Positions 1-64,000 of a stretch of 64,000 nucleotides of DNA are shown piece by piece; within the stretch, counting starts at the first letter, position 1; each line of letters starts with the position of its first letter. The DNA is from Agathobaculum massiliense (GTDB taxonomy: Bacteria; Bacillota; Clostridia; Oscillospirales; Butyricicoccaceae): NCBI RefSeq assembly GCF_900291975.1, contig NZ_OMPN01000001.1, forward strand, positions 1,426,001-1,490,000. The letters are read 5' to 3'. Made by a program: the position numbers and the translations under genes. Under the pieces are notes generated by a model. The model searched no databases, had not been told where the DNA came from, and was given only the letters and a program-made list of their open reading frames with translations.

Positions 1-249
1 CCAGTTCAGCAGGCATTTATCCGTCTACACCACGGCGAGACACACCATGTGCAGCGTGCCGTTGCTGAAAAAGCTGCTGTTATTATTGCATATGGCGACA
101 TCCTGCCGATAGAACAGGATATTTTCCGCGCTTTAGTAGCACGCAATGCCTATAACATGAACTTCCGAAGCTACCGGATTCGATTCGTCTCCGAGGCAGA
201 GCGGGATGAAACAATTCTGGAGGAGGTATCCGCATGGGCAGGTTACTGA
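1..249 (+). CDS. C-terminal end of a probable flavodoxin-fold protein (partial)
   Basis: The frame is open from the first base of the window and stops at 249, giving the last 82 residues of a protein whose start lies outside. The segment has alternating hydrophobic strands and helices (AAVIIAYGD, then an RNAYNMNFRSY stretch) like the tail of flavodoxin or NADPH-dependent FMN reductase proteins. Its stop overlaps the start of the next gene by 16 bases, which is itself a flavodoxin-fold protein, so the two are translationally coupled. The family call is an inference from context and general pattern; no catalytic motif is visible in this fragment. Confidence 0.5.
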   Translation, partial: PVQQAFIRLHHGETHHVQRAVAEKAAVIIAYGDILPIEQDIFRALVARNAYNMNFRSYRIRFVSEAERDETILEEVSAWAGY

Positions 250-851
250 TTATAAACGGCAGTCCGCGCGCACCGCGCTCTAATTCCAGGCGATATGCTG
301 CATTATTCCGCAGGTATTGGAAAGAACCCATGGACGAATATCTTGTAACAGATTGTCAGCATACTCTGATTTGTGCGCAGCTTAGCAGGTACGACCATCT
401 GCTCCTGGTTTTCCCGTTGTATGCGGATGCTTTACCTGCAGCATTGCTTCGCTTTCTACAGGAGATGGAGCGCGCCTTACTCCCTGCCAATCTTCGGGTC
501 CACACCCTTGTTAATTGCGGTTTTCTAGAGCCGGAGCAGAATCATACCGCACTTGCGATCCTGCAATATTTCTGCGCAAAAAACAGTATGAAGTATGGCT
601 CCTCACTTTGTATTGGCTCTGGCGAGGCAATATTGGATACCCCATTTTCCTTTCTGGTCAGGCATAAAATCAAAAAACTGGCGTCATCCATACACACTGG
701 CCACTATGATGCTTTTTCTGTTACCATGCCGCTGACGAAAAAAATGTTTATACGGGCTTCCACCAGGTATTGGCTGTCTTATGGCAGCAAAAACCATATT
801 TCCGAGGTGCAAATGCGTACGATGCAAGTAGAGGGGGATAATGAAGCGTAA
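234..851 (+). CDS. Flavodoxin-like NAD(P)H-dependent FMN reductase family protein
   Basis: This is a 205-residue protein. The N-terminus reads MGRLLIINGSPRAPRSNS, the first beta strand and phosphate-binding loop (NGSPR) typical of NADPH-dependent FMN reductases. A second strand, LLLVFPLYADALPAALLRF, corresponds to the flavin-contacting loop (FPLYAD). An expected role is reduction of flavin or quinone-type substrates in the cytoplasm; the substrate is unknown. The start at 234 is supported by a GGAGGAGG-like ribosome site and overlaps the preceding gene, so the two form an operon. A hairpin with T-runs follows at 1107-1139. Confidence 0.7.
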   Translation: MGRLLIINGSPRAPRSNSRRYAALFRRYWKEPMDEYLVTDCQHTLICAQLSRYDHLLLVFPLYADALPAALLRFLQEMERALLPANLRVHTLVNCGFLEPEQNHTALAILQYFCAKNSMKYGSSLCIGSGEAILDTPFSFLVRHKIKKLASSIHTGHYDAFSVTMPLTKKMFIRASTRYWLSYGSKNHISEVQMRTMQVEGDNEA

Positions 852-1106
852 CTGCATACAGCAATAGCCTCGTTTGTTATAAAGTTTCAAATTTCATGCT
901 CAAATCATATGTCCCTGTGGGCAAAATCAAAAGCCCCCCCTTAATCAGCAAGTAGTTTTGAATAGATGGTTAGCTAATTTTTGCATAGATTCCCCTTAAT
1001 CTTTTGTAGGCATTTTATATGCTTGTATGGGATCAATAATTTTTGGGGGTCTCCTGCCGATAGTGTCCATCTGTTTTCTTTGCATTTATGGATATACCGC
1101 TAATGG
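852..1106. other. Intergenic region without a recognised gene
   Basis: AT-rich spacer between the flavodoxin pair and the oppositely oriented VWA gene. I see no conserved reading frame or repeat in it. Confidence 0.5.
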
Positions 1107-1139
1107 AAAATGGCTGCCTAAATAGACAGCCACTTTTCT
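1107..1139. terminator. Bidirectional rho-independent terminator
   Basis: The stem TGGCTG (1111-1116) pairs with CAGCCA (1127-1132). It is flanked by AAAA on the left and CTTTTCTT on the right, so it can end transcription from the rightward flavodoxin genes and the leftward VWA operon. Confidence 0.6.
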
Positions 1140-1168
1140 TCCCAATGTAATATCGATATCGCGTTCTA

Positions 1169-2695
1169 TCAATTTAGTATCGACTTTTCCATCTCCTCCC
1201 TTTCTATTTCACTTACTCTGCATATCTTCTCACAGAATTTATCCAGGCTGAACGTCATCCCCGGGTCATCGGCGTCCAGCAGCAGCCCAACCACAGAGCA
1301 TCGTGCGTCCTGTATTGCATCCCGCAGCTGTTCCGCCAACTCATCGGATATGGAACGCTTCCCGTCCGTGATAAACAGGATATCCGCGTCCTCAAACTCT
1401 TCCTCGTTTATCAGCCGCAGGGCCTCCCTGATCGAAGTTTCAAAATCTGTGCCGCCGTCAAAGAAATGCTCCGCTGCGGATAGCAGGTCGGCGGACGTGT
1501 ACTGCCCCGGCAGGAACCGGTCTGTCCGTATCTGGCCTGCACCGGAGAAATGGATCAGCGCAAATTTCCGCCCTTCGTGCGCGCAGATATCCTGCACGGC
1601 CAGCGCCAGCGCCTTGCCCCACTCGGCGTTTTCCCCTTTTGTCGAGCCGGATTCATCCAGGCAGACGATGATATCGCCATGCCCTTTGTGGATGCGCTCC
1701 CGCTTTGCATATTGCAGTAATCCTTTCGCATTGTACTTACGCAGGAACAGCGGCGTCGTTGCTGGGGAGGCCAGCAGCGCCAGCTCGCCGGAGAGCAGGT
1801 TTTTCAGGTCGCGCCCGCGCGTGATAGAGTATTTCTCCCCGCGGCCGTGCGCGTAATCGTTCTTCCGCAGGTCGGACAGCATCTCCTTCATGCGCCCCAG
1901 CTGACGGGTGACACCCAGCAGCATCTCATTGCTCTTTACCCTGTCCAGCAACTCGCGGTCATTGGCCGCTTGCTGCGCTGCACCTTCAGACGTCCCATCT
2001 CCCCAGCACCGCCGGACATAGCGGGCCAGAGACGCGGCGTCCATGCCTTGCTGCAGAGCAGTATGCACCGCCGCTTCTGTTTCCGCCTGCCGTTTGCGCA
2101 GCTTATCCCGTATCATTCCGGACACGGCCTGTATCTGCTCCGCCGTGCTTGCCGTCTCTGCGGCAGCGCGGAGCGCCTCCGGCGTTTTGGCCGGATCGGC
2201 CTGTGCGTCCCTCACCAGATGATAACGCCTTTCCGCCGCCGCGTCATGGCGGCGCGCCAGCCGTTCCAGCACGGGCAGCAGTCCGCCCGCCGCCCGGTCG
2301 ATACCTTGTACCGCTTCGGAAAGCGCCTGCCGCACTGTGCGCGCAGCTTCCATCGCTGCGCTGTCCTCTCCCCTGCACAGATGGTGCAGGGCGGCAAACT
2401 GCCCGTTATCCTGCAGCCCATCCAGCAGATATGCCCAGACAAGGCGCGCTTTGGGGGACAGCTCTTTTTCGCTCCCCCAGCGGTATGTATGCGCATAGAG
2501 CAGATGGAACAGGTCGGCCAGCAGCGGTGCGGCAGCATCCAGCCCATTGGCCATGCAGCTGTCATGGAACACCATACGCTCCAGCCGTGTCGGACGGGTA
2601 CAATGATCCATACGTTCCGGTCGTTGGTATGGTGCAGTAAGATTGAATAGCGGTGAATTTACAATCTGATCAAGTGAAGAAAAACGGTATTTCAT
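1169..2695 (-). CDS. VWA domain protein (CoxE/ViaA-like partner of MoxR ATPase)
   Basis: This is a 508-residue protein. The C-terminal third is a von Willebrand factor A domain with a complete metal-ion-dependent adhesion site: DESGS near residue 347, a GGTD threonine near 416 and ITDG near 444. The N-terminal two thirds are helical and charged, as in ViaA/CoxE-type proteins. VWA proteins of this kind work with MoxR/RavA AAA+ ATPases to remodel or mature target proteins. Such an ATPase is encoded two genes upstream in the same operon, with ssb between them. I chose the start at 2695 because GGAGG lies just before it and the sequence from MKYRFSSLDQ onward looks structured; an upstream in-frame ATG exists at 2779. 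It is the last gene of the leftward operon. Confidence 0.8.
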   Translation of the reverse strand: MKYRFSSLDQIVNSPLFNLTAPYQRPERMDHCTRPTRLERMVFHDSCMANGLDAAAPLLADLFHLLYAHTYRWGSEKELSPKARLVWAYLLDGLQDNGQFAALHHLCRGEDSAAMEAARTVRQALSEAVQGIDRAAGGLLPVLERLARRHDAAAERRYHLVRDAQADPAKTPEALRAAAETASTAEQIQAVSGMIRDKLRKRQAETEAAVHTALQQGMDAASLARYVRRCWGDGTSEGAAQQAANDRELLDRVKSNEMLLGVTRQLGRMKEMLSDLRKNDYAHGRGEKYSITRGRDLKNLLSGELALLASPATTPLFLRKYNAKGLLQYAKRERIHKGHGDIIVCLDESGSTKGENAEWGKALALAVQDICAHEGRKFALIHFSGAGQIRTDRFLPGQYTSADLLSAAEHFFDGGTDFETSIREALRLINEEEFEDADILFITDGKRSISDELAEQLRDAIQDARCSVVGLLLDADDPGMTFSLDKFCEKICRVSEIEREEMEKSILN

Positions 2696-2718
2696 CCATA
2701 GCCTCCAGGTTATCAGTC

Positions 2719-2748
2719 GGAAAAGCAGGGCGGACGCCCTGCTTTTCC
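2719..2748. promoter_or_regulatory. Intercistronic hairpin between ssb and the VWA gene
   Basis: A perfect 14-bp inverted repeat (GGAAAAGCAGGGCG and its complement) with a two-base loop. There is no T-run after it in the direction of transcription, so it is more likely an RNA-processing, stability or attenuation element than a full terminator. Confidence 0.5.
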
Positions 2749-2788
2749 ATATTGCCTTACTTCTGTTTCTACATATCATGCCTGCCGT

Positions 2789-3430
2789 TCAGAACGGCGG
2801 GTTGCCGGCTGGGACGCCGCCCGGCCCCCATGCGTAGCTTTCCGGTACGCCGGAGAAATCCGGCATCGGGTACTGCACCGCAGCGCCGGGTACCGGCTGC
2901 GGGTAGCCCAGCGCCGACGCCGCCTGTACCGTTACCGCAGGCGCGGCCGCCGGCTGGGGCGCCTGTGCCGCTGCCGACTGTACCACGGGCGGGGCAGCAT
3001 ACCCCTGCGCCGCGGGTACGGCTTGCTGCGGCGCATATCCAACTGCTGGTACGGGTACCGGAGCGGGTGCAGCCACGGGCTGCGCAGCGCCGTCCGGCTG
3101 GGCGTCCTCCGGTTTCCTGTCCAGAAACTTCACCTCGGTGCGCACCACCTCAAACGAGGAGCGCTTCTCGCCGGTCTGCTGGTCCTGCCATTCGCGGCGC
3201 CGGATCGCGCCAACGACGCAGAGCAGACGGCCTTTGCGGCCGTACTGTAATACGAACTTCGCCTGCTGGCCGAACACTGAGCAGTCGAAAAAGTCCGCTT
3301 CCGGCTCGCCGTCTCGCTTGTAGTCGCGGTCCACCGCGATGCGGAAGCTCGCGATCGGCTTTTCCGGGTCTTTGCCGCGTTGGTCGGGGTCCCTGGTCAT
3401 GCGCCCTATCAGGATAATCTTATTCAGCAT
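2789..3430 (-). CDS. ssb: Single-stranded DNA-binding protein
   Basis: This is a 213-residue protein. Residues 1-110 form a canonical SSB OB-fold (MLNKIILIGRMTRDPD at the start, then FFDCSVFGQQAKFV and the GRLLCVVGAIR strand). Residues 115-205 are a long low-complexity linker rich in Ala, Pro, Gln and Val. The extreme C-terminus is GNPPF: the final PF of the usual DDDIPF tip is kept but the acidic residues are missing, which may alter docking of partner proteins. It should coat single-stranded DNA during replication or repair. The start at 3430 follows GAGGAGG. It lies in the leftward operon between the AAA+ ATPase and the VWA protein, and is probably a mobile-element copy rather than the housekeeping gene. 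Confidence 0.9.
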   Translation of the reverse strand: MLNKIILIGRMTRDPDQRGKDPEKPIASFRIAVDRDYKRDGEPEADFFDCSVFGQQAKFVLQYGRKGRLLCVVGAIRRREWQDQQTGEKRSSFEVVRTEVKFLDRKPEDAQPDGAAQPVAAPAPVPVPAVGYAPQQAVPAAQGYAAPPVVQSAAAQAPQPAAAPAVTVQAASALGYPQPVPGAAVQYPMPDFSGVPESYAWGPGGVPAGNPPF

Positions 3431-3452
3431 TCTGTTTTCCTCCTCTTTTTTG

Positions 3453-6400
3453 TCATGCTGCGGACTGTAATACGGCCAGCTGCGCCAGCGGGGACGGGGT
3501 GAACGAGTACGCCTCGTGCGCCCTGCGGTTCAGCTCCTCAAGCGCGGCGAGCGCGTCCCCCGTCTGCCGGCGCTGCTCTTCGGACTGCGCTGTGGCGTCC
3601 AGCACCTGCCACTCGCGGTACAGCGCGGCGAAACTGGCGCGCAGCTGTACGAGCGCCTTGGCTTTCTGGCCGTCCGGCGCGTCGTTGAACGAGCCAAACG
3701 CGTCTTTCGCCTTCGCCAGCAGTTCCTCCAGCCGCGTGCGGAGCGGATCGTCGCACAGGCGCGTGAGCACGGCCTGCACCTTCTCGATCTCCGCCGGTTC
3801 GTTCCAGAGGTAGTTCTTCAGCTGCAGCAGGTCCTCCGGCTGCACCGCGGCATGGCCGGCGAGCCATGCCGCCGCCTGCGCCACCGGCCCATAGCCGAAG
3901 AACGTGCGGTCGGATACCGCGATACCCTCCCGCCGCAGCTCGCACAGCACATCGTCCATCAGCTCATTGACCGCCTCCGGAATGGAGACCAGCACCACCT
4001 GCTCCTGCATGGCGTACAGCTCGTCCACCGAGAAGGTCGCCCTCACCTCGCCGAAATGCCCGCCCTGCTTGTTCCGCAGGACTGCGAGCCGCGCAGTGCG
4101 CTCCTGCACGTCCTTTGTCACAACGCGAAGCTGGAAGCGGTCATAGAGCGGGGCGAGGATCTGCTCTTCTTTATTCCGGAAGTTCGGCATCTCATTGGAG
4201 GCCGAAAAGAACGAGATCACAGGAATGTCCACCGTCACGCCCTCGTTGGTGTACCGGCGCTCGTTGAGCGCCGTGAGCAGGGAGTTGAGCAGACCATCCG
4301 CCGCTTGTAGGCTAAGCATCCAGTGCCTTGTCATATTGCTATGGCAGGTTTCTGGGTGCTCGCCTCGGAACCGGACTTACACCTCTCAATGTATCCGGCT
4401 CCCCACTTACAATCAGTCCATTTTGTCACCGTGAATTTTATGATGGCAATCTTCACATACAGCAAGGGTTTTGCGTTTGCGGGAAATCATAAACTGCTCC
4501 CAGGGTTCTTTGCCCTTTAGGTTTTTGAGTTTTCGTACATGATGCATTTGGAGAGGGACATTCTCTTTCCCACAAAATTCGCATTTTCCCGCTTTTATTC
4601 GTTCTGTGAGGCTACTTCGCCCACTGTAAACGATTGTTTTCGGGATGATGTCGCAGTTTGCGGTAATGTCCTTCTTCCGCTTGAAGCCCTCATTGTAAAA
4701 AAGGGCTGTACGCTCCCGGCCTTTACTGTCTACATACTTCACTCCCAAGTCCTTGCCAATCCTCATGCGCTTAATGATTACGCTTTTTGAAGTGCGGTAC
4801 TTAGTCGCAAAGGTTTTGAGCATACTATACTGCATCACATATTTTAGGTTGTTGATAGTGCCACTGTTGAGAGCAAGTGCATAGTAATTATAGAATCCTC
4901 TGATTTCCGCATTGTAATGTGACAGGATTTCCAAATCGTCATTGTTTCTCAGATATACCCGTGCCTGCGGTTTCCACATCTCTTTGCCGTTATGAACGAC
5001 AATTTTCAACGCATTGTATTCCAGAAGTTTGTCCCTGATCTTTCCCGCTGGAATTTTAAGGACAATTTTTCCGTTGTTATATCGAGTTGGGGCGTTCTTC
5101 CTTCCAGGCATGGGCAACTGCGAATATCTGACTGAGATTTCATACCCGAGGAAATGTGCGGGGGATGCCGCGTGGGTAATCAAGGTCTTTTCATCCGAGA
5201 GGTTTAATCGCAGTTTTTCTGATAAGAAGTTTTTGAGGTCTTGTTTGATTTTCCTGCAATCCTCTTTGCTTCCAATAACACCAATCAAAAAGTCATCAGC
5301 ATATCTCTCATAGCGAAGTCGCTTGAAATTTGTATCCATATCCACTTTACTGTGGATGGTACACCGTTGCCTTTCGATCTCTTTGATATGGGTAAGGATT
5401 TCCTGCCGTTCTTCCACGGTGGCTGCCCTTTTAAGGCGGTATTCCCATTTTCTGAGCTCAACTTGAATTGCCGTGTATTTCGGGTTATGCGCTCTGCGTA
5501 CACCGGTGTTAAACTTTTCGGCGTATTCCTTCATGTACTTGTCCAGCTTATTCAGATAGATATTTGCCAAGATGGGGCTGATAATCCCACCTTGCGGTGT
5601 ACCGCTGTAGGTCTTATGGAACTGCCATTCTTCCATATATCCTGCGTTCAAAAACTTTCTAATCAGTCTCAGGAAACGAGCGTCTTTAATGCGTTCAGCC
5701 AAAATCTCGATGAGAGTATCATGGTCAATCGTATCAAAGAACGCTTCAATGTCTCCCTCAACAAACCACTTGCATCCGGTATAATATTTCTGTATGCAGG
5801 CAAGGGCTGTGCGACAGCTTCGGTTTGGCCTGAACCCGTGGGAAGTCTCCTCAAAGTGACCTTCATATATGCTTTCCAGTATCATCCGAACGACCTCTTG
5901 CAGAAGTTTATCATCGAACGAGGGAATGCCTAAAGGCCGCTTCTTCCCCTTCTTTTTAGGGATATACTTTCTACGGGATGGAGCCGGTTGGTAACTTTCA
6001 GACTTTAGGTTGGCAATCAGTTTGTCGATACGCATTAGAGAGATTCCATCAATGGTGCGGTTGTCCGAACCTTTTGTCATGTTGCCCGGCTTGGCATAGA
6101 TCTTTTGGTAGGCTGTATAGTACATCTCCGGATTGTACAGCAATCGGTAGATTCGCTCATACTGATAGGAACTTTCCTTGCTGTGCATGGATAGACTGTT
6201 CAGCACATTTACTGGATTTCTCATAAGTGTCTCACACACTTTCTCAATATTTGTACTGAGGCTGTAAGCTGCCTCCCTTCGCCATGTGGACGGCTTTCCC
6301 TGCCTCGGACTACTATGGAGGCTCCGTTGCCTTGCCGAATATTCAGCGCCTAAACGCATAGCCCAGATGGGCGTTCCGGGTTAGGCAATCCCCGTTTAGC

Positions 6401-7301
6401 AAAACAATAACTTGGCGCGATGGATTGTCGGATACGATTTCCGTCCTTTACTGCTGATGGCGGTGCGCCGCAGAATAATAAGCCTTGGACATTCTCCTCT
6501 TCAAATGGAAAATGTCTTCTGCGGTGTAGCGGCTATAGTCACCTTCCGCTACAGACACGAGTGGGACCGCTCGGACTGTCGTTCAACCAATCAGGGCTTT
6601 ATCCTCATATCCATCGTTTCATCCAACCATTCAGTCGTGACCGGGTGACTGGTCAACTTATGGCCTTTCCGACATGCTATATTCCCTATATAGGTTTCCC
6701 CTCAAGGTAAGTCGAATGATGATAGGCAAAGGCTCCTTGCCTACTGCTTGCCAAAGCAGATTTATTGTCTCGCCGCTACGGGCGCACTAAAGATCTCATC
6801 GAGGAAGCAGATATGCGCGTCCGGTATCTTGCCCGCCGTGATGGTCATAGGCGTGCCGCCGTGCAGCAGGGACAGCCCTTTCCGGTACTGCTCCAGCTTT
6901 TCGGTAAGGCCCTGCATCCGCGTAGCCGCGGCGTTATCCGCCGAATCCGCGCGGAAATCCTCCGCCGCCTGCGCAAGCTCCTGCCGGAGCATCCGGTAAG
7001 TACCGTCCTGCTCCAGCACCTGCGCAGGGACCGCGCCCGGTATCAGACTGGCCAGGTCGAGGCGGCCGAACAGCGCCTCCTCATCCGTCTGCCTGGACAG
7101 CAGGCGTTCGAACTGCTTTGCGCCCGTGATGCGTTTGCGGAACTCGTTCACCACGAAGCTCTTGGCCTGCCCGGGCGCGCCCAGAATGAACAGGTTGCTC
7201 CCGCTCAGCAGCGCCAGCGCGATCGTCTGCACCAGCTCGCGCCGCTCCGCAGCCTCGCTGTTTACTTCCTCCATCACGGCCAGCATCTTATCTCTCAGCA
7301 T
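3453..7301 (-). CDS. MoxR/RavA-type AAA+ ATPase, split by a group II intron
   Basis: The two exons are 7301-6788 and 4306-3453. Joining them gives 1368 nt and a 455-residue protein. Exon 1 carries Walker A (GAPGQAKS) and Walker B (ICFLDEIF). Exon 2 resumes with the matching AADGLLNSLLTALNERR segment, sensor 1 (FFSASNE) and the lid region. The intron interrupts the Lys codon of the DEIFKA motif after its first base, and excision restores DEIFKAADG exactly. Without splicing, exon 1 runs into intron sequence and stops about 9 codons later. MoxR-class ATPases act with VWA proteins as chaperone-like remodellers, and a VWA gene lies downstream. The start at 7301 has GGAAGGAG six bases upstream; an ATG at 7307 abuts that site. 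It overlaps the preceding 119-residue gene by 7 bases. Confidence 0.85.
4368..4401 (-). ncRNA. Group II intron domain V
   Basis: A 34-nt catalytic hairpin read on the minus strand, starting GAGCCGGAT and ending GTCCGGTTC, with the usual bulge and a GAGA-containing loop. It lies about 60 nt from the intron 3' end, the expected position. Confidence 0.85.
4413..6224 (-). CDS. ltrA: Group II intron reverse transcriptase/maturase with HNH endonuclease
   Basis: A protein of about 603 residues inside the intron. It has the reverse transcriptase fingers and palm (KKRPLGIPSFDDKLLQEVV, GDIEAFFDTIDHD, GTPQGGIISPILANIYL) and the catalytic YADD box (RYADDFLIGVIGS). A maturase domain X follows. The C-terminus is an HNH/zinc-ribbon endonuclease (CEFCGKENVPLQMHH, then CEDCHHKIHG). 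It should aid intron RNA splicing and target-primed retrohoming. I chose the start at MRNPVNVLNSL (6224) because the upstream in-frame extension to 6359 lies in intron RNA and does not look protein-like. No frameshift is visible, so the intron could still be mobile. Confidence 0.92.
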   Translation of the reverse strand: MRNPVNVLNSLSMHSKESSYQYERIYRLLYNPEMYYTAYQKIYAKPGNMTKGSDNRTIDGISLMRIDKLIANLKSESYQPAPSRRKYIPKKKGKKRPLGIPSFDDKLLQEVVRMILESIYEGHFEETSHGFRPNRSCRTALACIQKYYTGCKWFVEGDIEAFFDTIDHDTLIEILAERIKDARFLRLIRKFLNAGYMEEWQFHKTYSGTPQGGIISPILANIYLNKLDKYMKEYAEKFNTGVRRAHNPKYTAIQVELRKWEYRLKRAATVEERQEILTHIKEIERQRCTIHSKVDMDTNFKRLRYERYADDFLIGVIGSKEDCRKIKQDLKNFLSEKLRLNLSDEKTLITHAASPAHFLGYEISVRYSQLPMPGRKNAPTRYNNGKIVLKIPAGKIRDKLLEYNALKIVVHNGKEMWKPQARVYLRNNDDLEILSHYNAEIRGFYNYYALALNSGTINNLKYVMQYSMLKTFATKYRTSKSVIIKRMRIGKDLGVKYVDSKGRERTALFYNEGFKRKKDITANCDIIPKTIVYSGRSSLTERIKAGKCEFCGKENVPLQMHHVRKLKNLKGKEPWEQFMISRKRKTLAVCEDCHHKIHGDKMD

Positions 7302-7654
7302 GCGCATCTCCTTCCAGCATCCGTTTTTCCAGTGACAGGATTTCGTCCATTGTCATCCATTTCAGGCTTCCCATCCGAAGGAAAGCTGTTCCAGACCGCC
7401 TTCATGTACGCCAGTTGCTCTACAGCGTCATTCGCCCAAAGATACCTGGGGTCTCGTCTGCCATAGCTCAAAAAGTACAGGCAGTCCTGCCGCATACGAT
7501 TCAGCAGGCCGGCCCGCTGCTTCAGGGTCTCCAGCTTCACCTCTGGGACAAGCGTCGCGTACATCAGCGGCACGGGGAACGCGCCGTTTGCCATATCCAC
7601 CGCGCCGAAGCGCGCATCGCCTTTCCCCTTTGCATAGAGCATGAGGTTTGCCAT
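7295..7654 (-). CDS. Conserved hypothetical protein (119 aa)
   Basis: A soluble protein starting MANLMLYAKGKGDARFGAVD, with an FPVPLMYATLVP segment and a basic helical LKQRAGLLNRMRQDC segment. I believe similar small proteins occur in clostridial mobile elements, possibly as a polyvalent-protein-associated domain, but I cannot name the family with confidence. The start at 7654 follows GGAGGTATCGTA and overlaps the stop of the upstream gene (TAATG). Its own end overlaps the AAA+ ATPase start by 7 bases, so the two are translationally coupled. Function unknown. Confidence 0.65.
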   Translation of the reverse strand: MANLMLYAKGKGDARFGAVDMANGAFPVPLMYATLVPEVKLETLKQRAGLLNRMRQDCLYFLSYGRRDPRYLWANDAVEQLAYMKAVWNSFPSDGKPEMDDNGRNPVTGKTDAGRRCAC

Positions 7655-8184
7655 TACGATACCTCCGTCTCATCCGTTGTTTTTCCGGTCTGGATACGCT
7701 TCACATCAAAGAACGCCGTGCGGAAATCGTGAGAGGCGGCGCAGTAAAAGAAAAACTGCCCCAGCCCTGTGTCGATCTCCACCACGTCTCTGGTATGGAT
7801 GCTTTCATCCGGAAGCGGCGAGGACAGGTCCCCAGCGTTCGCCTGCTCATAGAAAGCTTTCGGGGATAAGCCGGTTTTCCCTTCCGCGCGCAGCCGGTAC
7901 CGGTGTGCAAGGGGGAACACAAGCTCCCTGTCTCCCATTTCGTCCGCTTCCAGCAGCCGCGCCATCACAGCCGCCTGCTCATCCGCATAGCTGTAGATGC
8001 GGTACTCGCAGGGTCTCTTCCGTTTGGGACACCACTCCGGCGCCTTATACGCCGGATCCTTCTTGCGGAACGGCTTGCGGCGCTTTTTGTTCTTGAAACC
8101 GCTGCAATAGCGGCTGGAGCCGTAGTCCAGATGCGCTTCACAGCCGATACAGCCGGGTTCTGCAAAACTTTTCTGCTTAAACAT
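7654..8184 (-). CDS. Hypothetical cysteine-containing protein (176 aa)
   Basis: The N-terminal half is basic and Cys-rich (PGCIGCEAHLDYGSSRYCSGF, then WCPKRKRPCEYR), suggesting a metal-binding or nucleic-acid-binding module. The C-terminal half is more acidic (VVEIDTGLGQFFFYCAASHDF). It has no transmembrane segment or recognised catalytic motif. GGAGGAAAAGG precedes the start at 8184. It overlaps both neighbours by a few bases, so it is part of the leftward operon. Function unknown. Confidence 0.6.
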   Translation of the reverse strand: MFKQKSFAEPGCIGCEAHLDYGSSRYCSGFKNKKRRKPFRKKDPAYKAPEWCPKRKRPCEYRIYSYADEQAAVMARLLEADEMGDRELVFPLAHRYRLRAEGKTGLSPKAFYEQANAGDLSSPLPDESIHTRDVVEIDTGLGQFFFYCAASHDFRTAFFDVKRIQTGKTTDETEVS

Positions 8185-8812
8185 CCTTTTCCTCCCTCAA
8201 ATAGTCACAGATCTTATCCTTATGCGCTTCCAGAGGGAAGCGTGCGCCGCCATGCCGGCGGCTCCACCGGCAGAGCGCGCGGTACAGCAGCTTCAGCCGC
8301 GTCAGGTTGAGGCGCAAATGCGTGCATGCGTCCTCCATGTCCTCCTGCAGCTCATCCAGCCGCATCAAGACGGTATCCCGCCCGTCCCCGCGTTCAGCGG
8401 CCAGTTCTTCTTTCTGCAGGAAATGTTCCGCCACAGAAGAATCTGCGGACAGGCAGGACAGCACACGGTACGGATACAGTACTGCTTCGTCATGCACCGG
8501 CAGCAGGCGCTTGTCCATCTGGGGCAGGAGGCGCAGCGGGAGTGGAAGCTCCGCATCCGAACCACGATACGGCTTTGGCAGTTCTGCGATCCTTTCATAC
8601 GGGAGCTCCCATGCCGGCGCGCTGTGTGGATGGGGCAGCACCGTGACGCCCCCATCCGTCAGCAGGACGTCGTAAAGATGGTACGCCCCGCCGTCCACAA
8701 ACTGCCCGACGCCGATATACCATTGTCCGGACACGAGCAGACGGCTTGCGAAGAGGAAACAGCAGTCCAGCATTTCATGCGGCGTCTTTACGGCAAACAG
8801 CCTGTTTTCCAT
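8177..8812 (-). CDS. Hypothetical protein (about 211 aa)
   Basis: A soluble protein. Residues 1-90 are rich in hydrophobic beta-type segments (GQWYIGVGQFVDGGAYHLYDV). The second half is helical and charged (EELAAERGDGRDTVLMRLDELQEDMEDACTHLR) and ends in a basic tail. No family is recognised. ATG 8812 is preferred over the GTG at 8818; both overlap the preceding gene's stop. It overlaps the next gene by 8 bases and belongs to the leftward operon. Confidence 0.6.
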   Translation of the reverse strand: MENRLFAVKTPHEMLDCCFLFASRLLVSGQWYIGVGQFVDGGAYHLYDVLLTDGGVTVLPHPHSAPAWELPYERIAELPKPYRGSDAELPLPLRLLPQMDKRLLPVHDEAVLYPYRVLSCLSADSSVAEHFLQKEELAAERGDGRDTVLMRLDELQEDMEDACTHLRLNLTRLKLLYRALCRWSRRHGGARFPLEAHKDKICDYLREEKDV

Positions 8813-8814
8813 GC

Positions 8815-9108
8815 TCACGCCGCACCCCCGTTCAGAGCCGCGCGCCGCACCTCATACAGCTCCGGATGGTACTCCAGCAGCTCCCCAAGCGAGAGTTCGG
8901 ACACGAAATACGGCCCGCTTTCCGGCCGCTCCAGCGCGTCCGCGATAAAGCGGCGCGCCTGATGTTCGGAGGGAAAAGTGAGCGCCTTGTCCAGGCTGCC
9001 CAGGTCCACCATGTGCCGGCCATCGTTCAGGAAGTGGTCCGCCACAAAGGAGTACCGTGAGCGGTACAGGTAGTACACCACATAAACGCCGGTATGTACG
9101 CCCATCAT
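8815..9108 (-). CDS. Hypothetical small protein (about 97 aa)
   Basis: The protein begins MMGVHTGVYVVYYLYRSRYSF and ends in an acidic helix (LSLGELLEYHPELYEVRRAAL). It may be a small regulatory or binding subunit; no family is recognised. GGGAGG lies immediately upstream of the two adjacent ATGs at 9108 and 9105; an in-frame ATG at 9135 is less likely. It starts where the sigma-like gene stops and overlaps the next gene by a few bases. Confidence 0.55.
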   Translation of the reverse strand: MMGVHTGVYVVYYLYRSRYSFVADHFLNDGRHMVDLGSLDKALTFPSEHQARRFIADALERPESGPYFVSELSLGELLEYHPELYEVRRAALNGGAA

Positions 9109-9593
9109 GCCGCCTCCCTTCTGGGGGCGGCGCATACGGGGAAGCGGTACACCCTGCAGCTGCGGACAGCATGGGCTTTTTGCAGCGCCGTGCGTTCCCG
9201 CCGGATGATAACATCCGCCGGGTCTGCACAGCTCTTGTCCGGCAGCACGTCATACAACGTGCCGCCGTCCTCTCTCCATGCATCCAGACTGAGCGCCACG
9301 GGCGCTTTGCGCTCCCTGTGCCGCTGGCGCAGCAGTGCGTTGCGGATGCGGCTGTACGCGATCGTAGTGAAGCGGTACCTCTGCAGGCTCTCGTCCGCCA
9401 TATACCGCTGCGCCGCGAGCATCAGCCCCAGCGCGGCTTCGCCGTACAGGTCCGTGTCCGCTTCCGTGCCGAGGTGCAGGTCATGCATCACACGGTAGAT
9501 CAGGTTGTGATAGCGCTCTGCGAGCGCGCGTTCGATGTCGGTCAATGGCCTTGTCATGGTTTTCCCTGTCATATCAGGCAGCCTCACTTTCAT
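9105..9593 (-). CDS. Sigma-70 region 2-like protein
   Basis: A 162-residue protein. Residues 15-100 match sigma-70 region 2: helical AERYHNLIYRVMHDL, then DLYGEAALGLMLAAQRYM (the core-binding 2.1/2.2 helix), then YRFTTIAYSRIRNALLRQ (2.3/2.4, promoter melting and -10 recognition) and the basic RHRERK. The remaining 60 residues do not form a recognisable region 4 helix-turn-helix. It may act as an element-specific transcription factor or bind core RNA polymerase without -35 contact. The start at 9593 has AAAGGACGG upstream; an ATG at 9572 is an alternative. It sits inside the clamp/helicase operon. Confidence 0.7.
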   Translation of the reverse strand: MKVRLPDMTGKTMTRPLTDIERALAERYHNLIYRVMHDLHLGTEADTDLYGEAALGLMLAAQRYMADESLQRYRFTTIAYSRIRNALLRQRHRERKAPVALSLDAWREDGGTLYDVLPDKSCADPADVIIRRERTALQKAHAVRSCRVYRFPVCAAPRREAA

Positions 9594-9984
9594 TTATTGT
9601 CCGTCCTTTTCGGTACACCACAAAAAAGTAGTTGAAATCCCCATGGTTCACCATGCAGCGCAGGCGGTAGCCGTTCACCGCGCCCGCATACGCGAAATCG
9701 TATGTGGGGCACCAGAAGTCATGCCGCTGCGCCTCCGGATTGGCGGCGCAGAAGCGCCGCATGGCCTGCGCGCTGTGCAGCACGGTCTTCCGCAGCCGTT
9801 TGAACACCGCGTTGGCCTCGTCTATGCTCTGGGCTGTGAGGAAACAACTCCGCACCGGATACCACAGGTTCATCCGCCGCGGCTCGAACTGGCCTACGGC
9901 GCTGAGCAGCCGGTCTTCTGCCCGCAGCGGGCATATCTTCTCCGCAACGGCGGCAGGGATCAGGATCAGCTTTTTGTTTTTCAT
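9574..9984 (-). CDS. Hypothetical protein (136 aa)
   Basis: A soluble mixed alpha/beta protein (KKLILIPAAVAEKICPLRAED at the start, a basic helical VFKRLRKTVLHSAQAMRRF segment, then CPTYDFAYAGAVNGYRL and NYFFVVYRKGR). No family is recognised. AAAAAAGGAGCTGTAC immediately precedes the ATG at 9984, which decides the start over an in-frame ATG at 10005 that overlaps the dnaN stop. It overlaps the sigma-like gene by 20 bases. Confidence 0.6.
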   Translation of the reverse strand: MKNKKLILIPAAVAEKICPLRAEDRLLSAVGQFEPRRMNLWYPVRSCFLTAQSIDEANAVFKRLRKTVLHSAQAMRRFCAANPEAQRHDFWCPTYDFAYAGAVNGYRLRCMVNHGDFNYFFVVYRKGRTINESEAA

Positions 9985-10001
9985 GTACAGCTCCTTTTTT
10001 C

Positions 10002-11141
10002 TCATGCAGCTTTCTTCTTCCGTTTCGGTTTTTCCACTTCTTCCTGCGGCATACGCGTTGGCATCAATACATGCAGCTCGCTGCCCGTGCGCAGCATCAG
10101 GGTCCCTTTGCCGTCTAACAGCAGGGCCGTCTCCTTTCCGCTCACCAGCTTCGCCGCCTGCAGCAGATAGTTGTAGGTATAGCAGAAGCCTTCCCTGGGA
10201 AGCGGCGTGCGGACGTCCGCGGGAAATTCCGTCCCGCCCTGTACGGCCTGCCGGTCCCCGCTGATATAGCCGATCTGCAGCATCCCTTTGCCCGTGCGCA
10301 GGATCACGCGCGCGCCGGCTGTGCTGCCGGCGCTTACGCGGCTCAGCTCCGCATGGAACAGCGCGCCGTCCACGTGGATCTCATATGCTGTCTGGAAGTG
10401 GTCCAGCACCGGCTTCAGGTCCACCGCCTGATAAGGGCTGCGCTGGACGGAAAAGACCATGCCCGGCCCGAGGAACAGCGCGGTATCGCCGTCCACACCG
10501 ATCCTGCAGTGCGGCACGCCGCGGAACACGGCGAGCAGCACCTTCATCGCGTCCGCTGGGATCAGCAGGTCTATCGGCTCATCCTGCGCCGCGTCCTCGC
10601 TCGCCACAGTCATGCGGTATCCATCGCAGCTGGCCGCGCTGAATTTGCCGTCATGGACGGTGAGATGCACGCACTTCAGCTGCTCTTTCCCCTCCGCTTT
10701 GCCCTGCGCGGCGGAGAACAGCACCCTTGCGCTGACCTCCGCGAAGCCGGAGCAGTCCAGCAGCTGTGCGGGCGCGGGCGTACCCACGGCGGGGTACTTG
10801 TCCGCATCCATCAAAGGGAAGACAAAGGCGGCTGTCGCGTTGCGCACCTCGATCCGCCTGCCGTCTGTGGCGACAGACGTTGCTTCGTCCGCAAAGGCGT
10901 CCAGCATCCGCTGGAACACCGGCGCGAACAGCAGCGCCCTGCCGTCCTCCTCCACGCGGCACGCATGCCGCACCTGTAAGGTGCAGGTCCGGCTGCGCGC
11001 GGTGAACATCACCGTGTTTGAAGCGGCGTCCGCTTCCATCAGGACGCAGGCATGCTCTTTGGATACAAAATACGTCCCTATCGTCTGGCTGCAGCGTCGG
11101 GCGATGGGCAACAGCTCGGACCGGTTCGCCAGAAATCGCAT
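10002..11141 (-). CDS. DNA polymerase III beta subunit-like sliding clamp
   Basis: A 379-residue protein, about the length of bacterial DnaN. It starts MRFLANRSELLPIARRCSQ and shows the three-domain DnaN pattern: a central FSAASCDGYRMTVASED (the DG-R-L loop of DnaN) and DLLIPADAMKVLLAVF, then the C-terminal HVLMPTRMPQEE in place of the usual VMPMRL tip. A basic tail (KPKRKKKAA) follows. The clamp should tether polymerases or other factors to DNA. Its divergence and position with ssb, a helicase and a sigma-like protein suggest an element-encoded clamp rather than the chromosomal dnaN, which normally neighbours dnaA and recF. The gap to the upstream helicase is 25 bases. Confidence 0.85.
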   Translation of the reverse strand: MRFLANRSELLPIARRCSQTIGTYFVSKEHACVLMEADAASNTVMFTARSRTCTLQVRHACRVEEDGRALLFAPVFQRMLDAFADEATSVATDGRRIEVRNATAAFVFPLMDADKYPAVGTPAPAQLLDCSGFAEVSARVLFSAAQGKAEGKEQLKCVHLTVHDGKFSAASCDGYRMTVASEDAAQDEPIDLLIPADAMKVLLAVFRGVPHCRIGVDGDTALFLGPGMVFSVQRSPYQAVDLKPVLDHFQTAYEIHVDGALFHAELSRVSAGSTAGARVILRTGKGMLQIGYISGDRQAVQGGTEFPADVRTPLPREGFCYTYNYLLQAAKLVSGKETALLLDGKGTLMLRTGSELHVLMPTRMPQEEVEKPKRKKKAA

Positions 11142-11166
11142 CGTTCCATCAACTCCTGTTCTTTCT

Positions 11167-14145
11167 TCATCCTGCCAGCTCCCACAGCGATAACTGCTCT
11201 GCGGGTGGTACTGGCTGTATCTTTGTTTCTTTTCTCACGCTGGCCGGCACGGCCTTCCGTCCGCATTCCGCTCCCTGTACCTGCCGCTCCTGTGCCGGAT
11301 GCAGCACCGCCATCTTGCGGAACGACGCCGCGATATCCTCCACCGCGTCCTCATGCCGGATGCCTTCGGCCAGCTCGCGGGCGAGCGCGGACGTCATATC
11401 CTCGCTCTCGCTCATCGCAGCCAGCCCTTCGTCCGTGAGCACGCCGCCCTCGATCACGCCGGCCACCGCCAGTTTGGAAGCCATCAGCCGGACCGCGCGC
11501 TCCTGCATGGTGTGCCGGTAGTACAGGATGTACACCTCCACACGGGGCGCGGTCTGGTTGATGCGCCATGACCTGCGGCTCGCCTGACGGAACGTGAACA
11601 GCTTGAACGCCATGTCATAGAAGATGAGCGTGGTGAAGTCATTCAAATCCAAGCCGGTTTCAACCAGATTTGGATTTACGATCATCACTTGCATGCCCTG
11701 CCGGAGGTGGTTTGCCACCCATTCTTCGCGTCCCCGAGGCGGGACGGTATCCTCCATGATCTCGGCGCGGACGCCGGTGTCCGTGAGAAAGCGTTTTAAG
11801 CGTGTCCGGCTGTCCAGACGCACCCAGTTCACGTAGAGCAGAACCCGTTCGCCGGCGTTTACCTTGCGGTGGATGATCTCCAGCGTGCGCCGGTCTTTTT
11901 CGGTCTGTTCCTCCGGCGCACCGCTGTCCTCCGGCACCAGGATCGGGTCTGCGGTGACCGGATGTACGACCGGCTTATGCCCATACGGCTGGTCCGGGTA
12001 AGCCATCATGAGGTTCAGGGACACGGACAACAGCTTCCGGGCGAGCTTACGCCCTTCGCGGCTGCGGTCCTTGAAGATCTCATGGAAAGCGTGCTCCAGG
12101 TCGTCACAGGCTCTTTGCTGGTTCTCCGGAAGCCTGAGCGGCACAGGGATCTCCTCGTATTCCGGCAGGTCCTTGCCCATATCCATGAGCGAAAGGAACA
12201 CGCCGTTCTCCAGCAGGAAGCGGCTGTACACCAGCGGCGAAACGCCTGGCTTCTGACGGGAGCGTTTTTTCCGCTTCGCGGTGCGCCGGTTGCTGTTGTA
12301 CCCGCCTTCCGTTACTTCGTAAGTGTCCTCTGTCACGCCGTATTCCCGCGCAAACTGCGCGGGGGCGGCATAGCTTTGCCCATCCTGCTCCATACGGCAT
12401 GCACACATGCGGTAGAGCAGATAGAAGATACCGGAGGCATAGCCGTTGATGAGGGTTGCCGTCATGCCGATGCATTTTTTCGCGGCGGCGAACAGCTCGC
12501 CCATCGCGTCCCCCTGGCCGCTGTCCGCGGAAAACTGGTGCAGTTCATCCGCTATCAGGCCGTCTATCTTCCCTCTGTACCGGTTTTTGATATAGGTGCT
12601 GAGCGGGAAGCGGCGGCATGCGCCGCGGGCGGCCATGAAACGGTCCGGCTCGCGCAGCAGGGCGGCAAGCTGCTTTTTCGCCGCTGCTGTTTTGCAGGCG
12701 TCCCGCGCAAGGTACGCAAAACGGCGGTGGACATAGCCCAGATGGCTGATGCGCACCCATTCGCTCTGTTCCTCCGCAGTGGTAGCTGTCCAGAGGACAG
12801 CGCCGCAGCTTTCGCACTTGCGGTTGGCGCGGGTCTCCGTCCGGAAGTATTCCGGCGTAGCGTCTGTCAATGTCCGCTTACCGCAGTCCATGAATTCCAT
12901 CTGGACCATGCTGCCGCAGTCTGGGCAGGTAAAGCCCCGCCGCCTTGCGTCCCATCTGACCGCAGGACGGCGCATATAGCCGTCCCGCGCGTTTTCCCTG
13001 GACATGACTGCAAACACGGTGCGGACGCCGCGGGCATACCCCGCGTAGAGGGCGTCCATGTCCGCCGGCGTCCGCACGATGGCGGCACGCGCGTTTGGGA
13101 TGGCCTCCTCCAGCTCGCGCACCCATTTGCCTGTCATGTGGGAGGGGCAGAGGACGATATGCAGGCACTTCCTGTGCTTTTGCAGGAAGTATGCCTGCAA
13201 GGCGAGGCTGCCGACCTTAGACTTTCCTGACCCGCATTCTGCGATGAGCAGGCCGAACCTGGCGGTCTGCAGCCTGCGCCGCAGCGCTTCCGCGGCGGCG
13301 AGCTGGGCGCCGTACAGGTGGTACCCTGCCGTCTGCGCCACGAACTGGTCCAGCCCCAGCACCCCCTCTGACAACGGCTCCTGGGCCGGATCATACAGGG
13401 GCTGGAACTGCCTGCGGATGCGGGACGCGATCACGGAACCGAACGCCCGCAGGTAGCCGGCTACGCCGTTGATCTCTGTAAACGCGTCCGGCTGGCAGGG
13501 CCATGTGCTGGGGATACGGATAACCCCTGCTTTCAAGCCGTCTGTAAGTACGTCCGCGATATTCTGATCGTCCGGCGTGCAGGTGAGCCGCCATATGGCA
13601 AAGGGCTCCCCTGTTGTGTACACACGGCACGGCGCCAGCATATCCCTTGCCTGGAGCTCGTTTATCATGTAGTCCCTGAATTCCGGCAGCATGGGGATGG
13701 TGCTTACTTTGTCGATCTCATGATACAGGGCGGTTTTGTCCCGTACGGGGCAGGCGAGGTAATACACCCTGGCCTCCTGTGCTTTATCTGTTTTCTCCTT
13801 TTGTTCCTCCGTTTCTTCTGTCTGCTTCCCTCCGCCCTGCTTCCGCGCGCTCTGGTTGTCCCAGAGCAGGGCAGCCACGGCATATGTACCGTCTCTGGAT
13901 ACCGCCTTGCTGTACCGCCCCTGTTGGGGTGTGCATACCAGGGTTTCCCCATCCAGCTGCACGGACAGCGTGCCTCCGCCGCTGACCGCGTTGACAAGGC
14001 CGGCTGTCACTTCCGGATAACCGCCCAGCCGGACCGCGATGAGCAAATTGTCCCGCGGGTCCACGGCAACGGTATCCGCCCAGGCTGTAAGGGTGATTGT
14101 CTGGGCTAGGTCACTGTAGATGGCTTTCATCAGCTTTTCTGTCAT
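11167..14145 (-). CDS. Large superfamily 2 helicase with zinc-binding insert
   Basis: A protein of about 992 residues. The N-terminal 280 residues are of unknown fold. Motif I (AECGSGKSKVG) is near residue 305. Between motifs I and II are two Cys pairs (CPDCGSM, CESCGAV) forming a zinc-ribbon-like insert. Motif II is DELH (LIADELHQFS), motif III is GMTATLING and motif VI is RQASRRSWRINQT, typical of SNF2/DEAD-like ATP-dependent DNA translocases. It probably unwinds or remodels DNA for the element, together with the clamp and SSB encoded downstream. ATG 14145 has an AAGGAAG site; ATG 14196 is an alternative without one. It is the first gene of the leftward operon. Confidence 0.85.
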   Translation of the reverse strand: MTEKLMKAIYSDLAQTITLTAWADTVAVDPRDNLLIAVRLGGYPEVTAGLVNAVSGGGTLSVQLDGETLVCTPQQGRYSKAVSRDGTYAVAALLWDNQSARKQGGGKQTEETEEQKEKTDKAQEARVYYLACPVRDKTALYHEIDKVSTIPMLPEFRDYMINELQARDMLAPCRVYTTGEPFAIWRLTCTPDDQNIADVLTDGLKAGVIRIPSTWPCQPDAFTEINGVAGYLRAFGSVIASRIRRQFQPLYDPAQEPLSEGVLGLDQFVAQTAGYHLYGAQLAAAEALRRRLQTARFGLLIAECGSGKSKVGSLALQAYFLQKHRKCLHIVLCPSHMTGKWVRELEEAIPNARAAIVRTPADMDALYAGYARGVRTVFAVMSRENARDGYMRRPAVRWDARRRGFTCPDCGSMVQMEFMDCGKRTLTDATPEYFRTETRANRKCESCGAVLWTATTAEEQSEWVRISHLGYVHRRFAYLARDACKTAAAKKQLAALLREPDRFMAARGACRRFPLSTYIKNRYRGKIDGLIADELHQFSADSGQGDAMGELFAAAKKCIGMTATLINGYASGIFYLLYRMCACRMEQDGQSYAAPAQFAREYGVTEDTYEVTEGGYNSNRRTAKRKKRSRQKPGVSPLVYSRFLLENGVFLSLMDMGKDLPEYEEIPVPLRLPENQQRACDDLEHAFHEIFKDRSREGRKLARKLLSVSLNLMMAYPDQPYGHKPVVHPVTADPILVPEDSGAPEEQTEKDRRTLEIIHRKVNAGERVLLYVNWVRLDSRTRLKRFLTDTGVRAEIMEDTVPPRGREEWVANHLRQGMQVMIVNPNLVETGLDLNDFTTLIFYDMAFKLFTFRQASRRSWRINQTAPRVEVYILYYRHTMQERAVRLMASKLAVAGVIEGGVLTDEGLAAMSESEDMTSALARELAEGIRHEDAVEDIAASFRKMAVLHPAQERQVQGAECGRKAVPASVRKETKIQPVPPAEQLSLWELAG

Positions 14146-14289
14146 TGCATATTGATCTTCCTTTCCATCTTTGCGCAAAAAAAGACCATACAGCATCCGG
14201 TAAAGGATTTCTGTATGGTCTAAATCAGGTGATGAATCAAGTACGGAGCTGGTGTGCGGTCCAGACAGGCAGACTGCCTCCTGGGCGGG

Positions 14290-14357
14290 TTACTCTGACA
14301 CGAATTACTCTGACCTGATTTCTCCTTTAATATAACACGGTTTACCTGCTCTGGAAA
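14290..14357 (-). promoter_or_regulatory. Probable promoter and operator of the helicase-to-VWA operon
   Basis: On the minus strand, TTTCCA (14357-14352) and TATATT (14334-14329) are spaced by 17 bases. Immediately downstream are two direct copies of TTACTCTGAC (14290-14299 and 14305-14314, plus-strand reading) with a 15-base period, a likely repressor or activator site. Confidence 0.45.
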
Positions 14358-14701
14358 GATGAAATGTTTTTATCTTCTCCGCAGGCTGTTGCAATGTTGG
14401 CTCGGTACTGGTAACATTTGTAATAGACTTAGGAAAACCACCGTTTATGATGTTATCCATAACGGCGGCATATATAGGTTGATTAGTGTTTCTGCCTTTG
14501 AATGATGGTTATTTACAAATCCTTTGCGTCGATGAGCGTTTCCTGTTTACGCTTCGACCAGTAAAAAGGAAAGTTTTTCAATACGGTATCCTCCCTAATT
14601 GATATTATGTGTTTTTCTGCCGCATATGGGACAAAGTATCTACTCTAAAGTAAACATATTACGCTGGAAGTATTCAGCGAGTACCGGATTTGCATAAGTT
14701 C
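14358..14701. other. Intergenic region without a recognised gene
   Basis: AT-rich spacer between the operon promoter and the left end of the first IS110 element. No credible gene is visible. Confidence 0.45.
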
Positions 14702-14720
14702 CTATTACAATAGATTTACG

Positions 14721-14950
14721 GTTCAAGGCACGGCAGCCAGCCGTGTCTTTTTCCGCGCCGTTGCCAAAGCTGTTAGAATGAGAGTGTCTTGGCCTGATGT
14801 TAAACTCCAAGGACCAATGCGTCCGTTGTAAAGTCCGTCAGCCAGCCTCTCCTTCGCAGCGTTCGATTTATGCAGGTTGAGCCGCCACATCGGTGCGCCC
14901 GTGTCATCAAATAGATTGGATCGGCAATGATGAAATGGCTGGACGCCAAA
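14721..14950 (+). ncRNA. Candidate IS110 bridge RNA, copy 1
   Basis: The noncoding 5' region matches that of the second IS110 element in structure more than in loop sequence. It has a 5' hairpin CACGGC-AGCCA-GCCGTG (14729-14745). A long stem follows in which GCTG and GAATGAGAG (14769-14784) pair with CTCTCCTTC and CAGC (14847-14860), enclosing a variable loop. A second structured part carrying a GCAGGTTGAGCC segment comes next. In IS110 elements such RNAs guide the recombinase by pairing with target and donor DNA. Confidence 0.6.
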
Positions 14951-14979
14951 AGACAAATCTACGATGAGGAGCGTTGTGC

Positions 14980-16191
14980 ATGAACAATGTAGCAGGGGTC
15001 GATGTTTCCAAAGGAAAGAGCATGGTAACTGTTCTCCGTCCCTTCGGGGAAGTGGTGGCAAAGCCGTTTTCTGTTGGTCACACCGGCAGTGAACTCAAGG
15101 AGCTGGCAAACTACTTGAAAAACCTGGACGGTGAGACGCGGGTAGTCATGGAGCACACTGGGCGCTACTATGAGCCGGTGGCCCGCTTTCTCCATGAGGA
15201 GGGCATCTTTGTTAGCGCAGTCAATCCTAAGCTCATTAAAGACTACGGGAACAACACCCTGCGCAAAGTGAAAACAGATAAGGCAGACGCTAGGAAGATT
15301 GCCCGCTATGGGCTTGACAACTGGGTAGAATTGCGCCAACATACTCCTATGGACACGATTCGGAAGCAACTGAAAACGCTGAAGCGGCAGCAGGGGCTGT
15401 ACTCCAAACCCAAGACGATGATGAAACACAACCTCATCGCCCTCTTGGACCAGACCGATCCCTATGTCAACGCCATGGTTGACAGCCCTATCCGTGAGGA
15501 CGGCAGCCAGAAGTGGGTGGACTTTGCCACGACCTTTTGGCACGTGGACTGTGTGCGGGCTATGAGCCTCACTGCTTTTATGGAGCGCTACCGCAAGTGG
15601 TGCAAACGCCACGGCTACAACTTCAGCCAGAGCCGGGCCATTGAGATTCACATGGAGGCGCAAGACCTGATTGCCATGCTCCCCAAGGACGCCCTGACCA
15701 AAACCATGATCCGGCAGGCCATTGACGCGCTGAACGCCGTCTCCAAATCTCTGGAGCAACTCAAGGTTGAAATGCGCACTCTGGCTGCCCAACTCCCCGA
15801 ATATCCAGTTGTCATGGCCATGCGCGGCGTAGGCAATTCTCTCGGCCCCCAGCTCATGGCAGAGATTGGTGATGTGACCCGGTTTGCACACAGAGGCTCC
15901 ATTACGGCTTTTGCCGGTGTTGACCCTGGCGCTGACCAGTCTGGCACCCACGAGGCCAAAAGCAACCGGACATCCAAAAGCGGCCCGCCGGAGCTGCGCC
16001 GCGCCTTGTTCCTAGTCATGGACTGCCTTTTGAAAACCATGCCTCAGAATGATCCAGTGTACCGTTTCATGGACAAGAAACGAGCCGAGGGCAAGCCCTA
16101 CCTGGTTTACATGACAGCCGGCACCAACAAGTTCCTGCGCATCTACTACGGCAGAATAAAAGAATATCTGGCATCTCTGGAGGGAAATTAA
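14980..16191 (+). CDS. IS110-family DEDD transposase, copy 1
   Basis: A 403-residue recombinase. The N-terminal RuvC-like DEDD domain shows GVDVSKGKS, VMEHTGRYYEP and KTDKADARKIARYGLDNW. The C-terminal Transposase_20 domain shows MRGVGNSLGPQLMAEIGDV and GSITAFAGVDPGADQSG, which contains the conserved serine region. It catalyses RNA-guided insertion and excision. ATG 14980 is preferred over GTG 14974; GAGGAG lies upstream. It is intact. The protein is only moderately similar to the copy at 24387-25613, so the two elements are relatives, not recent duplicates. Confidence 0.92.
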   Translation: MNNVAGVDVSKGKSMVTVLRPFGEVVAKPFSVGHTGSELKELANYLKNLDGETRVVMEHTGRYYEPVARFLHEEGIFVSAVNPKLIKDYGNNTLRKVKTDKADARKIARYGLDNWVELRQHTPMDTIRKQLKTLKRQQGLYSKPKTMMKHNLIALLDQTDPYVNAMVDSPIREDGSQKWVDFATTFWHVDCVRAMSLTAFMERYRKWCKRHGYNFSQSRAIEIHMEAQDLIAMLPKDALTKTMIRQAIDALNAVSKSLEQLKVEMRTLAAQLPEYPVVMAMRGVGNSLGPQLMAEIGDVTRFAHRGSITAFAGVDPGADQSGTHEAKSNRTSKSGPPELRRALFLVMDCLLKTMPQNDPVYRFMDKKRAEGKPYLVYMTAGTNKFLRIYYGRIKEYLASLEGN

Positions 16192-16268
16192 GGAAGCATC
16201 CTTCCTTGTCGGGGAACGATACTGCATTTACGCTAAAAACATCTTATGACAGAAAGAGAGCGATTAAG

Positions 16269-16682
16269 ATGTTTTTAGACAATTTATCCACCTCCGTCCT
16301 CAGATTATGTGATACTCGCAAGCTTAGCTATGAAACTGCCTCGGAACGATGTGACCTCAGTTCTAGGTACTTTGGCGACATTGCCAGAGGCAAAACCGCC
16401 CCAACGATCTTGACATTGGAAAAACTCTGCGTTGGTTTTAATCTGACACCAAATGACCTGCTGATTCCCTCGGCAATTTGGAGGGAAATGTCTTTCCGCA
16501 AACCCATGCCAGTGACGCAGATCCGCTGCTTTCACTTCCTTCATGGCCTTACTGGCTTCCCAGTCTGCCCCCAATGTAGAAAGACTATGGAACGGGAATA
16601 CCAGCCTTACTGTGACCGCTGTGGGCAATGCTTGGATTGGAAAGACTTCTCTAAAGCAACCATTCTGCTGCCTCAGGAATAA
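16269..16682 (+). CDS. XRE-type HTH protein with C-terminal zinc ribbon (IS110 passenger)
   Basis: A 137-residue protein. Residues 1-60 form an XRE-like helix-turn-helix (LSYETASERCDLSSRYFGDI, then TLEKLCVGFNLTPNDLL). The C-terminus has a zinc ribbon with two Cys pairs (CPQCRKTMEREYQPYCDRCG). It lies after the transposase and before the predicted right end of copy 1, so it appears to travel inside the element; the second copy lacks it. It may control transposase or bridge-RNA expression. The start is uncertain: the open frame reaches back to 16206, but MFLDNLSTSVLRL at 16269 fits the domain. Confidence 0.7.
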   Translation: MFLDNLSTSVLRLCDTRKLSYETASERCDLSSRYFGDIARGKTAPTILTLEKLCVGFNLTPNDLLIPSAIWREMSFRKPMPVTQIRCFHFLHGLTGFPVCPQCRKTMEREYQPYCDRCGQCLDWKDFSKATILLPQE

Positions 16683-17023
16683 CACTCCTTGATACATATC
16701 TTCCTATCTGGCCAGCGCATTTTACCATCTGGCCGCTTTTGGTATGCCCTTTTTCTTTTCATCATTTTTCTCCATTCCCCTATTGACTTTTTATTTGCAG
16801 ACTTTACTACTTTACTACTGGCGAAAAGCATGAAATTGTAGTTTTCTTTCAAAAAAGCTGAAACAAGTGGATTTTCCGCTTTACTCACTGTTTTCCGCAG
16901 TCAAATTGTAAGCGTCAAATAAAGCAACGGATTGTGGGTAGATGTAGAGTGTGAGAAAATAAGGATAAAAGTTGCAGTGGATAGCATTAAGGGAAGTCAA
17001 AGGAAGCAGAGGAGCTGGGAAAA

Positions 17024-17425
17024 ATGACAATTCGGGAAAGACATCGGGAGCAGCAAGCGGCCCAATGGACGGAGCTCGTACAGGAATGCCGGAGCAGCGG
17101 GCAAACAGTAACGGGATGGTGCGATGAACGGGACATCAGCACAAAGACGTATTACCGATGGGAGAAAAGAGTATTGCAGCGAAGTGGCCACGGGATAAAA
17201 AAGGTGGAAAGAGTACCGGCAGAAAAAAAGGCGGCTGAATTTGTAGAGCTGAGAGTGAGGAAGGAAGGGATGTGGAACAGGGAGCTTCTTCAGACTGCTC
17301 CAGCGGGGAAACAGTCGGCAGTAACAGTGGTGGTAAAGGGGCGAGGGATAGAAGTTGAGATTTATGCGGGAGTGGAGCTGCCGGTGATAGAGGCGATCTG
17401 CCGATCGGTGTGCCATGCTGAATGA
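17024..17425 (+). CDS. tnpA: IS66 accessory protein TnpA
   Basis: A 133-residue protein. The N-terminal helix-turn-helix segment (WTELVQECRSSGQTVTGWCDERDIS, KTYYRWEKRVL) is typical of the first IS66 gene. The C-terminal TVVVKGRGIEVEIYAGVELPV segment is the usual IS66 TnpA tail. It is required for transposition of IS66 elements, probably by binding the ends. It overlaps tnpB by 11 bases and is identical in copy B. Confidence 0.9.
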   Translation: MTIRERHREQQAAQWTELVQECRSSGQTVTGWCDERDISTKTYYRWEKRVLQRSGHGIKKVERVPAEKKAAEFVELRVRKEGMWNRELLQTAPAGKQSAVTVVVKGRGIEVEIYAGVELPVIEAICRSVCHAE

Positions 17426-17771
17426 TTTTCGCGGCGCGGAAAAAGTGTATATAGCCTGTGGGTACACAGATCTGCGGAAAGGGATCGACGGCCTGGCGAC
17501 ATTGGTACAGCGGCAGTTCCATCTGGACCCGTTCAGCAATACGCTGTTCCTGTTCTGCGGTTACCGGCGGGATCGGATCAAGGGGCTGTATTGGGAGGGG
17601 GATGGATTTGTTCTGGTATATAAGCGGTTAGAAGCAGGCGCCTTCCAGTGGCCGCGGAACGGAGATGAGGCGCGCCAGTTGACAGGTCAGCAGTACCGCT
17701 GGCTTATGGAAGGGTTAAAGATCGAACAGCCCAAAGCGCACAAAGCGGTGACTGGCCCGAGTATGATATAA
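17415..17771 (+). CDS. tnpB: IS66 accessory protein TnpB (Orf2 family)
   Basis: A 118-residue protein with the diagnostic IS66 Orf2 segments YIACGYTDLRKGIDGLATLV, LFLFCGYRRDRIKGLYW and EGDGFVLVYKRLEAG. Intact and full length for the family. It starts inside the end of tnpA and precedes tnpC by about 80 bases; the same arrangement occurs in copy B. Confidence 0.93.
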   Translation: MLNDFRGAEKVYIACGYTDLRKGIDGLATLVQRQFHLDPFSNTLFLFCGYRRDRIKGLYWEGDGFVLVYKRLEAGAFQWPRNGDEARQLTGQQYRWLMEGLKIEQPKAHKAVTGPSMI

Positions 17772-17851
17772 CGTTGAAAAATCGGATGCTATTTTCCTCG
17801 AAATCCCTTGAAATGCTGGTGTTTTAAGGGGTTTTGTGTTATAATAAGAAT

Positions 17852-19453
17852 ATGAAAAATGAAGTGAATATTATCACAAGCAACACGGAAATGGTGACCA
17901 TTTCCCGTGCGGAATATGAGTCTCTGAAGGCGGAAAGAGACGAGCTGAACCAGAAGCTGGACTGGCTGATGGAGCAGATGCGTCTTGCCAAAAAGAAAGT
18001 CTATGGGGCATCGTCCGAGCAGACGAAGGAAGAACTGGCAGGCCAGTTGAGCCTGATGTTTGATGAAACGGAAGCGTGGCTGTCCACCAGAAGGAGCGCC
18101 TCAAAGGAAACTAAGGTGGCGGCCCACACACGGCAGAAGCGGTCTTCCCGTGTGGAGGAGGTACTGCCGGACAATGTTCCTGTTGAGGTGGTAGAACACC
18201 GTGTCCCGAAGTCTGAGCGTAACTGTCCTGAATGCGGTACACTCATGACGGAGATTGGCACCGAGATCCGCCGTACTCTGGTGATGATTCCCGCCCAGGT
18301 GAAGATCCGGGAAGATGTTTATTTTACATACGCCTGCCAGAACTGCAAGCAGACGGGGACGGAAACACCTGTCCTGAAAGCCGAAAAAGAGCCTCCCCTG
18401 ATCTCAGGCAGCTACGCCTCCCCAGAGGCTGTGGCTCATATCATGGTCCAAAAGTTTGTGATGTACGCTCCGCTGTACCGGCAGGAACAGGAATGGAATC
18501 GGGCTGGGGTGATGCTCTCCCGGCAGACGATGAGCAACTGGGTGCTGCGGGTGGCGGAGGATTGGCTGCGGCCCATCTATGACCAGATGCACCAACAGTT
18601 GCTTCAGCGAGAGGTCCTCCACGCGGATGAGACGACTCTGCAGGTGCTGAAACTGGAAGGGCGGACGGCCAGGAGCAAGTGCTATATGTGGCTGTACCGG
18701 ACCGGCGGAGACGCCGGGCACCCCATTGTCCTGTATGAGTACCAGCAGAGCCGAAAGGCGGAGAATGCCGAGGCGTTCCTCAAGGGCTTTACGGGCTGGC
18801 TCCATGCTGATGGTTATTCCGGCTACCACCGATTGCCGGAGAACATCCGGGTGGTTGGCTGCTGGGTGCATCTGCGGCGAAAGTTTGACGAAGCGGTGAA
18901 CGCCTTGCCAAAAGAGCAGCAGACTGGCTGCGCGGCGTTGGAGGGACTGCAATACTGCAATGTTCTCTTCGCCATTGAAAAGGAACTGGCGGATTTGCCG
19001 CCGGAAGAACGGTACAAACAGCGTCTGATCCGGTCCAAACCGATGATGGACGCTTTGTTGGCATGGGCGGAAACAAAAACCGCCCCGCCCAAGTCCTCTT
19101 TGGGAAAGGCGCTGTATTATCTGCGGGAGCAGTGGCCATATCTGAAATGCTTTTTGGAGGACGGGCGGCTGGAAATAAGCAACAACCGGGCAGAACGGAG
19201 TATGAAACCCTTTGTGATGGGGCGGAAGAACTGGCTGTTTGCAAATACGGAAGGCGGGGCCCAGAGCAGCGCCATTGTTTACAGCCTGATTGAAACGGCC
19301 AAGGAAAACGACCTTGACCCATACCGGTATCTGGTCTATGTGCTGTCCAGGGCGCCATCTATGGCCGTGGCTGACAGAGAGTGGGCCACAAAACTGACAC
19401 CGGATCTTGTTCCGGTGCAATATCGCAGGGGCCAGGAGGACTCTACAATATAG
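17852..19453 (+). CDS. tnpC: IS66 transposase TnpC
   Basis: A 533-residue DDE-type transposase. It has an N-terminal leucine-rich coiled coil (YESLKAERDELNQKLDWLM), a zinc-binding segment (CPECGTL, CQNCKQTG) and the catalytic core (LHADETTLQVL, WLHADGYSGYHRL, and the C-terminal ISNNRAERSMKPFVMGRKNW carrying the Glu). I chose ATG 17852 over a TTG at 17834. The protein is identical in copy B, so both copies may be active. Confidence 0.93.
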   Translation: MKNEVNIITSNTEMVTISRAEYESLKAERDELNQKLDWLMEQMRLAKKKVYGASSEQTKEELAGQLSLMFDETEAWLSTRRSASKETKVAAHTRQKRSSRVEEVLPDNVPVEVVEHRVPKSERNCPECGTLMTEIGTEIRRTLVMIPAQVKIREDVYFTYACQNCKQTGTETPVLKAEKEPPLISGSYASPEAVAHIMVQKFVMYAPLYRQEQEWNRAGVMLSRQTMSNWVLRVAEDWLRPIYDQMHQQLLQREVLHADETTLQVLKLEGRTARSKCYMWLYRTGGDAGHPIVLYEYQQSRKAENAEAFLKGFTGWLHADGYSGYHRLPENIRVVGCWVHLRRKFDEAVNALPKEQQTGCAALEGLQYCNVLFAIEKELADLPPEERYKQRLIRSKPMMDALLAWAETKTAPPKSSLGKALYYLREQWPYLKCFLEDGRLEISNNRAERSMKPFVMGRKNWLFANTEGGAQSSAIVYSLIETAKENDLDPYRYLVYVLSRAPSMAVADREWATKLTPDLVPVQYRRGQEDSTI

Positions 19454-19460
19454 GTTTTTT

Positions 19461-19490
19461 AACGGACTGACCGAAAGGCCGGTCCATTTT
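19461..19490 (+). terminator. Terminator after tnpC
   Basis: Stem GGACTGACC / GGCCGGTCC with a GAAA loop, followed by a run of T (ATTTTTTT). It separates tnpC from the accessory genes; the same hairpin is in copy B. Confidence 0.75.
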
Positions 19491-19579
19491 TTTCGACATT
19501 TTCCACCAAAGGGGAACTACAGAGCCTCACAGGTAATCCTTTCCATCCCTTATGCTTTGCATGAAGGGAGGTGAGGATA

Positions 19580-19843
19580 ATGTTGCCAAGATTTTATGTA
19601 GCAAAGTAGCGTGAAATACGGGAACAACAGGGTATATCCCAGTCTGAATTGGCAGCCAGAGCGGGTACCTCCATCCGTTATGTCCGTGCCCTTGAAAAAG
19701 GCAGAAAGCGCAAGCCGTCCGCAGAACTGCTTTATAAATTGGCGATTGCACTGGATGTCCCAATGGAAACATTCATGCAGCACCAGCCAGAAGAACACGA
19801 TAATTTTTACTATGAGCGAGAGGCAAACCGTGCATTGCTATGA
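19580..19843 (+). pseudogene. XRE-family regulator, inactivated (IS66 passenger, copy A)
   Basis: The intact copy in element B (40056-40319) encodes an XRE helix-turn-helix protein of 87 residues. In copy A the same ribosome site and ATG are present, but codon 10 is TAG (607-609 of 19 kb) instead of CTG, and several neighbouring codons are changed. Downstream of about 19640 the sequence again matches copy B. A shorter product from an internal start (19649) would lack the first helices. The gene lies between tnpC and the Spo0A-type gene. Confidence 0.75.
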
Positions 19844-19877
19844 ACGAACCAAAATCACATGAGGAGGAAATGGTATC

Positions 19878-20231
19878 ATGACAGATTCTCAAGTAACTTG
19901 TGATCTGCTCTGCCAACTCGGAATATACCCGCATTATAAAGGTTTTTTCCATACCACCTATGCGGTATCATTGTGCATGGAGCAGCAGGACAGACTTCTG
20001 CTGGTAACAAAATGGCTTTATCCCGATGTTGCCAAGAAATACGGAACGAACTGGAAAGCGGTGGAACGGAATATCCGAACTGCATCCGCGATTGCTTGGA
20101 AACGCAATCGGCCACTGTTAGAATCCCTGGCGAAAAGGCACCTTGACAGCCGTCTGTGTTCCGTTGAATTCCTCGCACTTATCTTCCGCGCTGTCCTGAC
20201 CAATGAATCTCGAAAATCTCCTGATCTATAA
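19878..20231 (+). CDS. Spo0A C-terminal-domain-like DNA-binding protein (IS66 passenger)
   Basis: A 117-residue protein. It resembles the Spo0A effector domain: an LLCQLGIYPHYKGFFHTTYAV helix pair, LLLVTKWLYPDVAKKYGT (compare the VTKVLYPDIAKKY motif of Spo0A) and the recognition helix region NWKAVERNIRTASAIAWKR. No receiver domain is present, so it would bind DNA without phosphorelay control. AGGAGG precedes the ATG. It is inside the IS66 ends and identical in copy B. Possible roles are control of transposition or interference with host sporulation promoters; both are inferences. Confidence 0.8.
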   Translation: MTDSQVTCDLLCQLGIYPHYKGFFHTTYAVSLCMEQQDRLLLVTKWLYPDVAKKYGTNWKAVERNIRTASAIAWKRNRPLLESLAKRHLDSRLCSVEFLALIFRAVLTNESRKSPDL

Positions 20232-20247
20232 TCCTATCTGAATCAGA

Positions 20248-20282
20248 AATGGCGGCGGGCAATTTTTGCTCGCCGCCACTCA
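20248..20282. terminator. Hairpin terminator inside the IS66 end
   Basis: Near-perfect stem TGGCGGCGGGCAA / TTGCTCGCCGCCA downstream of the Spo0A-type gene. Also present in copy B. Confidence 0.6.
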
Positions 20283-20387
20283 ATTCTTTCTTGTTTGACT
20301 TCCCTTAATGCTATCCACTGCAACTTTTATCCTTATTTTCTCACACTCTACCTCTACCCACAATCCGTTGCTTTATTTGACGCTTAC

Positions 20388-22343
20388 ACTATAGCCTTTA
20401 AACATGCCACTCATATCTGTGACCTCAGAGGTATCAAATTTATCGCCTAGCTCGATACTCGTCAAATTCCCTGAGCTAGCAAGCATACCGCTCATATTAT
20501 TGACGTTGGAAGTATCCAATGCGGTAAGGGAGATCGAACGAAATCTACCTCCTTCAGAATTCTTGCCGGTTGTAAAAAGGTTGCTGGAATCGGCTGGCGC
20601 TTTTGCGCCGCCCTGCCCGGCAATATACATATCATATTTTCCGAACTCGATTTGACTTGGCAACAGATAGACTACTACTTTGTCATTCTCAGTTGCACCG
20701 ATGTGCCGGGCATACACAGCGTTTGGAACATTGGTCAGCTTGACACGATACGGGTCCCGTGGGTCCTCTATCTTTTCATAGGTCACAATTTGGTCAATTA
20801 CGCTAAGACTTACGATTTTCCAGCTCACAGGTTCCGTGGGATCGTCGAGGTATAAGCTGTAAAATGATAAACGCCCAGTCTTATTTGTACCATTATCTTC
20901 CAACAACATTTTCGCATCATCTGCCATCTGGTTTCCGGGCGGTCCGGCATCTACACTGCCCAGCTCCAGCTCAACCTCCACATGGCCCCATGCAGGCTCC
21001 AAAACCATATCGCCCGCAGGCATCGGGATAATCTGTCCGGTGTTATAGTGCGTCCCTTTGTTCGGGCCGCTTACCACGTTCCAGCCGCCGAAGCTGCTGC
21101 CGGAGTTCACCAGCCCCTCGCCGCCGGGGATGGTAACGGTCGTTCCCACAAGCTGCTGGATGGCTTCCGGCGCGCTTCCCTCCGCGCCGCCTGTCTGGAA
21201 GGTCATTTTACTCTGGCGGCGGTCAATGACCACCTCCGGCAAGGTCAGCGTCATGCCGTAGAGCGTGCCATCGTCAAATATGCCGGTGTGCAGGCCGCCG
21301 TTGGAGTGGTCGGCCGGAGCAGTGATGCTGCCGCCCGGAATCACTTTTTCCTGTGTATAGACCTCTGGATTGAGTTCCACTTCCAGCACAAAATCAATGT
21401 CCGCCTGTCGGCATACATGCTCCAGATGCACGTCGATGCCCTTGCCGTCCGCCGTGGGGACAGCGGTCATGTCAATATAGGCGCTGTCTGATTCATAGTA
21501 GCCGCGGTTTATCTTGGAAACCACAGACTGCTGCCTGTCCAGACGCAGGGTAAAATCAATATCGTGATAGTGGTCATGCACCACCTGTTCCAGATCGGCC
21601 CGCATTTCATCCCTGAAAATGGTTGTGTCAGGGGAAGCGTGTGCCGCCACAATATCCGCGTCGGGGGTATGGGCCTCGCCGTGATGGGTGGCGTATCTGG
21701 TCAGCATTTCATTCGGCGTGTCCGCGAGCTGCCAGGTAATCAGCGCGTCGCCCTCGCCCAGCGCCTCACTTAACGCTTTTACCTGTTCCTCAATCTCGCT
21801 TTCATTCTGCCAGCCGAAGCGGTCCCCCAGCACCCAAAAGACCACGGTTGGATTCCCGTCGTCCATGGCCTTTTTCAGCGCCGCCGGCTCATTGGCTACG
21901 CCCTGACCGGGCGTGCCGTGCTTGTCTATGGCGGCAAGCAGACCGTCTTTGCCCGTTACAACGCCGCTGTCTACCACCGTGTTCTGGTAGGTGATCAGCC
22001 GCGTGTCGGAGTTTACGCCGTAATCATAGATGTAGTTCAGGCCATTAGTCCGCATCATGGTTTCAAATTCTTCATGGGATTCCCGTCCGGTAACGGCCAC
22101 ATCCACAAGGAAAATCAGATTGACCGGATCGGCCTCGATCCCTTCCTTGTGATAGCGGATCTCCGCGCTGGTACGGTTCACGTCGGGGTACGTCACCTCA
22201 ACCGTGGCGGTTTCCGTCTGCGGCTGCGCTGTTGGCACCGGCTGCGGGTCCGCCGCCAGTGCGTAGGTAGGCAGTAAGCCCACAAGCATCGCCGCACTAA
22301 GCAGGAATGACAGCGCCCGCTTTCGTAAGTTTACCTGTTTCAT
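20388..22343 (-). pseudogene. BspA-like surface protein, 3' end cut off by IS66
   Basis: About 651 residues remain. An N-terminal signal peptide (KRALSFLLSAAMLVGLLPTYALAA) is followed by a VWA-like region (NLIFLVDVAVTGRESHEEF), a Listeria-Bacteroides-type beta repeat (GGWNVVSGPNKGTHYNTGQ) and the start of BspA/DUF285 repeats (LDTSNVNNMSGM, FDTSEVTDMSGMF). The frame runs into the IS66 terminal repeat and stops at 20373 after five foreign residues. Any cell-wall anchor is lost, so the product would be secreted or nonfunctional. The rest of the gene is not on the other side of the IS. It is the last gene of an operon with HU and a small protein. Confidence 0.8.
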
Positions 22344-22370
22344 TTCAATTCATTTGCCACCTTTCTCTCT

Positions 22371-22649
22371 TTACTTTCGCTTCAGCTTGTCCTTCAATGC
22401 CTGTGATGGCTTGAATACCGGCACTGTGGCCGCCGGTATCTCCACCGTTTCTCCGGTACGCGGTTTGTGGCCCACACGGGCCGCCCGCTCTTTTGTCTCA
22501 AAGGTGCCAAAGCCGTTGACCATCAGCCAGCCGCCCTCAGATAAGATCTCCTGTAAAGTCTCAAACAGCGCGTCCATGATCCGCTCGCTGTCCTTCTTCA
22601 TCAATCCCGTCTTCGCAGATATGCGGTCTATAAACTCCCGTTTTTGCAT
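22371..22649 (-). CDS. HU-family DNA-binding protein
   Basis: A 92-residue protein, normal HU length, starting MQKREFIDRISAKTGLMKK. It carries the HU signature (VNGFGTFETKERAARVGHKP) with the beta-arm region and ends FKPSQALKDKLKRK. It bends and compacts DNA and assists site-specific recombinases. Here it lies between a small unknown gene (TAATG overlap) and the surface protein, in reach of a tyrosine recombinase gene. A role as accessory factor for local DNA inversion is an inference. Confidence 0.9.
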   Translation of the reverse strand: MQKREFIDRISAKTGLMKKDSERIMDALFETLQEILSEGGWLMVNGFGTFETKERAARVGHKPRTGETVEIPAATVPVFKPSQALKDKLKRK

Positions 22650-22918
22650 TAGCGGTTACCCCTCCGTTTCAGTGATGGATCGAGCCGGATAATCAACTGC
22701 CTGTGGGCGGCCTTGGCGGTCATTTCTAACGGCGCCCCCGTCAAATACATTAAGGCCGCGTTCCATTCTCTGCGTTCTGCCCCGTCTGGCGGCAAAGTCT
22801 CCACTACCTGCGCAAGCTGTATCCGATCCTCCGTACTCAGGCGAAGTAAATCAGATATACAACTGCATCCCACTTCATGAGCCAAGTATTCCAACAGATT
22901 TACTGAAAGCCCTTTCAT
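22649..22918 (-). CDS. Hypothetical small protein (89 aa)
   Basis: A helical soluble protein starting MKGLSVNLLEYLAHEVGCSC, with LRLSTEDRIQLAQVVETLP and a basic C-terminus (IIRLDPSLKRRGNR). AAGGAG precedes the ATG at 22918. It is the first gene of the operon leading to HU and the surface protein. Function unknown. Confidence 0.6.
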   Translation of the reverse strand: MKGLSVNLLEYLAHEVGCSCISDLLRLSTEDRIQLAQVVETLPPDGAERREWNAALMYLTGAPLEMTAKAAHRQLIIRLDPSLKRRGNR

Positions 22919-23090
22919 AAGCCCGTTGCTCCTTTGCTTTTTCTTCCTCTCCTGTCCTCGAACTCGCACGCGCCCCCCTTCCCTACAGCTTGCTTTTCCA
23001 TGCACCTTTCACCCCCTGTATGCAAAATCAATATTTCGTCTATTACATTGCTTCGCACAAACGGGCTGGCAGCAAATACATTGCACCACT

Positions 23091-23106
23091 CCTGTTCTCG
23101 AACAGG
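23091..23106. promoter_or_regulatory. Palindrome CCTGTTC-TC-GAACAGG
   Basis: A perfect 7-bp inverted repeat. Its left part is repeated nearly exactly (CTCCTGTCCTCGAAC) about 140 bases to the left at about 22950. It may be a repressor operator or a recombinase-binding accessory site. Confidence 0.4.
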
Positions 23107-23128
23107 AAAAAGGAGCATAACAAAAGGG

Positions 23129-23152
23129 CCTCAAAAAATTATTTTTTGAGGT
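23129..23152. terminator. Terminator hairpin between recombinase and surface operon
   Basis: Stem CCTCAAAAAA / TTTTTTGAGG, with T-rich sequence on both sides. In the present orientation it would stop leftward readthrough from the recombinase gene. Confidence 0.65.
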
Positions 23153-23184
23153 CTAGTTTTGTGCGCCAAAAATCGGAAAACATA

Positions 23185-23213
23185 TTGCGGCTGTAGGAAA
23201 AGAATGTTATAAT
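23185..23213 (+). promoter_or_regulatory. Sigma-A type promoter pointing right
   Basis: TTGCGG and TATAAT with 17-base spacing. It points toward the 3' end of the recombinase gene, antisense to it. No rightward gene follows, which is why an invertible or antisense role is considered. Confidence 0.5.
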
Positions 23214-23260
23214 CCATTCGTAATATGTAACCGAATTGGTGCAATATATTGATTTCGCCT

Positions 23261-24106
23261 CTATGATACCAGCCCCAAGCATTCAAGTTGGCGTTGATGC
23301 TCCGCGCTGGAGGTCAGAAGATAAATGCGAGTCGTCTCAATGGAGCTATGGCCCAGCAAGTCTGCCAACCGGACAATATCACGGCTGACCCGGTAAAAAG
23401 TGGTGGCGAACAGGTGCCGCAGGTTGTGGGGAAACACCTTGGCGGGTTCCACCCCCGCGTATTTGCATAATCGCTTCAGTTCTGCCCAAATCTGGCGGCG
23501 GCTGAGTGGGTTCCCGTTTCTGGTACGGAATATTCCGCCAGAAACGGTCTTTTGTTTTTTTGCATATTTGAGCAGTTTGCGGCAGAGCTTTCTGGGTAGC
23601 AGGATGGTGCGGATTTTTCCTTTCAGCATAATCTCGGCCCTGCTCTCCTGTGCGGCCTCCACTGTGATATAGCGCACCTCGCTCGCCCGTATGCCGGTAG
23701 CGCAGATGGTTTCCATGAGCAGCGCCAGCCGCTCCTGGCCGCGGCCCTGCGCCGTTTCCAGTAGTCGCTCATAGTCTGAGCGGGATAACTCCCTACTCTC
23801 GTCGCGGAACAGTCGGCGCTGGATTTTCAGGAGCCGAACCCGGCATTCCTCCCAGCCAAGAAAGTTGAACAGGCTGTTGAGTGCAGCTATCATGGAATTG
23901 ATGGTGGCAGGGGCATAGCGAAGGGAGATGAGGTGCTCTTTCCAACTGGATGCTAACGCCCTTGTCACCGGTTTGCCAGTTAACCAGACGAAAAAGCTCC
24001 GAACATCCCGCAGATACTTCTCTATTGTGCCGTAGCTCCGCTCCTCGGCATGTAGATGGTGGGCATAAGCTACGAGAAGCTGTTCTGTCAATCTGTATCC
24101 ATTCAT
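23261..24106 (-). CDS. Tyrosine recombinase (XerC/D-like integrase)
   Basis: A 281-residue protein. It has an N-terminal SAM-like DNA-binding domain (LTEQLLVAYAHHLHAEERS, GTIEKYLRDVRSFF). The catalytic domain has Arg in ICATGIRASEVRYI, HNLRH and the nucleophile Tyr in SSIETTRIYLLTS. All catalytic residues are present. I chose the start at 24106 because AGGAGGTCACGCAAA precedes it; an upstream in-frame extension lies in IS110 sequence. IS110 copy 2 has inserted directly behind this ribosome site, so the native promoter is probably displaced. A local invertase role for the adjacent surface operon is inferred. Confidence 0.88.
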   Translation of the reverse strand: MNGYRLTEQLLVAYAHHLHAEERSYGTIEKYLRDVRSFFVWLTGKPVTRALASSWKEHLISLRYAPATINSMIAALNSLFNFLGWEECRVRLLKIQRRLFRDESRELSRSDYERLLETAQGRGQERLALLMETICATGIRASEVRYITVEAAQESRAEIMLKGKIRTILLPRKLCRKLLKYAKKQKTVSGGIFRTRNGNPLSRRQIWAELKRLCKYAGVEPAKVFPHNLRHLFATTFYRVSRDIVRLADLLGHSSIETTRIYLLTSSAEHQRQLECLGLVS

Positions 24107-24136
24107 TTTGCGTGACCTCCTACAATAATAATTACG

Positions 24137-24340
24137 GTATAAGGCGCGGCAGCCAGCCGCTTCTTTTTCCATCTCAAAGCCGAAGCTGTTAGAATGGGAG
24201 AGTAAATGGCCTGACACGCATCACCATGGGCCAGCACGCCCGTAATGGAGTCAGTCAGCCACCTCTCTCATTCGCAGCATTCGATTTGCGCAGGTAGAGC
24301 CACAGTGTGCGCTCGTGTCACCCAGGAGATTGAACAGGCA
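24137..24340 (+). ncRNA. Candidate IS110 bridge RNA, copy 2
   Basis: The 5' hairpin GCGGC-AGCCA-GCCGC (24146-24160) shows compensatory change relative to copy 1. The long stem is extended here: GCTG and GAATGGGAGAG (24185-24202) pair with CTCTCTCATTC and CAGC (24263-24278), enclosing a loop whose sequence differs from copy 1, as expected for a target-binding loop. A second segment with GCAGGTAGAGCC follows. Confidence 0.6.
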
Positions 24341-24386
24341 ATGAGTAAAAGGTGGAAAGCCATGTCCAGCCAGAAGGAGGCATAAA

Positions 24387-25613
24387 ATGAACGCAGTTGG
24401 AATTGATGTTTCCAAGGGAAAGAGCACGGTGGCTGCCCTGCGGCCAATGGGTGAAGTGGCATTGCTACCACAGGAATTTCTCCATACCGAGGTTGGTCTG
24501 GAGCAGATGGCTTATGCCATCATTGCGCTGGGCGAAGATACCCGCGTTGTCATGGAAGCTACCGGCCGCTACCATGAGCCGATTGCGGCAGCGCTGCATG
24601 AGTACGGTATCTACGTCTGTGTCCTAAATCCGCTGTACATCAAGCAGAGCGGAGGCAGTTCTATTCGCAAGGTCAAGTCCGACAAGGCCGATGCCATGAA
24701 AATCGCCAAGTACGGCCTTGACAACTGGGTGGATCTGCGGGAATATACTCCCATGGATACTGTAAGACAACAACTGAAGCTGTGCAGCCGCCAGTACAAC
24801 CTCTACATGAAAACGGTGGTGTCGCTGCAAAACAATCTCATTTCTCTGACCGACAAGGCCTTTCCCAGCGTGAACGAACTGTTCTCCAGCCCGGAGCGTG
24901 CGGATGGCCACCAGAAATGGGTGGACTTTGTCATGACATTCTGGCACTGCGACTGCATCTGCCACGTCAGCGAAAAGGCTTTCACCGAGCGTTACCAGAA
25001 GTGGTGCAAACGCAAAGGTTACCATTTCAGCGTCGAGAAAGCATTGGACATCTATGCCAGCAGCTGTGGGCACTTCACTACACTACCGAAGAATGAAAAC
25101 ACCAAGCTGCTCATTGTTACAGCCGCAAAGCAGCTTCTTGCAGGCAAGACCACACTGGCTGCTCTGCGGGCAGAGATGAGACGGCTTGCATCCCAGCTTC
25201 CAGAATACGAAACTGTGTGCGCCATGTACGGTGTTGGTGAAACCACTGCCGCGCAGCTCATGGCTGAGATCGGCGATGTGCGCCGCTTTCCGCGCCGTAG
25301 TTCTATCGTTGGCTTTGCGGGCGTTGATCCCGGTGTGGATGAATCCGGCAAGCACAGCGCCAAGAGTGTTCCCACCACAAAGCGTGGCTCGCCTCACCTG
25401 CGGAAAACGCTGTACCAGATCGTCTGCACATATCTCAGAAAAGCGCCGCCAGACGAGCCTGTGTACCAGTTTCTCGATAAGAAACGCGCAGAGGGCAAGC
25501 CATACTTTGTATACATGACCGCCGCACAGAACAAGTTCCTGCGTATCTACTACGCACGTGTGAGGGAATGCCTAGAGGCTTTTGACGCACAGCAAAGCAC
25601 CTCACAAGGATAA
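24387..25613 (+). CDS. IS110-family DEDD transposase, copy 2
   Basis: A 408-residue protein. The RuvC-like domain shows GIDVSKGKS, VMEATGRYHEP and KSDKADAMKIAKYGLDNW. The Transposase_20 domain shows MYGVGETTAAQLMAEIGDV and SSIVGFAGVDPGVDESG. Intact. GGAGG precedes the ATG. It is clearly related to but distinct from copy 1. Confidence 0.92.
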   Translation: MNAVGIDVSKGKSTVAALRPMGEVALLPQEFLHTEVGLEQMAYAIIALGEDTRVVMEATGRYHEPIAAALHEYGIYVCVLNPLYIKQSGGSSIRKVKSDKADAMKIAKYGLDNWVDLREYTPMDTVRQQLKLCSRQYNLYMKTVVSLQNNLISLTDKAFPSVNELFSSPERADGHQKWVDFVMTFWHCDCICHVSEKAFTERYQKWCKRKGYHFSVEKALDIYASSCGHFTTLPKNENTKLLIVTAAKQLLAGKTTLAALRAEMRRLASQLPEYETVCAMYGVGETTAAQLMAEIGDVRRFPRRSSIVGFAGVDPGVDESGKHSAKSVPTTKRGSPHLRKTLYQIVCTYLRKAPPDEPVYQFLDKKRAEGKPYFVYMTAAQNKFLRIYYARVRECLEAFDAQQSTSQG

Positions 25614-25738
25614 ATCAGATTGATTCTTTATCCCTGCTGGCGAAACTTTTTCTCCAGCCTGTTTTGTCATGCCCTTTTTCGGTCGCGCAAATTTTGCGGG
25701 ACTTTTTTCATTTCAGCTATTGACTTTTGTTTGCAGGA

Positions 25739-25874
25739 CTCCATTTAAATAATAAGATTCTATAAATGCTATTCTACTCGAAAATTGAGTAACGCCCTAC
25801 AAAGGGATGCAAAACTATTATTATAAAACGGAGTTTCTCTAAAAGCGTATGTTGAAAAAAAGCAAAGAAAATTA
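25739..25874. other. Spacer without a recognised gene
   Basis: AT-rich DNA between the IS110 right end and a strong terminator. Nothing recognisable. Confidence 0.4.
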
Positions 25875-25909
25875 GGGCGGGAAGCCTTAAAACGGCTTCC
25901 CGCCCCTTT
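25875..25909. terminator. Strong rho-independent terminator
   Basis: Perfect 12-bp stem GGGCGGGAAGCC / GGCTTCCCGCCC with a 7-base loop and flanking A- and T-rich tails. It probably serves the leftward membrane-protein operon ending at 26019. Confidence 0.8.
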
Positions 25910-26018
25910 CAATTTTGAAGGAAAATCTGTCTGCTTTTTCGTGAGTGCGTCCACAAGTTCGGCACACCAGATATCTTCCGCTTTTTCTGGCCAGGAAACA
26001 AAATTCCGCTCATTCAGA

Positions 26019-26447
26019 TCAAACCTTTGCGGCGGCCGTCACGCTGCGCCTGACTTGCATCAGCAGAAGCACCAGGCTGATACCAAGCAGAATATGACCA
26101 ATTCCAGCAATACCGGAAATCGCGGCGCTCGCGCTGGTAGAGAGTGCAGTTCCCCAAACCTGGGTTATGCCCCGCACTACAAGCATCGTGGCAGTCAGGT
26201 TAAGGCCGATATGATAGGTTGCCAGTATCCGTCCAGTCCTAGCTCCAGTGAAAGAAAAGCTCTTTTCGAGCAACAGCAACAGCAGGAAGAATACCATGCC
26301 CAGCAGAAAGTAATGGGTATGTATCACTCCCAACGCGGTTTTGGCGGTAAAGCCGTTAAACTTGGTAAGCTCCCTGTAAAATACGCCACCAACCAGTGCA
26401 AGCACAGCGTAGAGCAGAGCCGTATTCATATATCGTTTCATATTCAT
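26019..26447 (-). CDS. DUF2871-like integral membrane protein
   Basis: A 142-residue protein with four predicted membrane segments, including TALLYAVLALVGGVFYRELT, HYFLLGMVFFLLLLLLE and GIGHILLGISLVLLLM. The N-terminus MKRYMNTALLYAVLALVGG and the GGVFYRELTKF / HTHYFLLGM patterns match my recollection of the DUF2871 family. Function unknown. It is the last gene of a three-gene membrane operon with a 2-base gap to its upstream neighbour. The start at MNMKRYMN is chosen because upstream in-frame sequence overlaps that neighbour. Confidence 0.7.
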   Translation of the reverse strand: MNMKRYMNTALLYAVLALVGGVFYRELTKFNGFTAKTALGVIHTHYFLLGMVFFLLLLLLEKSFSFTGARTGRILATYHIGLNLTATMLVVRGITQVWGTALSTSASAAISGIAGIGHILLGISLVLLLMQVRRSVTAAAKV

Positions 26448-26449
26448 TC

Positions 26450-27115
26450 CTATTTCCACTCCTTTTTCATGGCAAAGTATCCAATCAGAACTGTCCATAC
26501 ATAAGCGCAGGTCTTGGGGATCATCAGCATCCCGATCATGGGAATAGTATCCGCCCACAGCACCACCGGGATATAGAAGCCAAAGCTTAGTACGATAGTC
26601 AGCCACATCCATCGGAACGCCCTGTCTCCATGCTCCTTTGCACTGTGATAAAACAGGACGATCACCAGGAGGCCCAGCAGCGCAAAAGGAATGTTGCGGT
26701 AGATGCCCCAGGAGAGTGGGGCCTCAGCGCTGAGCCACTGGTTTTGCGGCATCATGCACAAAACGATCCGCATACCGGCCAGGAAATAGACGGAGGCGGT
26801 CAGAACCCTTTGTCCCTTGATTTGATACCGTTGACGCCACACATAGTAGAGCAGCACATAAAAAACGGTCATTGTGATGGAGGTGATCCATTTGCCCAAT
26901 CCAAGGGGGACAGTGTAGCTCTCCAGCCCAGTGGTACAAAGCGCCAAGGCTCGGGGGATCAGGTGAAAGGAATCGCCCACCCCCAGCACTACCGCCATCC
27001 AGCCAAACAGCCGGAACTGGCGATTTCCCTCACTTCTCTGAATCATTAGCACGCCGATGATAATGACGGAAAACAGATAGACTGCATCAAACAAGGTTTG
27101 TACGGTCGCTTGCAT
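26450..27115 (-). CDS. Hypothetical multi-pass membrane protein
   Basis: A 221-residue protein with about seven hydrophobic segments (AVYLFSVIIIGVLMI, FGWMAVVLGVGDSFHLIPRAL, WITSITMTVFYVLLYYVW, YFLAGMRIVLCMM, FALLGLLVIVLFY, WLTIVLSFGFYIPVVLW, YVWTVLIGYFAM). No transporter signature is recognised. It is encoded between a DUF2871-like and another small membrane protein, probably forming a membrane complex. Regulation is likely by the TetR protein upstream. Confidence 0.65.
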   Translation of the reverse strand: MQATVQTLFDAVYLFSVIIIGVLMIQRSEGNRQFRLFGWMAVVLGVGDSFHLIPRALALCTTGLESYTVPLGLGKWITSITMTVFYVLLYYVWRQRYQIKGQRVLTASVYFLAGMRIVLCMMPQNQWLSAEAPLSWGIYRNIPFALLGLLVIVLFYHSAKEHGDRAFRWMWLTIVLSFGFYIPVVLWADTIPMIGMLMIPKTCAYVWTVLIGYFAMKKEWK

Positions 27116-27118
27116 GGT

Positions 27119-27571
27119 TTATTCTCCTTCTTGCTCGATTTTATTTTGAACGTCGGCATCCGCCAGCACAGCTTTGCCAAAGTTACAGCCAAACAGCACC
27201 CCGGCCAGCAAAAGGGCAGCCCCCAGTCCGGTATAAAAGACAGCGATAAACTGCTCTGGCGCCAATCCGCTCACCCGCAGGCCGATCCCGCCGAACATCA
27301 TCACGGCCATAATAGCGAAGGATTTTCCATCAAAAAATTTAAGGAAAAAGTGCCGTTCTTCTATATAGGAACGAATTCTGGCTGTGTGTTTTTTCACCAG
27401 CGTTCCAAAAACAAACTTCTGGAATACAACAAATACTAGGACGGACAATAGGACATTCAGTACAGACCTATAGGCGGGGTATGCGATTAGCCCTATGCGA
27501 AGGATGTTGAAGCCCGCTACACTCCACACCAAACAAGCGAGGAGCAGCAGGGTGTTTCGTTTTACTTTCAT
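27119..27571 (-). CDS. Hypothetical membrane protein (150 aa)
   Basis: Four hydrophobic segments (TLLLLACLVWSVAGFNILRIG, VLNVLLSVLVFVVFQKFVF, FAIMAVMMFGGIGLRV, FIAVFYTGLGAALLLAGVLFG) with an acidic C-terminal tail. First gene of the membrane operon; a TGAAC-N3-GTTCA operator lies 17 bases upstream of the start. Family not recognised. Confidence 0.65.
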   Translation of the reverse strand: MKVKRNTLLLLACLVWSVAGFNILRIGLIAYPAYRSVLNVLLSVLVFVVFQKFVFGTLVKKHTARIRSYIEERHFFLKFFDGKSFAIMAVMMFGGIGLRVSGLAPEQFIAVFYTGLGAALLLAGVLFGCNFGKAVLADADVQNKIEQEGE

Positions 27572-27587
27572 ATACTTCCTCCATCAT

Positions 27588-27600
27588 TTGAACAGTGTTC
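27588..27600. promoter_or_regulatory. Operator upstream of the membrane operon
   Basis: Palindrome TGAACAGTGTTCA. The same half-sites and spacing occur before the tetR gene at 28214-28226, so both are likely bound by the TetR-family protein. Confidence 0.65.
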
Positions 27601-27640
27601 ATTTTCTGGGGCAAAAAATTCCCACTCCTCTGTGGGAATT

Positions 27641-28198
27641 TTAATAAAGGGTTCTGCGGACGATTTCCAACACAGCGCTTGGATCGTAGTCCTGGCGCAA
27701 CAAAGCGGAGAGCATCAAGGAAAACAGGACGCCCGCAAATTTCTCTGCCGTGAACTGCCCGGTAAAGGCATCTGGACGAATTTTATGATCCCGTTTTAAT
27801 ACAAAACACAGCGCCTCTAAAATATGCTGCCAAGTCTGCTGCATACGCCGTTTTCCATCCGGCTTTTCCTCCTGCATAAATCCAAGTGAGTGTAGGGTAA
27901 AAAAGCCGGGATACTGCTTGCTGCCGTATTCCAGCCGCCCATACATCCAGGTAATGCAGGCCTGTGTGTCCTGAAATACAGACTCATCCCTCGGGCGGTG
28001 AAAAATCTCACACCAGACACTCTCTACTGTAGCTCCTACCAGCGCCGCTTTGGAATCAAAATAATTGTAAATAGCTCCCACAGATACGCCGCAGGCAACT
28101 GCAACAGCGCGAATGTTGACCGCAGACCACCCCTGCTGTCGGATCAACTCCCTGCTGGATTCCAAAATTTCCTCTTTCGATGTTACGATTTTATTCAT
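27641..28198 (-). CDS. TetR-family transcriptional regulator
   Basis: A 185-residue protein. The N-terminal HTH is typical (ILESSRELIRQQGWSAVNIRAVAVACGVSVGAIYNYFDSKAAL, read in parts), with the GAIYNYFDSK recognition signature. The C-terminal ligand domain is divergent. The start at 28198 follows GAGGTGAGCAG; upstream in-frame sequence overlaps the operator. It probably represses itself and the downstream membrane operon through paired TGAAC-N3-GTTCA sites. Confidence 0.88.
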   Translation of the reverse strand: MNKIVTSKEEILESSRELIRQQGWSAVNIRAVAVACGVSVGAIYNYFDSKAALVGATVESVWCEIFHRPRDESVFQDTQACITWMYGRLEYGSKQYPGFFTLHSLGFMQEEKPDGKRRMQQTWQHILEALCFVLKRDHKIRPDAFTGQFTAEKFAGVLFSLMLSALLRQDYDPSAVLEIVRRTLY

Positions 28199-28213
28199 CT
28201 GCTCACCTCTATA

Positions 28214-28226
28214 TGAACATCGTTCA
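28214..28226. promoter_or_regulatory. Operator upstream of the tetR gene
   Basis: Palindrome TGAACATCGTTCA, 15 bases before the start codon, matching the site at 27588-27600. Confidence 0.65.
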
Positions 28227-28500
28227 TTATAGCGTTTAGTTTCCGGTTTGTCAAGTGTGCTGTTCCCGGTTTGCACGGAGGAAAATGCAAAAGATAAGCG
28301 CAAAAAAGCAGCAAATCTTTTTCAAGACTTACTGCTTTCCTTCCATTCCTCTAAAAACAATAAATTTCGACTTTCCCGAGAGTATTCGGGCCGGGGCGCG
28401 GTGGTCTGCTTAGACTACCGCGCCCTGGCTTCCTTTCCGTCTATTCTGCTTCAAAAATGAGATTTTCTTATCAATAGCTATGTAATCACCTTCAATTTAA

Positions 28501-28545
28501 AAAAGCACCGAACATACACGGCCGCCCCCGTTGTTCAGTGCTTTT
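28501..28545 (-). terminator. Terminator of the XRE gene
   Basis: Stem AAAAGCAC and GAACA with TGTTC and GTGCTTTT, overlapping the stop of the leftward XRE gene. The A/T-rich arms make it usable in both directions. Confidence 0.65.
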
Positions 28546-28885
28546 ATAGCGTCATAGCAATATCTGTAATAAACTTTTTGATTATTTCAAGTTGCCGTCC
28601 TTTGCATTGTTCTACCAGGGACGCAATATCCTTCCTTAAAAGTTCATCATCTTGTCCTATATGCTTCAAATCAACTATGCTCTCTATGGGAATATCGTAA
28701 ACCTCGCAAACCTGCAAGAGCTTAACTAAACTGATTGGCTGCTCCCCGCGTTCAATCAATCCCCAATAGTCGCTATTCTCGCCCAACTGCTCACAAAATT
28801 TATCCCTTGTAAGACCCTTTAATTCTCGGATTTTTCGTAGTTTGCAGGCGATTTGCTTTAATTTATTATCAACTTTATTATTCAA
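28544..28885 (-). CDS. XRE-family transcriptional regulator
   Basis: A 113-residue protein. The helix-turn-helix lies at residues 10-65 (KLRKIRELKGLTRDKFCEQL, YWGLIERGEQPISLVKLLQV). A short helical tail follows (LVEQCKGRQLEIIKKFITDIA). It is divergent from the gene at 29052, with a 166-base shared control region, and probably regulates that gene. AT-rich composition suggests acquisition by transfer. Confidence 0.85.
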   Translation of the reverse strand: MNNKVDNKLKQIACKLRKIRELKGLTRDKFCEQLGENSDYWGLIERGEQPISLVKLLQVCEVYDIPIESIVDLKHIGQDDELLRKDIASLVEQCKGRQLEIIKKFITDIAMTL

Positions 28886-28974
28886 CGCATCTTTTGCCCT
28901 TCCTCAAATAATTTATATTATTATTTTATCGGAAAAGCAAAGCCCTATACAGTGTGAAAAATATAGTACAGCCA

Positions 28975-29002
28975 TTGACTTATATATAAGTTTCGCTATA
29001 TA
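28975..29002 (+). promoter_or_regulatory. Promoter of the 29052 gene
   Basis: TTGACT and TATATA with 16-base spacing, about 50 bases before the start codon. Confidence 0.5.
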
Positions 29003-29051
29003 CTTTTTTTACAAATGCACACAACATTCTACAAAGGGAGTGAGGAAAAAG

Positions 29052-29585
29052 ATGGGGACAGATGAAAAAAGCAAGCAACAGATCACTTTAGAAGATTATC
29101 TGCAATATTACCATATCGCATATAAGCGCAATAATATCAAAGCTATGCTTGAACTTGACAAGCGTTTTCCCGAATTATCAAAGTTATCTTCGGATAAGGA
29201 CTACATGGCAAAAAAAGCAAATTGGGAAGACGAGGAATGGTATTATATACACCCTATTGTCATGGACAGCACGCGTATGAGTGAAATGCGCGTGCTAGAT
29301 ATGGTGGCCTATCTATATTGCCAAAATGAAGCGCCTTCACAATTTACTAATATTTTGAAAGAGAAAATTTTATATCGAACCATTTTTAATTATGATACCG
29401 ACCGTTATCAGCGGGATTACAACCGTGAAGCTCTTTGGATTTATTTCTTTAATGGAGTGCCAGAACTTTGCCAGCGCATTAAGCAACGACGGATCAAGAG
29501 CCTTTCAGAATTAGAATATCGGGCCACAGAATATTTTGAAAATGGCCCTTCCTATAGGGCGCGCAAAAAATTTTTCTATTTATAA
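29052..29585 (+). CDS. Hypothetical protein (177 aa)
   Basis: A soluble helical protein with many charged and aromatic residues (LEDYLQYYHIAYKRNNIKAM, NWEDEEWYYIHPIVMDS). It has no transmembrane helix or catalytic motif. The ribosome site GGGAGTGAGG supports ATG 29052. It is divergent from an XRE regulator, a layout common for small accessory or defence-type modules, but I cannot assign a function. Confidence 0.65.
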   Translation: MGTDEKSKQQITLEDYLQYYHIAYKRNNIKAMLELDKRFPELSKLSSDKDYMAKKANWEDEEWYYIHPIVMDSTRMSEMRVLDMVAYLYCQNEAPSQFTNILKEKILYRTIFNYDTDRYQRDYNREALWIYFFNGVPELCQRIKQRRIKSLSELEYRATEYFENGPSYRARKKFFYL

Positions 29586-29617
29586 AAAGCGGCGGTCTTT
29601 GTCACGGAATAGGGACG

Positions 29618-29645
29618 AAAAAAGCTCGGCACAACGGGCTTTTTT
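29618..29645 (+). terminator. Terminator after the 29052 gene
   Basis: AAAAAGCTCG / CGGGCTTTTTT hairpin with a T-run. Confidence 0.65.
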
Positions 29646-29961
29646 GGGGGGCTGTTCAGACTACCGCTCTCCTGCTTTTTGTCGTTAATTCTGCTTTTTC
29701 TATTCTGGATACCTTGCTGTAAGTGTTAAAAGAGGTAACGTCTAGAAGTGGTGGAGAGAGTGGTAGTGTATTAACGTTCACTTAATCCATAGTGACGACT
29801 GGGCATAATGCCAAATTTTAATATCTTACAAAAATATAGTTGAAATCGATCCAAAAACAGTCTAAAATGCCCATACAGAGTTAATGAAACATTTTTAAAC
29901 TTAAATGAGGATAAACACTCTGTTGTGTAGAAATATGTTTTCAAGATTGAGGGTGATTCCA
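29646..29961. other. Intergenic region with a diverged repeat
   Basis: Contains AGACTACCGC then ATTCTGCTT at about 29655-29695, a diverged second copy of sequence at about 28408-28451 that brackets the XRE module. No gene is seen otherwise. Confidence 0.4.
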
Positions 29962-30297
29962 ATGGGGCTAAAATACTGTTGCTATGACCAACAAAGCGGA
30001 AGCTATATAGAATTCCAGAAAGGAGACTTTAATTTACACGGTTGCTTTTGGCTTTCAGATTCGTTATTTCTTTCGGATGACATTGCCAATAGTTGTAATC
30101 TAGTAGATTTGTTTTCTCAAGCTATACCTGGTTTTAACTACTATGGTTCTACTGTTGTTTCCAGCGACCAATGGAATACCATCAAAGAACTCGGAGGAAA
30201 TTATTCTCCAGTAGTTCAGGAAATTTTAGCGGAGATTGATCAATGGGCATATAATTGTTTTTTATCCGAAAAGTGCTTTAGCATTTTAGGAATTTAA
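29962..30297 (+). CDS. Hypothetical protein (111 aa)
   Basis: A soluble, acidic-aromatic protein starting MGLKYCCYDQQSGSYIEFQK, with FNLHGCFWLSDSLFLSDDIAN. No family is recognised. It ends 13 bases before a secreted protein gene; the tight spacing suggests co-expression. A role as a cytoplasmic partner, for example an immunity protein for the secreted product, is possible but unsupported. The start could also lie at 29905. Confidence 0.5.
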   Translation: MGLKYCCYDQQSGSYIEFQKGDFNLHGCFWLSDSLFLSDDIANSCNLVDLFSQAIPGFNYYGSTVVSSDQWNTIKELGGNYSPVVQEILAEIDQWAYNCFLSEKCFSILGI

Positions 30298-30310
30298 TGG
30301 AGGTAGCAAC

Positions 30311-31110
30311 GTGAAAGGCTTCAAAAAATTTTCAGCCGCTCTCCTTGCATTAGTTATGTGCATCTGCTGTATGATTCCTGTATCTGCGGCAGATTACTCC
30401 ACTGAACAAAGTCTGCCGACTCCCGACCATTTTGTTGGCACTCCTAGTTGGCCGCTCCAAGAGGATTCTTCCATTATCGATCTCGAAGTAGTCGAGCCTA
30501 CGGAGGTCGAGATTCGAACTCCTGGTATAAATCTTGTTGGTGTTTCGGCTACACCAACGCGTAATGGCATCGTAGTCCATGTTTCTAATGCAGGCCTCGA
30601 CACCTTGGACTCAGTTACAGTAACTGCAAAAATTAGCGGATACGAAACTACTTCAATGACAGCAGCAGTTCCTCCAATCATTGGAAAGGATTTTACTTGC
30701 ATGCCCCAATGACTAGAGTTGAAATGGATTATGATATAACTGTTACCATACGGGATGGTTCTACCTTCGTAGGAACGAAGACTGGACACTGGGGGTTAAG
30801 TTGCACGGAAGAGAGTTTGGTCGACATATGGCACCCTGGAACATGGCCTTCTCGCCAGGATTCTCTTCAATATCATTTCGATAAGCACCATAGAGACTAT
30901 GGACTAAATATTTATAACATACCATCTTATATCGAAGCTGCTGTAGAGACAAAGTGGGATACGTATAACTACCCCGACGATTATACTATTATAAAGCAAA
31001 AACCCACTAGCCAATATGTTGCCGCGCATAAATATACCAACAAAAATGATGGTAGATTTGTTTTGCTGGCAGACTCAGATGATTTAATCCTTTCCTTTGG
31101 CGGAGCATAA
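30311..31110 (+). pseudogene. Secreted protein gene with a frameshift
   Basis: The 5' frame (30311-30712) has GTG start, ribosome site GGAGG, a signal peptide (FSAALLALVMCICCMIPVSA) and a beta-rich Ig/CARDB-like region (NGIVVHVSNAGLDTLDSVTV). It stops at 30712. The 3' frame (to 31110) continues the pattern (VEMDYDITVTIRDGSTF) in the +1 frame. One extra base near AAGGATTTT (about 30690) would give IIGKGFYLHAPMTRVEM, joining both parts into a protein of about 266 residues. So this is a one-base deletion, a recoding event or a sequencing error. Function unknown; probably exported. Confidence 0.65.
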
Positions 31111-31166
31111 TTACAGGAAGGCGACTAATTTTGGAGTATATTCATAAGGATGTTTATACTTCGGGA

Positions 31167-31210
31167 AAACGGCGTGATGTGCAATCGGCATATCACGCCG
31201 TTTCTTTTTT
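31167..31210. terminator. Convergent terminator
   Basis: Stem AAACGGCGTGAT / ATCACGCCGTTT followed by CTTTTTT on the plus strand, between the secreted-protein gene and the serine recombinase remnant. Confidence 0.7.
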
Positions 31211-32735
31211 GTCGATTGCATGGGAAAGCTCCATTTCACCAATAAAATTATAGTGGATATCAATTTGCTGGGTACGGTGGCCGCTGGACTTGTCTGGGGC
31301 ATGGACAACAATCTTTTCCACAAAGGCGTGAAGCAGTTCGGGGAACAGCTTGTCCGGCACGGTGTATTTCTTCACCAGCTTGATAAAGCTGTCCATGTTT
31401 ACGCTTTGCTGTTCGCAGGCTTCCACGGTCTGCCGCAGTTCCCTGGCGCTCACCTGTAAGCGGGCCTGCTCCTGCTCATAATCAGCAGACATTTTGGAAA
31501 AGCGTTCATCGGTCAGCTTGCCGCTGATGTTGTCCTCATACAATCGCTTAATAATGCCGTCGATTTCCGCAATACGCCGTTCCTGTTGCTCCAGCGTCCG
31601 TCTGGCCTGCGCCTGTTCCTGCATCTGTGCCTCTATCCGGTTGGACATGGCCTGCCGGATAAAGCCCTCGGTATCCGCACGGGCAAAGGCAATGACTTCC
31701 CGCAGGTTTTCCAGTACAAGCTGTTCCAGCACCACCGCACGGATGAAGTGGGCGGTACACTCGCCCTTTTTCCGTTTGTAGGTGCCGCAGGTGTAGTTGT
31801 CCTGCTCCCGCGCCCATGATTTGGTGCGGTTGAGGTTGAGCGGCCGGCCGCAGTCGGCGCAGTATAACAGGCCGGAGAATAGTCCCATATCGCCCATGCG
31901 GGTGGGCCTGCGCCGGTTCTCCCTGTTCTTTTGCACAATCTCCCATGTTTCCTGTGACACAAGGGCTTCGTGGGTATTCTCAGAGACCACCTGCTTTTCT
32001 TCGGGGTTCTGGATTTTCTTCTTGCTCTTGTAAGACTTCTTGGTGGTCTTGAAGTTTACCGTATGGCCGAGATAATCGCGGTTGTTCAGGATAAAGACAA
32101 CGGTGCTGGACAGCCAGAAGCAGGGGTTTGCCGGGTCATAGCGGCGGGTGCGCCCCGTGCGCTCAAACTCCAGCGTTCCCGGCGTGACAATCTCCATTTC
32201 CCGCAGGCGGCGGGCAATTTTGCCGGGGCCGTTGCCCTCGGCGGCAAGCTGGAAAATCAACCGGACAACCGGGGCCGCTTCCGTGTCTACGGTCAAATTC
32301 CCTTCCTTATCACGCAGATAGCCATAGGGCGCTTGCGTGGAAAGGCGCTTGCCGCTCATGCCCTTTGCCTTGAACACGGCGCGGATTTTCTTGCTCGTGT
32401 CTTTCGCATACCATTCGTTGATGATATTGCGGAACGGGGTAAAATCGTTGTCCTCACTCTCACTGTCCACGCCGTCATTGACGGCAATAAACCGCACATC
32501 AAATTCAGGAAAGCGGATTTCGGTATACATTCCAACCTCAAGGTAGTTACGCCCGAAACGGGACATATCCTTGACAATGACCGTGCTTACAAGGCCGCTT
32601 TCGATATCGGAAAGTATTTCCTGAAAGCCGGGACGGTTGAAGTTTGTACCTGAAAATCCATCATCTTTATAGACTTTATACTGAGTGATATTGTGTTCTT
32701 TCGCGTACTTTTTGAGGATTTCGATTTGGAAAGAA
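31193..32735 (-). pseudogene. Large serine recombinase lacking its N-terminus
   Basis: The frame is open from about 32735 (QIEILKKYAKEHNITQYKVY) to the stop at 31193. It holds the resolvase region after the catalytic serine (DDGFSGTNFNRPGFQEIL, KDMSRFGRNYLEVG), the recombinase domain, the zinc beta-ribbon (CADCGRPLNLN, CGTYKRKKGECTAHFIR) and a C-terminal coiled coil. The first roughly 40 residues, with the catalytic Ser motif, are missing. It would originally have integrated an element such as the mobilisable module to the right. A product from the internal ATG at 32566 would be catalytically dead. Confidence 0.85.
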
Positions 32736-32872
32736 ATTTGTCAAGGGTATTTTCTCTTTATGTAACAAATGGTCCAATACGAAGTAAATCAAATCTGCTT
32801 TGCAACGAAATATATTTTAAAAGTGTAGCCTAACTCACGAAAAATGTTATGGAAGAAACTTCATTTGCTTGA

Positions 32873-33991
32873 TCAATTTCTTGAATATAAAGGAAATGCT
32901 AAATGAAAAATCGTTCCTTGGAGCGAATTTGGCTTAACGGAAATTGTTCCCTCCATCTGCCCAACCAGTTCCTTTACAATCGGCAGGCCCAGCCCGGCCC
33001 CGCCGGATTCTCTGGATCGGGAGCTGTCTGCCCGCCAAAACGGTTCAAACAGCAGCAGATAGTCTTCCTCCTGGATTCCACAGCCGGTGTCGGCTACAGT
33101 GAACCGCCAGTGGCTTCCGTCCTTCTCCGCATGGACCGAGACCTCTCCACCCTCATGGTTATATTTGATCCCGTTCTCCATCAGGTTAAACAGGATGCGG
33201 TAAAGGGCCATATAGTCCGCCCGCACAGAAAGGTCAGCGGGGATGTCCAGGCGCAGAGACACATTCCGGACGGCCGCCGCGTCGGCAAGATCGCACTGGA
33301 CCTCTTCCGCCAGCACGCGAAGTGGGAAGGTTTCCGGTGCGTGGGGCTGCTTCCGGGTCAGGTCCAGGAGCTGGTTGGAGAGGCTGGTCAGGCGAGCCGT
33401 CTGCCTGGTGACGGATTCCAACAGCTCCTCATATTCCTCCACCGTATGGCGGCGGCGGGAAAATACATCCAGTTTGGTCTGAAGGACCGCCAGCGGGGTA
33501 CGCAGTTCATGTGCCGCGTCCGCCAAAAAACGCTGCTGGCTGGCAAAGGCGTCCGCCAGGCGAAGGGAGAGGGTGTTAAAGGAATCGGCCAGTTGGAGCA
33601 CCTCGTCCACTTTGGTGGAAATCTCCGGCGGGCAGTCCAGGTTGCTTACCCCGGTCTTCCGGATATGCTCTGTGAGCTGGCGCAGGGGCCGCAGGCAGTA
33701 TCCGACCAGAATATAGGTGCAAAGGGCGCCCAAAAGCAGGACGAGAAGCAGAGCAACCCAGTTTTTCAGAAACGCCGCGTCCAGCATATCGTTTGCCTGC
33801 CCAATCGTGACGATTTCGGCGGGCACACGGTTTATATCCAATTCGCCGGGGAGCTGGATGGTGCGGATCAGAGCGCTGACCTGCTGGGACGTGTGGTAGT
33901 TGTTGAGCAGCATCTGGCCGGTACACATCAGCAGGAACAGACCGGAAATGAGGAGCGTGAGCCGCCCGCGGAGCGATAGTTTTTTCAGCAT
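32873..33991 (-). CDS. Sensor histidine kinase
   Basis: A 372-residue membrane kinase. Two transmembrane helices (LTLLISGLFLLMCTGQMLL, WVALLLVLLLGALCTYILVGY) flank a short extracellular sensor. A HAMP domain follows, then the H-box (AAHELRTPLAVLQT), N-box (NLMENGIKYN), G1 (DTGCGIQ) and G2 (GAGLGLPIVKELVG). It starts directly after the response regulator gene, with no gap, so the two form an operon. The divergent redox operon at 34839 is the likely target. Confidence 0.92.
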   Translation of the reverse strand: MLKKLSLRGRLTLLISGLFLLMCTGQMLLNNYHTSQQVSALIRTIQLPGELDINRVPAEIVTIGQANDMLDAAFLKNWVALLLVLLLGALCTYILVGYCLRPLRQLTEHIRKTGVSNLDCPPEISTKVDEVLQLADSFNTLSLRLADAFASQQRFLADAAHELRTPLAVLQTKLDVFSRRRHTVEEYEELLESVTRQTARLTSLSNQLLDLTRKQPHAPETFPLRVLAEEVQCDLADAAAVRNVSLRLDIPADLSVRADYMALYRILFNLMENGIKYNHEGGEVSVHAEKDGSHWRFTVADTGCGIQEEDYLLLFEPFWRADSSRSRESGGAGLGLPIVKELVGQMEGTISVKPNSLQGTIFHLAFPLYSRN

Positions 33992-34669
33992 TTACTTCAC
34001 CTCCACGGACAGAATATAGCCTTCTCCCACCCGATTCATGATCGGGTCATACTCAAGCGCCGCCCGCAGCTTTCGGCGCAGGGAGGAAATGTGGACCCGG
34101 ACGGAGTTGCTGAACTCGTCCACGCTTCCGTCCCACACGTGCTCCAGAAGCTCCTCCGGCGTAACGAGCTGCCCGGCGTGGAGCATCAGGTATTCCAGCA
34201 GGGACGTCTCTTTCCGTGTCAGAGCCAGCGGCTTCCCGTACACCTGCACCATGCGAGAAAGGGTATCAAATTCCAGCGGCCCACAGACGGGCCTCACGTC
34301 GGACTGTATGTACCGGCGGCGCAGGAGGACACGGATACGGGCCTCCAATTCGTCAAAGGAGAAGGGCTTGGTCAGGTAGTCGTCCGCGCCGGAGTCCAGG
34401 CCCAGCACCCGGTCGGCCACGCTGGAGCGTGCAGTCAGCAGCAGCGTCTTGAGCTCCGGCCGCTCCAGACGGACCTCCTTCAACACCTGGAGGCCGTCTT
34501 TTCCCGGCAGGTTCAAATCCAGAAGCAGCAGGTCATAAGCATCCGTGACCGCCCGCTCTGCCGCCTCATTCCCGTCGCCGCACATATCCACAGAGTAGCC
34601 GTCCATCCGCAGCCCCTCCGCAATGGATTCCGCAAGCTCCCGCTCATCCTCCACAACCAAAATGCGCAT
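33992..34669 (-). CDS. OmpR/PhoB-family response regulator
   Basis: A 225-residue protein. The receiver domain has acidic EDE near residue 7, phospho-acceptor Asp in LLLLDLNLPGKDG, and the K of YLTKPFSFDE. The winged-helix domain has LTRKETSLLEYLMLHAGQLV and VRVHISSLRRKL. Cognate of the kinase at 32873. A 19-bp inverted repeat lies upstream (34722-34766), between this gene and the divergent thioredoxin-like operon. Confidence 0.93.
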   Translation of the reverse strand: MRILVVEDERELAESIAEGLRMDGYSVDMCGDGNEAAERAVTDAYDLLLLDLNLPGKDGLQVLKEVRLERPELKTLLLTARSSVADRVLGLDSGADDYLTKPFSFDELEARIRVLLRRRYIQSDVRPVCGPLEFDTLSRMVQVYGKPLALTRKETSLLEYLMLHAGQLVTPEELLEHVWDGSVDEFSNSVRVHISSLRRKLRAALEYDPIMNRVGEGYILSVEVK

Positions 34670-34721
34670 CGTTCATTCCTCCCTGGGGGTAACTCATAGA
34701 ATACTTTATGATAACACAGAC

Positions 34722-34766
34722 GGTATAAAATCTTTGTAAACCGGGACTTTACAGAGATTTTATACC
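34722..34766. promoter_or_regulatory. Inverted-repeat operator between two-component and redox operons
   Basis: Arms GGTATAAAATCTTTGTAAA (34722-34740) and TTTACAGAGATTTTATACC (34748-34766) match at 18 of 19 positions with a 7-base spacer. Outside the arms, TATGATAACACAG occurs twice (34707-34719, 34775-34787). The site is well placed for the response regulator to control both directions. Confidence 0.65.
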
Positions 34767-34838
34767 TCTTTTGCTATGATAACACAGGAAAAGGGGAATG
34801 CACAGCCCCCACACTATCATGGCAAAGGAGTTTTTTGA

Positions 34839-36029
34839 ATGGATAAGTGGAAAAAACGAGGAAGCATTGCCCTGACTGGCGCAATGTGCCTGCTGATGCT
34901 GGCCGGATGCTCTGGAGGAACTGACACTACGCCATCCCCGGAGGCTTCCGGCGAAATCACGCTGGGGGATGGCCCCATCAAGGTCAGCCGTCCGGAGAAA
35001 AAGCCGCTGCCCTGGCAGTCCGAGATCACCTACGAGTATCTGGGCCTGCGCTTTTCCATTGACCCCGGCTTTCAGAAGGGGATCGAAGATGGGACACTCT
35101 ACTTCCAGCGGGAGGCGCTGTACGATACCGAGGGGGCGGACCGGAGCGAGTGCTACTACGCATACCAGTACCTCCAGTATCTGCCCGAAGGCACCGAGGA
35201 TATGGAGTACGCAGTGGATTGGGACGCATGGCTGGCAACCACACAGCGGATCGGAACGGTGGGGGCATACCAGGCGGACTATCTGGAGGAGCACCCCATT
35301 GAGACCATTACCGGCTGCCCGGAAAACACGGAAGTGGGCCGGAGCGAAGATGGGAAGTGGGTTTACTATTTGAGTACAGATGCGGGGCAGCAGCTGGAGC
35401 TGGGTGAGCTTTGGCGCAAAACAAAGGTGGAACTGATCGACCGGGCCACCTATGAGGCCAACCCCGATATTCCCGGCTTCTATGATGTCTTTGACACAGC
35501 CCGCAACAATGACGCTGCCAGCTTTATCGGGGATTTCCATGCCCAGGATCTGGACGGGAACCCGGTGGATCTCTCCGTCTTTGCGGATTACCAACTCACG
35601 ATGGTCAATGTGATGACAACCTGGTGCTCCTCCTGTGTCGCGGAGATGCCGGATCTGGCGAAGCTCAGCGGCGAGGTGGAAAAGGACGGCGTACAGATCA
35701 TCACCATTGTGGCCGATACCATGTTTGACGGGGCGGTTGATGAGGAGAAGCTGGAACTCTCCAAACAGATCCGTTCCTCCAGTGGTGTGGAGTATCCCAT
35801 GCTGGTGCCGGACGAAGTGCTGCTGAGCGGCCGCCTCAAGGGGATCAACGCCTACCCTGAAACCTTCTTTGTGAATTCCGAAGGCAATATTGTTGGAAAC
35901 ACCTACTATGGCACCAAGAGCTTTGATGAATGGAATGGGATCATCGCACAGGAGCTTGCCGCTCTGAACAATGCCTCCACAGGAGGCGGCACAGTATCAA
36001 TGGGAGGTGGCACGGTTGGGATGTCGTAA
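34839..36029 (+). CDS. TlpA-like thioredoxin-fold lipoprotein
   Basis: A 396-residue protein. The signal peptide ends in a lipobox (LLMLAGC), so it is membrane-anchored outside the cell. The middle region (about 60-230) is of unknown fold. The C-terminal redoxin domain has the active-site motif TTWCSSCVAEMP, then INAYPETFFVNSEGNIV with the conserved cis-Pro. It probably exchanges disulfides with extracytoplasmic partners. First gene of the redox operon with the CXXC and ferredoxin membrane proteins; a glycine-rich tail ends the protein. Confidence 0.88.
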   Translation: MDKWKKRGSIALTGAMCLLMLAGCSGGTDTTPSPEASGEITLGDGPIKVSRPEKKPLPWQSEITYEYLGLRFSIDPGFQKGIEDGTLYFQREALYDTEGADRSECYYAYQYLQYLPEGTEDMEYAVDWDAWLATTQRIGTVGAYQADYLEEHPIETITGCPENTEVGRSEDGKWVYYLSTDAGQQLELGELWRKTKVELIDRATYEANPDIPGFYDVFDTARNNDAASFIGDFHAQDLDGNPVDLSVFADYQLTMVNVMTTWCSSCVAEMPDLAKLSGEVEKDGVQIITIVADTMFDGAVDEEKLELSKQIRSSSGVEYPMLVPDEVLLSGRLKGINAYPETFFVNSEGNIVGNTYYGTKSFDEWNGIIAQELAALNNASTGGGTVSMGGGTVGMS

Positions 36030-36162
36030 GCCCTGGCTGGCCCCCTGCGCCCTGCTGGTGCTCGGCGCGGCCTGCACCGGCTACGGCATTCTGCGGGGGG
36101 AACCAGCCATCGTCCTGCAAAAAGCGGTGAGTATCTGTATGGAGTGTATCGGAATTGGATAA
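36016..36162 (+). CDS. CD1871A-family CXXC membrane peptide
   Basis: A 48-residue protein. One membrane helix (APCALLVLGAACTGYGILRG) is followed by EPAIVLQKAVSICMECIGIG, the conserved CxxC-IGIG end of the CD1871A family. The TTG at 36016 is chosen because GGAGGT lies seven bases upstream. It overlaps the 3' end of the lipoprotein gene and the start of the ferredoxin gene, so all three are translationally coupled. A role as redox relay between the two neighbours is inferred. Confidence 0.8.
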   Translation: MGCRKPWLAPCALLVLGAACTGYGILRGEPAIVLQKAVSICMECIGIG

Positions 36163-37075
36163 GAAGTGGAGAAAAAAGCACCAGACCGGCATCCGGCACG
36201 GGATCCAGGCGCTTTGGGCGTTCCTGACCAACAGCTATCTGACAGGGTTTCGGAACGGCACGATCTATCAGGGGAATTTAAAGTACCTGTGCGTCCCCGG
36301 CCTGAACTGCTATTCCTGTCCGGGGGCGAGAGGGGCCTGTCCTATCGGCGCGCTCCAGGCCGTTATCGGAAGCTGGAAGTTCAAGGCGGCGTTCTACATC
36401 TCCGGCATCCTGATTTTTATCGGCGCGCTGGTGGGCCGCCTGGTCTGCGGATGGCTGTGCCCGTTTGGTCTGATCCAGGAGCTGCTGCACAAGATCCCTT
36501 TCGTGAAGAAGATCGGGACCTTCCCTGGGGACAAGCTCCTGCGGAAGCTGAAGTATGTGATCCTGCTGGTATTTGTAATCCTGCTCCCAATGTTCCTGGT
36601 GGACATCATCGGGCAGGGCTCCCCCTACTTCTGCAAGCTGATCTGTCCGGCCGGGACGCTGGAGGGCGGAATCCCGCTGGTGCTGCTGAATGAAGGAATG
36701 CGGGGAGCCATCGGGTGGCTGTACGCCTGGAAAAACCTGCTGCTGGTATTGACGGTTCTGGCCTGCATCATCATTTACCGCCCGTTCTGCAAATACATCT
36801 GCCCCCTGGGGGCCATCTATTCCTTTTTTAACAAGGTGTCCGTGTTCCGCTACCGGGTGGATGCGCATAAGTGCGTCCACTGCGGGAAATGCGCGAAAGC
36901 CTGTGAAATGCAGGTCGATCCGAGCAAAACCCCAAACCATGCGGAGTGTATCCGCTGCGGGAAGTGCCGCAGCATCTGTCCCACAGATGCAATACAGCTT
37001 ACGACCTGCTTTTATCAGAAGCACGATGATACAAACGCAGAAGAAACATATCAAGCAAAAGACAACTTGAAGTAA
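36155..37075 (+). CDS. 4Fe-4S membrane protein (NapH/YccM-like)
   Basis: A 306-residue protein. Several transmembrane helices alternate with cysteine motifs (CYSCPGARGACPIGA, CGWLCPFG, CPAGTLEGG, CKYICPLGA). Two C-terminal 4Fe-4S ferredoxin motifs follow (CVHCGKCAKACE, CIRCGKCRSICP). It should move electrons across the membrane, here plausibly to the CXXC peptide and the TlpA-like lipoprotein. TTG start at 36155 within the preceding gene's end, with GGAG upstream. Confidence 0.9.
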   Translation: MDKKWRKKHQTGIRHGIQALWAFLTNSYLTGFRNGTIYQGNLKYLCVPGLNCYSCPGARGACPIGALQAVIGSWKFKAAFYISGILIFIGALVGRLVCGWLCPFGLIQELLHKIPFVKKIGTFPGDKLLRKLKYVILLVFVILLPMFLVDIIGQGSPYFCKLICPAGTLEGGIPLVLLNEGMRGAIGWLYAWKNLLLVLTVLACIIIYRPFCKYICPLGAIYSFFNKVSVFRYRVDAHKCVHCGKCAKACEMQVDPSKTPNHAECIRCGKCRSICPTDAIQLTTCFYQKHDDTNAEETYQAKDNLK

Positions 37076-37083
37076 ATCTATAA

Positions 37084-37125
37084 GGACAAGAGTTATATTA
37101 TCGCTCTTGTCCTTTCTCTTTTTTT
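37084..37125. terminator. Convergent terminator
   Basis: Stem GGACAAGAG / CTCTTGTCC followed by TTTCTCTTTTTTT. It ends the redox operon and overlaps the 3' end of the leftward relaxase gene. Confidence 0.8.
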
Positions 37126-38795
37126 CTGTGTGAAATCTGTTGTTTATTCTGATCCTGCTGTACAAGGTTCCGCACGGCCTGTCGCTCTATATCCTCATGC
37201 AGCATCCGGGAAACCGCCTTTTTGCTGTCAAACATCAGAAGCGGGCTGTACTTCTCGTCGTAAACCTGCTGTGCCCGGTTCTCCGCTTCCTGTTCCTTGC
37301 TGGGGCGGATAGCTTGCCTTGCTTCATACAGCTGCACTGGGTCAAAGCCCTGAGCCTGCTCCCGAAGCCCTGCATACTCGTTCAGGGCAGCGTCCAGCTC
37401 TGCAGAATATTTCTGTTCCTGTTCTTCCAACCGTTTCAGACTCTGCTCCATAGCGGCAATGTCTTTAGGGAATTTATTGGCAGCATCTTCCTCAGAATAT
37501 GCCAGCGATGCCAGAAGCAGATTCTTTTCCGAACGCAGTTCCTCCAAATCCTCTGTCAGTGCCGCTATCTTAGCCGCCAGCTCCCGGTGCCGGAACACAT
37601 GGACAGCAGAAAGCGCCTTTTTCTCGGAGAGCAGACTGCGTCGCTCTTTCGTCTTATCCCGGATGTCCTTTGCTAACTGATTGTACTGTGTGAGGGCAGG
37701 ACGCAGCGTATTCAGCGAAGCGTTCAGGCGTTCCTTGCCCTTGCGGAGATACCCCAGCTGATAGCAGAACAGCAACAGATTTTTACGCAGATTCTCCATG
37801 GCCTCGGCAAGTGCCGGAAGGGTGTTTTTAACTGCCTGCGCCAGCTTTTTGACCTGTCCTCTCAGCTCCCGGAGCCGGGCATTGTCTGCCTTGATCTGCC
37901 GGTTCAGTTCGCACCGGTCAGAGATAATGCCCTTTTTCTCCATGGCTCTGGCAACCACACCTTCATGGACCGTAGGCCGCTCCAGCAGGCCACGCTCGGC
38001 ATGGCTGCGGTGGTCGATGCGTTCTTCGTGCCCAGTGCGCTCCAGATAGCAGTTTGCCACATCCGCCCATGCAGCCCGCCACAGGACAAGCTGATCGTCG
38101 CTGTTCCAGCGTTCCGTGATGGGATTCTGCCTGCCATATTTGGTGCTTTTGGGGTACTTGGACACCCGTTCATAGCCCTGTGCCTGTGCTGCGGAAGGGG
38201 CCATATACATCTTCTTTTTGCCCACCTTGTACTGATACTGCTTCTCCCATCCGTCGGCCTGTGCCTGTTTGAACTCAGCGGCAGTAAAGCCCCGTTCCTC
38301 GCCGCCTTTCACACAGAGATACTCTTTTTCGGTCTTGTACTGCCATTTTCCCTTTTCATCCAGCGGGCGCACCGTCAACAGGATATGGGCGTGGGGATTG
38401 TGTCCGGGAGGATATGGGTCGTGGATGGCAGCATCGGCGCACATTCCGTCTGCCACAAACTGCCCCTTGATGAAATCTTGCAGGAGCTGGATTTGTTCTT
38501 CCCGGCTCAGTTCTATGGGCAGCGCCGCCACAAATTCACGGGCAAGGCGGCTGTCCTTTGCGGTTTCGGTTTCCTCCACAGCGTTCCACAGGGTTTCCCG
38601 ATCCTGCCACTCTGCGGGGGCGGTGGCTGGCAGAAAAACCTGCCGCCACCCAAGGCCCTGTTTGCGTGTGTAGTCATACTGCACCCCGTCGTACTCATTG
38701 GGCATCCGGGAACAACTCAGATAGGCCGCAGCAGCCACGGCGGAGCGTCCGGCTCCACGGCTGACTATTTTGGCCTCCAAATGATAAATCGCCAT
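37098..38795 (-). CDS. mobA: MobA/MobL-family relaxase
   Basis: A 565-residue protein. The N-terminal relaxase domain starts MAIYHLEAKIVSRGAGRSAVA (the conserved tyrosine follows the initiator region) and contains the metal-binding HNPHAHILLTVR motif. The C-terminal half is a long coiled coil rich in Glu, Lys and Leu. It nicks the origin of transfer and leads the strand into a recipient using a helper conjugation system. The matching nic-like site is 390 bases upstream (39184-39195). It is intact. Confidence 0.92.
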   Translation of the reverse strand: MAIYHLEAKIVSRGAGRSAVAAAAYLSCSRMPNEYDGVQYDYTRKQGLGWRQVFLPATAPAEWQDRETLWNAVEETETAKDSRLAREFVAALPIELSREEQIQLLQDFIKGQFVADGMCADAAIHDPYPPGHNPHAHILLTVRPLDEKGKWQYKTEKEYLCVKGGEERGFTAAEFKQAQADGWEKQYQYKVGKKKMYMAPSAAQAQGYERVSKYPKSTKYGRQNPITERWNSDDQLVLWRAAWADVANCYLERTGHEERIDHRSHAERGLLERPTVHEGVVARAMEKKGIISDRCELNRQIKADNARLRELRGQVKKLAQAVKNTLPALAEAMENLRKNLLLFCYQLGYLRKGKERLNASLNTLRPALTQYNQLAKDIRDKTKERRSLLSEKKALSAVHVFRHRELAAKIAALTEDLEELRSEKNLLLASLAYSEEDAANKFPKDIAAMEQSLKRLEEQEQKYSAELDAALNEYAGLREQAQGFDPVQLYEARQAIRPSKEQEAENRAQQVYDEKYSPLLMFDSKKAVSRMLHEDIERQAVRNLVQQDQNKQQISHRKKEKGQER

Positions 38796-38799
38796 AAAT

Positions 38800-39235
38800 C
38801 ACCTTGTCCTTTCTGAAAGGGATGCCCCGAAACAGGGCACTCTTGTTTTCGCTCAGTACATCGTGAAATGCGACGTACCACCAGCAGGGGTGGAATGATT
38901 CGTTCCACCCCTGCATCTGTGTCAAGCTGCGGAACATATCCGAAGGATTTGTTCTGGGCAGAGTTGACGCAGGCAGACGGCGGGATGGGGTGGCAATATA
39001 CCACCCCATGAACAGGGGCTTCCAAAACGGAAACCCCTGCGCCGACTGCGTGGACAAGGCTGGCAGTTTGGCAGAAATGCAGCCTTGTCCAGCGGCTCCC
39101 GCAAGGAGCCGCAATCCCCCTCGGAGAGCGCACGTGCCCGACCAACGGGAGGGCTACCACCGCTTGCTTTATCAGGTGGTGAGTAAGTGCGCCCTTTCGG
39201 GAAAAAGAAAAAGCGACCGATAGCCGATCGCTCAT
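38800..39235. other. Origin-of-transfer region
   Basis: TAAGTGCGCCCT at 39184-39195 matches the nic core of RSF1010/pSK41-type (MobQ) origins. An ACCACC / GGTGGT inverted repeat (39156-39161, 39175-39180) lies just before it, as is usual. The rest holds further hairpins: GCAGGGGTGGAA and complement (38884-38914), ATGGGGTGG and complement (38985-39009), GCGGCTCC and complement (39092-39112). No credible gene is present despite open frames. Confidence 0.75.
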
Positions 39236-39240
39236 AAAAA

Positions 39241-39447
39241 TCATCGGATTGGTTTGAATACTTCGCATAAAAAATCCTCCAACTGTTCCAAAGTCATCTG
39301 TGTTGTCTGCGGTAATGCTTTCTCTAAAATCGCACCCTCCTGAATCAATCGCCGTGTCCGTGCTTTTCGCTCTTTCTGTCGGTCGCGCATCTGTGCTTCT
39401 TCCAATCGGTGCTTCGCCTGCAAAAGCTTCTTTTCATTTTCTGTCAT
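39241..39447 (-). CDS. DUF3847-like small mobilisation-associated protein
   Basis: A 68-residue, strongly helical and basic protein (MTENEKKLLQAKHRLEEAQ, RDRQKERKARTRRLIQEGA, then ILEKALPQTTQMTLEQLEDFL). It resembles DUF3847 proteins that sit beside MobA/MobL relaxases; two relatives occur at 56655 and 56020. It may assist relaxosome assembly. The start at 39447 follows AGGAAT. Confidence 0.7.
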   Translation of the reverse strand: MTENEKKLLQAKHRLEEAQMRDRQKERKARTRRLIQEGAILEKALPQTTQMTLEQLEDFLCEVFKPIR

Positions 39448-39667
39448 AAATTTTATTCCTTTCTGCCGTATCCGGCTGAAAACACAAAGAAGGCGGCTCA
39501 TGAGATTTTATGTAAGCGTCAAATAAAGCAACGGATTGTGGGTAGAGGTAGAGTGTGAGAAAATAAGGATAAAAGTTGCAGTGGATAGCATTAAGGGAAG
39601 TCAAACAAGAAAGAATTGAGTGGCGGCGAGCAAAAATTGCCCGCCGCCATTTCTGATTCAGATAGGA

Positions 39668-40021
39668 TTATAGATCAGGAGATTTTCGAGATTCATTGGT
39701 CAGGACAGCGCGGAAGATAAGTGCGAGGAATTCAACGGAACACAGACGGCTGTCAAGGTGCCTTTTCGCCAGGGATTCTAACAGTGGCCGATTGCGTTTC
39801 CAAGCAATCGCGGATGCAGTTCGGATATTCCGTTCCACCGCTTTCCAGTTCGTTCCGTATTTCTTGGCAACATCGGGATAAAGCCATTTTGTTACCAGCA
39901 GAAGTCTGTCCTGCTGCTCCATGCACAATGATACCGCATAGGTGGTATGGAAAAAACCTTTATAATGCGGGTATATTCCGAGTTGGCAGAGCAGATCACA
40001 AGTTACTTGAGAATCTGTCAT
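39668..40021 (-). CDS. Spo0A C-terminal-domain-like protein (IS66 passenger, copy B)
   Basis: 117 residues, identical to the copy A protein. It shows the Spo0A effector-domain pattern (LLLVTKWLYPDVAKKYGT, NWKAVERNIRTASAIAWKR) without a receiver domain. Last gene of the element. Confidence 0.8.
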   Translation of the reverse strand: MTDSQVTCDLLCQLGIYPHYKGFFHTTYAVSLCMEQQDRLLLVTKWLYPDVAKKYGTNWKAVERNIRTASAIAWKRNRPLLESLAKRHLDSRLCSVEFLALIFRAVLTNESRKSPDL

Positions 40022-40055
40022 GATACCATTTCCTCCTCATGTGATTTTGGTTCGT

Positions 40056-40319
40056 TCATAGCAATGCACGGTTTGCCTCTCGCTCATAGTAAAAATTATC
40101 GTGTTCTTCTGGCTGGTGCTGCATGAATGTTTCCATTGGGACATCCAGTGCAATCGCCAATTTATAAAGCAGTTCTGCGGACGGCTTGCGCTTTCTGCCT
40201 TTTTCAAGGGCACGGACATAACGGATGGAGGTACCCGCTCTGGCTGCCAATTCAGCCTGGGGTATACCCTGTTGTTCCCGTATTTCACGCAGCTTTGCTC
40301 CATCAAATCTTGCCAACAT
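40056..40319 (-). CDS. XRE-family regulator (IS66 passenger, intact copy)
   Basis: An 87-residue helix-turn-helix protein (MLARFDGAKLREIREQQGIP, AELAARAGTSIRYVRALEKG, SAELLYKLAIALDVPMETFM). The ATG at 40319 follows GGGAGGTGAGGAAA. This is the functional version of the gene broken at 19580 in copy A. It probably regulates element genes together with the Spo0A-like protein. Confidence 0.85.
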   Translation of the reverse strand: MLARFDGAKLREIREQQGIPQAELAARAGTSIRYVRALEKGRKRKPSAELLYKLAIALDVPMETFMQHQPEEHDNFYYEREANRALL

Positions 40320-40445
40320 TTTCCTCACCTCCCTTCATGCAAAGCATAAGGGATGGAAAGGATTACCTGTGAGGCTCTGTAGTTCCCCTTTGGTGGAAAA
40401 TGTCGAAAAAAATGGACCGGCCTTTCGGTCAGTCCGTTAAAAAAC

Positions 40446-42047
40446 CTATATTGTAGAGTCCTCCTGGCCCCTGCGATATTGCACCGGAACAAGATCCGGT
40501 GTCAGTTTTGTGGCCCACTCTCTGTCAGCCACGGCCATAGATGGCGCCCTGGACAGCACATAGACCAGATACCGGTATGGGTCAAGGTCGTTTTCCTTGG
40601 CCGTTTCAATCAGGCTGTAAACAATGGCGCTGCTCTGGGCCCCGCCTTCCGTATTTGCAAACAGCCAGTTCTTCCGCCCCATCACAAAGGGTTTCATACT
40701 CCGTTCTGCCCGGTTGTTGCTTATTTCCAGCCGCCCGTCCTCCAAAAAGCATTTCAGATATGGCCACTGCTCCCGCAGATAATACAGCGCCTTTCCCAAA
40801 GAGGACTTGGGCGGGGCGGTTTTTGTTTCCGCCCATGCCAACAAAGCGTCCATCATCGGTTTGGACCGGATCAGACGCTGTTTGTACCGTTCTTCCGGCG
40901 GCAAATCCGCCAGTTCCTTTTCAATGGCGAAGAGAACATTGCAGTATTGCAGTCCCTCCAACGCCGCGCAGCCAGTCTGCTGCTCTTTTGGCAAGGCGTT
41001 CACCGCTTCGTCAAACTTTCGCCGCAGATGCACCCAGCAGCCAACCACCCGGATGTTCTCCGGCAATCGGTGGTAGCCGGAATAACCATCAGCATGGAGC
41101 CAGCCCGTAAAGCCCTTGAGGAACGCCTCGGCATTCTCCGCCTTTCGGCTCTGCTGGTACTCATACAGGACAATGGGGTGCCCGGCGTCTCCGCCGGTCC
41201 GGTACAGCCACATATAGCACTTGCTCCTGGCCGTCCGCCCTTCCAGTTTCAGCACCTGCAGAGTCGTCTCATCCGCGTGGAGGACCTCTCGCTGAAGCAA
41301 CTGTTGGTGCATCTGGTCATAGATGGGCCGCAGCCAATCCTCCGCCACCCGCAGCACCCAGTTGCTCATCGTCTGCCGGGAGAGCATCACCCCAGCCCGA
41401 TTCCATTCCTGTTCCTGCCGGTACAGCGGAGCGTACATCACAAACTTTTGGACCATGATATGAGCCACAGCCTCTGGGGAGGCGTAGCTGCCTGAGATCA
41501 GGGGAGGCTCTTTTTCGGCTTTCAGGACAGGTGTTTCCGTCCCCGTCTGCTTGCAGTTCTGGCAGGCGTATGTAAAATAAACATCTTCCCGGATCTTCAC
41601 CTGGGCGGGAATCATCACCAGAGTACGGCGGATCTCGGTGCCAATCTCCGTCATGAGTGTACCGCATTCAGGACAGTTACGCTCAGACTTCGGGACACGG
41701 TGTTCTACCACCTCAACAGGAACATTGTCCGGCAGTACCTCCTCCACACGGGAAGACCGCTTCTGCCGTGTGTGGGCCGCCACCTTAGTTTCCTTTGAGG
41801 CGCTCCTTCTGGTGGACAGCCACGCTTCCGTTTCATCAAACATCAGGCTCAACTGGCCTGCCAGTTCTTCCTTCGTCTGCTCGGACGATGCCCCATAGAC
41901 TTTCTTTTTGGCAAGACGCATCTGCTCCATCAGCCAGTCCAGCTTCTGGTTCAGCTCGTCTCTTTCCGCCTTCAGAGACTCATATTCCGCACGGGAAATG
42001 GTCACCATTTCCGTGTTGCTTGTGATAATATTCACTTCATTTTTCAT
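40446..42047 (-). CDS. tnpC: IS66 transposase TnpC, copy B
   Basis: 533 residues, identical in sequence to copy A, with the full DDE core (LHADETTLQVL, LHADGYSGYHRL, ISNNRAERSMKPF). ATG at 42047; a TTG 18 bases upstream is less likely. Confidence 0.93.
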   Translation of the reverse strand: MKNEVNIITSNTEMVTISRAEYESLKAERDELNQKLDWLMEQMRLAKKKVYGASSEQTKEELAGQLSLMFDETEAWLSTRRSASKETKVAAHTRQKRSSRVEEVLPDNVPVEVVEHRVPKSERNCPECGTLMTEIGTEIRRTLVMIPAQVKIREDVYFTYACQNCKQTGTETPVLKAEKEPPLISGSYASPEAVAHIMVQKFVMYAPLYRQEQEWNRAGVMLSRQTMSNWVLRVAEDWLRPIYDQMHQQLLQREVLHADETTLQVLKLEGRTARSKCYMWLYRTGGDAGHPIVLYEYQQSRKAENAEAFLKGFTGWLHADGYSGYHRLPENIRVVGCWVHLRRKFDEAVNALPKEQQTGCAALEGLQYCNVLFAIEKELADLPPEERYKQRLIRSKPMMDALLAWAETKTAPPKSSLGKALYYLREQWPYLKCFLEDGRLEISNNRAERSMKPFVMGRKNWLFANTEGGAQSSAIVYSLIETAKENDLDPYRYLVYVLSRAPSMAVADREWATKLTPDLVPVQYRRGQEDSTI

Positions 42048-42127
42048 ATTCTTATTATAACACAAAACCCCTTAAAACACCAGCATTTCAAGGGATTTCG
42101 AGGAAAATAGCATCCGATTTTTCAACG

Positions 42128-42484
42128 TTATATCATACTCGGGCCAGTCACCGCTTTGTGCGCTTTGGGCTGTTCGATCTTTAACCCTTCCATAAGCCAG
42201 CGGTACTGCTGACCTGTCAACTGGCGCGCCTCATCTCCGTTCCGCGGCCACTGGAAGGCGCCTGCTTCTAACCGCTTATATACCAGAACAAATCCATCCC
42301 CCTCCCAATACAGCCCCTTGATCCGATCCCGCCGGTAACCGCAGAACAGGAACAGCGTATTGCTGAACGGGTCCAGATGGAACTGCCGCTGTACCAATGT
42401 CGCCAGGCCGTCGATCCCTTTCCGCAGATCTGTGTACCCACAGGCTATATACACTTTTTCCGCGCCGCGAAAATCATTCAGCAT
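42128..42484 (-). CDS. tnpB: IS66 accessory protein TnpB, copy B
   Basis: 118 residues, identical to copy A (YIACGYTDLRKGIDG, LFLFCGYRRDRIKGLYW). Overlaps tnpA by 11 bases. Confidence 0.93.
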   Translation of the reverse strand: MLNDFRGAEKVYIACGYTDLRKGIDGLATLVQRQFHLDPFSNTLFLFCGYRRDRIKGLYWEGDGFVLVYKRLEAGAFQWPRNGDEARQLTGQQYRWLMEGLKIEQPKAHKAVTGPSMI

Positions 42485-42875
42485 GGCACACCGATCGGCA
42501 GATCGCTTCTATCACCGGCAGCTCCACTCCCGCATAAATCTCAACTTCTATCCCTCGCCCCTTTACCACCACTGTTACTGCCGACTGTTTCCCCGCTGGA
42601 GCAGTCTGAAGAAGCTCCCTGTTCCACATCCCTTCCTTCCTCACTCTCAGCTCTACAAATTCAGCCGCCTTTTTTTCTGCCGGTACTCTTTCCACCTTTT
42701 TTATCCCGTGGCCACTTCGCTGCAATACTCTTTTCTCCCATCGGTAATACGTCTTTGTGCTGATGTCCCGTTCATCGCACCATCCCGTTACTGTTTGCCC
42801 GCTGCTCCGGCATTCCTGTACGAGCTCCGTCCATTGGGCCGCTTGCTGCTCCCGATGTCTTTCCCGAATTGTCAT
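42474..42875 (-). CDS. tnpA: IS66 accessory protein TnpA, copy B
   Basis: 133 residues, identical to copy A at the protein level; one synonymous difference is visible near the 3' end. HTH segment WTELVQECRSSGQTVTGWCD. Confidence 0.9.
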   Translation of the reverse strand: MTIRERHREQQAAQWTELVQECRSSGQTVTGWCDERDISTKTYYRWEKRVLQRSGHGIKKVERVPAEKKAAEFVELRVRKEGMWNRELLQTAPAGKQSAVTVVVKGRGIEVEIYAGVELPVIEAICRSVCHAE

Positions 42876-43023
42876 TTTTCCCAGCTCCTCTGCTTCCTTT
42901 GACTTCCCTTAATGCTATCCACTGCAACTTTTATCCTTATTTTCTCACACTCTACATCTACCCACAATCCGTTGCTTTATTTGACGCTTACTTGGCGACC
43001 TCTAATCCCGCCGGAAATCCGCA

Positions 43024-43235
43024 GTCAAGGCCCGCCCAGTCCGCAGACTGGGCGGCTCGCGTGCGATTGTGAAACAATCGCACGGCCTTGACGGCGGACA
43101 GAGGGCGGGATACCCTCCACGCATGGGATAACGCCCCGCCGCTGCGGATGGGGGGTTCAGGGGCTTGCCCCTGACAAAAGGCGTTTGTGTCACAAATGCC
43201 ATACTTGCTCGGACAGCGACGCCCTGCGGCGTCGC
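43024..43235. other. Array of perfect hairpins including a three-way junction
   Basis: An outer stem GTCAAGGCC (43024-43032) / GGCCTTGAC (43084-43092) encloses two perfect hairpins: CGCCCAGTC / GACTGGGCG (43033-43054) and GTGCGATTGT / ACAATCGCAC (43061-43083). Further right are TCAGGGGC / GCCCCTGA (43157-43174), a GCGTTTGTG / CACAAATGC near-palindrome (43181-43199) and GCGACGCC / GGCGTCGC (43216-43235). It sits next to the RepA gene, so a replication or transfer origin is likely. An open frame here is not credible. Confidence 0.55.
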
Positions 43236-43291
43236 CGTCTGGTTCGGCTGGCTTGATAGCTGTGCGGCATTTATACGGCTGTAAATCCGTT

Positions 43292-43840
43292 TCAGAATGG
43301 ATAGATGATAGATTTAATTAACTCAGTATAATTCTTATTAGTATTATTACATTCGGTTTTTCCGTATTCTTGACTTCCTGTTTTCCGCGGTGCAGAGGTA
43401 TCGTTTTGAGCCGTCAAGACTTCCGTTTCTGTGCAGTCCTGATTGCGGCTGCCGGTAGGATGATGGGGCGGCTCTGGACGCTCTTGCGCGGTAAACTGCC
43501 TGACATAAATTTGGGACGGTTTGCCCTGTCCCTGACGGACACGTTCAATTAAGCCAACGCCTTTTTTGTTATCCAGCTCATTCAGCAACTTTAATACCTT
43601 GTCCTTTTTGCAGTTGAGGTGTTCTACAATATCTGTCACAGTGTAGTAGATAAATACACGGCCCTGATCGTCATACCAGCCATTACGGGCGGATAAACAC
43701 ATACGGTCCAGCATCAGGCTGTTTAGCAGCTTGGCGTCCGTGGACAGACCGCGAAACTGCGGGGCGGTAAACAGCAGACGGGGGATACGTAGAAATCGGA
43801 AGCTCTCCGACTGCTCACCATAGTAATAATCAAAGCTCAT
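43292..43840 (-). CDS. repA: RepA-type replication initiator, possibly 3'-truncated
   Basis: A 182-residue protein. The N-terminus matches RepA_N-type initiators of Firmicutes (ESFRFLRIPRLLFTAPQFRG, LSTDAKLLNSLMLDRMCLSA, RNGWYDDQGRVFIYYTVTDI). The winged-helix follows (HLNCKKDKVLKLLNELDNKKG, GLIERVRQGQGKPSQIYV). The tail is hydrophilic and ends early (ELIKSIIYPF) compared with what I recall of the family, which usually has a further C-terminal domain, so it may be truncated. It should start replication of the mobilisable element. The start at 43840 follows GGAAAG. Confidence 0.8.
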   Translation of the reverse strand: MSFDYYYGEQSESFRFLRIPRLLFTAPQFRGLSTDAKLLNSLMLDRMCLSARNGWYDDQGRVFIYYTVTDIVEHLNCKKDKVLKLLNELDNKKGVGLIERVRQGQGKPSQIYVRQFTAQERPEPPHHPTGSRNQDCTETEVLTAQNDTSAPRKTGSQEYGKTECNNTNKNYTELIKSIIYPF

Positions 43841-43872
43841 TTTTTCGTGTTCCTTTCTTTCCTTTAGATAGA

Positions 43873-43905
43873 AAAACGGCACTATCCGTTGGATAGTGCC
43901 GTTTT
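43873..43905. promoter_or_regulatory. Long palindrome upstream of repA
   Basis: Perfect 15-bp arms AAAACGGCACTATCC and complement with a 3-base loop. It lies about 30 bases upstream of the repA start. It may be a terminator-attenuator or initiator-binding site controlling copy number. Confidence 0.6.
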
Positions 43906-44177
43906 CTGGCGGTTATTCTCTTCGTCATAAAGATTTTTGTGCGGTGATTGCCTGTTTTTTGCGTTTTTACTGCTTTTTTAGCTATTCCTTATGCGTATTT
44001 GCCTTTGCCGGCGATAAAGTTTTTTAGAATCTGGCGTAAAAATCCGGCGATTATGACACCGGCAGAATTTTTGAAATATTGTCTTGTTGAAAAGGCAGCG
44101 GGCCGGATAAAAAACCACGGCCCGCTGTGTTTACATCTGCTGAATCTCATTTTCAGCGTATGCTTGATTTTATCGCA
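43906..44177. other. Spacer without a recognised gene
   Basis: Nothing recognisable; an open leftward frame here overlaps the IS66-remnant terminal repeat and is not considered real. Confidence 0.4.
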
Positions 44178-44964
44178 GTAACCGTCAGGTAATCGGACGG
44201 ATTGATAAATAGTGGAGGGAGTGCGATAATGTACCCATGACATACGTCAGTGACGACAGTGATGGGAAAGTGGGGACATTATGACGGTGAGGGAGGCAAA
44301 AGCCGAGGCCAACATGAACAGGTGGCAGCAATCATCACTGAATAAAGGCAAAGCGTGCAGAGTATAGTGGAATTCTACACAGGACGGCAAATCACAACCG
44401 GCCTGTTCTACAGGTCGCAGAGAAAAGTTTTGAACCGGCTGATAGGAAGCCAAACGGGTTCAAACGAGGGGCGGTGGATTTGCTTTGCAGAATTGCCGCC
44501 GGTAGAAGCCTTTCCGGTACCGCAGTTGTCGTCGGCATCAGAACCACAAACGGAGATATCAAAAGAGGCGGTTGCCACGCTCCGCATAAGAGGTACTGAA
44601 ATAGAGATTTACGCAAGAGCGGATGCAGTTTTGGTAGAGACGTTGTGCAAGGGGGATTCATGCTCAATGACTTCAATGGAGCTATACCTTGCAGTTGGAT
44701 ATACGGATCTGCGAAAAGGGATTGGCGGGCGGGCGGCTCTGGTGCAGCAGCAATTCGAACTTGATCCATTCACCAATACGCTGTTCCTTTTTTTGTGGTC
44801 GGCGCAGAGACCGCATGAAAGCCTTCTATTGGGGAAAAGACGGCATCTTACTCCTCTACAAACGTCTGGAGGAAGATGCTTCCATTGGCCAAGAAGCGGG
44901 GGTATGGGTACATTATCGAACTCGCCGCACTGTTTATCAATCCGTCCGATTGCTTGACGGTTAC
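44178..44964 (+). mobile_element. Internally deleted IS66-family derivative
   Basis: 787 bp with inverted ends of about 60 bp: GTAACCGTCAGGTAATCGG inward at left and its near-complement at right. Between them is a broken tnpA (MTVREAKAEANMNRWQQ then a TAG) and a frameshifted tnpB (MELYLAVGYTDLRKGIGGRA, DPFTNTLFLF, then RRRDRMKAFYWGKDG in another frame). No tnpC. It differs from the two full IS66 copies and cannot move by itself. Its right end is 22 bases from the groEL stop. Confidence 0.8.
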
Positions 44965-44985
44965 CAGAAACGTTTTTGTTCGGTC

Positions 44986-46620
44986 TTAGTAAACCTTCTT
45001 GTTGGATTCTTCTCTGGTCTTGCCGCCCGAACGTAGCCATGCCTCGTCAATCGGGTCGATAACATCCACCTCGGTCGTCAGGAATACCGACGCCATGGAA
45101 GCGGCGTTCTTCAGCGCCAGCTTTGTCACCTTGGCCGGATCAACAACGCCTACCTCCGCCATGCGGACAAACTCTCCGGTGATGACATCCAAACCAACGC
45201 CATTTCCCTGCTTTACTGCTTCCGAGGCAACCACGCCGCTGTCAAATCCGGCATTCTGCGCAATCTGGCGCATGGGTTCCTCTAACGCCTCCATCACAAC
45301 CTGTGCGCCGGAAAGCTCATCGCCGGTAAGCTGCTGCGCATACTTGCGCACCGCAGGAATCGCATTGCAGAACGCAACGCCTCCACCGGCAACAATACCC
45401 TCCGCAAGCGCGGCGCGGACAGCATTGAGAGCATCCTCAACGCGCGCCTTCTTTTCTTTCAGTTCGAGTTCGGATGCCGCGCCGACACGAATGACAGCAA
45501 CGCCGCTTGCCAGCTTGCCGAGACGCTCCCGCGCACGATCCACTGCAAATTCATCTTTCGCCTCAGCCAGCATACGGCGGAGCTTTTCTATCTCCTCCGC
45601 AATCGCTGCCTTGTCGCCTGCACCGCCGACGATAATAGTCCGGTCCTTGCGGACAGTGACCTTCTCCGCCTCGCCAAGCATATCTACCGTCGCCTTTTTC
45701 AGATCATATCCGGTCTCTTCGCGAACGACGGTCGCGCCCGTGAGCAGAGCCAACTCATCCACCAGCGCCTTTTTGCGCTCCCCCACGCCAGGCGCACGCA
45801 CCGCAACCGAGTCAATTGCGCCCTGTAGCTTATTGATTACCAAAGCTTTAAGCGCTTCGCCTTCCACATCCTCTGCAACAATCAGCAGCTTTCTGCCGCA
45901 TTGCGCGACCTTGTCCAAAATTGGGATAATATCACCCAAACTGCTGATTTTCTTATCCGTAAACAAGATATAGGGATGCTCCAGCATAGCCTCCATCTTT
46001 TCCGTATCAGTAACCATGTACTCTGAAAGGTAGCCCTTGTCAAATTGGCTGCCCTTCACAATCTCAAAGGAGGTATCCATAGTCTGCGAATCTTCAATGG
46101 TAATGACGCCATCCTGGCCCACCTGATCCATGATCTCTCCCAGAATCTCGCCAGTCTGGCGGTCCGCACCGGAAATCGAAGCGACCTGCACAATATCCTC
46201 CTTACCCTTCGGCAAGTATGCGCTTTCGCTGATCGACTGCACAGCCGCATTCACTGCACCCTGAATGCCCCGGCGAAGCCCCATCGGGTTCACACCGGCC
46301 GCCATATTGCGAGTGCCTCCGCGAATAATCGCCTGCATCAGCAACATCGCAGTCGAGGTACCGTCGCCGACGGCCTCGTTGGTCTTTTCTGCAACCTGCT
46401 TGAGCATCTGCGCGCCAAGATTTTCCGTGATATCGGACAGTTCGAAGTCCTTGGCAACGGCCGATCCCTCGTTTGTAACGAAAACCCTGTCACCGAAGCC
46501 GGCGACCATAACATTGCGCCCCTTGGGGCCGATTGTAGTTTTTACTGCGTCTGCCAGCTGATTCATGCCCGCTTGCAGACGCTTTCTAGCTTGATCGCCA
46601 TAATATAAATCTCTTGCCAT
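44986..46620 (-). CDS. groEL: GroEL-type chaperonin paralogue
   Basis: A 544-residue protein, normal GroEL length. ATP-binding and equatorial signatures are present (KTTIGPKGRNVMV, VGDGTSTAMLLMQAII), and AEDVEGEALKALVINKL marks the apical domain. The end, GGKTREESNKKVY, lacks the usual GGM repeat tail. No groES gene is adjacent. It is the last gene of the leftward betaine-CoA operon, suggesting a chaperonin dedicated to, or recruited by, that pathway. The start at 46620 (MARDLYYGDQARKRL) follows GGGAGATG. A strong hairpin (46656-46685) lies between it and the transporter. Confidence 0.92.
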   Translation of the reverse strand: MARDLYYGDQARKRLQAGMNQLADAVKTTIGPKGRNVMVAGFGDRVFVTNEGSAVAKDFELSDITENLGAQMLKQVAEKTNEAVGDGTSTAMLLMQAIIRGGTRNMAAGVNPMGLRRGIQGAVNAAVQSISESAYLPKGKEDIVQVASISGADRQTGEILGEIMDQVGQDGVITIEDSQTMDTSFEIVKGSQFDKGYLSEYMVTDTEKMEAMLEHPYILFTDKKISSLGDIIPILDKVAQCGRKLLIVAEDVEGEALKALVINKLQGAIDSVAVRAPGVGERKKALVDELALLTGATVVREETGYDLKKATVDMLGEAEKVTVRKDRTIIVGGAGDKAAIAEEIEKLRRMLAEAKDEFAVDRARERLGKLASGVAVIRVGAASELELKEKKARVEDALNAVRAALAEGIVAGGGVAFCNAIPAVRKYAQQLTGDELSGAQVVMEALEEPMRQIAQNAGFDSGVVASEAVKQGNGVGLDVITGEFVRMAEVGVVDPAKVTKLALKNAASMASVFLTTEVDVIDPIDEAWLRSGGKTREESNKKVY

Positions 46621-46655
46621 GTTGTGTTTACATCTCCCTGACTGCTTTCGCACAG

Positions 46656-46685
46656 ATAGGCATGCGGAAAACACCGCATGCCTAT
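46656..46685. terminator. Hairpin between BCCT transporter and groEL
   Basis: Perfect 12-bp stem ATAGGCATGCGG / CCGCATGCCTAT with a 6-base loop. Leftward it lacks a clear T-run, so it may act as a partial terminator or RNA-stability element that sets groEL expression. Confidence 0.6.
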
Positions 46686-46712
46686 TGTACCTGCAAAGTA
46701 TTTAGGAAAGGA

Positions 46713-48359
46713 TTAAACCTTTTTTTCTATTATCTCACACTCGCTCGCTTCTTGCAAGGCCCCTCGCACATTAGCGTTCTCTTCAATCGTTCTCTCCCTG
46801 TCCTCTGCTTCCTTGATCGCTATGATCTCCGCATGGAGGCCGCTGCGCTCGTCTTCCTTCAGCCACTTTAACAGGCCAAGCATCATACCGGCCAGAATCA
46901 GGAGGAATGGGGCGGAAATGATAATCGCAATGTACTTGATCGAGTCGAATGAGGCGCCAACCAGCAGTACAGACATCGGGATGATCGCCAGCAGCACACA
47001 GAAGAAGATGCGAAGCGCCATCTTCGGCGTACCGCGCTTGGTTACGGTTTCCGCCAAAGCCAGAGAAGCGGAGTCCATGGACGGCGCGACGAAACCGACG
47101 ATCAGCACCAAAATCAGGAACGGTAGAAGTGTCGAGCCCAGCGGCAGAGCCTTCAAAATCTCATAAATCGCTGCATCACCAATACCGCTTGCAACCAGGC
47201 CGGTTACGTCAACCATACCCTGGGTATGTGCATAAATCGAGAAGCTGCCGTCGATGCCGAAGATGCACATGCCGCCGAAGGACATGATAAAAATGGTGTA
47301 GATTGCAATCTCACGGATGGTTCTGCCTTTGGAAACCTTCGCAATGAAGATACCCATCATTGCAACATAGTTCAGGTAGAAAGCAACGAAGTAAATCGTC
47401 CAGCTTTCTGCAAAGCCTGTATTCGCGATCGGGTCGGTGAACAGCGCCATACGCGGCAGATCCTGAATCAGATAGCCCAGAGAGTTGACAATATTCTTGA
47501 AGATGAACGTCGTTGGCCCCATAAACAGTACATACAGCAGGAAGAAGATACACACGACAGAAGCGATATTACTGATCGTCTGCATACCCTTCTTCGTGCC
47601 GAGGAAAGAGGTAAACGTATAAACCAGCGCGATGAATACGATAACGCCAATCTGAACAGCCGGCGTCGCCTCGATACCCCAGAGCGTATTCAGGCCAGAA
47701 GTTGCCAGCGGTACACCAAGACCCAGCGAAGAGCTGAGCGCACCCAGAATGCCAAAGATGACCAGAAAGTCGATCACTTTGCCGATGATAGACTTCCCCT
47801 TGACCTTTTTGCCCAGCATTGCGCAGCATACCGCGCTCGTCTGGAAAGAAGGGAGTTTTCTGACATACACACCGTAAGCGATCGCCACGCCGGCAATCGT
47901 ATACAGGGACTGGTTGACAAAGCCCCAGTGGAAGAACTGGTACGCCAGCGAGGACTCGAGCGCTTCCAGGCTTTGCGGCTCCATGCCAAGGCCGGGTGCC
48001 TGGTAGTAACTCGCCCATTCTACGAACGACCAGTACAGTGCAGCAGACGCCAGAGACGCCAGCAGCATCATAGCAAAATAGCTAAAGTTCGAGTATTCCG
48101 GCTTGCAGTTACCCAAGCGGATCTTGCCATATTTGCCAAAGCCCAGATAAAGGGATACCAGAAAAGAAATAAACGCAACCAGCAGGAAGAACGGCCCCAG
48201 CGCATCTATCATGACATTAAAGAAGTTCATGATCGTGTTGAGTGTTCCTTCCGCATTCACAACCATACAGATGATAAATGCAACCAGTATGGCTACGCTA
48301 ACAATAATCAAGCCTACTTCTACATCAGCGTTTTTATTCTTTTTGGAGTCATTATCCAT
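46713..48359 (-). CDS. BCCT-family betaine/carnitine transporter
   Basis: A 548-residue protein with about twelve membrane helices. Helices 3-4 carry SAALYWSFVEWASYYQAPG, close to the CaiT pattern of an aromatic substrate box followed by YYQAP. The Trp-box region is FFHWGFVNQSLYTIAGVAIAY, then VRKLPSF, again as in CaiT. It should import a quaternary amine such as carnitine, gamma-butyrobetaine or a related betaine, possibly by exchange with the product. The C-terminal tail is charged. The start at 48359 is chosen over 48380. It lies directly after the thioesterase gene. Confidence 0.88.
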   Translation of the reverse strand: MDNDSKKNKNADVEVGLIIVSVAILVAFIICMVVNAEGTLNTIMNFFNVMIDALGPFFLLVAFISFLVSLYLGFGKYGKIRLGNCKPEYSNFSYFAMMLLASLASAALYWSFVEWASYYQAPGLGMEPQSLEALESSLAYQFFHWGFVNQSLYTIAGVAIAYGVYVRKLPSFQTSAVCCAMLGKKVKGKSIIGKVIDFLVIFGILGALSSSLGLGVPLATSGLNTLWGIEATPAVQIGVIVFIALVYTFTSFLGTKKGMQTISNIASVVCIFFLLYVLFMGPTTFIFKNIVNSLGYLIQDLPRMALFTDPIANTGFAESWTIYFVAFYLNYVAMMGIFIAKVSKGRTIREIAIYTIFIMSFGGMCIFGIDGSFSIYAHTQGMVDVTGLVASGIGDAAIYEILKALPLGSTLLPFLILVLIVGFVAPSMDSASLALAETVTKRGTPKMALRIFFCVLLAIIPMSVLLVGASFDSIKYIAIIISAPFLLILAGMMLGLLKWLKEDERSGLHAEIIAIKEAEDRERTIEENANVRGALQEASECEIIEKKV

Positions 48360-48394
48360 CTTCCTATTTCGCCTCCTCATAACGGTGGTAGGTT

Positions 48395-48811
48395 TTACGA
48401 GCTCAAAAGCGCTCTCATCAAGTCAGTAATCGGGCGGCTGGTGCGGTTTTCCACATCATAGCCTACATATACCGACTCACACAGGAGGATCAGGTCATCC
48501 TCACCTTGATGATAGATCTCAAACTGTATGGTAAAGCTTTTCTTGCCGATTTTGATCTTGCTGATACCAACTTCAAGCATGTCGCCCGCATATGCGCTGG
48601 AAACAAATTCATAGGTAGACTTTTTATGACATACCTCAGAGTCATGCTTTTCTGCCAGTTCTCGGTAGGAGTATCCCTTGGAGCGGAGGAATTCCTCAAA
48701 CGCCAGGTCGGTATATGCAACATAATTACCGTTGTAAACAATGCCCTGCTGGTCTACCTCGCCGTAGCGAACACGAAACGGAGGGCAAAAGTAAAAGCAA
48801 TCACGCCTCAT
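48395..48811 (-). CDS. Hotdog-fold acyl-CoA thioesterase (4HBT/YbgC-like)
   Basis: A 138-residue protein. The catalytic region RVRYGEVDQQGIVYNGNYVAYTD contains the Asp of YbgC-type thioesterases, followed by AFEEFLRSKG. It probably hydrolyses a CoA ester formed by the operon's CoA-transferases and dehydrogenase, recycling CoA or relieving blocked intermediates. Its start overlaps the ferredoxin stop, so the two are coupled. Confidence 0.85.
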   Translation of the reverse strand: MRRDCFYFCPPFRVRYGEVDQQGIVYNGNYVAYTDLAFEEFLRSKGYSYRELAEKHDSEVCHKKSTYEFVSSAYAGDMLEVGISKIKIGKKSFTIQFEIYHQGEDDLILLCESVYVGYDVENRTSRPITDLMRALLSS

Positions 48812-49137
48812 TATGGCTCTCCTCGCTTTTTTCTGTATTCTCTGGATCTGTTCAGGCGTTTTACTGCCGCACGCAGCGCGGCAGCAGAATTAGCCGAACG
48901 CTTACGGACCTTGTGTTTCAATGCACCTGGAGCGCAGACATCCACACAATAGCCGCAGTTAATACACGTCAAAAACGCTTTTCCAACCGCATGCGGATAG
49001 CCCTCTTCATCCACGCTGATGACACGCATCGGACAGATATCCACACAGGCATTGCATTTTACGCATTTTTCCTTGTCCGGAGAAATCAGTTCAACAGCTT
49101 CCACAACAAAATCCCCTTCAAAACAGAATCCATCCAA
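48811..49137 (-). CDS. Two-cluster 4Fe-4S ferredoxin
   Basis: A 108-residue protein with two cluster motifs (CVKCNACVDICP and CINCGYCVDVCAP) and a basic C-terminal tail (VKRLNRSREYRKKRGEP). It is a likely electron carrier for the acyl-CoA dehydrogenase reaction of the operon. The N-terminal 20 residues (DGFCFEGDFVVEAVELI) are an extra strand region. It lies between the thioesterase and a CoA-transferase gene. Confidence 0.85.
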   Translation of the reverse strand: MDGFCFEGDFVVEAVELISPDKEKCVKCNACVDICPMRVISVDEEGYPHAVGKAFLTCINCGYCVDVCAPGALKHKVRKRSANSAAALRAAVKRLNRSREYRKKRGEP

Positions 49138-49203
49138 CGTTCAATGTCCTTGTATACACCAGGCCATGAATATCAGATGGATCGTTTTACCTTTGATAGA
49201 TCA

Positions 49204-50406
49204 TCAACCTGCCTGGTGTATTGCACCCTCTGCGAGCAACTTGTCGATTCTCTCCTGATCATAGCCAAGGCTGTTCAAGATTTCGATGCTGTTCGCACCA
49301 GGGAATCCGGCCGTCGAAGCGTCCGGATCTACCGGAGTCTCGCTGAAGAGGATAGGCGTATTGGTCACAGTGTATTCCCCTACGCCAAGCTGATTGATCT
49401 GGGTAATTACATTCAGTGCTTTTGTTTGCGGGTTATTGTCAAACTCCTGAAGCGACTGCACCGCAGCAGCGGGTACGCCAGCCTCATGGAGTTTGTTTTC
49501 AACATCATATCTTCCCATTGCACCTGTTGCTTTTTCCAGTTCCACGATCAGCGCATCTCTGTTCTGCACACGCAGTTCGTTATTGCAGAACCTCGGATCC
49601 GCCGCCAGATCATCCACCCCAAGCGTATAGCAGAGGGTTTTCCACTCCCCCTCGCTGCTCACGGCAATGACAACATTGCCGTCCTTGGCAGCGAATTCGC
49701 CATAGGGCGCATACCAAACATAATGGTTGCCGGACTTTTCGGTGAACTTGCCGGTCACCGAATGCTCCAGGACAGGAGCTTCACACATATAAAACGCACA
49801 ATCGAGCATTGCGATGTCAACGCGAAGCCCCTTGCCGGTCTTCTGCTTATACAGCAACGCCATCGACAGGCCTCGCATCATCTGCAACCCCGCCCATGTA
49901 TCGCACATGGAAAAACCAGGCTTAATAGGGGCATCGCCCGCCTGACCACTCTGCGCAACCAGACCGCTTCGGGCAGCAGCGATAATATCCATACACGGCA
50001 GGTGGGACAACGGACCATATGTACCGAATCCAGAAATAGATCCGTAAATCAGACTGGGATTGACTTCCACCATCTTGTCATAGCCGAGCCCCAGCTTTTC
50101 CAACGTGCCTGCCTTGAAGTTCTCAATGACAATATCTACCTGCGCAACCAGATCAAGGACAACCTTCTTGCCCTCTTCCGAACGCATGTCAATTGCAATT
50201 CCCTTTTTGCCGCGATTATATTGACAGAAATATAGGCTGATGTCGTTGACATACGGGCCGTATTCACGGGAAATATCGCCGTTTCCGGGCCGCTCTACCT
50301 TGATTACGTCTGCTCCCATGTCTGCCAGCATCATGCCACAGAACGGTGCAGATAGAACTTGAGAAAAATCAAGAACTTTAATTCCTTTGAGAGGTCCCTT
50401 CCTCAT
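49204..50406 (-). CDS. Class III (CaiB/BaiF) CoA-transferase, first copy
   Basis: A 400-residue protein. Family signatures are PLKGIKVLDFSQVLSAPFCG, LADMGADVIKVERPGNGD, NRGKKGIAID and the catalytic Asp in LPCMDIIAAARSGL. It transfers CoA between a carboxylic acid and an acyl-CoA donor by a ping-pong mechanism. With the BCCT transporter and dehydrogenase it fits activation of a betaine acid. Ribosome site GGGAG before the start. It is 49 bases downstream of the second CoA-transferase gene. Confidence 0.9.
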   Translation of the reverse strand: MRKGPLKGIKVLDFSQVLSAPFCGMMLADMGADVIKVERPGNGDISREYGPYVNDISLYFCQYNRGKKGIAIDMRSEEGKKVVLDLVAQVDIVIENFKAGTLEKLGLGYDKMVEVNPSLIYGSISGFGTYGPLSHLPCMDIIAAARSGLVAQSGQAGDAPIKPGFSMCDTWAGLQMMRGLSMALLYKQKTGKGLRVDIAMLDCAFYMCEAPVLEHSVTGKFTEKSGNHYVWYAPYGEFAAKDGNVVIAVSSEGEWKTLCYTLGVDDLAADPRFCNNELRVQNRDALIVELEKATGAMGRYDVENKLHEAGVPAAAVQSLQEFDNNPQTKALNVITQINQLGVGEYTVTNTPILFSETPVDPDASTAGFPGANSIEILNSLGYDQERIDKLLAEGAIHQAG

Positions 50407-50454
50407 TTTTCACTCCCCCAAACTCATGATCTCAGGCTTATCCAATACTACCGT

Positions 50455-51633
50455 TCAAATGACGCCTTCTCTATGCAGATTTTCCATCGCCGCGGCATCA
50501 ATTCCAAGGGAGGTATAGACCTGCTCATTCTGCGCACCGATTTCGGGCGCCGCAGACAGCGGCTCCTCTTCTTCTCCGCAGAACTTGACCGGCTTGCCCG
50601 GCATCTCAAGTTCGCCAAGGTCGGTATCATTCACAGAAACAATCATGTTTCTTACACGCAACTGCGGCTGCTGCAGTGCTTCTTTGGTGGTACTGCACAT
50701 CGTACCTGGGATAAGTGCCTGATCGCAGATATCGGCAATTTCCTGCATCGTGTAACCCGAGAATAGATCCTCCAGTTTAACACGCAGATCACCGAAATAG
50801 TGGTAACCCCTCACCAGATTGGAACAGTATTTTTCATCTTCTGTCCATTCCTTCGGACAGTTGAATGCATTACAGAACTTTTCCCACTGAGCGTCGGACG
50901 AAATCCCCATCGCCACATAGCCGTCCTTACATTTCAGGATGTCATAAGGGTTGATCAGCGGGTGTGCATTACCGGTACGCATCGGATCCTCATGCTCCGC
51001 GCCGTAGGTGATAACCTTATCTTCAGTGATGGCAACAGCCGAGCCACAAAGTGTCGTTTCCACTACCTGCCCCTCGCCGGTTTCTCTGGCATGATAAACC
51101 GCCAAGCACACAGCAGAGGAAAGGAAGCTAGCCGCGTAGTGCTCCGATATCGCAAAGCCAATGCGGGTGGGTGGTTTTTCCGGAAAACCAGTAAAATGCA
51201 TCACGCCGCTCTTCGCCTGCGCAATCAGATCTAACTGCGGGGTATCCGCTTCGTCGCCTGTGGAACCGTATGCGGAAATGCGTCCGTATACAAGAGATGG
51301 TTTGATGACTGATAACACATCATATCCGAGCCCAAGCTCTTCCATTGTTTTGGGCGGGAAATTTTCCAGAACAACATCGGCCGTAGCCACCAGCTTTTTG
51401 AAAATCTCCTTCCCTTCCGGATGCCGCAGATCGAGCGTTATGCTCTTCTTTCCGCGGTCACGAAAGGCATGATGAACACTGGCACCATTTTTTAATGGTG
51501 CCAGTGTTCTCAGCGGGTCTCCACCGGGAGACTCCACCTTAATCACCTCTGCTCCGTAATCAGCCAATTCCATCCCGCAGTAACCGGAAAGTGTCATCAG
51601 GTCAAGAACTCTTATTCCTTCTAAAGGGAACAT
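50455..51633 (-). CDS. Class III (CaiB/BaiF) CoA-transferase, second copy
   Basis: A 392-residue protein. It shows PLEGIRVLDLMTLSGYCGME, LADYGAEVIKVESPGGDPL, RGKKSITLDLRHPEGKE and the catalytic Asp in PQLDLIAQAKSGV. It is related to but clearly different from the first copy, so the two may act on different acids (substrate and product) or form a heteromer. It lies between the first CoA-transferase and the acyl-CoA dehydrogenase. Confidence 0.9.
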   Translation of the reverse strand: MFPLEGIRVLDLMTLSGYCGMELADYGAEVIKVESPGGDPLRTLAPLKNGASVHHAFRDRGKKSITLDLRHPEGKEIFKKLVATADVVLENFPPKTMEELGLGYDVLSVIKPSLVYGRISAYGSTGDEADTPQLDLIAQAKSGVMHFTGFPEKPPTRIGFAISEHYAASFLSSAVCLAVYHARETGEGQVVETTLCGSAVAITEDKVITYGAEHEDPMRTGNAHPLINPYDILKCKDGYVAMGISSDAQWEKFCNAFNCPKEWTEDEKYCSNLVRGYHYFGDLRVKLEDLFSGYTMQEIADICDQALIPGTMCSTTKEALQQPQLRVRNMIVSVNDTDLGELEMPGKPVKFCGEEEEPLSAAPEIGAQNEQVYTSLGIDAAAMENLHREGVI

Positions 51634-51677
51634 AGCAACCTCCTAATTACTGTAAGAAGCAAGCCTCACGGAAAATA

Positions 51678-52856
51678 TTACTCCTCGTAAGCCCAGCCAG
51701 TATAGAGCTCGATGCCGCGCTTCTTAATCTGGCCACCAATGACGTTGCGCTGGATCTCGGAAGTGCCTTCCCAGATACGGTCAACGCGCTGGTCACGCCA
51801 CAGACGCTCGACAGCATTCTCGCGCATGTAGCCGCGGCCACCCAAAATCTGAACGCCCTTGTCGGTTACACGGTTTACCATCTCGGAACACCACAGTTTG
51901 ATCGCAGATGCACGGGCATGCTTCAGTTTGCGATCCATATCGCCCGAAATTTCCCAGCATACACGATAAAGCAGGCTCTTGGCCGCCATGATGTCCATGG
52001 TCATGTCAACCAGCATATGCTCGATGACCTGATAATCGCGGATGACGCGGTCGCCCTGTACACGGTTCGCAGCGAAGTCGTTGGCTTCCTTCAAAACACG
52101 CTCAGCGCCGCCTACACAGCGAGCCGCAATACCCAGACGTGCTTCCACAAACCAATCCTTGGTCATGTTAAAGCCTTCGCCAATTCCCTTCAGGATTTTG
52201 GACTCATCTACAACTACATCCTCGAACAGGAATTCCGGATGCTTGAATGCAAAGTGGTGGGTGAACTCAGGGGTGCGCTTAATGCTTACGCCCGGGGTGT
52301 CCTTCTCTACGAAGAATACGGTCGCCTTGTTCGGGTCGCCGTCGATGTGGGTGTGAACCAGCAGGTAGTCAGCGATGTTACCAACGGTCACGTACCACTT
52401 CTCGCCGTTGATCTTGTAGCCACCGTCACACTTAACAGCGGTGGTCTGGCACATGGTCGGGTCAGAACCAGCGTCCGCCTCCGTGATTGCATATGCATCG
52501 CGGCGCTTGCACTGACAGGTCGGGATCAGGTACTCTTCGATCTGCTCCTTGGTGCCGAACTTCATCGGGAAAGACGGCTGCGGAACAGCGTCCCAGATAG
52601 CGCCGGTGGACATACCAAGCTGCTCACTGATCAGAGCCTGCTCAAACAAGGTGTAGCCGGTGCCTCCGTGCTCTTTGGAATGGTTGGTAGCGTTGAACCC
52701 CCACTCCATTACCTGCCCGTTAATGTACTTATGACTCTCAGGACTCAGACCGTTGTTCTCCTCAACTTCCATCTCGTACGGGAACAGGACCTGCTCAGTA
52801 AACTCTCTTGCCTTTTCCTGCAGCGCGCGGTGCTCTTTGCTCAGTTTGAAATCCAT
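51678..52856 (-). CDS. Acyl-CoA dehydrogenase family protein
   Basis: A 392-residue flavoprotein. It shows the family signatures AYAITEADAGSDPTMCQT (FAD/substrate), GEKWYVTVGNIADYLLVHT, and the C-terminal QILGGRGYMRENAVERLWRD and IWEGTSEIQRNVIG with the usual catalytic Glu. Start MDFKLSKEHRALQEKAREF at 52856 follows GGAAGC. It is the first gene of the operon. By analogy with CaiA and with acyl-CoA-dehydrogenase-like enzymes of gamma-butyrobetaine degradation, it may dehydrogenate or cleave a betainyl-CoA; the substrate is not proven by sequence. Confidence 0.9.
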   Translation of the reverse strand: MDFKLSKEHRALQEKAREFTEQVLFPYEMEVEENNGLSPESHKYINGQVMEWGFNATNHSKEHGGTGYTLFEQALISEQLGMSTGAIWDAVPQPSFPMKFGTKEQIEEYLIPTCQCKRRDAYAITEADAGSDPTMCQTTAVKCDGGYKINGEKWYVTVGNIADYLLVHTHIDGDPNKATVFFVEKDTPGVSIKRTPEFTHHFAFKHPEFLFEDVVVDESKILKGIGEGFNMTKDWFVEARLGIAARCVGGAERVLKEANDFAANRVQGDRVIRDYQVIEHMLVDMTMDIMAAKSLLYRVCWEISGDMDRKLKHARASAIKLWCSEMVNRVTDKGVQILGGRGYMRENAVERLWRDQRVDRIWEGTSEIQRNVIGGQIKKRGIELYTGWAYEE

Positions 52857-52939
52857 AAATATGCTTCCTTTCTGAAATGAAATCAATTCGTCCGAACTCG
52901 GTTCATCTGTGTTTTGTTCGTCCGCTCTCGGATGATTCT

Positions 52940-52967
52940 ATTATAAAATATTCCAAAAAAAAATCAA
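52940..52967 (-). promoter_or_regulatory. Promoter of the acyl-CoA dehydrogenase operon
   Basis: On the minus strand, TTGATT (52967-52962) and TATAAT (52945-52940) are spaced by 16 bases. The leader before the start contains repeated GTCCG-type sequences (TCGTCCGAACTCGG, TCGTCCGCTCTCGG in plus-strand reading, about 52890-52930), a possible regulator site. Confidence 0.6.
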
Positions 52968-53185
52968 GTGCTTCCTCAATCTTTTATGCAATTTGTATGT
53001 TTGAACAAAAATACATACCCTAATTTGTGCATTAGTAAATGTCATTCTGCACTTTCTATTTTTTCTAGATTTTTTTACATGCCGCCCTGTGCAAAAACAG
53101 CGTAATTATACGCAGTCTGAAAGGTTACGGCGCTCCCACTTCACTTCCGATTTCTAGCCTTTTTTCATGTCAAAGTATAAAACTA

Positions 53186-53220
53186 TTGACGGTCTTCGGC
53201 AAATATGTTATTCTAACATA
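53186..53220 (+). promoter_or_regulatory. Promoter and operator of marR (53247)
   Basis: TTGACG (53186-53191) and TATTCT (53209-53214) with 17-base spacing. The palindrome TATGTTA-TTC-TAACATA (53204-53220) covers the -10 box, which fits autorepression by the MarR protein. Confidence 0.7.
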
Positions 53221-53246
53221 CATATGCTGAGAAGAGGTGATGGTAA

Positions 53247-53684
53247 GTGGACGAGCGGGAGAGTAATCTGTTCGACAGGTTTTATAAAAGCTGGCGCGGG
53301 ATAGAGGTCGCGTATGAAAAGATTGCGTCAGACTGTGGCGTTACCACCAACGTCATGTATATTCTTACACTACTGTACAAAAATTGCGAACCGATGACAC
53401 AAAACGAGCTGAGCAAGGAACTGCATTTATCCAAGCAGACTGTGACCAGTGTGGTGGATAGTCTGGAAAAACGCGGCTGGGTCACCCGTAGCATTGACCC
53501 CAACGACCGACGCAACCGAATCGTAACCCTCACGGAAAGCGGCCGAGAAACTGGGCGCCATATTGGCAGAACAATGCGTCGTGCCGAATTCTCTGCGTTC
53601 GAAATGCTTCCGGACGAGGAGAAGCTCAGTCTGGTCAACAGTATGGAAAAGCTGTGGGATGGGTTTGCACACCTTTGGGCATAG
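53247..53684 (+). CDS. MarR-family regulator
   Basis: A 145-residue protein with the winged helix-turn-helix (MTQNELSKELHLSKQTVTSV, VDSLEKRGWVTRSIDPNDRR). GTG start with AGAGGTG upstream. It is divergent from the CoA/BCCT operon and probably regulates it as well as itself. Confidence 0.88.
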   Translation: MDERESNLFDRFYKSWRGIEVAYEKIASDCGVTTNVMYILTLLYKNCEPMTQNELSKELHLSKQTVTSVVDSLEKRGWVTRSIDPNDRRNRIVTLTESGRETGRHIGRTMRRAEFSAFEMLPDEEKLSLVNSMEKLWDGFAHLWA

Positions 53685-53775
53685 GATGCGGTATTCACGC
53701 CATTTTCTATCGGCACGATGAAGTGCCTGTTCATTATTTACTCCTTATTGGAAGAGCAAGGATAAACAACTTTTA

Positions 53776-53809
53776 CATCCAGTGGATCTTTTTTCCATTG
53801 GATGTTTTT
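53776..53809 (+). terminator. Terminator after marR
   Basis: Stem CATCCAGTGGA / TCCATTGGATG followed by TTTTTC. Confidence 0.75.
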
Positions 53810-54374
53810 CATTTTTATGCATTCGATGCTTATTCAGCAAAAGCCGGCTCATAGAGCTTGGGATGCATGGAAAATCCCCTTTCCGCATGACATCCTGAAT
53901 TCCTTTATAAGTATAGCGCAGTCTTACTTCTGAGCGTTTTCTTTCTTCTCTAACTCGCTCAATCTTAGCAAAGTATCCTCTATTTCCGCCAGACACAGCT
54001 TATGTTTGAGCTGCTCAATTTCGATTTGCGCCCACTCCAGTTCAGTGCAGGGAAGTTGGTTTTTCTTGAGGCAACCGCGCCGATCCTCCAAGCCAGCTTC
54101 TCCATTTGCTCAAAGGAAAGCGTCCTACTACGCACCTGCTGGCAAATCACCCGGCACTTTCACGCCATCTCGCCGTAGTTCATCCCTCTTTTAATCCCGC
54201 ATATCACAAAATTTACTGAAAATGGCTTGTCCCGTTGTTTTTTTGCCTCATTTTGTTCTTATAGGATCGCAGGTATAGAAACCCCACCATACGCAAAAGC
54301 ATAGATTTTATGCGAGTCTGCGACCTGTTTGTACTTTCGGGATTGCAACAGAGGAGAAACCCATTCCTACTTCC
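53810..54374. other. Region of decayed sequence, no intact gene
   Basis: On the minus strand a fragment encoding EWAQIEIEQLKHKLCLAEIE and LLRLSELEKKENAQK (about 53925-54045) ends in a stop and is preceded by frame-broken sequence (SFEQMEKLAWRIG). It looks like the tail of a helical protein gene, but I cannot identify the family. Confidence 0.35.
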
Positions 54375-55300
54375 GCAGTCACTGTTACAGATGAGACGCA
54401 GGTTCTTCCCAACCGTGCGCTCTATATATGGCACCATCAAGGCGATCGCCAAAGACACGGATGGATCTATCACTCGTCTGCACATGATCTCGGATCGCTA
54501 TGGCGAGTTATCATGAATATCACGGAGCAAACCGCGTGGAACGCCAGAGGAAACCATACGTCTGGTGATCCCGCTAAGTTGCAGGAGGAGCAGAGCCTTT
54601 ATGTGTTCACAGCGCCGTGGAGACCCGTTCTCTGTCGTCCCAATCTGCTGCCCGTGGTCTGGGATATCCCCATAGACACCGGTGCTGCCTAACTCCACAA
54701 GGCAGAGGACATTTCTTTAAGATTACTATCGATAATGGTGGGTCGCACACCTTAGCCGATAAGGACACTGCACTGTCTGTCCATGGATCGGATGAGACTA
54801 TTGCGTTGGAGAATATTCAGGCAGGTGACCAGATGATAGCTTGGTATGAAGGCTATGCCGCCGCCTATCCTGCGCACCCCCACGGCGAACTGGTTCAGAT
54901 GATATATGCGCAGGCTGGTAAGCCTGTTGTGAACTTTGCCATGGATTACGCTGATGTCATACCGGACGTGGCGTATGCTGATTCCATTCGCTGGTCCTCC
55001 AGCGAGAATCCGGTCAGCGGATACGAAAACGGCATGTTTGGCATACAGGACACTGTGACCAGAGAACAACTGGTGGCAATCCTCTGGCGCTATGCCGGCA
55101 CCTCTATACTGGCGGATTATCCCGACCTGAGTTAGTCCATTGACGCGGACAAGATTTCCTGCTTCGCCCAGCCCGCGGTTGCTTGGGCTCATCAGAAGGA
55201 GGATATCACAGCCGTGGATGATGTCCTAGTGTCTCAGGATAGCGTTATCCACGACTTGGCCGAAACCGTTCTGACCGCTCTTGCCCAACAGTGGTCCAAC
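54375..55300 (+). pseudogene. Decayed S-layer-homology (SLH) surface protein
   Basis: Fragments in shifting frames encode a secreted-protein region (AVTVTDETQVLPN, then FKITIDNGGSHTLADKDTAL, ENIQAGDQMIAWYEG). SLH-type sequence follows (VIPDVAYADSIRWSSSEN, GYENGMFGIQDTVTREQLV, AILWRYAGTS). An in-frame TAG occurs at about 55133, after which SLH-like sequence continues (FAQPAVAWAHQKEDI). No intact start remains. Confidence 0.7.
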
Positions 55301-55499
55301 CCTTTTCACTCAGCTTATAAATCATCAAACAGGCATCTATGCACTACCACGTCTGAATGCCTGTTTGTAATGATATTCATGGGAAAGCGGCTCTACTCTG
55401 TGAGTTTATTTAAAAACGCGCTCAGTCTATACTCATCCAAGAGCGCTATAGAATACCAAATGGGATAGAAAGCGAAATCCATCCTATCATATGCCCAGA

Positions 55500-56000
55500 C
55501 TACTATCCGACTATCGGAAAACCAAGATATGCAGACTGTCTGGTAAACTTCAAGACGGAAAAGTCCTCTTACAAGACCCAGCACAGCATTGAAAACAGGT
55601 GATTGTTGAAAGCCACCATGAGCCGATTATCAACAAGGAAACACGGAAACGGGTGCAAAAACTTCGCAATCAGCGAAACGCCCCAACTGCTATGATGAAG
55701 TGGTGCTGCTCTCTGGGATTTTGTTTTGCGCCGACCGCGGTCATGGGATGTATCAGCAGAGATACCAGACGGGCAAGCGGCAGCAGGATTGCTACACCTG
55801 CGAGAGTTACAAGAATCAGACAGGGGACTACACCGCCCATTTTATCCGTACCGACCTATTGACCGCGGGCGTCCTCTCCAATCTCCGGCAAGTAACGGAA
55901 TATACCGCCAAGCACAAGAGCTGTTTTGTGAAGCTACTTTATCCAGCAGAACGAAATCGGCAGCAAGAGAAAGGCCACAGCCGCCACCAAGCAGCTTGAA
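55500..56000 (+). pseudogene. Serine recombinase remnant
   Basis: Frame-broken pieces of the recombinase domain and zinc beta-ribbon: DCLVNFKTEKSSYKTQ, VESHHEPIINKET, VQKLRNQRN, then ILFCADCGHGMYQQRYQTGK and SYKNQTGDYTAHFIRTD. Same family as the truncated gene at 31193. The N-terminal catalytic part is absent. Confidence 0.75.
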
Positions 56001-56019
56001 CCGGCGTAGGAACACACGT

Positions 56020-56302
56020 TTACATACCTTCCCATAGAAGCAGGGCTTTCACTTCGGGCAGGAAGAAGATGTGCCCGGCAAGCTGGTAAAATTCCGCTTC
56101 CCCATGCCCCCCCCCCGACCTCTGGGACAATGCTCTCCACGGTGGCTCCTCTGGTAATAAGGCAATGGACGTGTTTCTGCCGCTCGCCTTTTTCATAATA
56201 CTGCTTGCGCTGTTCCAGCCGCTTAGCCCGATGCTGGTATTGCTGCAATTTGGCTTCATTTTTGGCGTACTCCCGCCTAAGCTCGTCTAACTCTTTGCCC
56301 AT
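56020..56302 (-). pseudogene. DUF3847-like protein with a frameshift at a G10 tract
   Basis: The N-terminal frame (MGKELDELRREYAKNEAKLQ, KGERQKHVHCLITRGATVES) is DUF3847-like. At a run of ten C on the plus strand (56107-56116) the frame changes; the family-like end (GEAEFYQLAGHIFFLPEVKA) is in the other frame. Either a decayed gene, a homopolymer slip or a sequencing error. Confidence 0.65.
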
Positions 56303-56640
56303 GGTGGTTGACCTCCTTTAGCTGAAAATGGGTAAAACAATGACCGTTCTCTGGGGCGTTCACGGTGAGCGGTCAGGGTGTCGGTTTTGGTTTTCAGACC
56401 CGCCGAACCGACGTAGCCGCGTAAGCGGGTGTATCGGTTCGGCGGGTGCGCAGGGTAAGCGGCGTAAGCCGCGCAAGAGGTGCAGCCCCTTGGACGGAGC
56501 GTAGCGACGCATAAGCGGCAGGGTTGTCTCCATCTGCAATCCACCGCTTTGCCTCGCAGAGCGCACTTCTATTCTGTACATGGCCGTTAGGCTATGTATA
56601 GAAGTGTGCCTTTCTTCCAGAGGGGCAGTTTATGGGCGGC
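56303..56640. other. Noncoding region with a long palindrome
   Basis: Perfect 13-bp arms CCCGCCGAACCGA (56399-56411) and TCGGTTCGGCGGG (56434-56446) surround an inner CCGC/GCGG hairpin. It lies between DUF3847-like genes, so it may be the transfer or replication origin of a second, decayed mobilisable element. Confidence 0.5.
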
Positions 56641-56654
56641 GGCTCTGGAAGTGA

Positions 56655-56969
56655 TTATGGCCGTTCACGGCCTTTGTCTTGCCCTTCAAAATGGCCGTTT
56701 CCGGCAAATACTTTTTCCATACGCTGACGGGTGCTGTCCTGATGGAACAGCAGCTTCAAGAACAAACTGACCTGTTCATCCGTGACAGCTTCCGTGTTGG
56801 GAATGTAGCTTTCCAGCATGGCGGCTCTGGTGCAAACCCGGTGCGTCCGTTCCTTCCGGGTGAACTTCTTTCTCTGGTGTTCCAGTATCTTTTCTTCGTG
56901 CTGCGCCCTCCGCAGCCTTGCTTCGGTTTTCTCTATCTCTTGATTGAGTTTTTCCAACTTTTCATTCAT
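56655..56969 (-). CDS. DUF3847-family protein
   Basis: A 104-residue protein with a coiled-coil N-terminus (MNEKLEKLNQEIEKTEARLR) and the family core (KERTHRVCTRAAMLESYIPN, LFLKLLFHQDSTRQRM). The ATG at 56969 has its own ribosome site (GGGGGG). The frame is also open upstream into the tail of a RepA-like gene (to 57092) without a stop between them. Associated with MobA/MobL elements. Confidence 0.75.
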   Translation of the reverse strand: MNEKLEKLNQEIEKTEARLRRAQHEEKILEHQRKKFTRKERTHRVCTRAAMLESYIPNTEAVTDEQVSLFLKLLFHQDSTRQRMEKVFAGNGHFEGQDKGRERP

Positions 56970-57304
56970 AGACGACTGTCCCCCCTTGTTTGGGATAAGC
57001 ACATATATCTCGTTGGGTTCTCCAAATCCCTGACGTACCCGCCGTATCAGTCCGGCGTCCTCCAATTCATTCAGGGAACGCTTCACGGTCATGGCGCTAC
57101 GGGCAAGTGCCGCCGCAGCTCCACAATGGGGAAATGGATAAATAAAATCCCGTTGGCGTCCTCTATGCCGGATAAGAAAATCATATCCAACATCCGGGCG
57201 TACATGACTTTGGCGGTGCTGCTGATCGGGAGCTGCAGCATGGCTCTCAGCAGCAGCATACAGGGCAGCAGGGCAGTGTCTACGGTCATAAACTCAACTT
57301 CCAT
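56970..57304 (-). pseudogene. RepA-like initiator/HTH gene with a frameshift
   Basis: The first frame (57304-57089) gives LPISSTAKVMYARMLDMIFL and SGIEDANGILFIHFPIVELR, matching RepA-type winged-helix initiators. It then runs out of frame. The second frame continues with AALARSAMTVKRSLNELEDA and GLIRRVRQGFGEPNEIYVLI. A one-base change near 57110 would join them. The continuation fuses without a stop to the DUF3847 gene. Confidence 0.7.
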
Positions 57305-57496
57305 TCAATCGGTAGCCTCCTTTGCTTTTCGTTTTGGGCCGTTTGGAAAGATAATGGGGCAGTCCAAAATGACTGCCCTGAAACTCTGCTTACAAGCGCG
57401 CTGGCATTTCCGGCAAAGGTCGTTGTAGGCTCTGCGCTCCTGGTCATTGAGGAAGAAAGCAAGTTCCTTCTTCATCTTCTTTGACATTCTCGGCAT
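57305..57496 (-). CDS. Small basic protein (63 aa) of mobile elements
   Basis: Starts MPRMSKKMKKELAFFLNDQE, then YNDLCRKCQRACKQSFRAVI with a CxxC pair and a basic tail. It directly precedes the RepA-like gene. It resembles small proteins found beside initiators in Firmicutes mobile elements, but the function is unknown to me. Confidence 0.55.
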   Translation of the reverse strand: MPRMSKKMKKELAFFLNDQERRAYNDLCRKCQRACKQSFRAVILDCPIIFPNGPKRKAKEATD

Positions 57497-58020
57497 AGTG
57501 CCTCCTTAATGAAAAATCCGCCCATTTCAGCCGCAATAGCTGGGTAGCAGATTCTATTATCGTGTTCCGTGGCGATTTTCGGGGTAAAACTGGCTTTTAA
57601 GCCGTCTGGAAATCCCCTGTAGTATTACGGGTAGGGCAGACTATGCTCTATCGGGTTGTTGTGTTTTGGTATCGATTCGATGTTCATTTTCGCCGTTTCT
57701 CCCTGATGTCGTTCCTGCCCCCAGCTCTCATAACGGCGTTTCGCTTCCTTTGGTACGCTCGTTGCGATTAGGGGTTCCTCCATTTCCCCGCCGCAGGTCA
57801 TGGCGCTACATCACCGGGTAGCCTATCCCATACAAGCCGGTCATTCGATTGGAATAATCCATCGATGAGCTACCTGTATCATAGAATATTTTTGTGACTT
57901 GTGCTGTATGTCCACAAAATAGGATTTCTGGAAGAAAAACAGAAATTTCCACGATTGCGGAAAGTATGGTATAATCCAGTTAAGCAGTGGGAGAACAGCC
58001 GCCAGGAAGGATTGCGTGTC
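57497..58020. other. Intergenic region without a recognised gene
   Basis: No supported gene; it ends with a promoter-like TATAAT at about 57970 ahead of the decayed XRE gene. Confidence 0.4.
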
Positions 58021-58764
58021 CATGATAAGAGCGACTACCATACAGGAACGCCTTTGGGAGTTACGCAAGGTTAAAAGCTTAAAGTTGGAAGAACTGGTGG
58101 AGCAGACCGGCATTTCAATCTGCCCCCGCCAGCTATGAAGCCAATAACTACAAAGAAATCAACCACAGAAATCTTGTCACGCTGGCAGACTTCTACGGGG
58201 TATCTGTTGATTATCTGCTGTGCCGGCCGGAGAACAGGGAGCAGGCTAATATGCCTTTAATGGAATTGCACCTGACGGATGATATGGTGGCGCTGCTGAA
58301 AAGCGGACGTATCAACAATCGGCTTCTATGTGAGATTGCTACCAATGATAATTGAGCAGCTTATGATCGACACGGAGATTTACATAAACGGTCACGTCAC
58401 CGCTACCTTCCGCACCCTTTATGAGTCTTTGAGAGAACAGCGACAACTTATTACCCGTAAATATAAGCAGGCGGAAAATGACTTCTATTCGCAGACGATT
58501 CTTGCCGCAAAAGTAAAGAAATAAAATTTCTTCTGCCATGTGACACACAAAACATGGGGCGCCATTCTCCACGACATACGGAAAGCCCATGAGCATGACA
58601 TTGACACCACGCCGGATAATTCCGCTGCAAAGAAAGTGGCTTTGGAAATCCGTAAAGCTATCCAATCCTCTGGGGATTATCTCGAAAAGGTGTGGGCGGT
58701 CATTTTCAATATGCACGGACTTGACTTTTACCAACTGCCACCGGATGAACAGAAGATCCTGTAA
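58021..58764 (+). pseudogene. XRE-family regulator, multiply frameshifted
   Basis: The start MIRATTIQERLWELRKVKSL, then LKLEELVEQTGIS, is a helix-turn-helix that stops at 58137. The next frame continues SYEANNYKEINHRNLVTLAD and FYGVSVDYLLCRPENREQAN. A third frame gives MIDTEIYINGHVTATFRTLY, and a fourth (58540-58764) TWGAILHDIRKAHEHDIDTT. Together they form one XRE regulator of about 240 residues with at least three lesions. Confidence 0.7.
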
Positions 58765-59111
58765 AAATCTCCCAATACCCAAAACAGCCCCTTCAATTTC
58801 CGGCGCAAAAAGAAATGAAAAGCAGCTGTCTACGGATTTCGCGTCCGTTGGCGGCTGCCGTTTTATCTGTATTCAATTTTTATATTAGTGGTATTATTAC
58901 CATACTTTTTCTGCAATCCGCTTTATAAGGGCTAATTTTTCCACTGTTCTTCATCTGTTAATTTGTTTCCAATTTCGCAGGAAACAAAACCACATTGCGG
59001 ACTTAAACATGGATTTTCGATGGTAACAAACTGAGTTGCCTCGTGAATACGGGCAATAATGGCTTTTTTATCTTAAAGGTCAGGTGATTTAGATGTTATC
59101 AATAGTAAGCT
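58765..59111. other. Intergenic region without a recognised gene
   Basis: AT-rich, no credible open frame or repeat. Confidence 0.4.
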
Positions 59112-59513
59112 TTATCCATGCTCCTGATTTGGTCCCGCACCTCATCTTCCGATATGCCGTCGCATTTGACCACACGCTAAACACGGAAGTCTGCAGCGCG
59201 GCCTACAATCACACAGCTTCCCTGGCTGGTAATATGCAGTACAGCTTCCTGCTGTGCCCTGAAGCTCTACTGAAATGCTGCAGTTTCCCATCTCCAGGTT
59301 AGGCTGTCCCAAGCATAGAGAGTGCAGCAGGCTGTACGGATGTTTTTCATCCATATCCTGAAGGAAGTTAAGAGCCAATCCGCTCTCTTTTGCGACCACA
59401 ACCAACAGTTTTTTATCATAATAAGGAATACGCAGCTTTTGCGCAATTTTCTTTTCGATCTCACGACCTCGGCTTCCGAACCACCATCCGACTGTGACAA
59501 TTATTTTTTCCAT
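59112..59513 (-). pseudogene. Cytidylate-kinase-like protein, decayed
   Basis: The start MEKIIVTVGWWFGSRGREIE resembles the P-loop region of cytidylate-kinase-like proteins (normally GRQFGSGGREI), here with the loop damaged (GWWFGSRG). IPYYDKKLLVVVAKESGLAL also fits. Later sequence is frameshifted; a piece near 59112-59150 (ISEDEVRDQIRSMDKAYY) is the family-like C-terminus. A large middle part is missing. Confidence 0.65.
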
Positions 59514-59675
59514 AAAGTCGCTCTTAAAAGTCCGACTATGTACTTTTTAAGTAGTAATAGAAGAAATCATGCAAAATGTCAAACCCAATAAAAGATGGCT
59601 TTCTCAAGATAAAATATATAAGGATTCGCTAACATATTAAATGATATTGCACAATAAAATTTATATAGGGTTATC

Positions 59676-59726
59676 TTGACAACACTTATTTTTACGCATT
59701 ATAATTAGTCTTGATTTAGACTAATT
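59676..59726 (+). promoter_or_regulatory. Promoter and operator of the marR-MATE operon
   Basis: TTGACA (59676-59681) and TATAAT (59700-59705), spacing 18. A perfect inverted repeat AATTAGTCT / AGACTAATT (59703-59711, 59718-59726) overlaps the -10 box and start point, typical of MarR autorepression. Confidence 0.8.
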
Positions 59727-59741
59727 GAAAGAGGGCGGAGT

Positions 59742-60191
59742 ATGGAAAAGCTCTATCAGCTCAGCGATAGCTATAATGCGATATGGCTTGAAACAAGTCA
59801 GTTATATGAAGCATGGGCACGACAGCGGGGAATATCGTTTTATGAGTTGTTGGTGATTCTTTCTATCACTGAGGCGGATGGCAAGGTGCTTCAAAAAGAT
59901 ATATGCCAACGATTTACGATTCCAAAACAAACGGTGAATACTGTTATTAAAACGCTGATACGCAAAGGATGGCTGGATCTGGAGGTTTCCGAGCAGGATC
60001 GCAGAAGCCGGAATCTCTGCCTGACGGCTGAAGGCAGGGAAAACACCGCGCAGATCGTACAGGAACTCCAGAACCATGAAGCTCAGGTTTGGCTCCAGTT
60101 AGGGCTGGATCGGGCGGAACATCTGATTGAATACACCGCCCTATACAACCGGTATTTCAGAGAGGTCAGTGACAAAAATGCACGTTCGTAA
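59742..60191 (+). CDS. MarR-family regulator
   Basis: A 149-residue protein with the winged helix-turn-helix (LQKDICQRFTIPKQTVNTVI, KTLIRKGWLDLEVSEQDRRS). It overlaps the MATE gene by 14 bases. It likely represses the operon until an efflux substrate binds. Confidence 0.9.
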   Translation: MEKLYQLSDSYNAIWLETSQLYEAWARQRGISFYELLVILSITEADGKVLQKDICQRFTIPKQTVNTVIKTLIRKGWLDLEVSEQDRRSRNLCLTAEGRENTAQIVQELQNHEAQVWLQLGLDRAEHLIEYTALYNRYFREVSDKNARS

Positions 60192-61554
60192 GGAATTTTT
60201 CCGATATGTAATCCCTGCTATGCTGGCATTTGCGCTATCCGGCATCTATGCGATTGCCGATGGCTTTTTTGTTGGAAATGCGCTGGGAGATGGCGCTCTG
60301 GCTGCTGTCAACATGGCTTTTCCATTGACGGCTCTCCTTCAAGCAATAGGAACTGGCATCGGCATGGGCGGCGCGATTGAGTACGCAATTAACGCTGGGA
60401 ACAGAAATGAGAGCAGGGGCAGGCAGTACATGGGTATGGCCATCGTCCTGCTGAGCGGACTCAGTATTCTCTTTACTATCCTGTTTCTGTTTGCCGGCCT
60501 GAATATCCTGGGACTGTTCGGTGCGTCGGGCGAGATACTGGACTATAGCAGTGAATATTTGCGCTTTGTCAGCTATGGTGCAGCATTTCAAATTGCTGGC
60601 ACCGGTCTGGTTCCTTTTATCAGAAATATGGGTGGAGCTGTCATGGCTATGGCGGCCATGGTAACCGGCTTTGTCACGAATATTGTTCTGGACTATCTCT
60701 TTGTATGGGTGTTCCCTTGGGGAATGATGGGAGCGGCCATCGCCACAGCCATCGGTCAGGCAATGACCTTCTTGGTGTGTCTTGTATTGTTTATCTTCAA
60801 AAAAAGCGCCCCATCCTTCCGGTTCGATGGAGATGGGAAATCTCTTGCAGTCCGCATCTTGAGCGTAGGACTTTCCCCCTTTGGGTTGACCTACTCGCCC
60901 AATATTACGCTGATCCTGCTTAATAAGAGCGCTGTAATCTTTGGCGGAAATATTGCCGTGACCTGTTATGCACCCATCAGTTATATTTCTTCGGTGGTCA
61001 TGCTGCTGATGCAGGGCGTCAGCGATGGAAGCCAGCCGCTGATCAGCCTAGCTTATGGCGAGGGGAAGCACCGTATTACAAAAGCAGTGCGAAACCTAGC
61101 GTATCGGTTTGCTTTTGGGGTTGCGGCAACCTGTTCGGTTATCCTTTTCCTACTGCGGGGCAGCGCCGCATATTTATTTGGCGCTTCTGAGCAAATAGCA
61201 GCACTCGTTGCTCAAATCTTACCGATTTTTATTATTGGCTTCATCTTTGTTAGTGTATCCAGAGTAACCACTGCTTATTTTTACGCAACGGGAAGAAATC
61301 TATGGGCCTATATCTTGATTTATGGAGAGCCGCTGACGCTTTGTATTTCACTTTTAATCCTTCCCAATGCCATGGGAAACGTAAACGGGACCTGGATTTC
61401 GGTTCCTTTATCTCAAATTGTCGCGATGCTACTCAGCTTGCTTTTGATTCAAAGAAACAGAGCGCGGGAAAAACAGCAACAGCTTATGAAACAGAATCAG
61501 GCAACAAATGGAGACAGAGCATCTGACATATCAGATGAAGAGAAAGACGGATAG
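60178..61554 (+). CDS. MATE-family efflux transporter
   Basis: A 458-residue protein with twelve membrane helices (FFRYVIPAMLAFALSGIYAI, DGFFVGNALGDGALAAVNMA, FPLTALLQAIGTGIGMGGAI). The MATE pattern of two six-helix halves is clear. It exports cationic drugs or metabolites using a proton or sodium gradient. The start at 60178 lies inside the MarR gene end. The last 12 codons fall in a 146-bp sequence repeated at 63777. Confidence 0.9.
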   Translation: MHVRKEFFRYVIPAMLAFALSGIYAIADGFFVGNALGDGALAAVNMAFPLTALLQAIGTGIGMGGAIEYAINAGNRNESRGRQYMGMAIVLLSGLSILFTILFLFAGLNILGLFGASGEILDYSSEYLRFVSYGAAFQIAGTGLVPFIRNMGGAVMAMAAMVTGFVTNIVLDYLFVWVFPWGMMGAAIATAIGQAMTFLVCLVLFIFKKSAPSFRFDGDGKSLAVRILSVGLSPFGLTYSPNITLILLNKSAVIFGGNIAVTCYAPISYISSVVMLLMQGVSDGSQPLISLAYGEGKHRITKAVRNLAYRFAFGVAATCSVILFLLRGSAAYLFGASEQIAALVAQILPIFIIGFIFVSVSRVTTAYFYATGRNLWAYILIYGEPLTLCISLLILPNAMGNVNGTWISVPLSQIVAMLLSLLLIQRNRAREKQQQLMKQNQATNGDRASDISDEEKDG

Positions 61555-61582
61555 GAAGCAATGGCTTCTTATCCGCCTTTTT
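61548..61582 (+). terminator. Terminator after the first MATE gene
   Basis: Stem CGGATAGGAAGC / GGCTTCTTATCCG followed by CCTTTTT. In the right repeat copy the outer pairs are changed and the stem is weaker. Confidence 0.75.
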
Positions 61583-61601
61583 CTGCTATTATTTCGCAGC
61601 G

Positions 61602-61663
61602 TTATTGGGAAACTTTCCAGCCGGCAGCTTCCTGCCTATCCGTTACAAAATCGGCGTACAGGC
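61602..61663 (-). pseudogene. ABC transporter C-terminal fragment (duplicate)
   Basis: Encodes only YADFVTDRQEAAGWKVSQ and a stop, identical to the end of the ABC transporter gene at 63861-64000. It is left in the repeat with no upstream part, so it is a duplication scar. Confidence 0.75.
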
Positions 61664-62005
61664 TTTTCCGCCATAGTAGCGGAGACAATCCGGTCATGGG
61701 TTTCTGTCTTATCCTTTGGCATGCTTTCCTTCTTGTTGAAGAGTTTTCCGGGTGCATCGGCCCCGCGTGCTCTATTGCTATGTGATTCTCAGCGCACGTC
61801 ATCGGTGGAAGCGCAAGCCATCCTGATCCTGTTTCAAATACCTCGTACTCCCGTACTTTGGAAGGACTCCTCGGCGGGGTGCCGTCCGCCTAGCTGAGCT
61901 GACCCAGCTGGATACCACCATCTCTTTTCGTATTCACATGTTCTGAAAGCAGGACCATCTCTGAAGGTGGGACGCGGTGTGTTGCTTGGTTCCGTCTCCA
62001 CCGGC
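61664..62005. other. Junction region without a recognised gene
   Basis: Sequence between the left repeat and the second MATE gene. No intact gene; short open frames here are not credible. Confidence 0.4.
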
Positions 62006-63385
62006 TTACGAGAGCCAACCCTGTTTTTTCCAACGCCGGAACTCCCGCAGTACCAACACCAGGGAGAGGAGAAAGGAAACCACGTCGGCAACGGGGGCTG
62101 CCAGAAGCGCTCCATTGAAGCCAAAGGTCTGGGACAGCAGCAGTGCCAGGGGAATCAGCACCACAGCCTGCCGGATTAAGGGAATGGCCAGCGCCTGCAC
62201 GGGCTTCCCAATCCCCTGGAAAAAGGAGGCGGTAGCCATGTGAATCCCATAGAGGAAAAAGGCCAGCATGTAAACTCGGAAGATGTGCTGGCAGGCATCT
62301 AGGTACACTGGGTCCCCTGAGACAAACAATGTGCCAATGGCCCGGGGGAAGATCTGATAGACCGCAAACCAGCCCACAGACACCACCAGCGCAATGGTGG
62401 CCGCCATACGGTAGGTGGCCCGCACCCTGTCATACCGTTTGGCGCCGAAATTGTAGCCGTTGATGGGCTGGGTGGCTGAGGACACTCCCACGAACATGGC
62501 GTGGGCAATCTGGTACACCTTCATCACCATGCCATAAACCGAAAGCGCCACATCCCCGCCATAGGCCGTCTGGGCCCCATACCGGGTCATCAGGTTGTTC
62601 ATGGTCACTTGGACGGCAGCGGTCATAATCTGCGTGAGGAAACTGGGGATGCCCAGCTTAAAAATCCGGCCCGTGAGGGCCGCCGTGGGACGCAGCCAGG
62701 CCCGGCGAATCCGCACCGACTGAAGCCGCCGCAGATAGGCTAGGCACAGACCGCCGGCCGCCACCTGTCCAATGACGGTGGCAATGGCGGCCCCCACCAC
62801 CCCCATGTGCAGACCGAAAATGAAAACAGGGTCCAGCACCGTGTTGATCACCGCCCCTAAAATCATGCACTTCATGGTGTATTTGGGGTTGCCGTCCGCC
62901 CGGATGATGGCCGTGAGAGCAGAGCTGAAGAGCAGGAAGGGCAGCCCCCAGACGATGATCCGGGTATAATCCAGAGACGCCTGAAAGGCCGTCTCCGTGG
63001 CCCCGAACAACAGGACAATCTGCCGGGCAAACAGGCTTCCCCCCACCGCTAGGAACCCCCCCGCGGCCACCAGCAGGGTCACGGTATGGCTGGCGGTCCG
63101 GTCCGCCTCCTCTTGCTGCCGGCGGCCCAGACAGAGGCTCATATTCGCCGCGCAGCCGTCCCCGATCATCAGTGCCAGGGCAATGGTGACAATGGTCAGG
63201 GGAAAGGCCACGTTGGTGGCGGCCATCCCCATAACCCCCACCCCCTGGCCGACAAAGATCTGATCCACAATGTTGTACAAGTAGTTGACCATCAGGGTCA
63301 GGGCTGTGGGGATCGAGTACCGACAGATCAGACGGCCGATGGGTTCGGTCTCTATAGGATTCTGTTTCCGTTGGGGTTGTTCCAT
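62006..63385 (-). CDS. MATE-family transporter under an FMN riboswitch
   Basis: A 459-residue protein with twelve membrane helices (LICRYSIPTALTLMVNYLYN, IVDQIFVGQGVGVMGMAATN, VAFPLTIVTIALALMIGDGC, and the second half SFLTQIMTAAVQVTMNNLMT). Start MEQPQRKQNP at 63385 follows AAAGGAGCGGGAGCT. The long leader carries an FMN riboswitch and terminator, so expression should fall when FMN is plentiful. This points to a role in flavin or flavin-precursor movement rather than drug export; direction is unknown. The protein differs from the first MATE. Confidence 0.92.
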   Translation of the reverse strand: MEQPQRKQNPIETEPIGRLICRYSIPTALTLMVNYLYNIVDQIFVGQGVGVMGMAATNVAFPLTIVTIALALMIGDGCAANMSLCLGRRQQEEADRTASHTVTLLVAAGGFLAVGGSLFARQIVLLFGATETAFQASLDYTRIIVWGLPFLLFSSALTAIIRADGNPKYTMKCMILGAVINTVLDPVFIFGLHMGVVGAAIATVIGQVAAGGLCLAYLRRLQSVRIRRAWLRPTAALTGRIFKLGIPSFLTQIMTAAVQVTMNNLMTRYGAQTAYGGDVALSVYGMVMKVYQIAHAMFVGVSSATQPINGYNFGAKRYDRVRATYRMAATIALVVSVGWFAVYQIFPRAIGTLFVSGDPVYLDACQHIFRVYMLAFFLYGIHMATASFFQGIGKPVQALAIPLIRQAVVLIPLALLLSQTFGFNGALLAAPVADVVSFLLSLVLVLREFRRWKKQGWLS

Positions 63386-63426
63386 AGCTCCCGCTCCTTT
63401 CTTCCACGGCGGGGCAGACGGGCAAC

Positions 63427-63471
63427 AAAAAGCACCCGGATACGCCCCTGATCTCAGGGCCGCCGGATGCC
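63427..63471 (-). terminator. Riboswitch-controlled terminator
   Basis: On the minus strand a GGCATCCGG...CCGGGTGC stem with an inner GCCCTGA / TCAGGGGC stem and a tract of five T. It lies between the aptamer and the MATE start and forms the expression platform. Confidence 0.8.
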
Positions 63472-63532
63472 ATCCCAAGCTCACGTTACAGACAACAAGG
63501 GGATGGGAGGCCGCCCGTGACACGCCGCAACC

Positions 63533-63640
63533 TCTTTCTTCTCCCATCCAGACCAACTGTTGGCTTCGGACTTTCACCGAATCAGCGCATGGCTCGCGGG
63601 CTTTGACCGCCAGTAGAGAATACCTCGTTTCCGAAGAAAG
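63533..63640 (-). promoter_or_regulatory. FMN riboswitch (RFN element)
   Basis: On the minus strand P1 is CTTTCTTC pairing with GAAGAAAG. Conserved blocks are present in order: GGCGGTCAAAGCCCGCGAGC, GATTCGGTGAAAGTCCGAAG, CCAACAGTTGGTCTGGATGG and GAGAAG. They match the RFN consensus closely, with a degenerate P2 region (GAGGTATTCTCTACTGG). Confidence 0.9.
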
Positions 63641-63776
63641 CATTTCTTTTGCTTTAGGATAGCACACCTTCCCCACCTGTGTCAATGGAAATTTTCTCAT
63701 TTCAGTAATCAATATTAAATAGTACACTTTGCAAATATAGGCTAATAAGCAGCCACTCAAAAGCTGAAAAGAAATA

Positions 63777-63922
63777 AGCATCTGACATATCAGATGAAGA
63801 GAAAGACAAATAGGAAGCAATGGCTTCTTATCCCCCTTTTTCTGCTATTATTTCGCAGCGTTATTGGGAAACTTTCCAGCCGGCAGCTTCCTGCCTATCC
63901 GTTACAAAATCGGCGTACAGGC
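63777..63922. repeat. 146-bp direct repeat, right copy
   Basis: Second copy of 61518-61663, with three substitutions. Here the ABC transporter end is part of a continuing gene, while the MATE 3' end is a fragment, the mirror of the left copy. Confidence 0.9.
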
Positions 63923-64000
63923 CTTTCTGCTTGATCAGCTTTTCATGCGTTCCGTGCTGAGTAATATGGGCGCTGTCCAATACAAGGATTTGGTCGGCGT
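63861..64000 (-). CDS. ABC transporter ATP-binding protein (C-terminal part, runs off window)
   Basis: Encodes ADQILVLDSAHITQHGTHEK, LIKQKGLYADFVTDRQEAAG and WKVSQ. This is the H-loop-distal end of an exporter-type ABC ATPase (ILVLD...I...GTH-EL pattern). The start and ATP-binding motifs lie beyond base 64000. It is convergent with the original MATE gene. Confidence 0.85.
   Translation of the reverse strand, partial: ADQILVLDSAHITQHGTHEKLIKQKGLYADFVTDRQEAAGWKVSQ

Follow-up and report, generated by a model that had tools for sequence, protein, structure and literature searches.

A predicted gamma-butyrobetaine utilization (bbu/gbu) operon with a linked second GroEL in Agathobaculum massiliense

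Which substrate does the operon at positions 46713-52856 of the Agathobaculum massiliense window (the whole stretch of DNA analysed, 64 kb) serve, and what is a chaperonin gene doing beside it? Heart disease has been linked to trimethylamine (TMA) formed from dietary carnitine, of which gamma-butyrobetaine is a breakdown product. A bbu/gbu cluster of Emergencia timonensis was reportedly described by Buffa in 2022.

The bbu/gbu cluster of Agathobaculum massiliense

Each of the six named genes, like the divergent MarR gene, is an intact open reading frame with a Pfam match above the cut-off. This bears out the earlier note, which had read a BCCT transporter, two class III CoA-transferases, an acyl-CoA dehydrogenase (ACAD), a ferredoxin, a thioesterase and a divergent MarR regulator at this locus. 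The interval 46713-52856 stops short of the GroEL gene on one side and of the promoter region and the MarR gene on the other. The genes are as follows.

51678-52856, minus strand: bbuA (gbuA), ACAD-family flavoenzyme, predicted gamma-butyrobetainyl-CoA TMA-lyase
50455-51633, minus strand: bbuB, class III CoA-transferase subunit (CoA_transf_3), Glu164, without catalytic Asp
49204-50406, minus strand: bbuC, class III CoA-transferase subunit (CoA_transf_3), Asp169
48811-49137, minus strand: bbuD, 2x[4Fe-4S] ferredoxin-like, TTG start (Pfam Fer4_7 and kin)
48395-48811, minus strand: bbuF, YbgC/4HBT-like acyl-CoA thioesterase (Pfam 4HBT_2)
46713-48380, minus strand: bbuE, BCCT transporter, predicted gamma-butyrobetaine uptake (Pfam BCCT, E 1.1e-114)
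44986-46623, minus strand: second GroEL, bbu-linked, predicted to serve the bbu pathway as a dedicated chaperonin
53247-53684, plus strand: MarR-family regulator, divergent from the operon (Pfam MarR)

All six genes bbuA-F are thus clustered in the window, in an order that recurs in other species and is therefore not due to chance. Comparison with the E. timonensis bbu/gbu cluster, run on the SN18 locus (L013), gave a counterpart for each of the six proteins (identity: BbuA 89%, BbuB 79%, BbuC 76%, BbuD 50%, BbuE 75%, BbuF 70%). The order A-B-C-D is the same in both. In Rajakovich et al. 2021 (PMC8364193), more than 70% identity to E. timonensis BbuA defines a carrier, a threshold that BbuA of the window exceeds. 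Orthologues of bbuA (76-95%) occur in 12 of 16 loci and are separated by a clear gap from the next relatives, which show at most 29% identity in the remaining four. The window differs from SN18 in having bbuF before bbuE, a linked GroEL and a divergent MarR gene with its repeats. On the other hand, A. desmolans ATCC 43058 (PMC10653785) has the same seven genes plus MarR in identical order, at 94% (A), 89% (B), 87% (C), 72% (D), 77% (F), 77% (E), 74% (GroEL) and 66% (MarR) identity; it is a separate species, with no common flanking gene in the 3.3 kb downstream that is comparable.

From these comparisons we consider it highly probable that the operon is a bbu/gbu (gamma-butyrobetaine utilization) cluster for anaerobic use of gamma-butyrobetaine, and the two BbuA identities support the earlier proposal of TMA release. 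In the mechanism that we infer for A. massiliense, BbuE would import gamma-butyrobetaine, and BbuB and BbuC would form a heteromeric CoA-transferase in which CoA passes via BbuC Asp169 alone, yielding gamma-butyrobetainyl-CoA. From this ester BbuA would eliminate TMA, and general enzymes would use the resulting crotonyl-CoA both as a source of carbon and as an electron acceptor. The MarR protein may govern the promoter through an inverted or a triple repeat, and the linked GroEL, with GroES borrowed from the housekeeping groE locus, would fold BbuA, supposedly poorly folded by ordinary GroEL. The ferredoxin and the thioesterase have no place in this scheme, which we count against it. A thioesterase match was not found at loci L015 and L016.

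The pathway itself is already known, and A. massiliense is one more carrier with the full set among carriers that are rare and patchy. Others have established in relatives both how it works chemically and that E. timonensis GroES/EL is required: as reported in the available part of PMC8364193, E. timonensis and A. desmolans produce TMA from gamma-butyrobetaine, BbuB and BbuC are both required, and BbuA yields TMA and crotonyl-CoA.

The linked GroEL

The groEL gene, overlooked in the earlier note, starts 89 bp after the end of bbuE and encodes a full-length Cpn60 of 545 aa (PF00118, 219.5 bits). A groEL-like gene adjoining bbu of A. desmolans ATCC 43058 has been published (Dwidar 2023, PMC10653785); we found no published account of the ancestry of bbu-linked GroEL. 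A second full-length Cpn60 is present in all five bbu carriers of the genus versus none of 20 genus-mates without bbu. Likewise, a second GroEL occurs in 10/10 bbu genomes found outside Anaerovoracaceae and in 0/5 non-carriers of a second genus, and groEL lies beside bbu in all nine loci outside the donor family where this is visible. The bbu-carrying Anaerovoracaceae, including E. timonensis, have a single housekeeping GroEL (4/4 with a GroEL found), indicating that a GroEL beside bbu is not in itself required.

The linked GroEL lacks the traits of a housekeeping groE locus, namely a GroES partner, a CIRCE operator and a GGM-type tail. Neither GroES nor an exact CIRCE site adjoins the linked copies in an exact-match search of the loci, which may hold imperfect CIRCE copies, and the tail is absent from the linked GroELs compared. 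Among seven full-length ones (here, as for the tail, the G394 copy, nearly the same as that of L010, is omitted), the Mg-binding Asp87 is kept in all seven, while Asp52 is replaced in five and Asp398 in two; some linked GroELs may therefore hydrolyse ATP poorly. Two weak promoter-like sites near the groEL start, at 46757-46729 (bbuE end) and 46630-46602 (across the start), make co-transcription with bbu less than certain.

Could the linked GroEL be a passenger, that is, a gene from a neutral duplication or a mobile element that has no particular tie to BbuA? We regard this as unlikely. Mobile genes do adjoin the operon, and the linked GroELs, several without Asp52, evolve faster than housekeeping ones (dN/dS 0.10-0.15 versus 0.02-0.05, at a dS of 0.9-2.0, near saturation). 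Nevertheless, these ratios, with the same reservation as to dS, stay well under 1, and groEL has been kept beside bbu while the window shares no flank protein, over short flanks, with six other species. The linked GroEL is moreover of donor-lineage ancestry, like bbu, and bbu of Epulopiscium is adjoined by a GroEL of other ancestry. Finally, BbuA has a published need for E. timonensis GroEL. In the accessible text of PMC8364193, soluble BbuA was obtained in E. coli only when GroEL-ES of E. timonensis was supplied together with riboflavin and FAD. In PMC10653785, E. timonensis GroES/EL gave TMA at 37 C and five E. coli chaperone plasmids failed (data not shown there); the chaperones tried were these, not the bbu-linked GroEL.

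We accordingly keep to the prediction that the linked GroEL is a dedicated chaperonin of the bbu pathway, with BbuA as its presumed client. Soluble di-iron monooxygenase operons such as smoABCD offer a parallel in the available part of PMC11057499, being catabolic operons with a GroEL thought to fold the key enzyme; enzyme and phylum are different there, and the chaperonin of bbu, by contrast, is traced to the apparent donor family of its pathway. If the chaperonin reading is true, a linked GroEL would mark working bbu clusters outside the Emergencia family, would agree with the published finding that E. coli chaperones failed to support reconstitution, and would provide a traceable case of an enzyme moving across families with its folding machine.

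Ancestry and spread of bbu

In GroEL trees, nine of the ten second copies form one clade, sister to the only GroEL of E. timonensis and well apart from the GroELs native to the hosts; the tree of 41 rows leaves out the G394 linked GroEL (nearly identical to that of L010). AU tests rejected an origin of these copies by duplication of the host GroEL. They also rejected a shared origin for the Epulopiscium copy and the other linked GroELs (p 2.6e-5), with the caution of a long branch. The best reading is that the pathway moved between families along with its donor's chaperonin.

We give about an even chance to a broader account in which bbu is a self-chaperoned mobile pathway. The donor GroEL would have been carried along because BbuA, as we propose, needs the Emergencia-family GroEL to fold well; this GroEL would then have been freed from GroES and heat-shock control, placed beside the pathway and rebuilt as a one-client chaperonin. 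Epulopiscium would represent a separate solution with another GroEL, and folding, not chemistry, would have limited the spread of gut TMA production.

Vertical inheritance with loss in most lineages, as put forward in the accessible text of Vital and Heinrich-Sanchez (PMC10989800), seems to us improbable. The GC content of bbu does roughly track that of the host groE locus (0.457/0.448 in E. timonensis, 0.63/0.635 in L012, 0.543/0.578 in L010), and transfers are therefore not recent; A. desmolans departs from this agreement (bbu 0.564 versus groE locus 0.491). The seven Butyricicoccaceae loci cluster, albeit weakly (60/93), and by raw identity E. timonensis BbuC and BbuE are slightly closer to those of C. 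aminobutyricum, a member of its own family (80% each), than to the recipients (74-79% and 71-78%). The four-protein bbu tree, in which L019 fills 32% of the columns, nonetheless places E. timonensis not with its own family but as sister to the Butyricicoccaceae, Oscillospiraceae and Lachnospiraceae loci (100/99). AU tests disfavour single clades of Anaerovoracaceae (p 0.028) and Lachnospiraceae (p 0.014), E. timonensis BbuA is 89-92% identical to the recipients versus 82-84% to its own family, and the linked GroEL is of donor type. The present tests thus lean against vertical inheritance.

As to the surroundings, the upstream flank of the window matches mostly short scattered pieces, and no clean empty site was found with this flank or the far left edge as queries. 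No flank protein is common to the window and loci L009-L014 and L020, over short flanks; L015-L019, L126 and L127 were left out of this comparison.

Catalytic residues, the cai operon and the promoter region

BbuB belongs to the fold family PF02515, and its residue at the catalytic-Asp position is Glu in 14 of 15 loci and Ser in the other, never Asp. BbuC has Asp in all 14 readable loci, aligned with Asp169 of E. coli CaiB; the BbuC-type row of L019 was excluded from the counts as a fragment of its other CoA-transferase (contig end). We take the CaiB Asp169 position to be that of the catalytic Asp of class III CoA-transferases. By its residues BbuB is predicted to be non-catalytic, leaving BbuC as the sole subunit with the catalytic Asp. 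In L018 (MAG SUG175), BbuB is fused to BbuC in one natural protein. Benzylsuccinate CoA-transferase also has the Asp in only one of its two subunits. In its structure (PDB 9fn0) two unequal class III subunits are likewise found, BbuB scoring better with chain A than B and BbuC better with B than A; its substrate is different from that of the bbu pair. The Asp/Glu asymmetry and the fusion make testable the role of each subunit, left open in the accessible text of PMC8364193.

The E. coli K-12 cai operon shares the transporter, class III CoA-transferase and ACAD families with bbu. The window differs in its two unequal CoA-transferases and in BbuA, which has Glu363 at the ACAD catalytic-base position in 15/15 rows where CaiA has Gly. 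Within the window, CaiA, CaiB and CaiT match bbu genes only, at 23-29% identity. The earlier label CaiT-like fits the transporter only loosely: its identity to CaiT is 29%, and Ala stands at the position of CaiT Arg262. CaiD- and CaiE-like genes had been reported absent, as we also find: a search of the 64 kb with E. coli CaiC (ligase), CaiD (hydratase) and CaiE gave nothing at E up to 1e-3. In the available part of PMC8364193, cai genes were not observed in the genomes of bbu carriers.

We hold two other readings to be very improbable: an operon for a different betaine or CoA ester (crotonobetaine, valerobetaine, DMSP), and a reductase operon of the CaiA type that makes gamma-butyrobetaine rather than cleaving it. 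In their favour, cai is likewise built of BCCT, CoA-transferase and ACAD genes, and among solved structures BbuE comes closest to a DddT chain (E 1.8e-92). But BbuA is 89% identical to a proven TMA-lyase versus 26% to CaiA, and we reject these readings on identity, base residue and the lack of caiC, caiD and caiE matches in the window. Moreover, according to the available text of PMC8364193, E. timonensis left carnitine and GABA unconsumed, and BbuB/C gave no product from them.

Returning to the bbu operon, three elements were located between bbuA and the MarR gene.

52940-52967, minus strand: predicted operon promoter of the sigma-70 type (TTGATT, 16 nt, TATAAT; 10/12 consensus matches)
52886-52924, minus strand: triple direct repeat YRGAYNAAY at 15-bp spacing, a candidate operator located downstream of the -10 box
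52992-53009, minus strand: inverted repeat TTTGT-N8-ACAAA, a further candidate operator for MarR, located upstream of the -35 box

A divergent MarR homologue is found at 6 of 14 other bbu loci, and is not beside bbu in seven of the 14 with at least 2.5 kb upstream visible (L013-L017, L019, L127). The promoter is tied for best among 12 sites in the stretch, and TTGAYT-16-TATAAT occurs in all seven MarR-linked loci (window included) and in neither of two MarR-less loci examined. When imperfect palindromes (at most two mismatches) were listed in seven intergenic regions, one was common to the loci: TTTGT-N8-ACAAA is found once in the window and in 7/7 MarR-linked loci, 132-161 bp before bbuA, versus 0/2 without MarR. 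The YRGAYNAAY triplet is unique in the 64 kb and arose in 0/2000 mononucleotide shuffles of the intergenic region; it is full in three other genomes, reaches two of three units in three further loci, and has no counterpart at the corresponding place in two loci without MarR. Promoter, inverted repeat and triple repeat thus accompany the MarR gene and are absent from the two loci examined that lack it, a pattern that suggests candidate MarR control. An FMN riboswitch lies about 10 kb away, at the start of a MATE-transporter open reading frame; a connection with riboflavin genes, which E. timonensis induces, was considered.

The bbu operon and its carriers

The contig on which the window lies (positions 1,426,001-1,490,000) has 3,212,687 bases, in a genome of 3.2 Mb. 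The operon, in order of transcription, and its upstream elements are as follows.

Features of the operon region (window positions)
51678-52856, minus strand: acyl-CoA dehydrogenase (bbuA), first transcribed
50455-51633, minus strand: class III CoA-transferase (bbuB)
49204-50406, minus strand: class III CoA-transferase (bbuC)
48811-49137, minus strand: small 2x[4Fe-4S] protein (bbuD)
48395-48811, minus strand: YbgC-like thioesterase (bbuF)
46713-48380, minus strand: BCCT transporter (bbuE)
44986-46623, minus strand: GroEL, last in transcription order
52886-52924: three direct repeats with 15-bp spacing, after the promoter
52992-53009: inverted repeat TTTGT-N8-ACAAA, before the promoter
53247-53684, plus strand: MarR gene, divergent from the operon

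A one-genome-per-species scan yielded 16 loci, with BbuA relatives 76-95% identical in 12 and at most 29% identical in the other 4. The 12 include Emergencia timonensis SN18 and A. desmolans ATCC 43058, for both of which trimethylamine (TMA) formation from gamma-butyrobetaine is reported as demonstrated (PMC8364193). Identities between the window proteins and those of E. timonensis are 89% (A), 79% (B), 76% (C), 50% (D), 75% (E) and 70% (F). Judged by sequence, the operon is a gamma-butyrobetaine utilization (bbu) cluster; the cluster itself is already known, and the window is a further carrier.

bbuA is rare. It was detected in 1 of 391 sampled genomes of the class (the window's own; E up to 1e-60). 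In the family, 7 of 87 genomes carry it, five of them among the 25 of the genus and two among the 7 of a second genus, with none in the remaining 55. The E. timonensis family contributed 5 carriers among 247 sampled genomes, and the one-per-species scan had already included all five. Clostridium aminobutyricum is known for GABA fermentation and came from mud. Strain DSM 2634 carries a complete bbu cluster (L014:10001-16145; BbuA 81%) without a linked GroEL. In PMC8364193, bbu is stated to occur only in host-associated bacteria.

The window order A-B-C-D-F-E-GroEL with divergent MarR recurs in A. desmolans (L009), L010, L011, L012, L020 and L126 of genome G394, whereas E. timonensis has A-B-C-D-E-F. 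No thioesterase match was obtained in the bbu loci L015 and L016. A promoter, TTGATT-16-TATAAT, lies upstream of bbuA; promoter and inverted repeat are found in 7/7 MarR-linked loci, and the triple repeat (strict pattern) is whole in four (window, L010, L020, L126) and two-thirds present in three. All three elements are missing at that place in E. timonensis and G435, where bbu has no MarR neighbour. Locus L127 of G435, which keeps the order including GroEL and lacks MarR within 2.5 kb, both repeats and a TTGAYT/TATAAT promoter, serves as a natural control for the MarR interpretation. Because the elements are present with MarR and missing without it, the repeats and promoter region are likely candidate MarR sites.

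At the position of CaiB Asp169, BbuC has Asp in 14/14 readable loci; BbuB, 32% identical to BbuC, has Glu in 14/15 and Ser in Epulopiscium. In SUG175, a Clostridiales MAG from the same family as E. timonensis, BbuB and BbuC form a single 793-residue open frame (L018:2063-4450), whose N-terminal half carries the Glu and whose C-terminal half carries the Asp; the linker reads cleanly, although a misassembly is possible. Asymmetry and fusion together would predict one catalytic Asp per BbuB/BbuC pair, in agreement with the published requirement for both proteins. BbuA has Glu in 15/15 rows at the acyl-CoA dehydrogenase base position, where E. coli CaiA has Gly. BbuE has Ala in place of CaiT Arg262, which stands in for sodium.

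A second GroEL accompanies bbu outside Anaerovoracaceae

Dwidar et al. 2023 (PMC10653785) described a groEL-like gene near the cluster in A. desmolans, E. minutum and Clostridia UC5.1-1D1. In that study, E. timonensis GroES/EL reportedly enabled TMA production at 37 °C; E. coli chaperones did not. Among 25 genomes of the genus, all 5 bbu carriers have two full-length GroELs; the 20 others have one (13) or none found (7, of which six are 77-86% complete and one 90%). In the second genus, a second GroEL occurs in 2/2 carriers, against one or none in 5 non-carriers. All 10 carriers found outside Anaerovoracaceae (these seven, L012, Epulopiscium and the Lachnospiraceae MAG G486) have a second GroEL, adjoining bbu in 9/10; in G486, bbu and GroEL lie on separate short contigs. 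The last three carriers were placed in families by the titles of their records. Carriers of the E. timonensis family have one GroEL in 4/5 and none found in G483; E. minutum, the published exception with a linked copy, is outside these sampled carriers. GroES is single in 16/17 records (two being one genome), always beside the housekeeping GroEL, with none found in G483.

Within the genus, an exact CIRCE element occurs at 17/17 full-length housekeeping loci; E. timonensis groE has one too, whereas linked loci have it in 0/14 records (10 genomes; the upstream side of L075 is cut off), and the window has none with up to 3 mismatches allowed. The GGM-type tail, found in most but not all compared housekeeping copies, is missing from every linked copy; other bacteria are known to have chaperonin paralogues that lack Gly-Met tails (PMC11978752). 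In 32 other GroELs, 177 alignment columns are invariant; 103 of these are unchanged in all 7 full-length linked copies compared. Asp52, Asp87 and Asp398, which contact ATP phosphate or Mg (PMC8440773), are invariant in those 32; Asp52 is replaced in 5/7 and Asp398 in 2/7 linked copies, and Asp87 is kept in 7/7. Arg197 is Lys or Gln in 8/8. With dN/dS of 0.10-0.15, versus 0.02-0.05 for housekeeping copies, the linked GroELs remain under selection, yet evolve faster. A bold reading is that the linked GroEL may be a slow-ATPase, one-client chaperonin. A GroEL carried within the operon is already known from di-iron monooxygenases (PMC11057499).

Ancestry of the linked GroEL and of bbu

In GroEL trees of 69 and 41 sequences, all linked copies but the Epulopiscium one fall into a single clade (9/10 and 8/9 rows; support 100/100 in the careful tree). 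This clade lies far from the hosts' own GroELs, is nested among the single GroELs of the E. timonensis family and has the one GroEL of E. timonensis itself as its sister (100/97). Joining linked to host GroELs costs 97 log-likelihood units and was rejected (AU p 1e-71). Epulopiscium has a different, fast-evolving GroEL directly upstream of bbuA (L017:3096-4667), outside the clade, apparently a second recruitment; forcing it into the clade was likewise rejected (AU p 2.6e-5).

A four-protein bbu tree agrees with this ancestry: the recipients (Butyricicoccaceae, Oscillospiraceae and Lachnospiraceae loci) are the sister group of E. timonensis at 100/99, even though its family relatives also carry bbu. 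The evidence against Anaerovoracaceae bbu monophyly is moderate (AU p 0.028). E. timonensis BbuA is 89-92% identical to recipients versus 82-84% to its own family. Slightly opposing this, raw identities of its BbuC and BbuE are 80 and 80% to one relative, C. aminobutyricum (Clostridiaceae in NCBI, but counted in the E. timonensis family in our genome survey), versus 74-79 and 71-78% to recipients. Taken together, these results disagree with the statement in PMC10989800 that bbu genes have not moved horizontally. The GC content of bbu is roughly host-like in each genome, A. desmolans excepted, and the transfer is therefore not recent. Among the open-access matches listed, no paper covered the linked-GroEL ancestry, the Asp asymmetry or the BbuB-BbuC fusion, which we do not claim to be absent from print.

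Genomic setting

Downstream of groEL lie IS66, RepA_N and MobA/MobL genes, and the upstream flank is mostly accessory sequence. The adjoining mobile region (31193-44957) holds a Recombinase-family gene, a MobA/MobL relaxase, a full IS66 transposase, a RepA_N initiator and an IS66 TnpB-like fragment. Two IS66 transposase genes (17834-19453 and 40446-42065), of equal length, identical Pfam scores and opposite orientation, bracket a segment containing integrase and IS110 genes. A MATE transporter ORF (62006-63820) has an FMN riboswitch (63532-63642, minus strand) overlapping its start; the gene probably begins downstream of the riboswitch. A group II intron with reverse transcriptase/maturase occupies 4307-6359.
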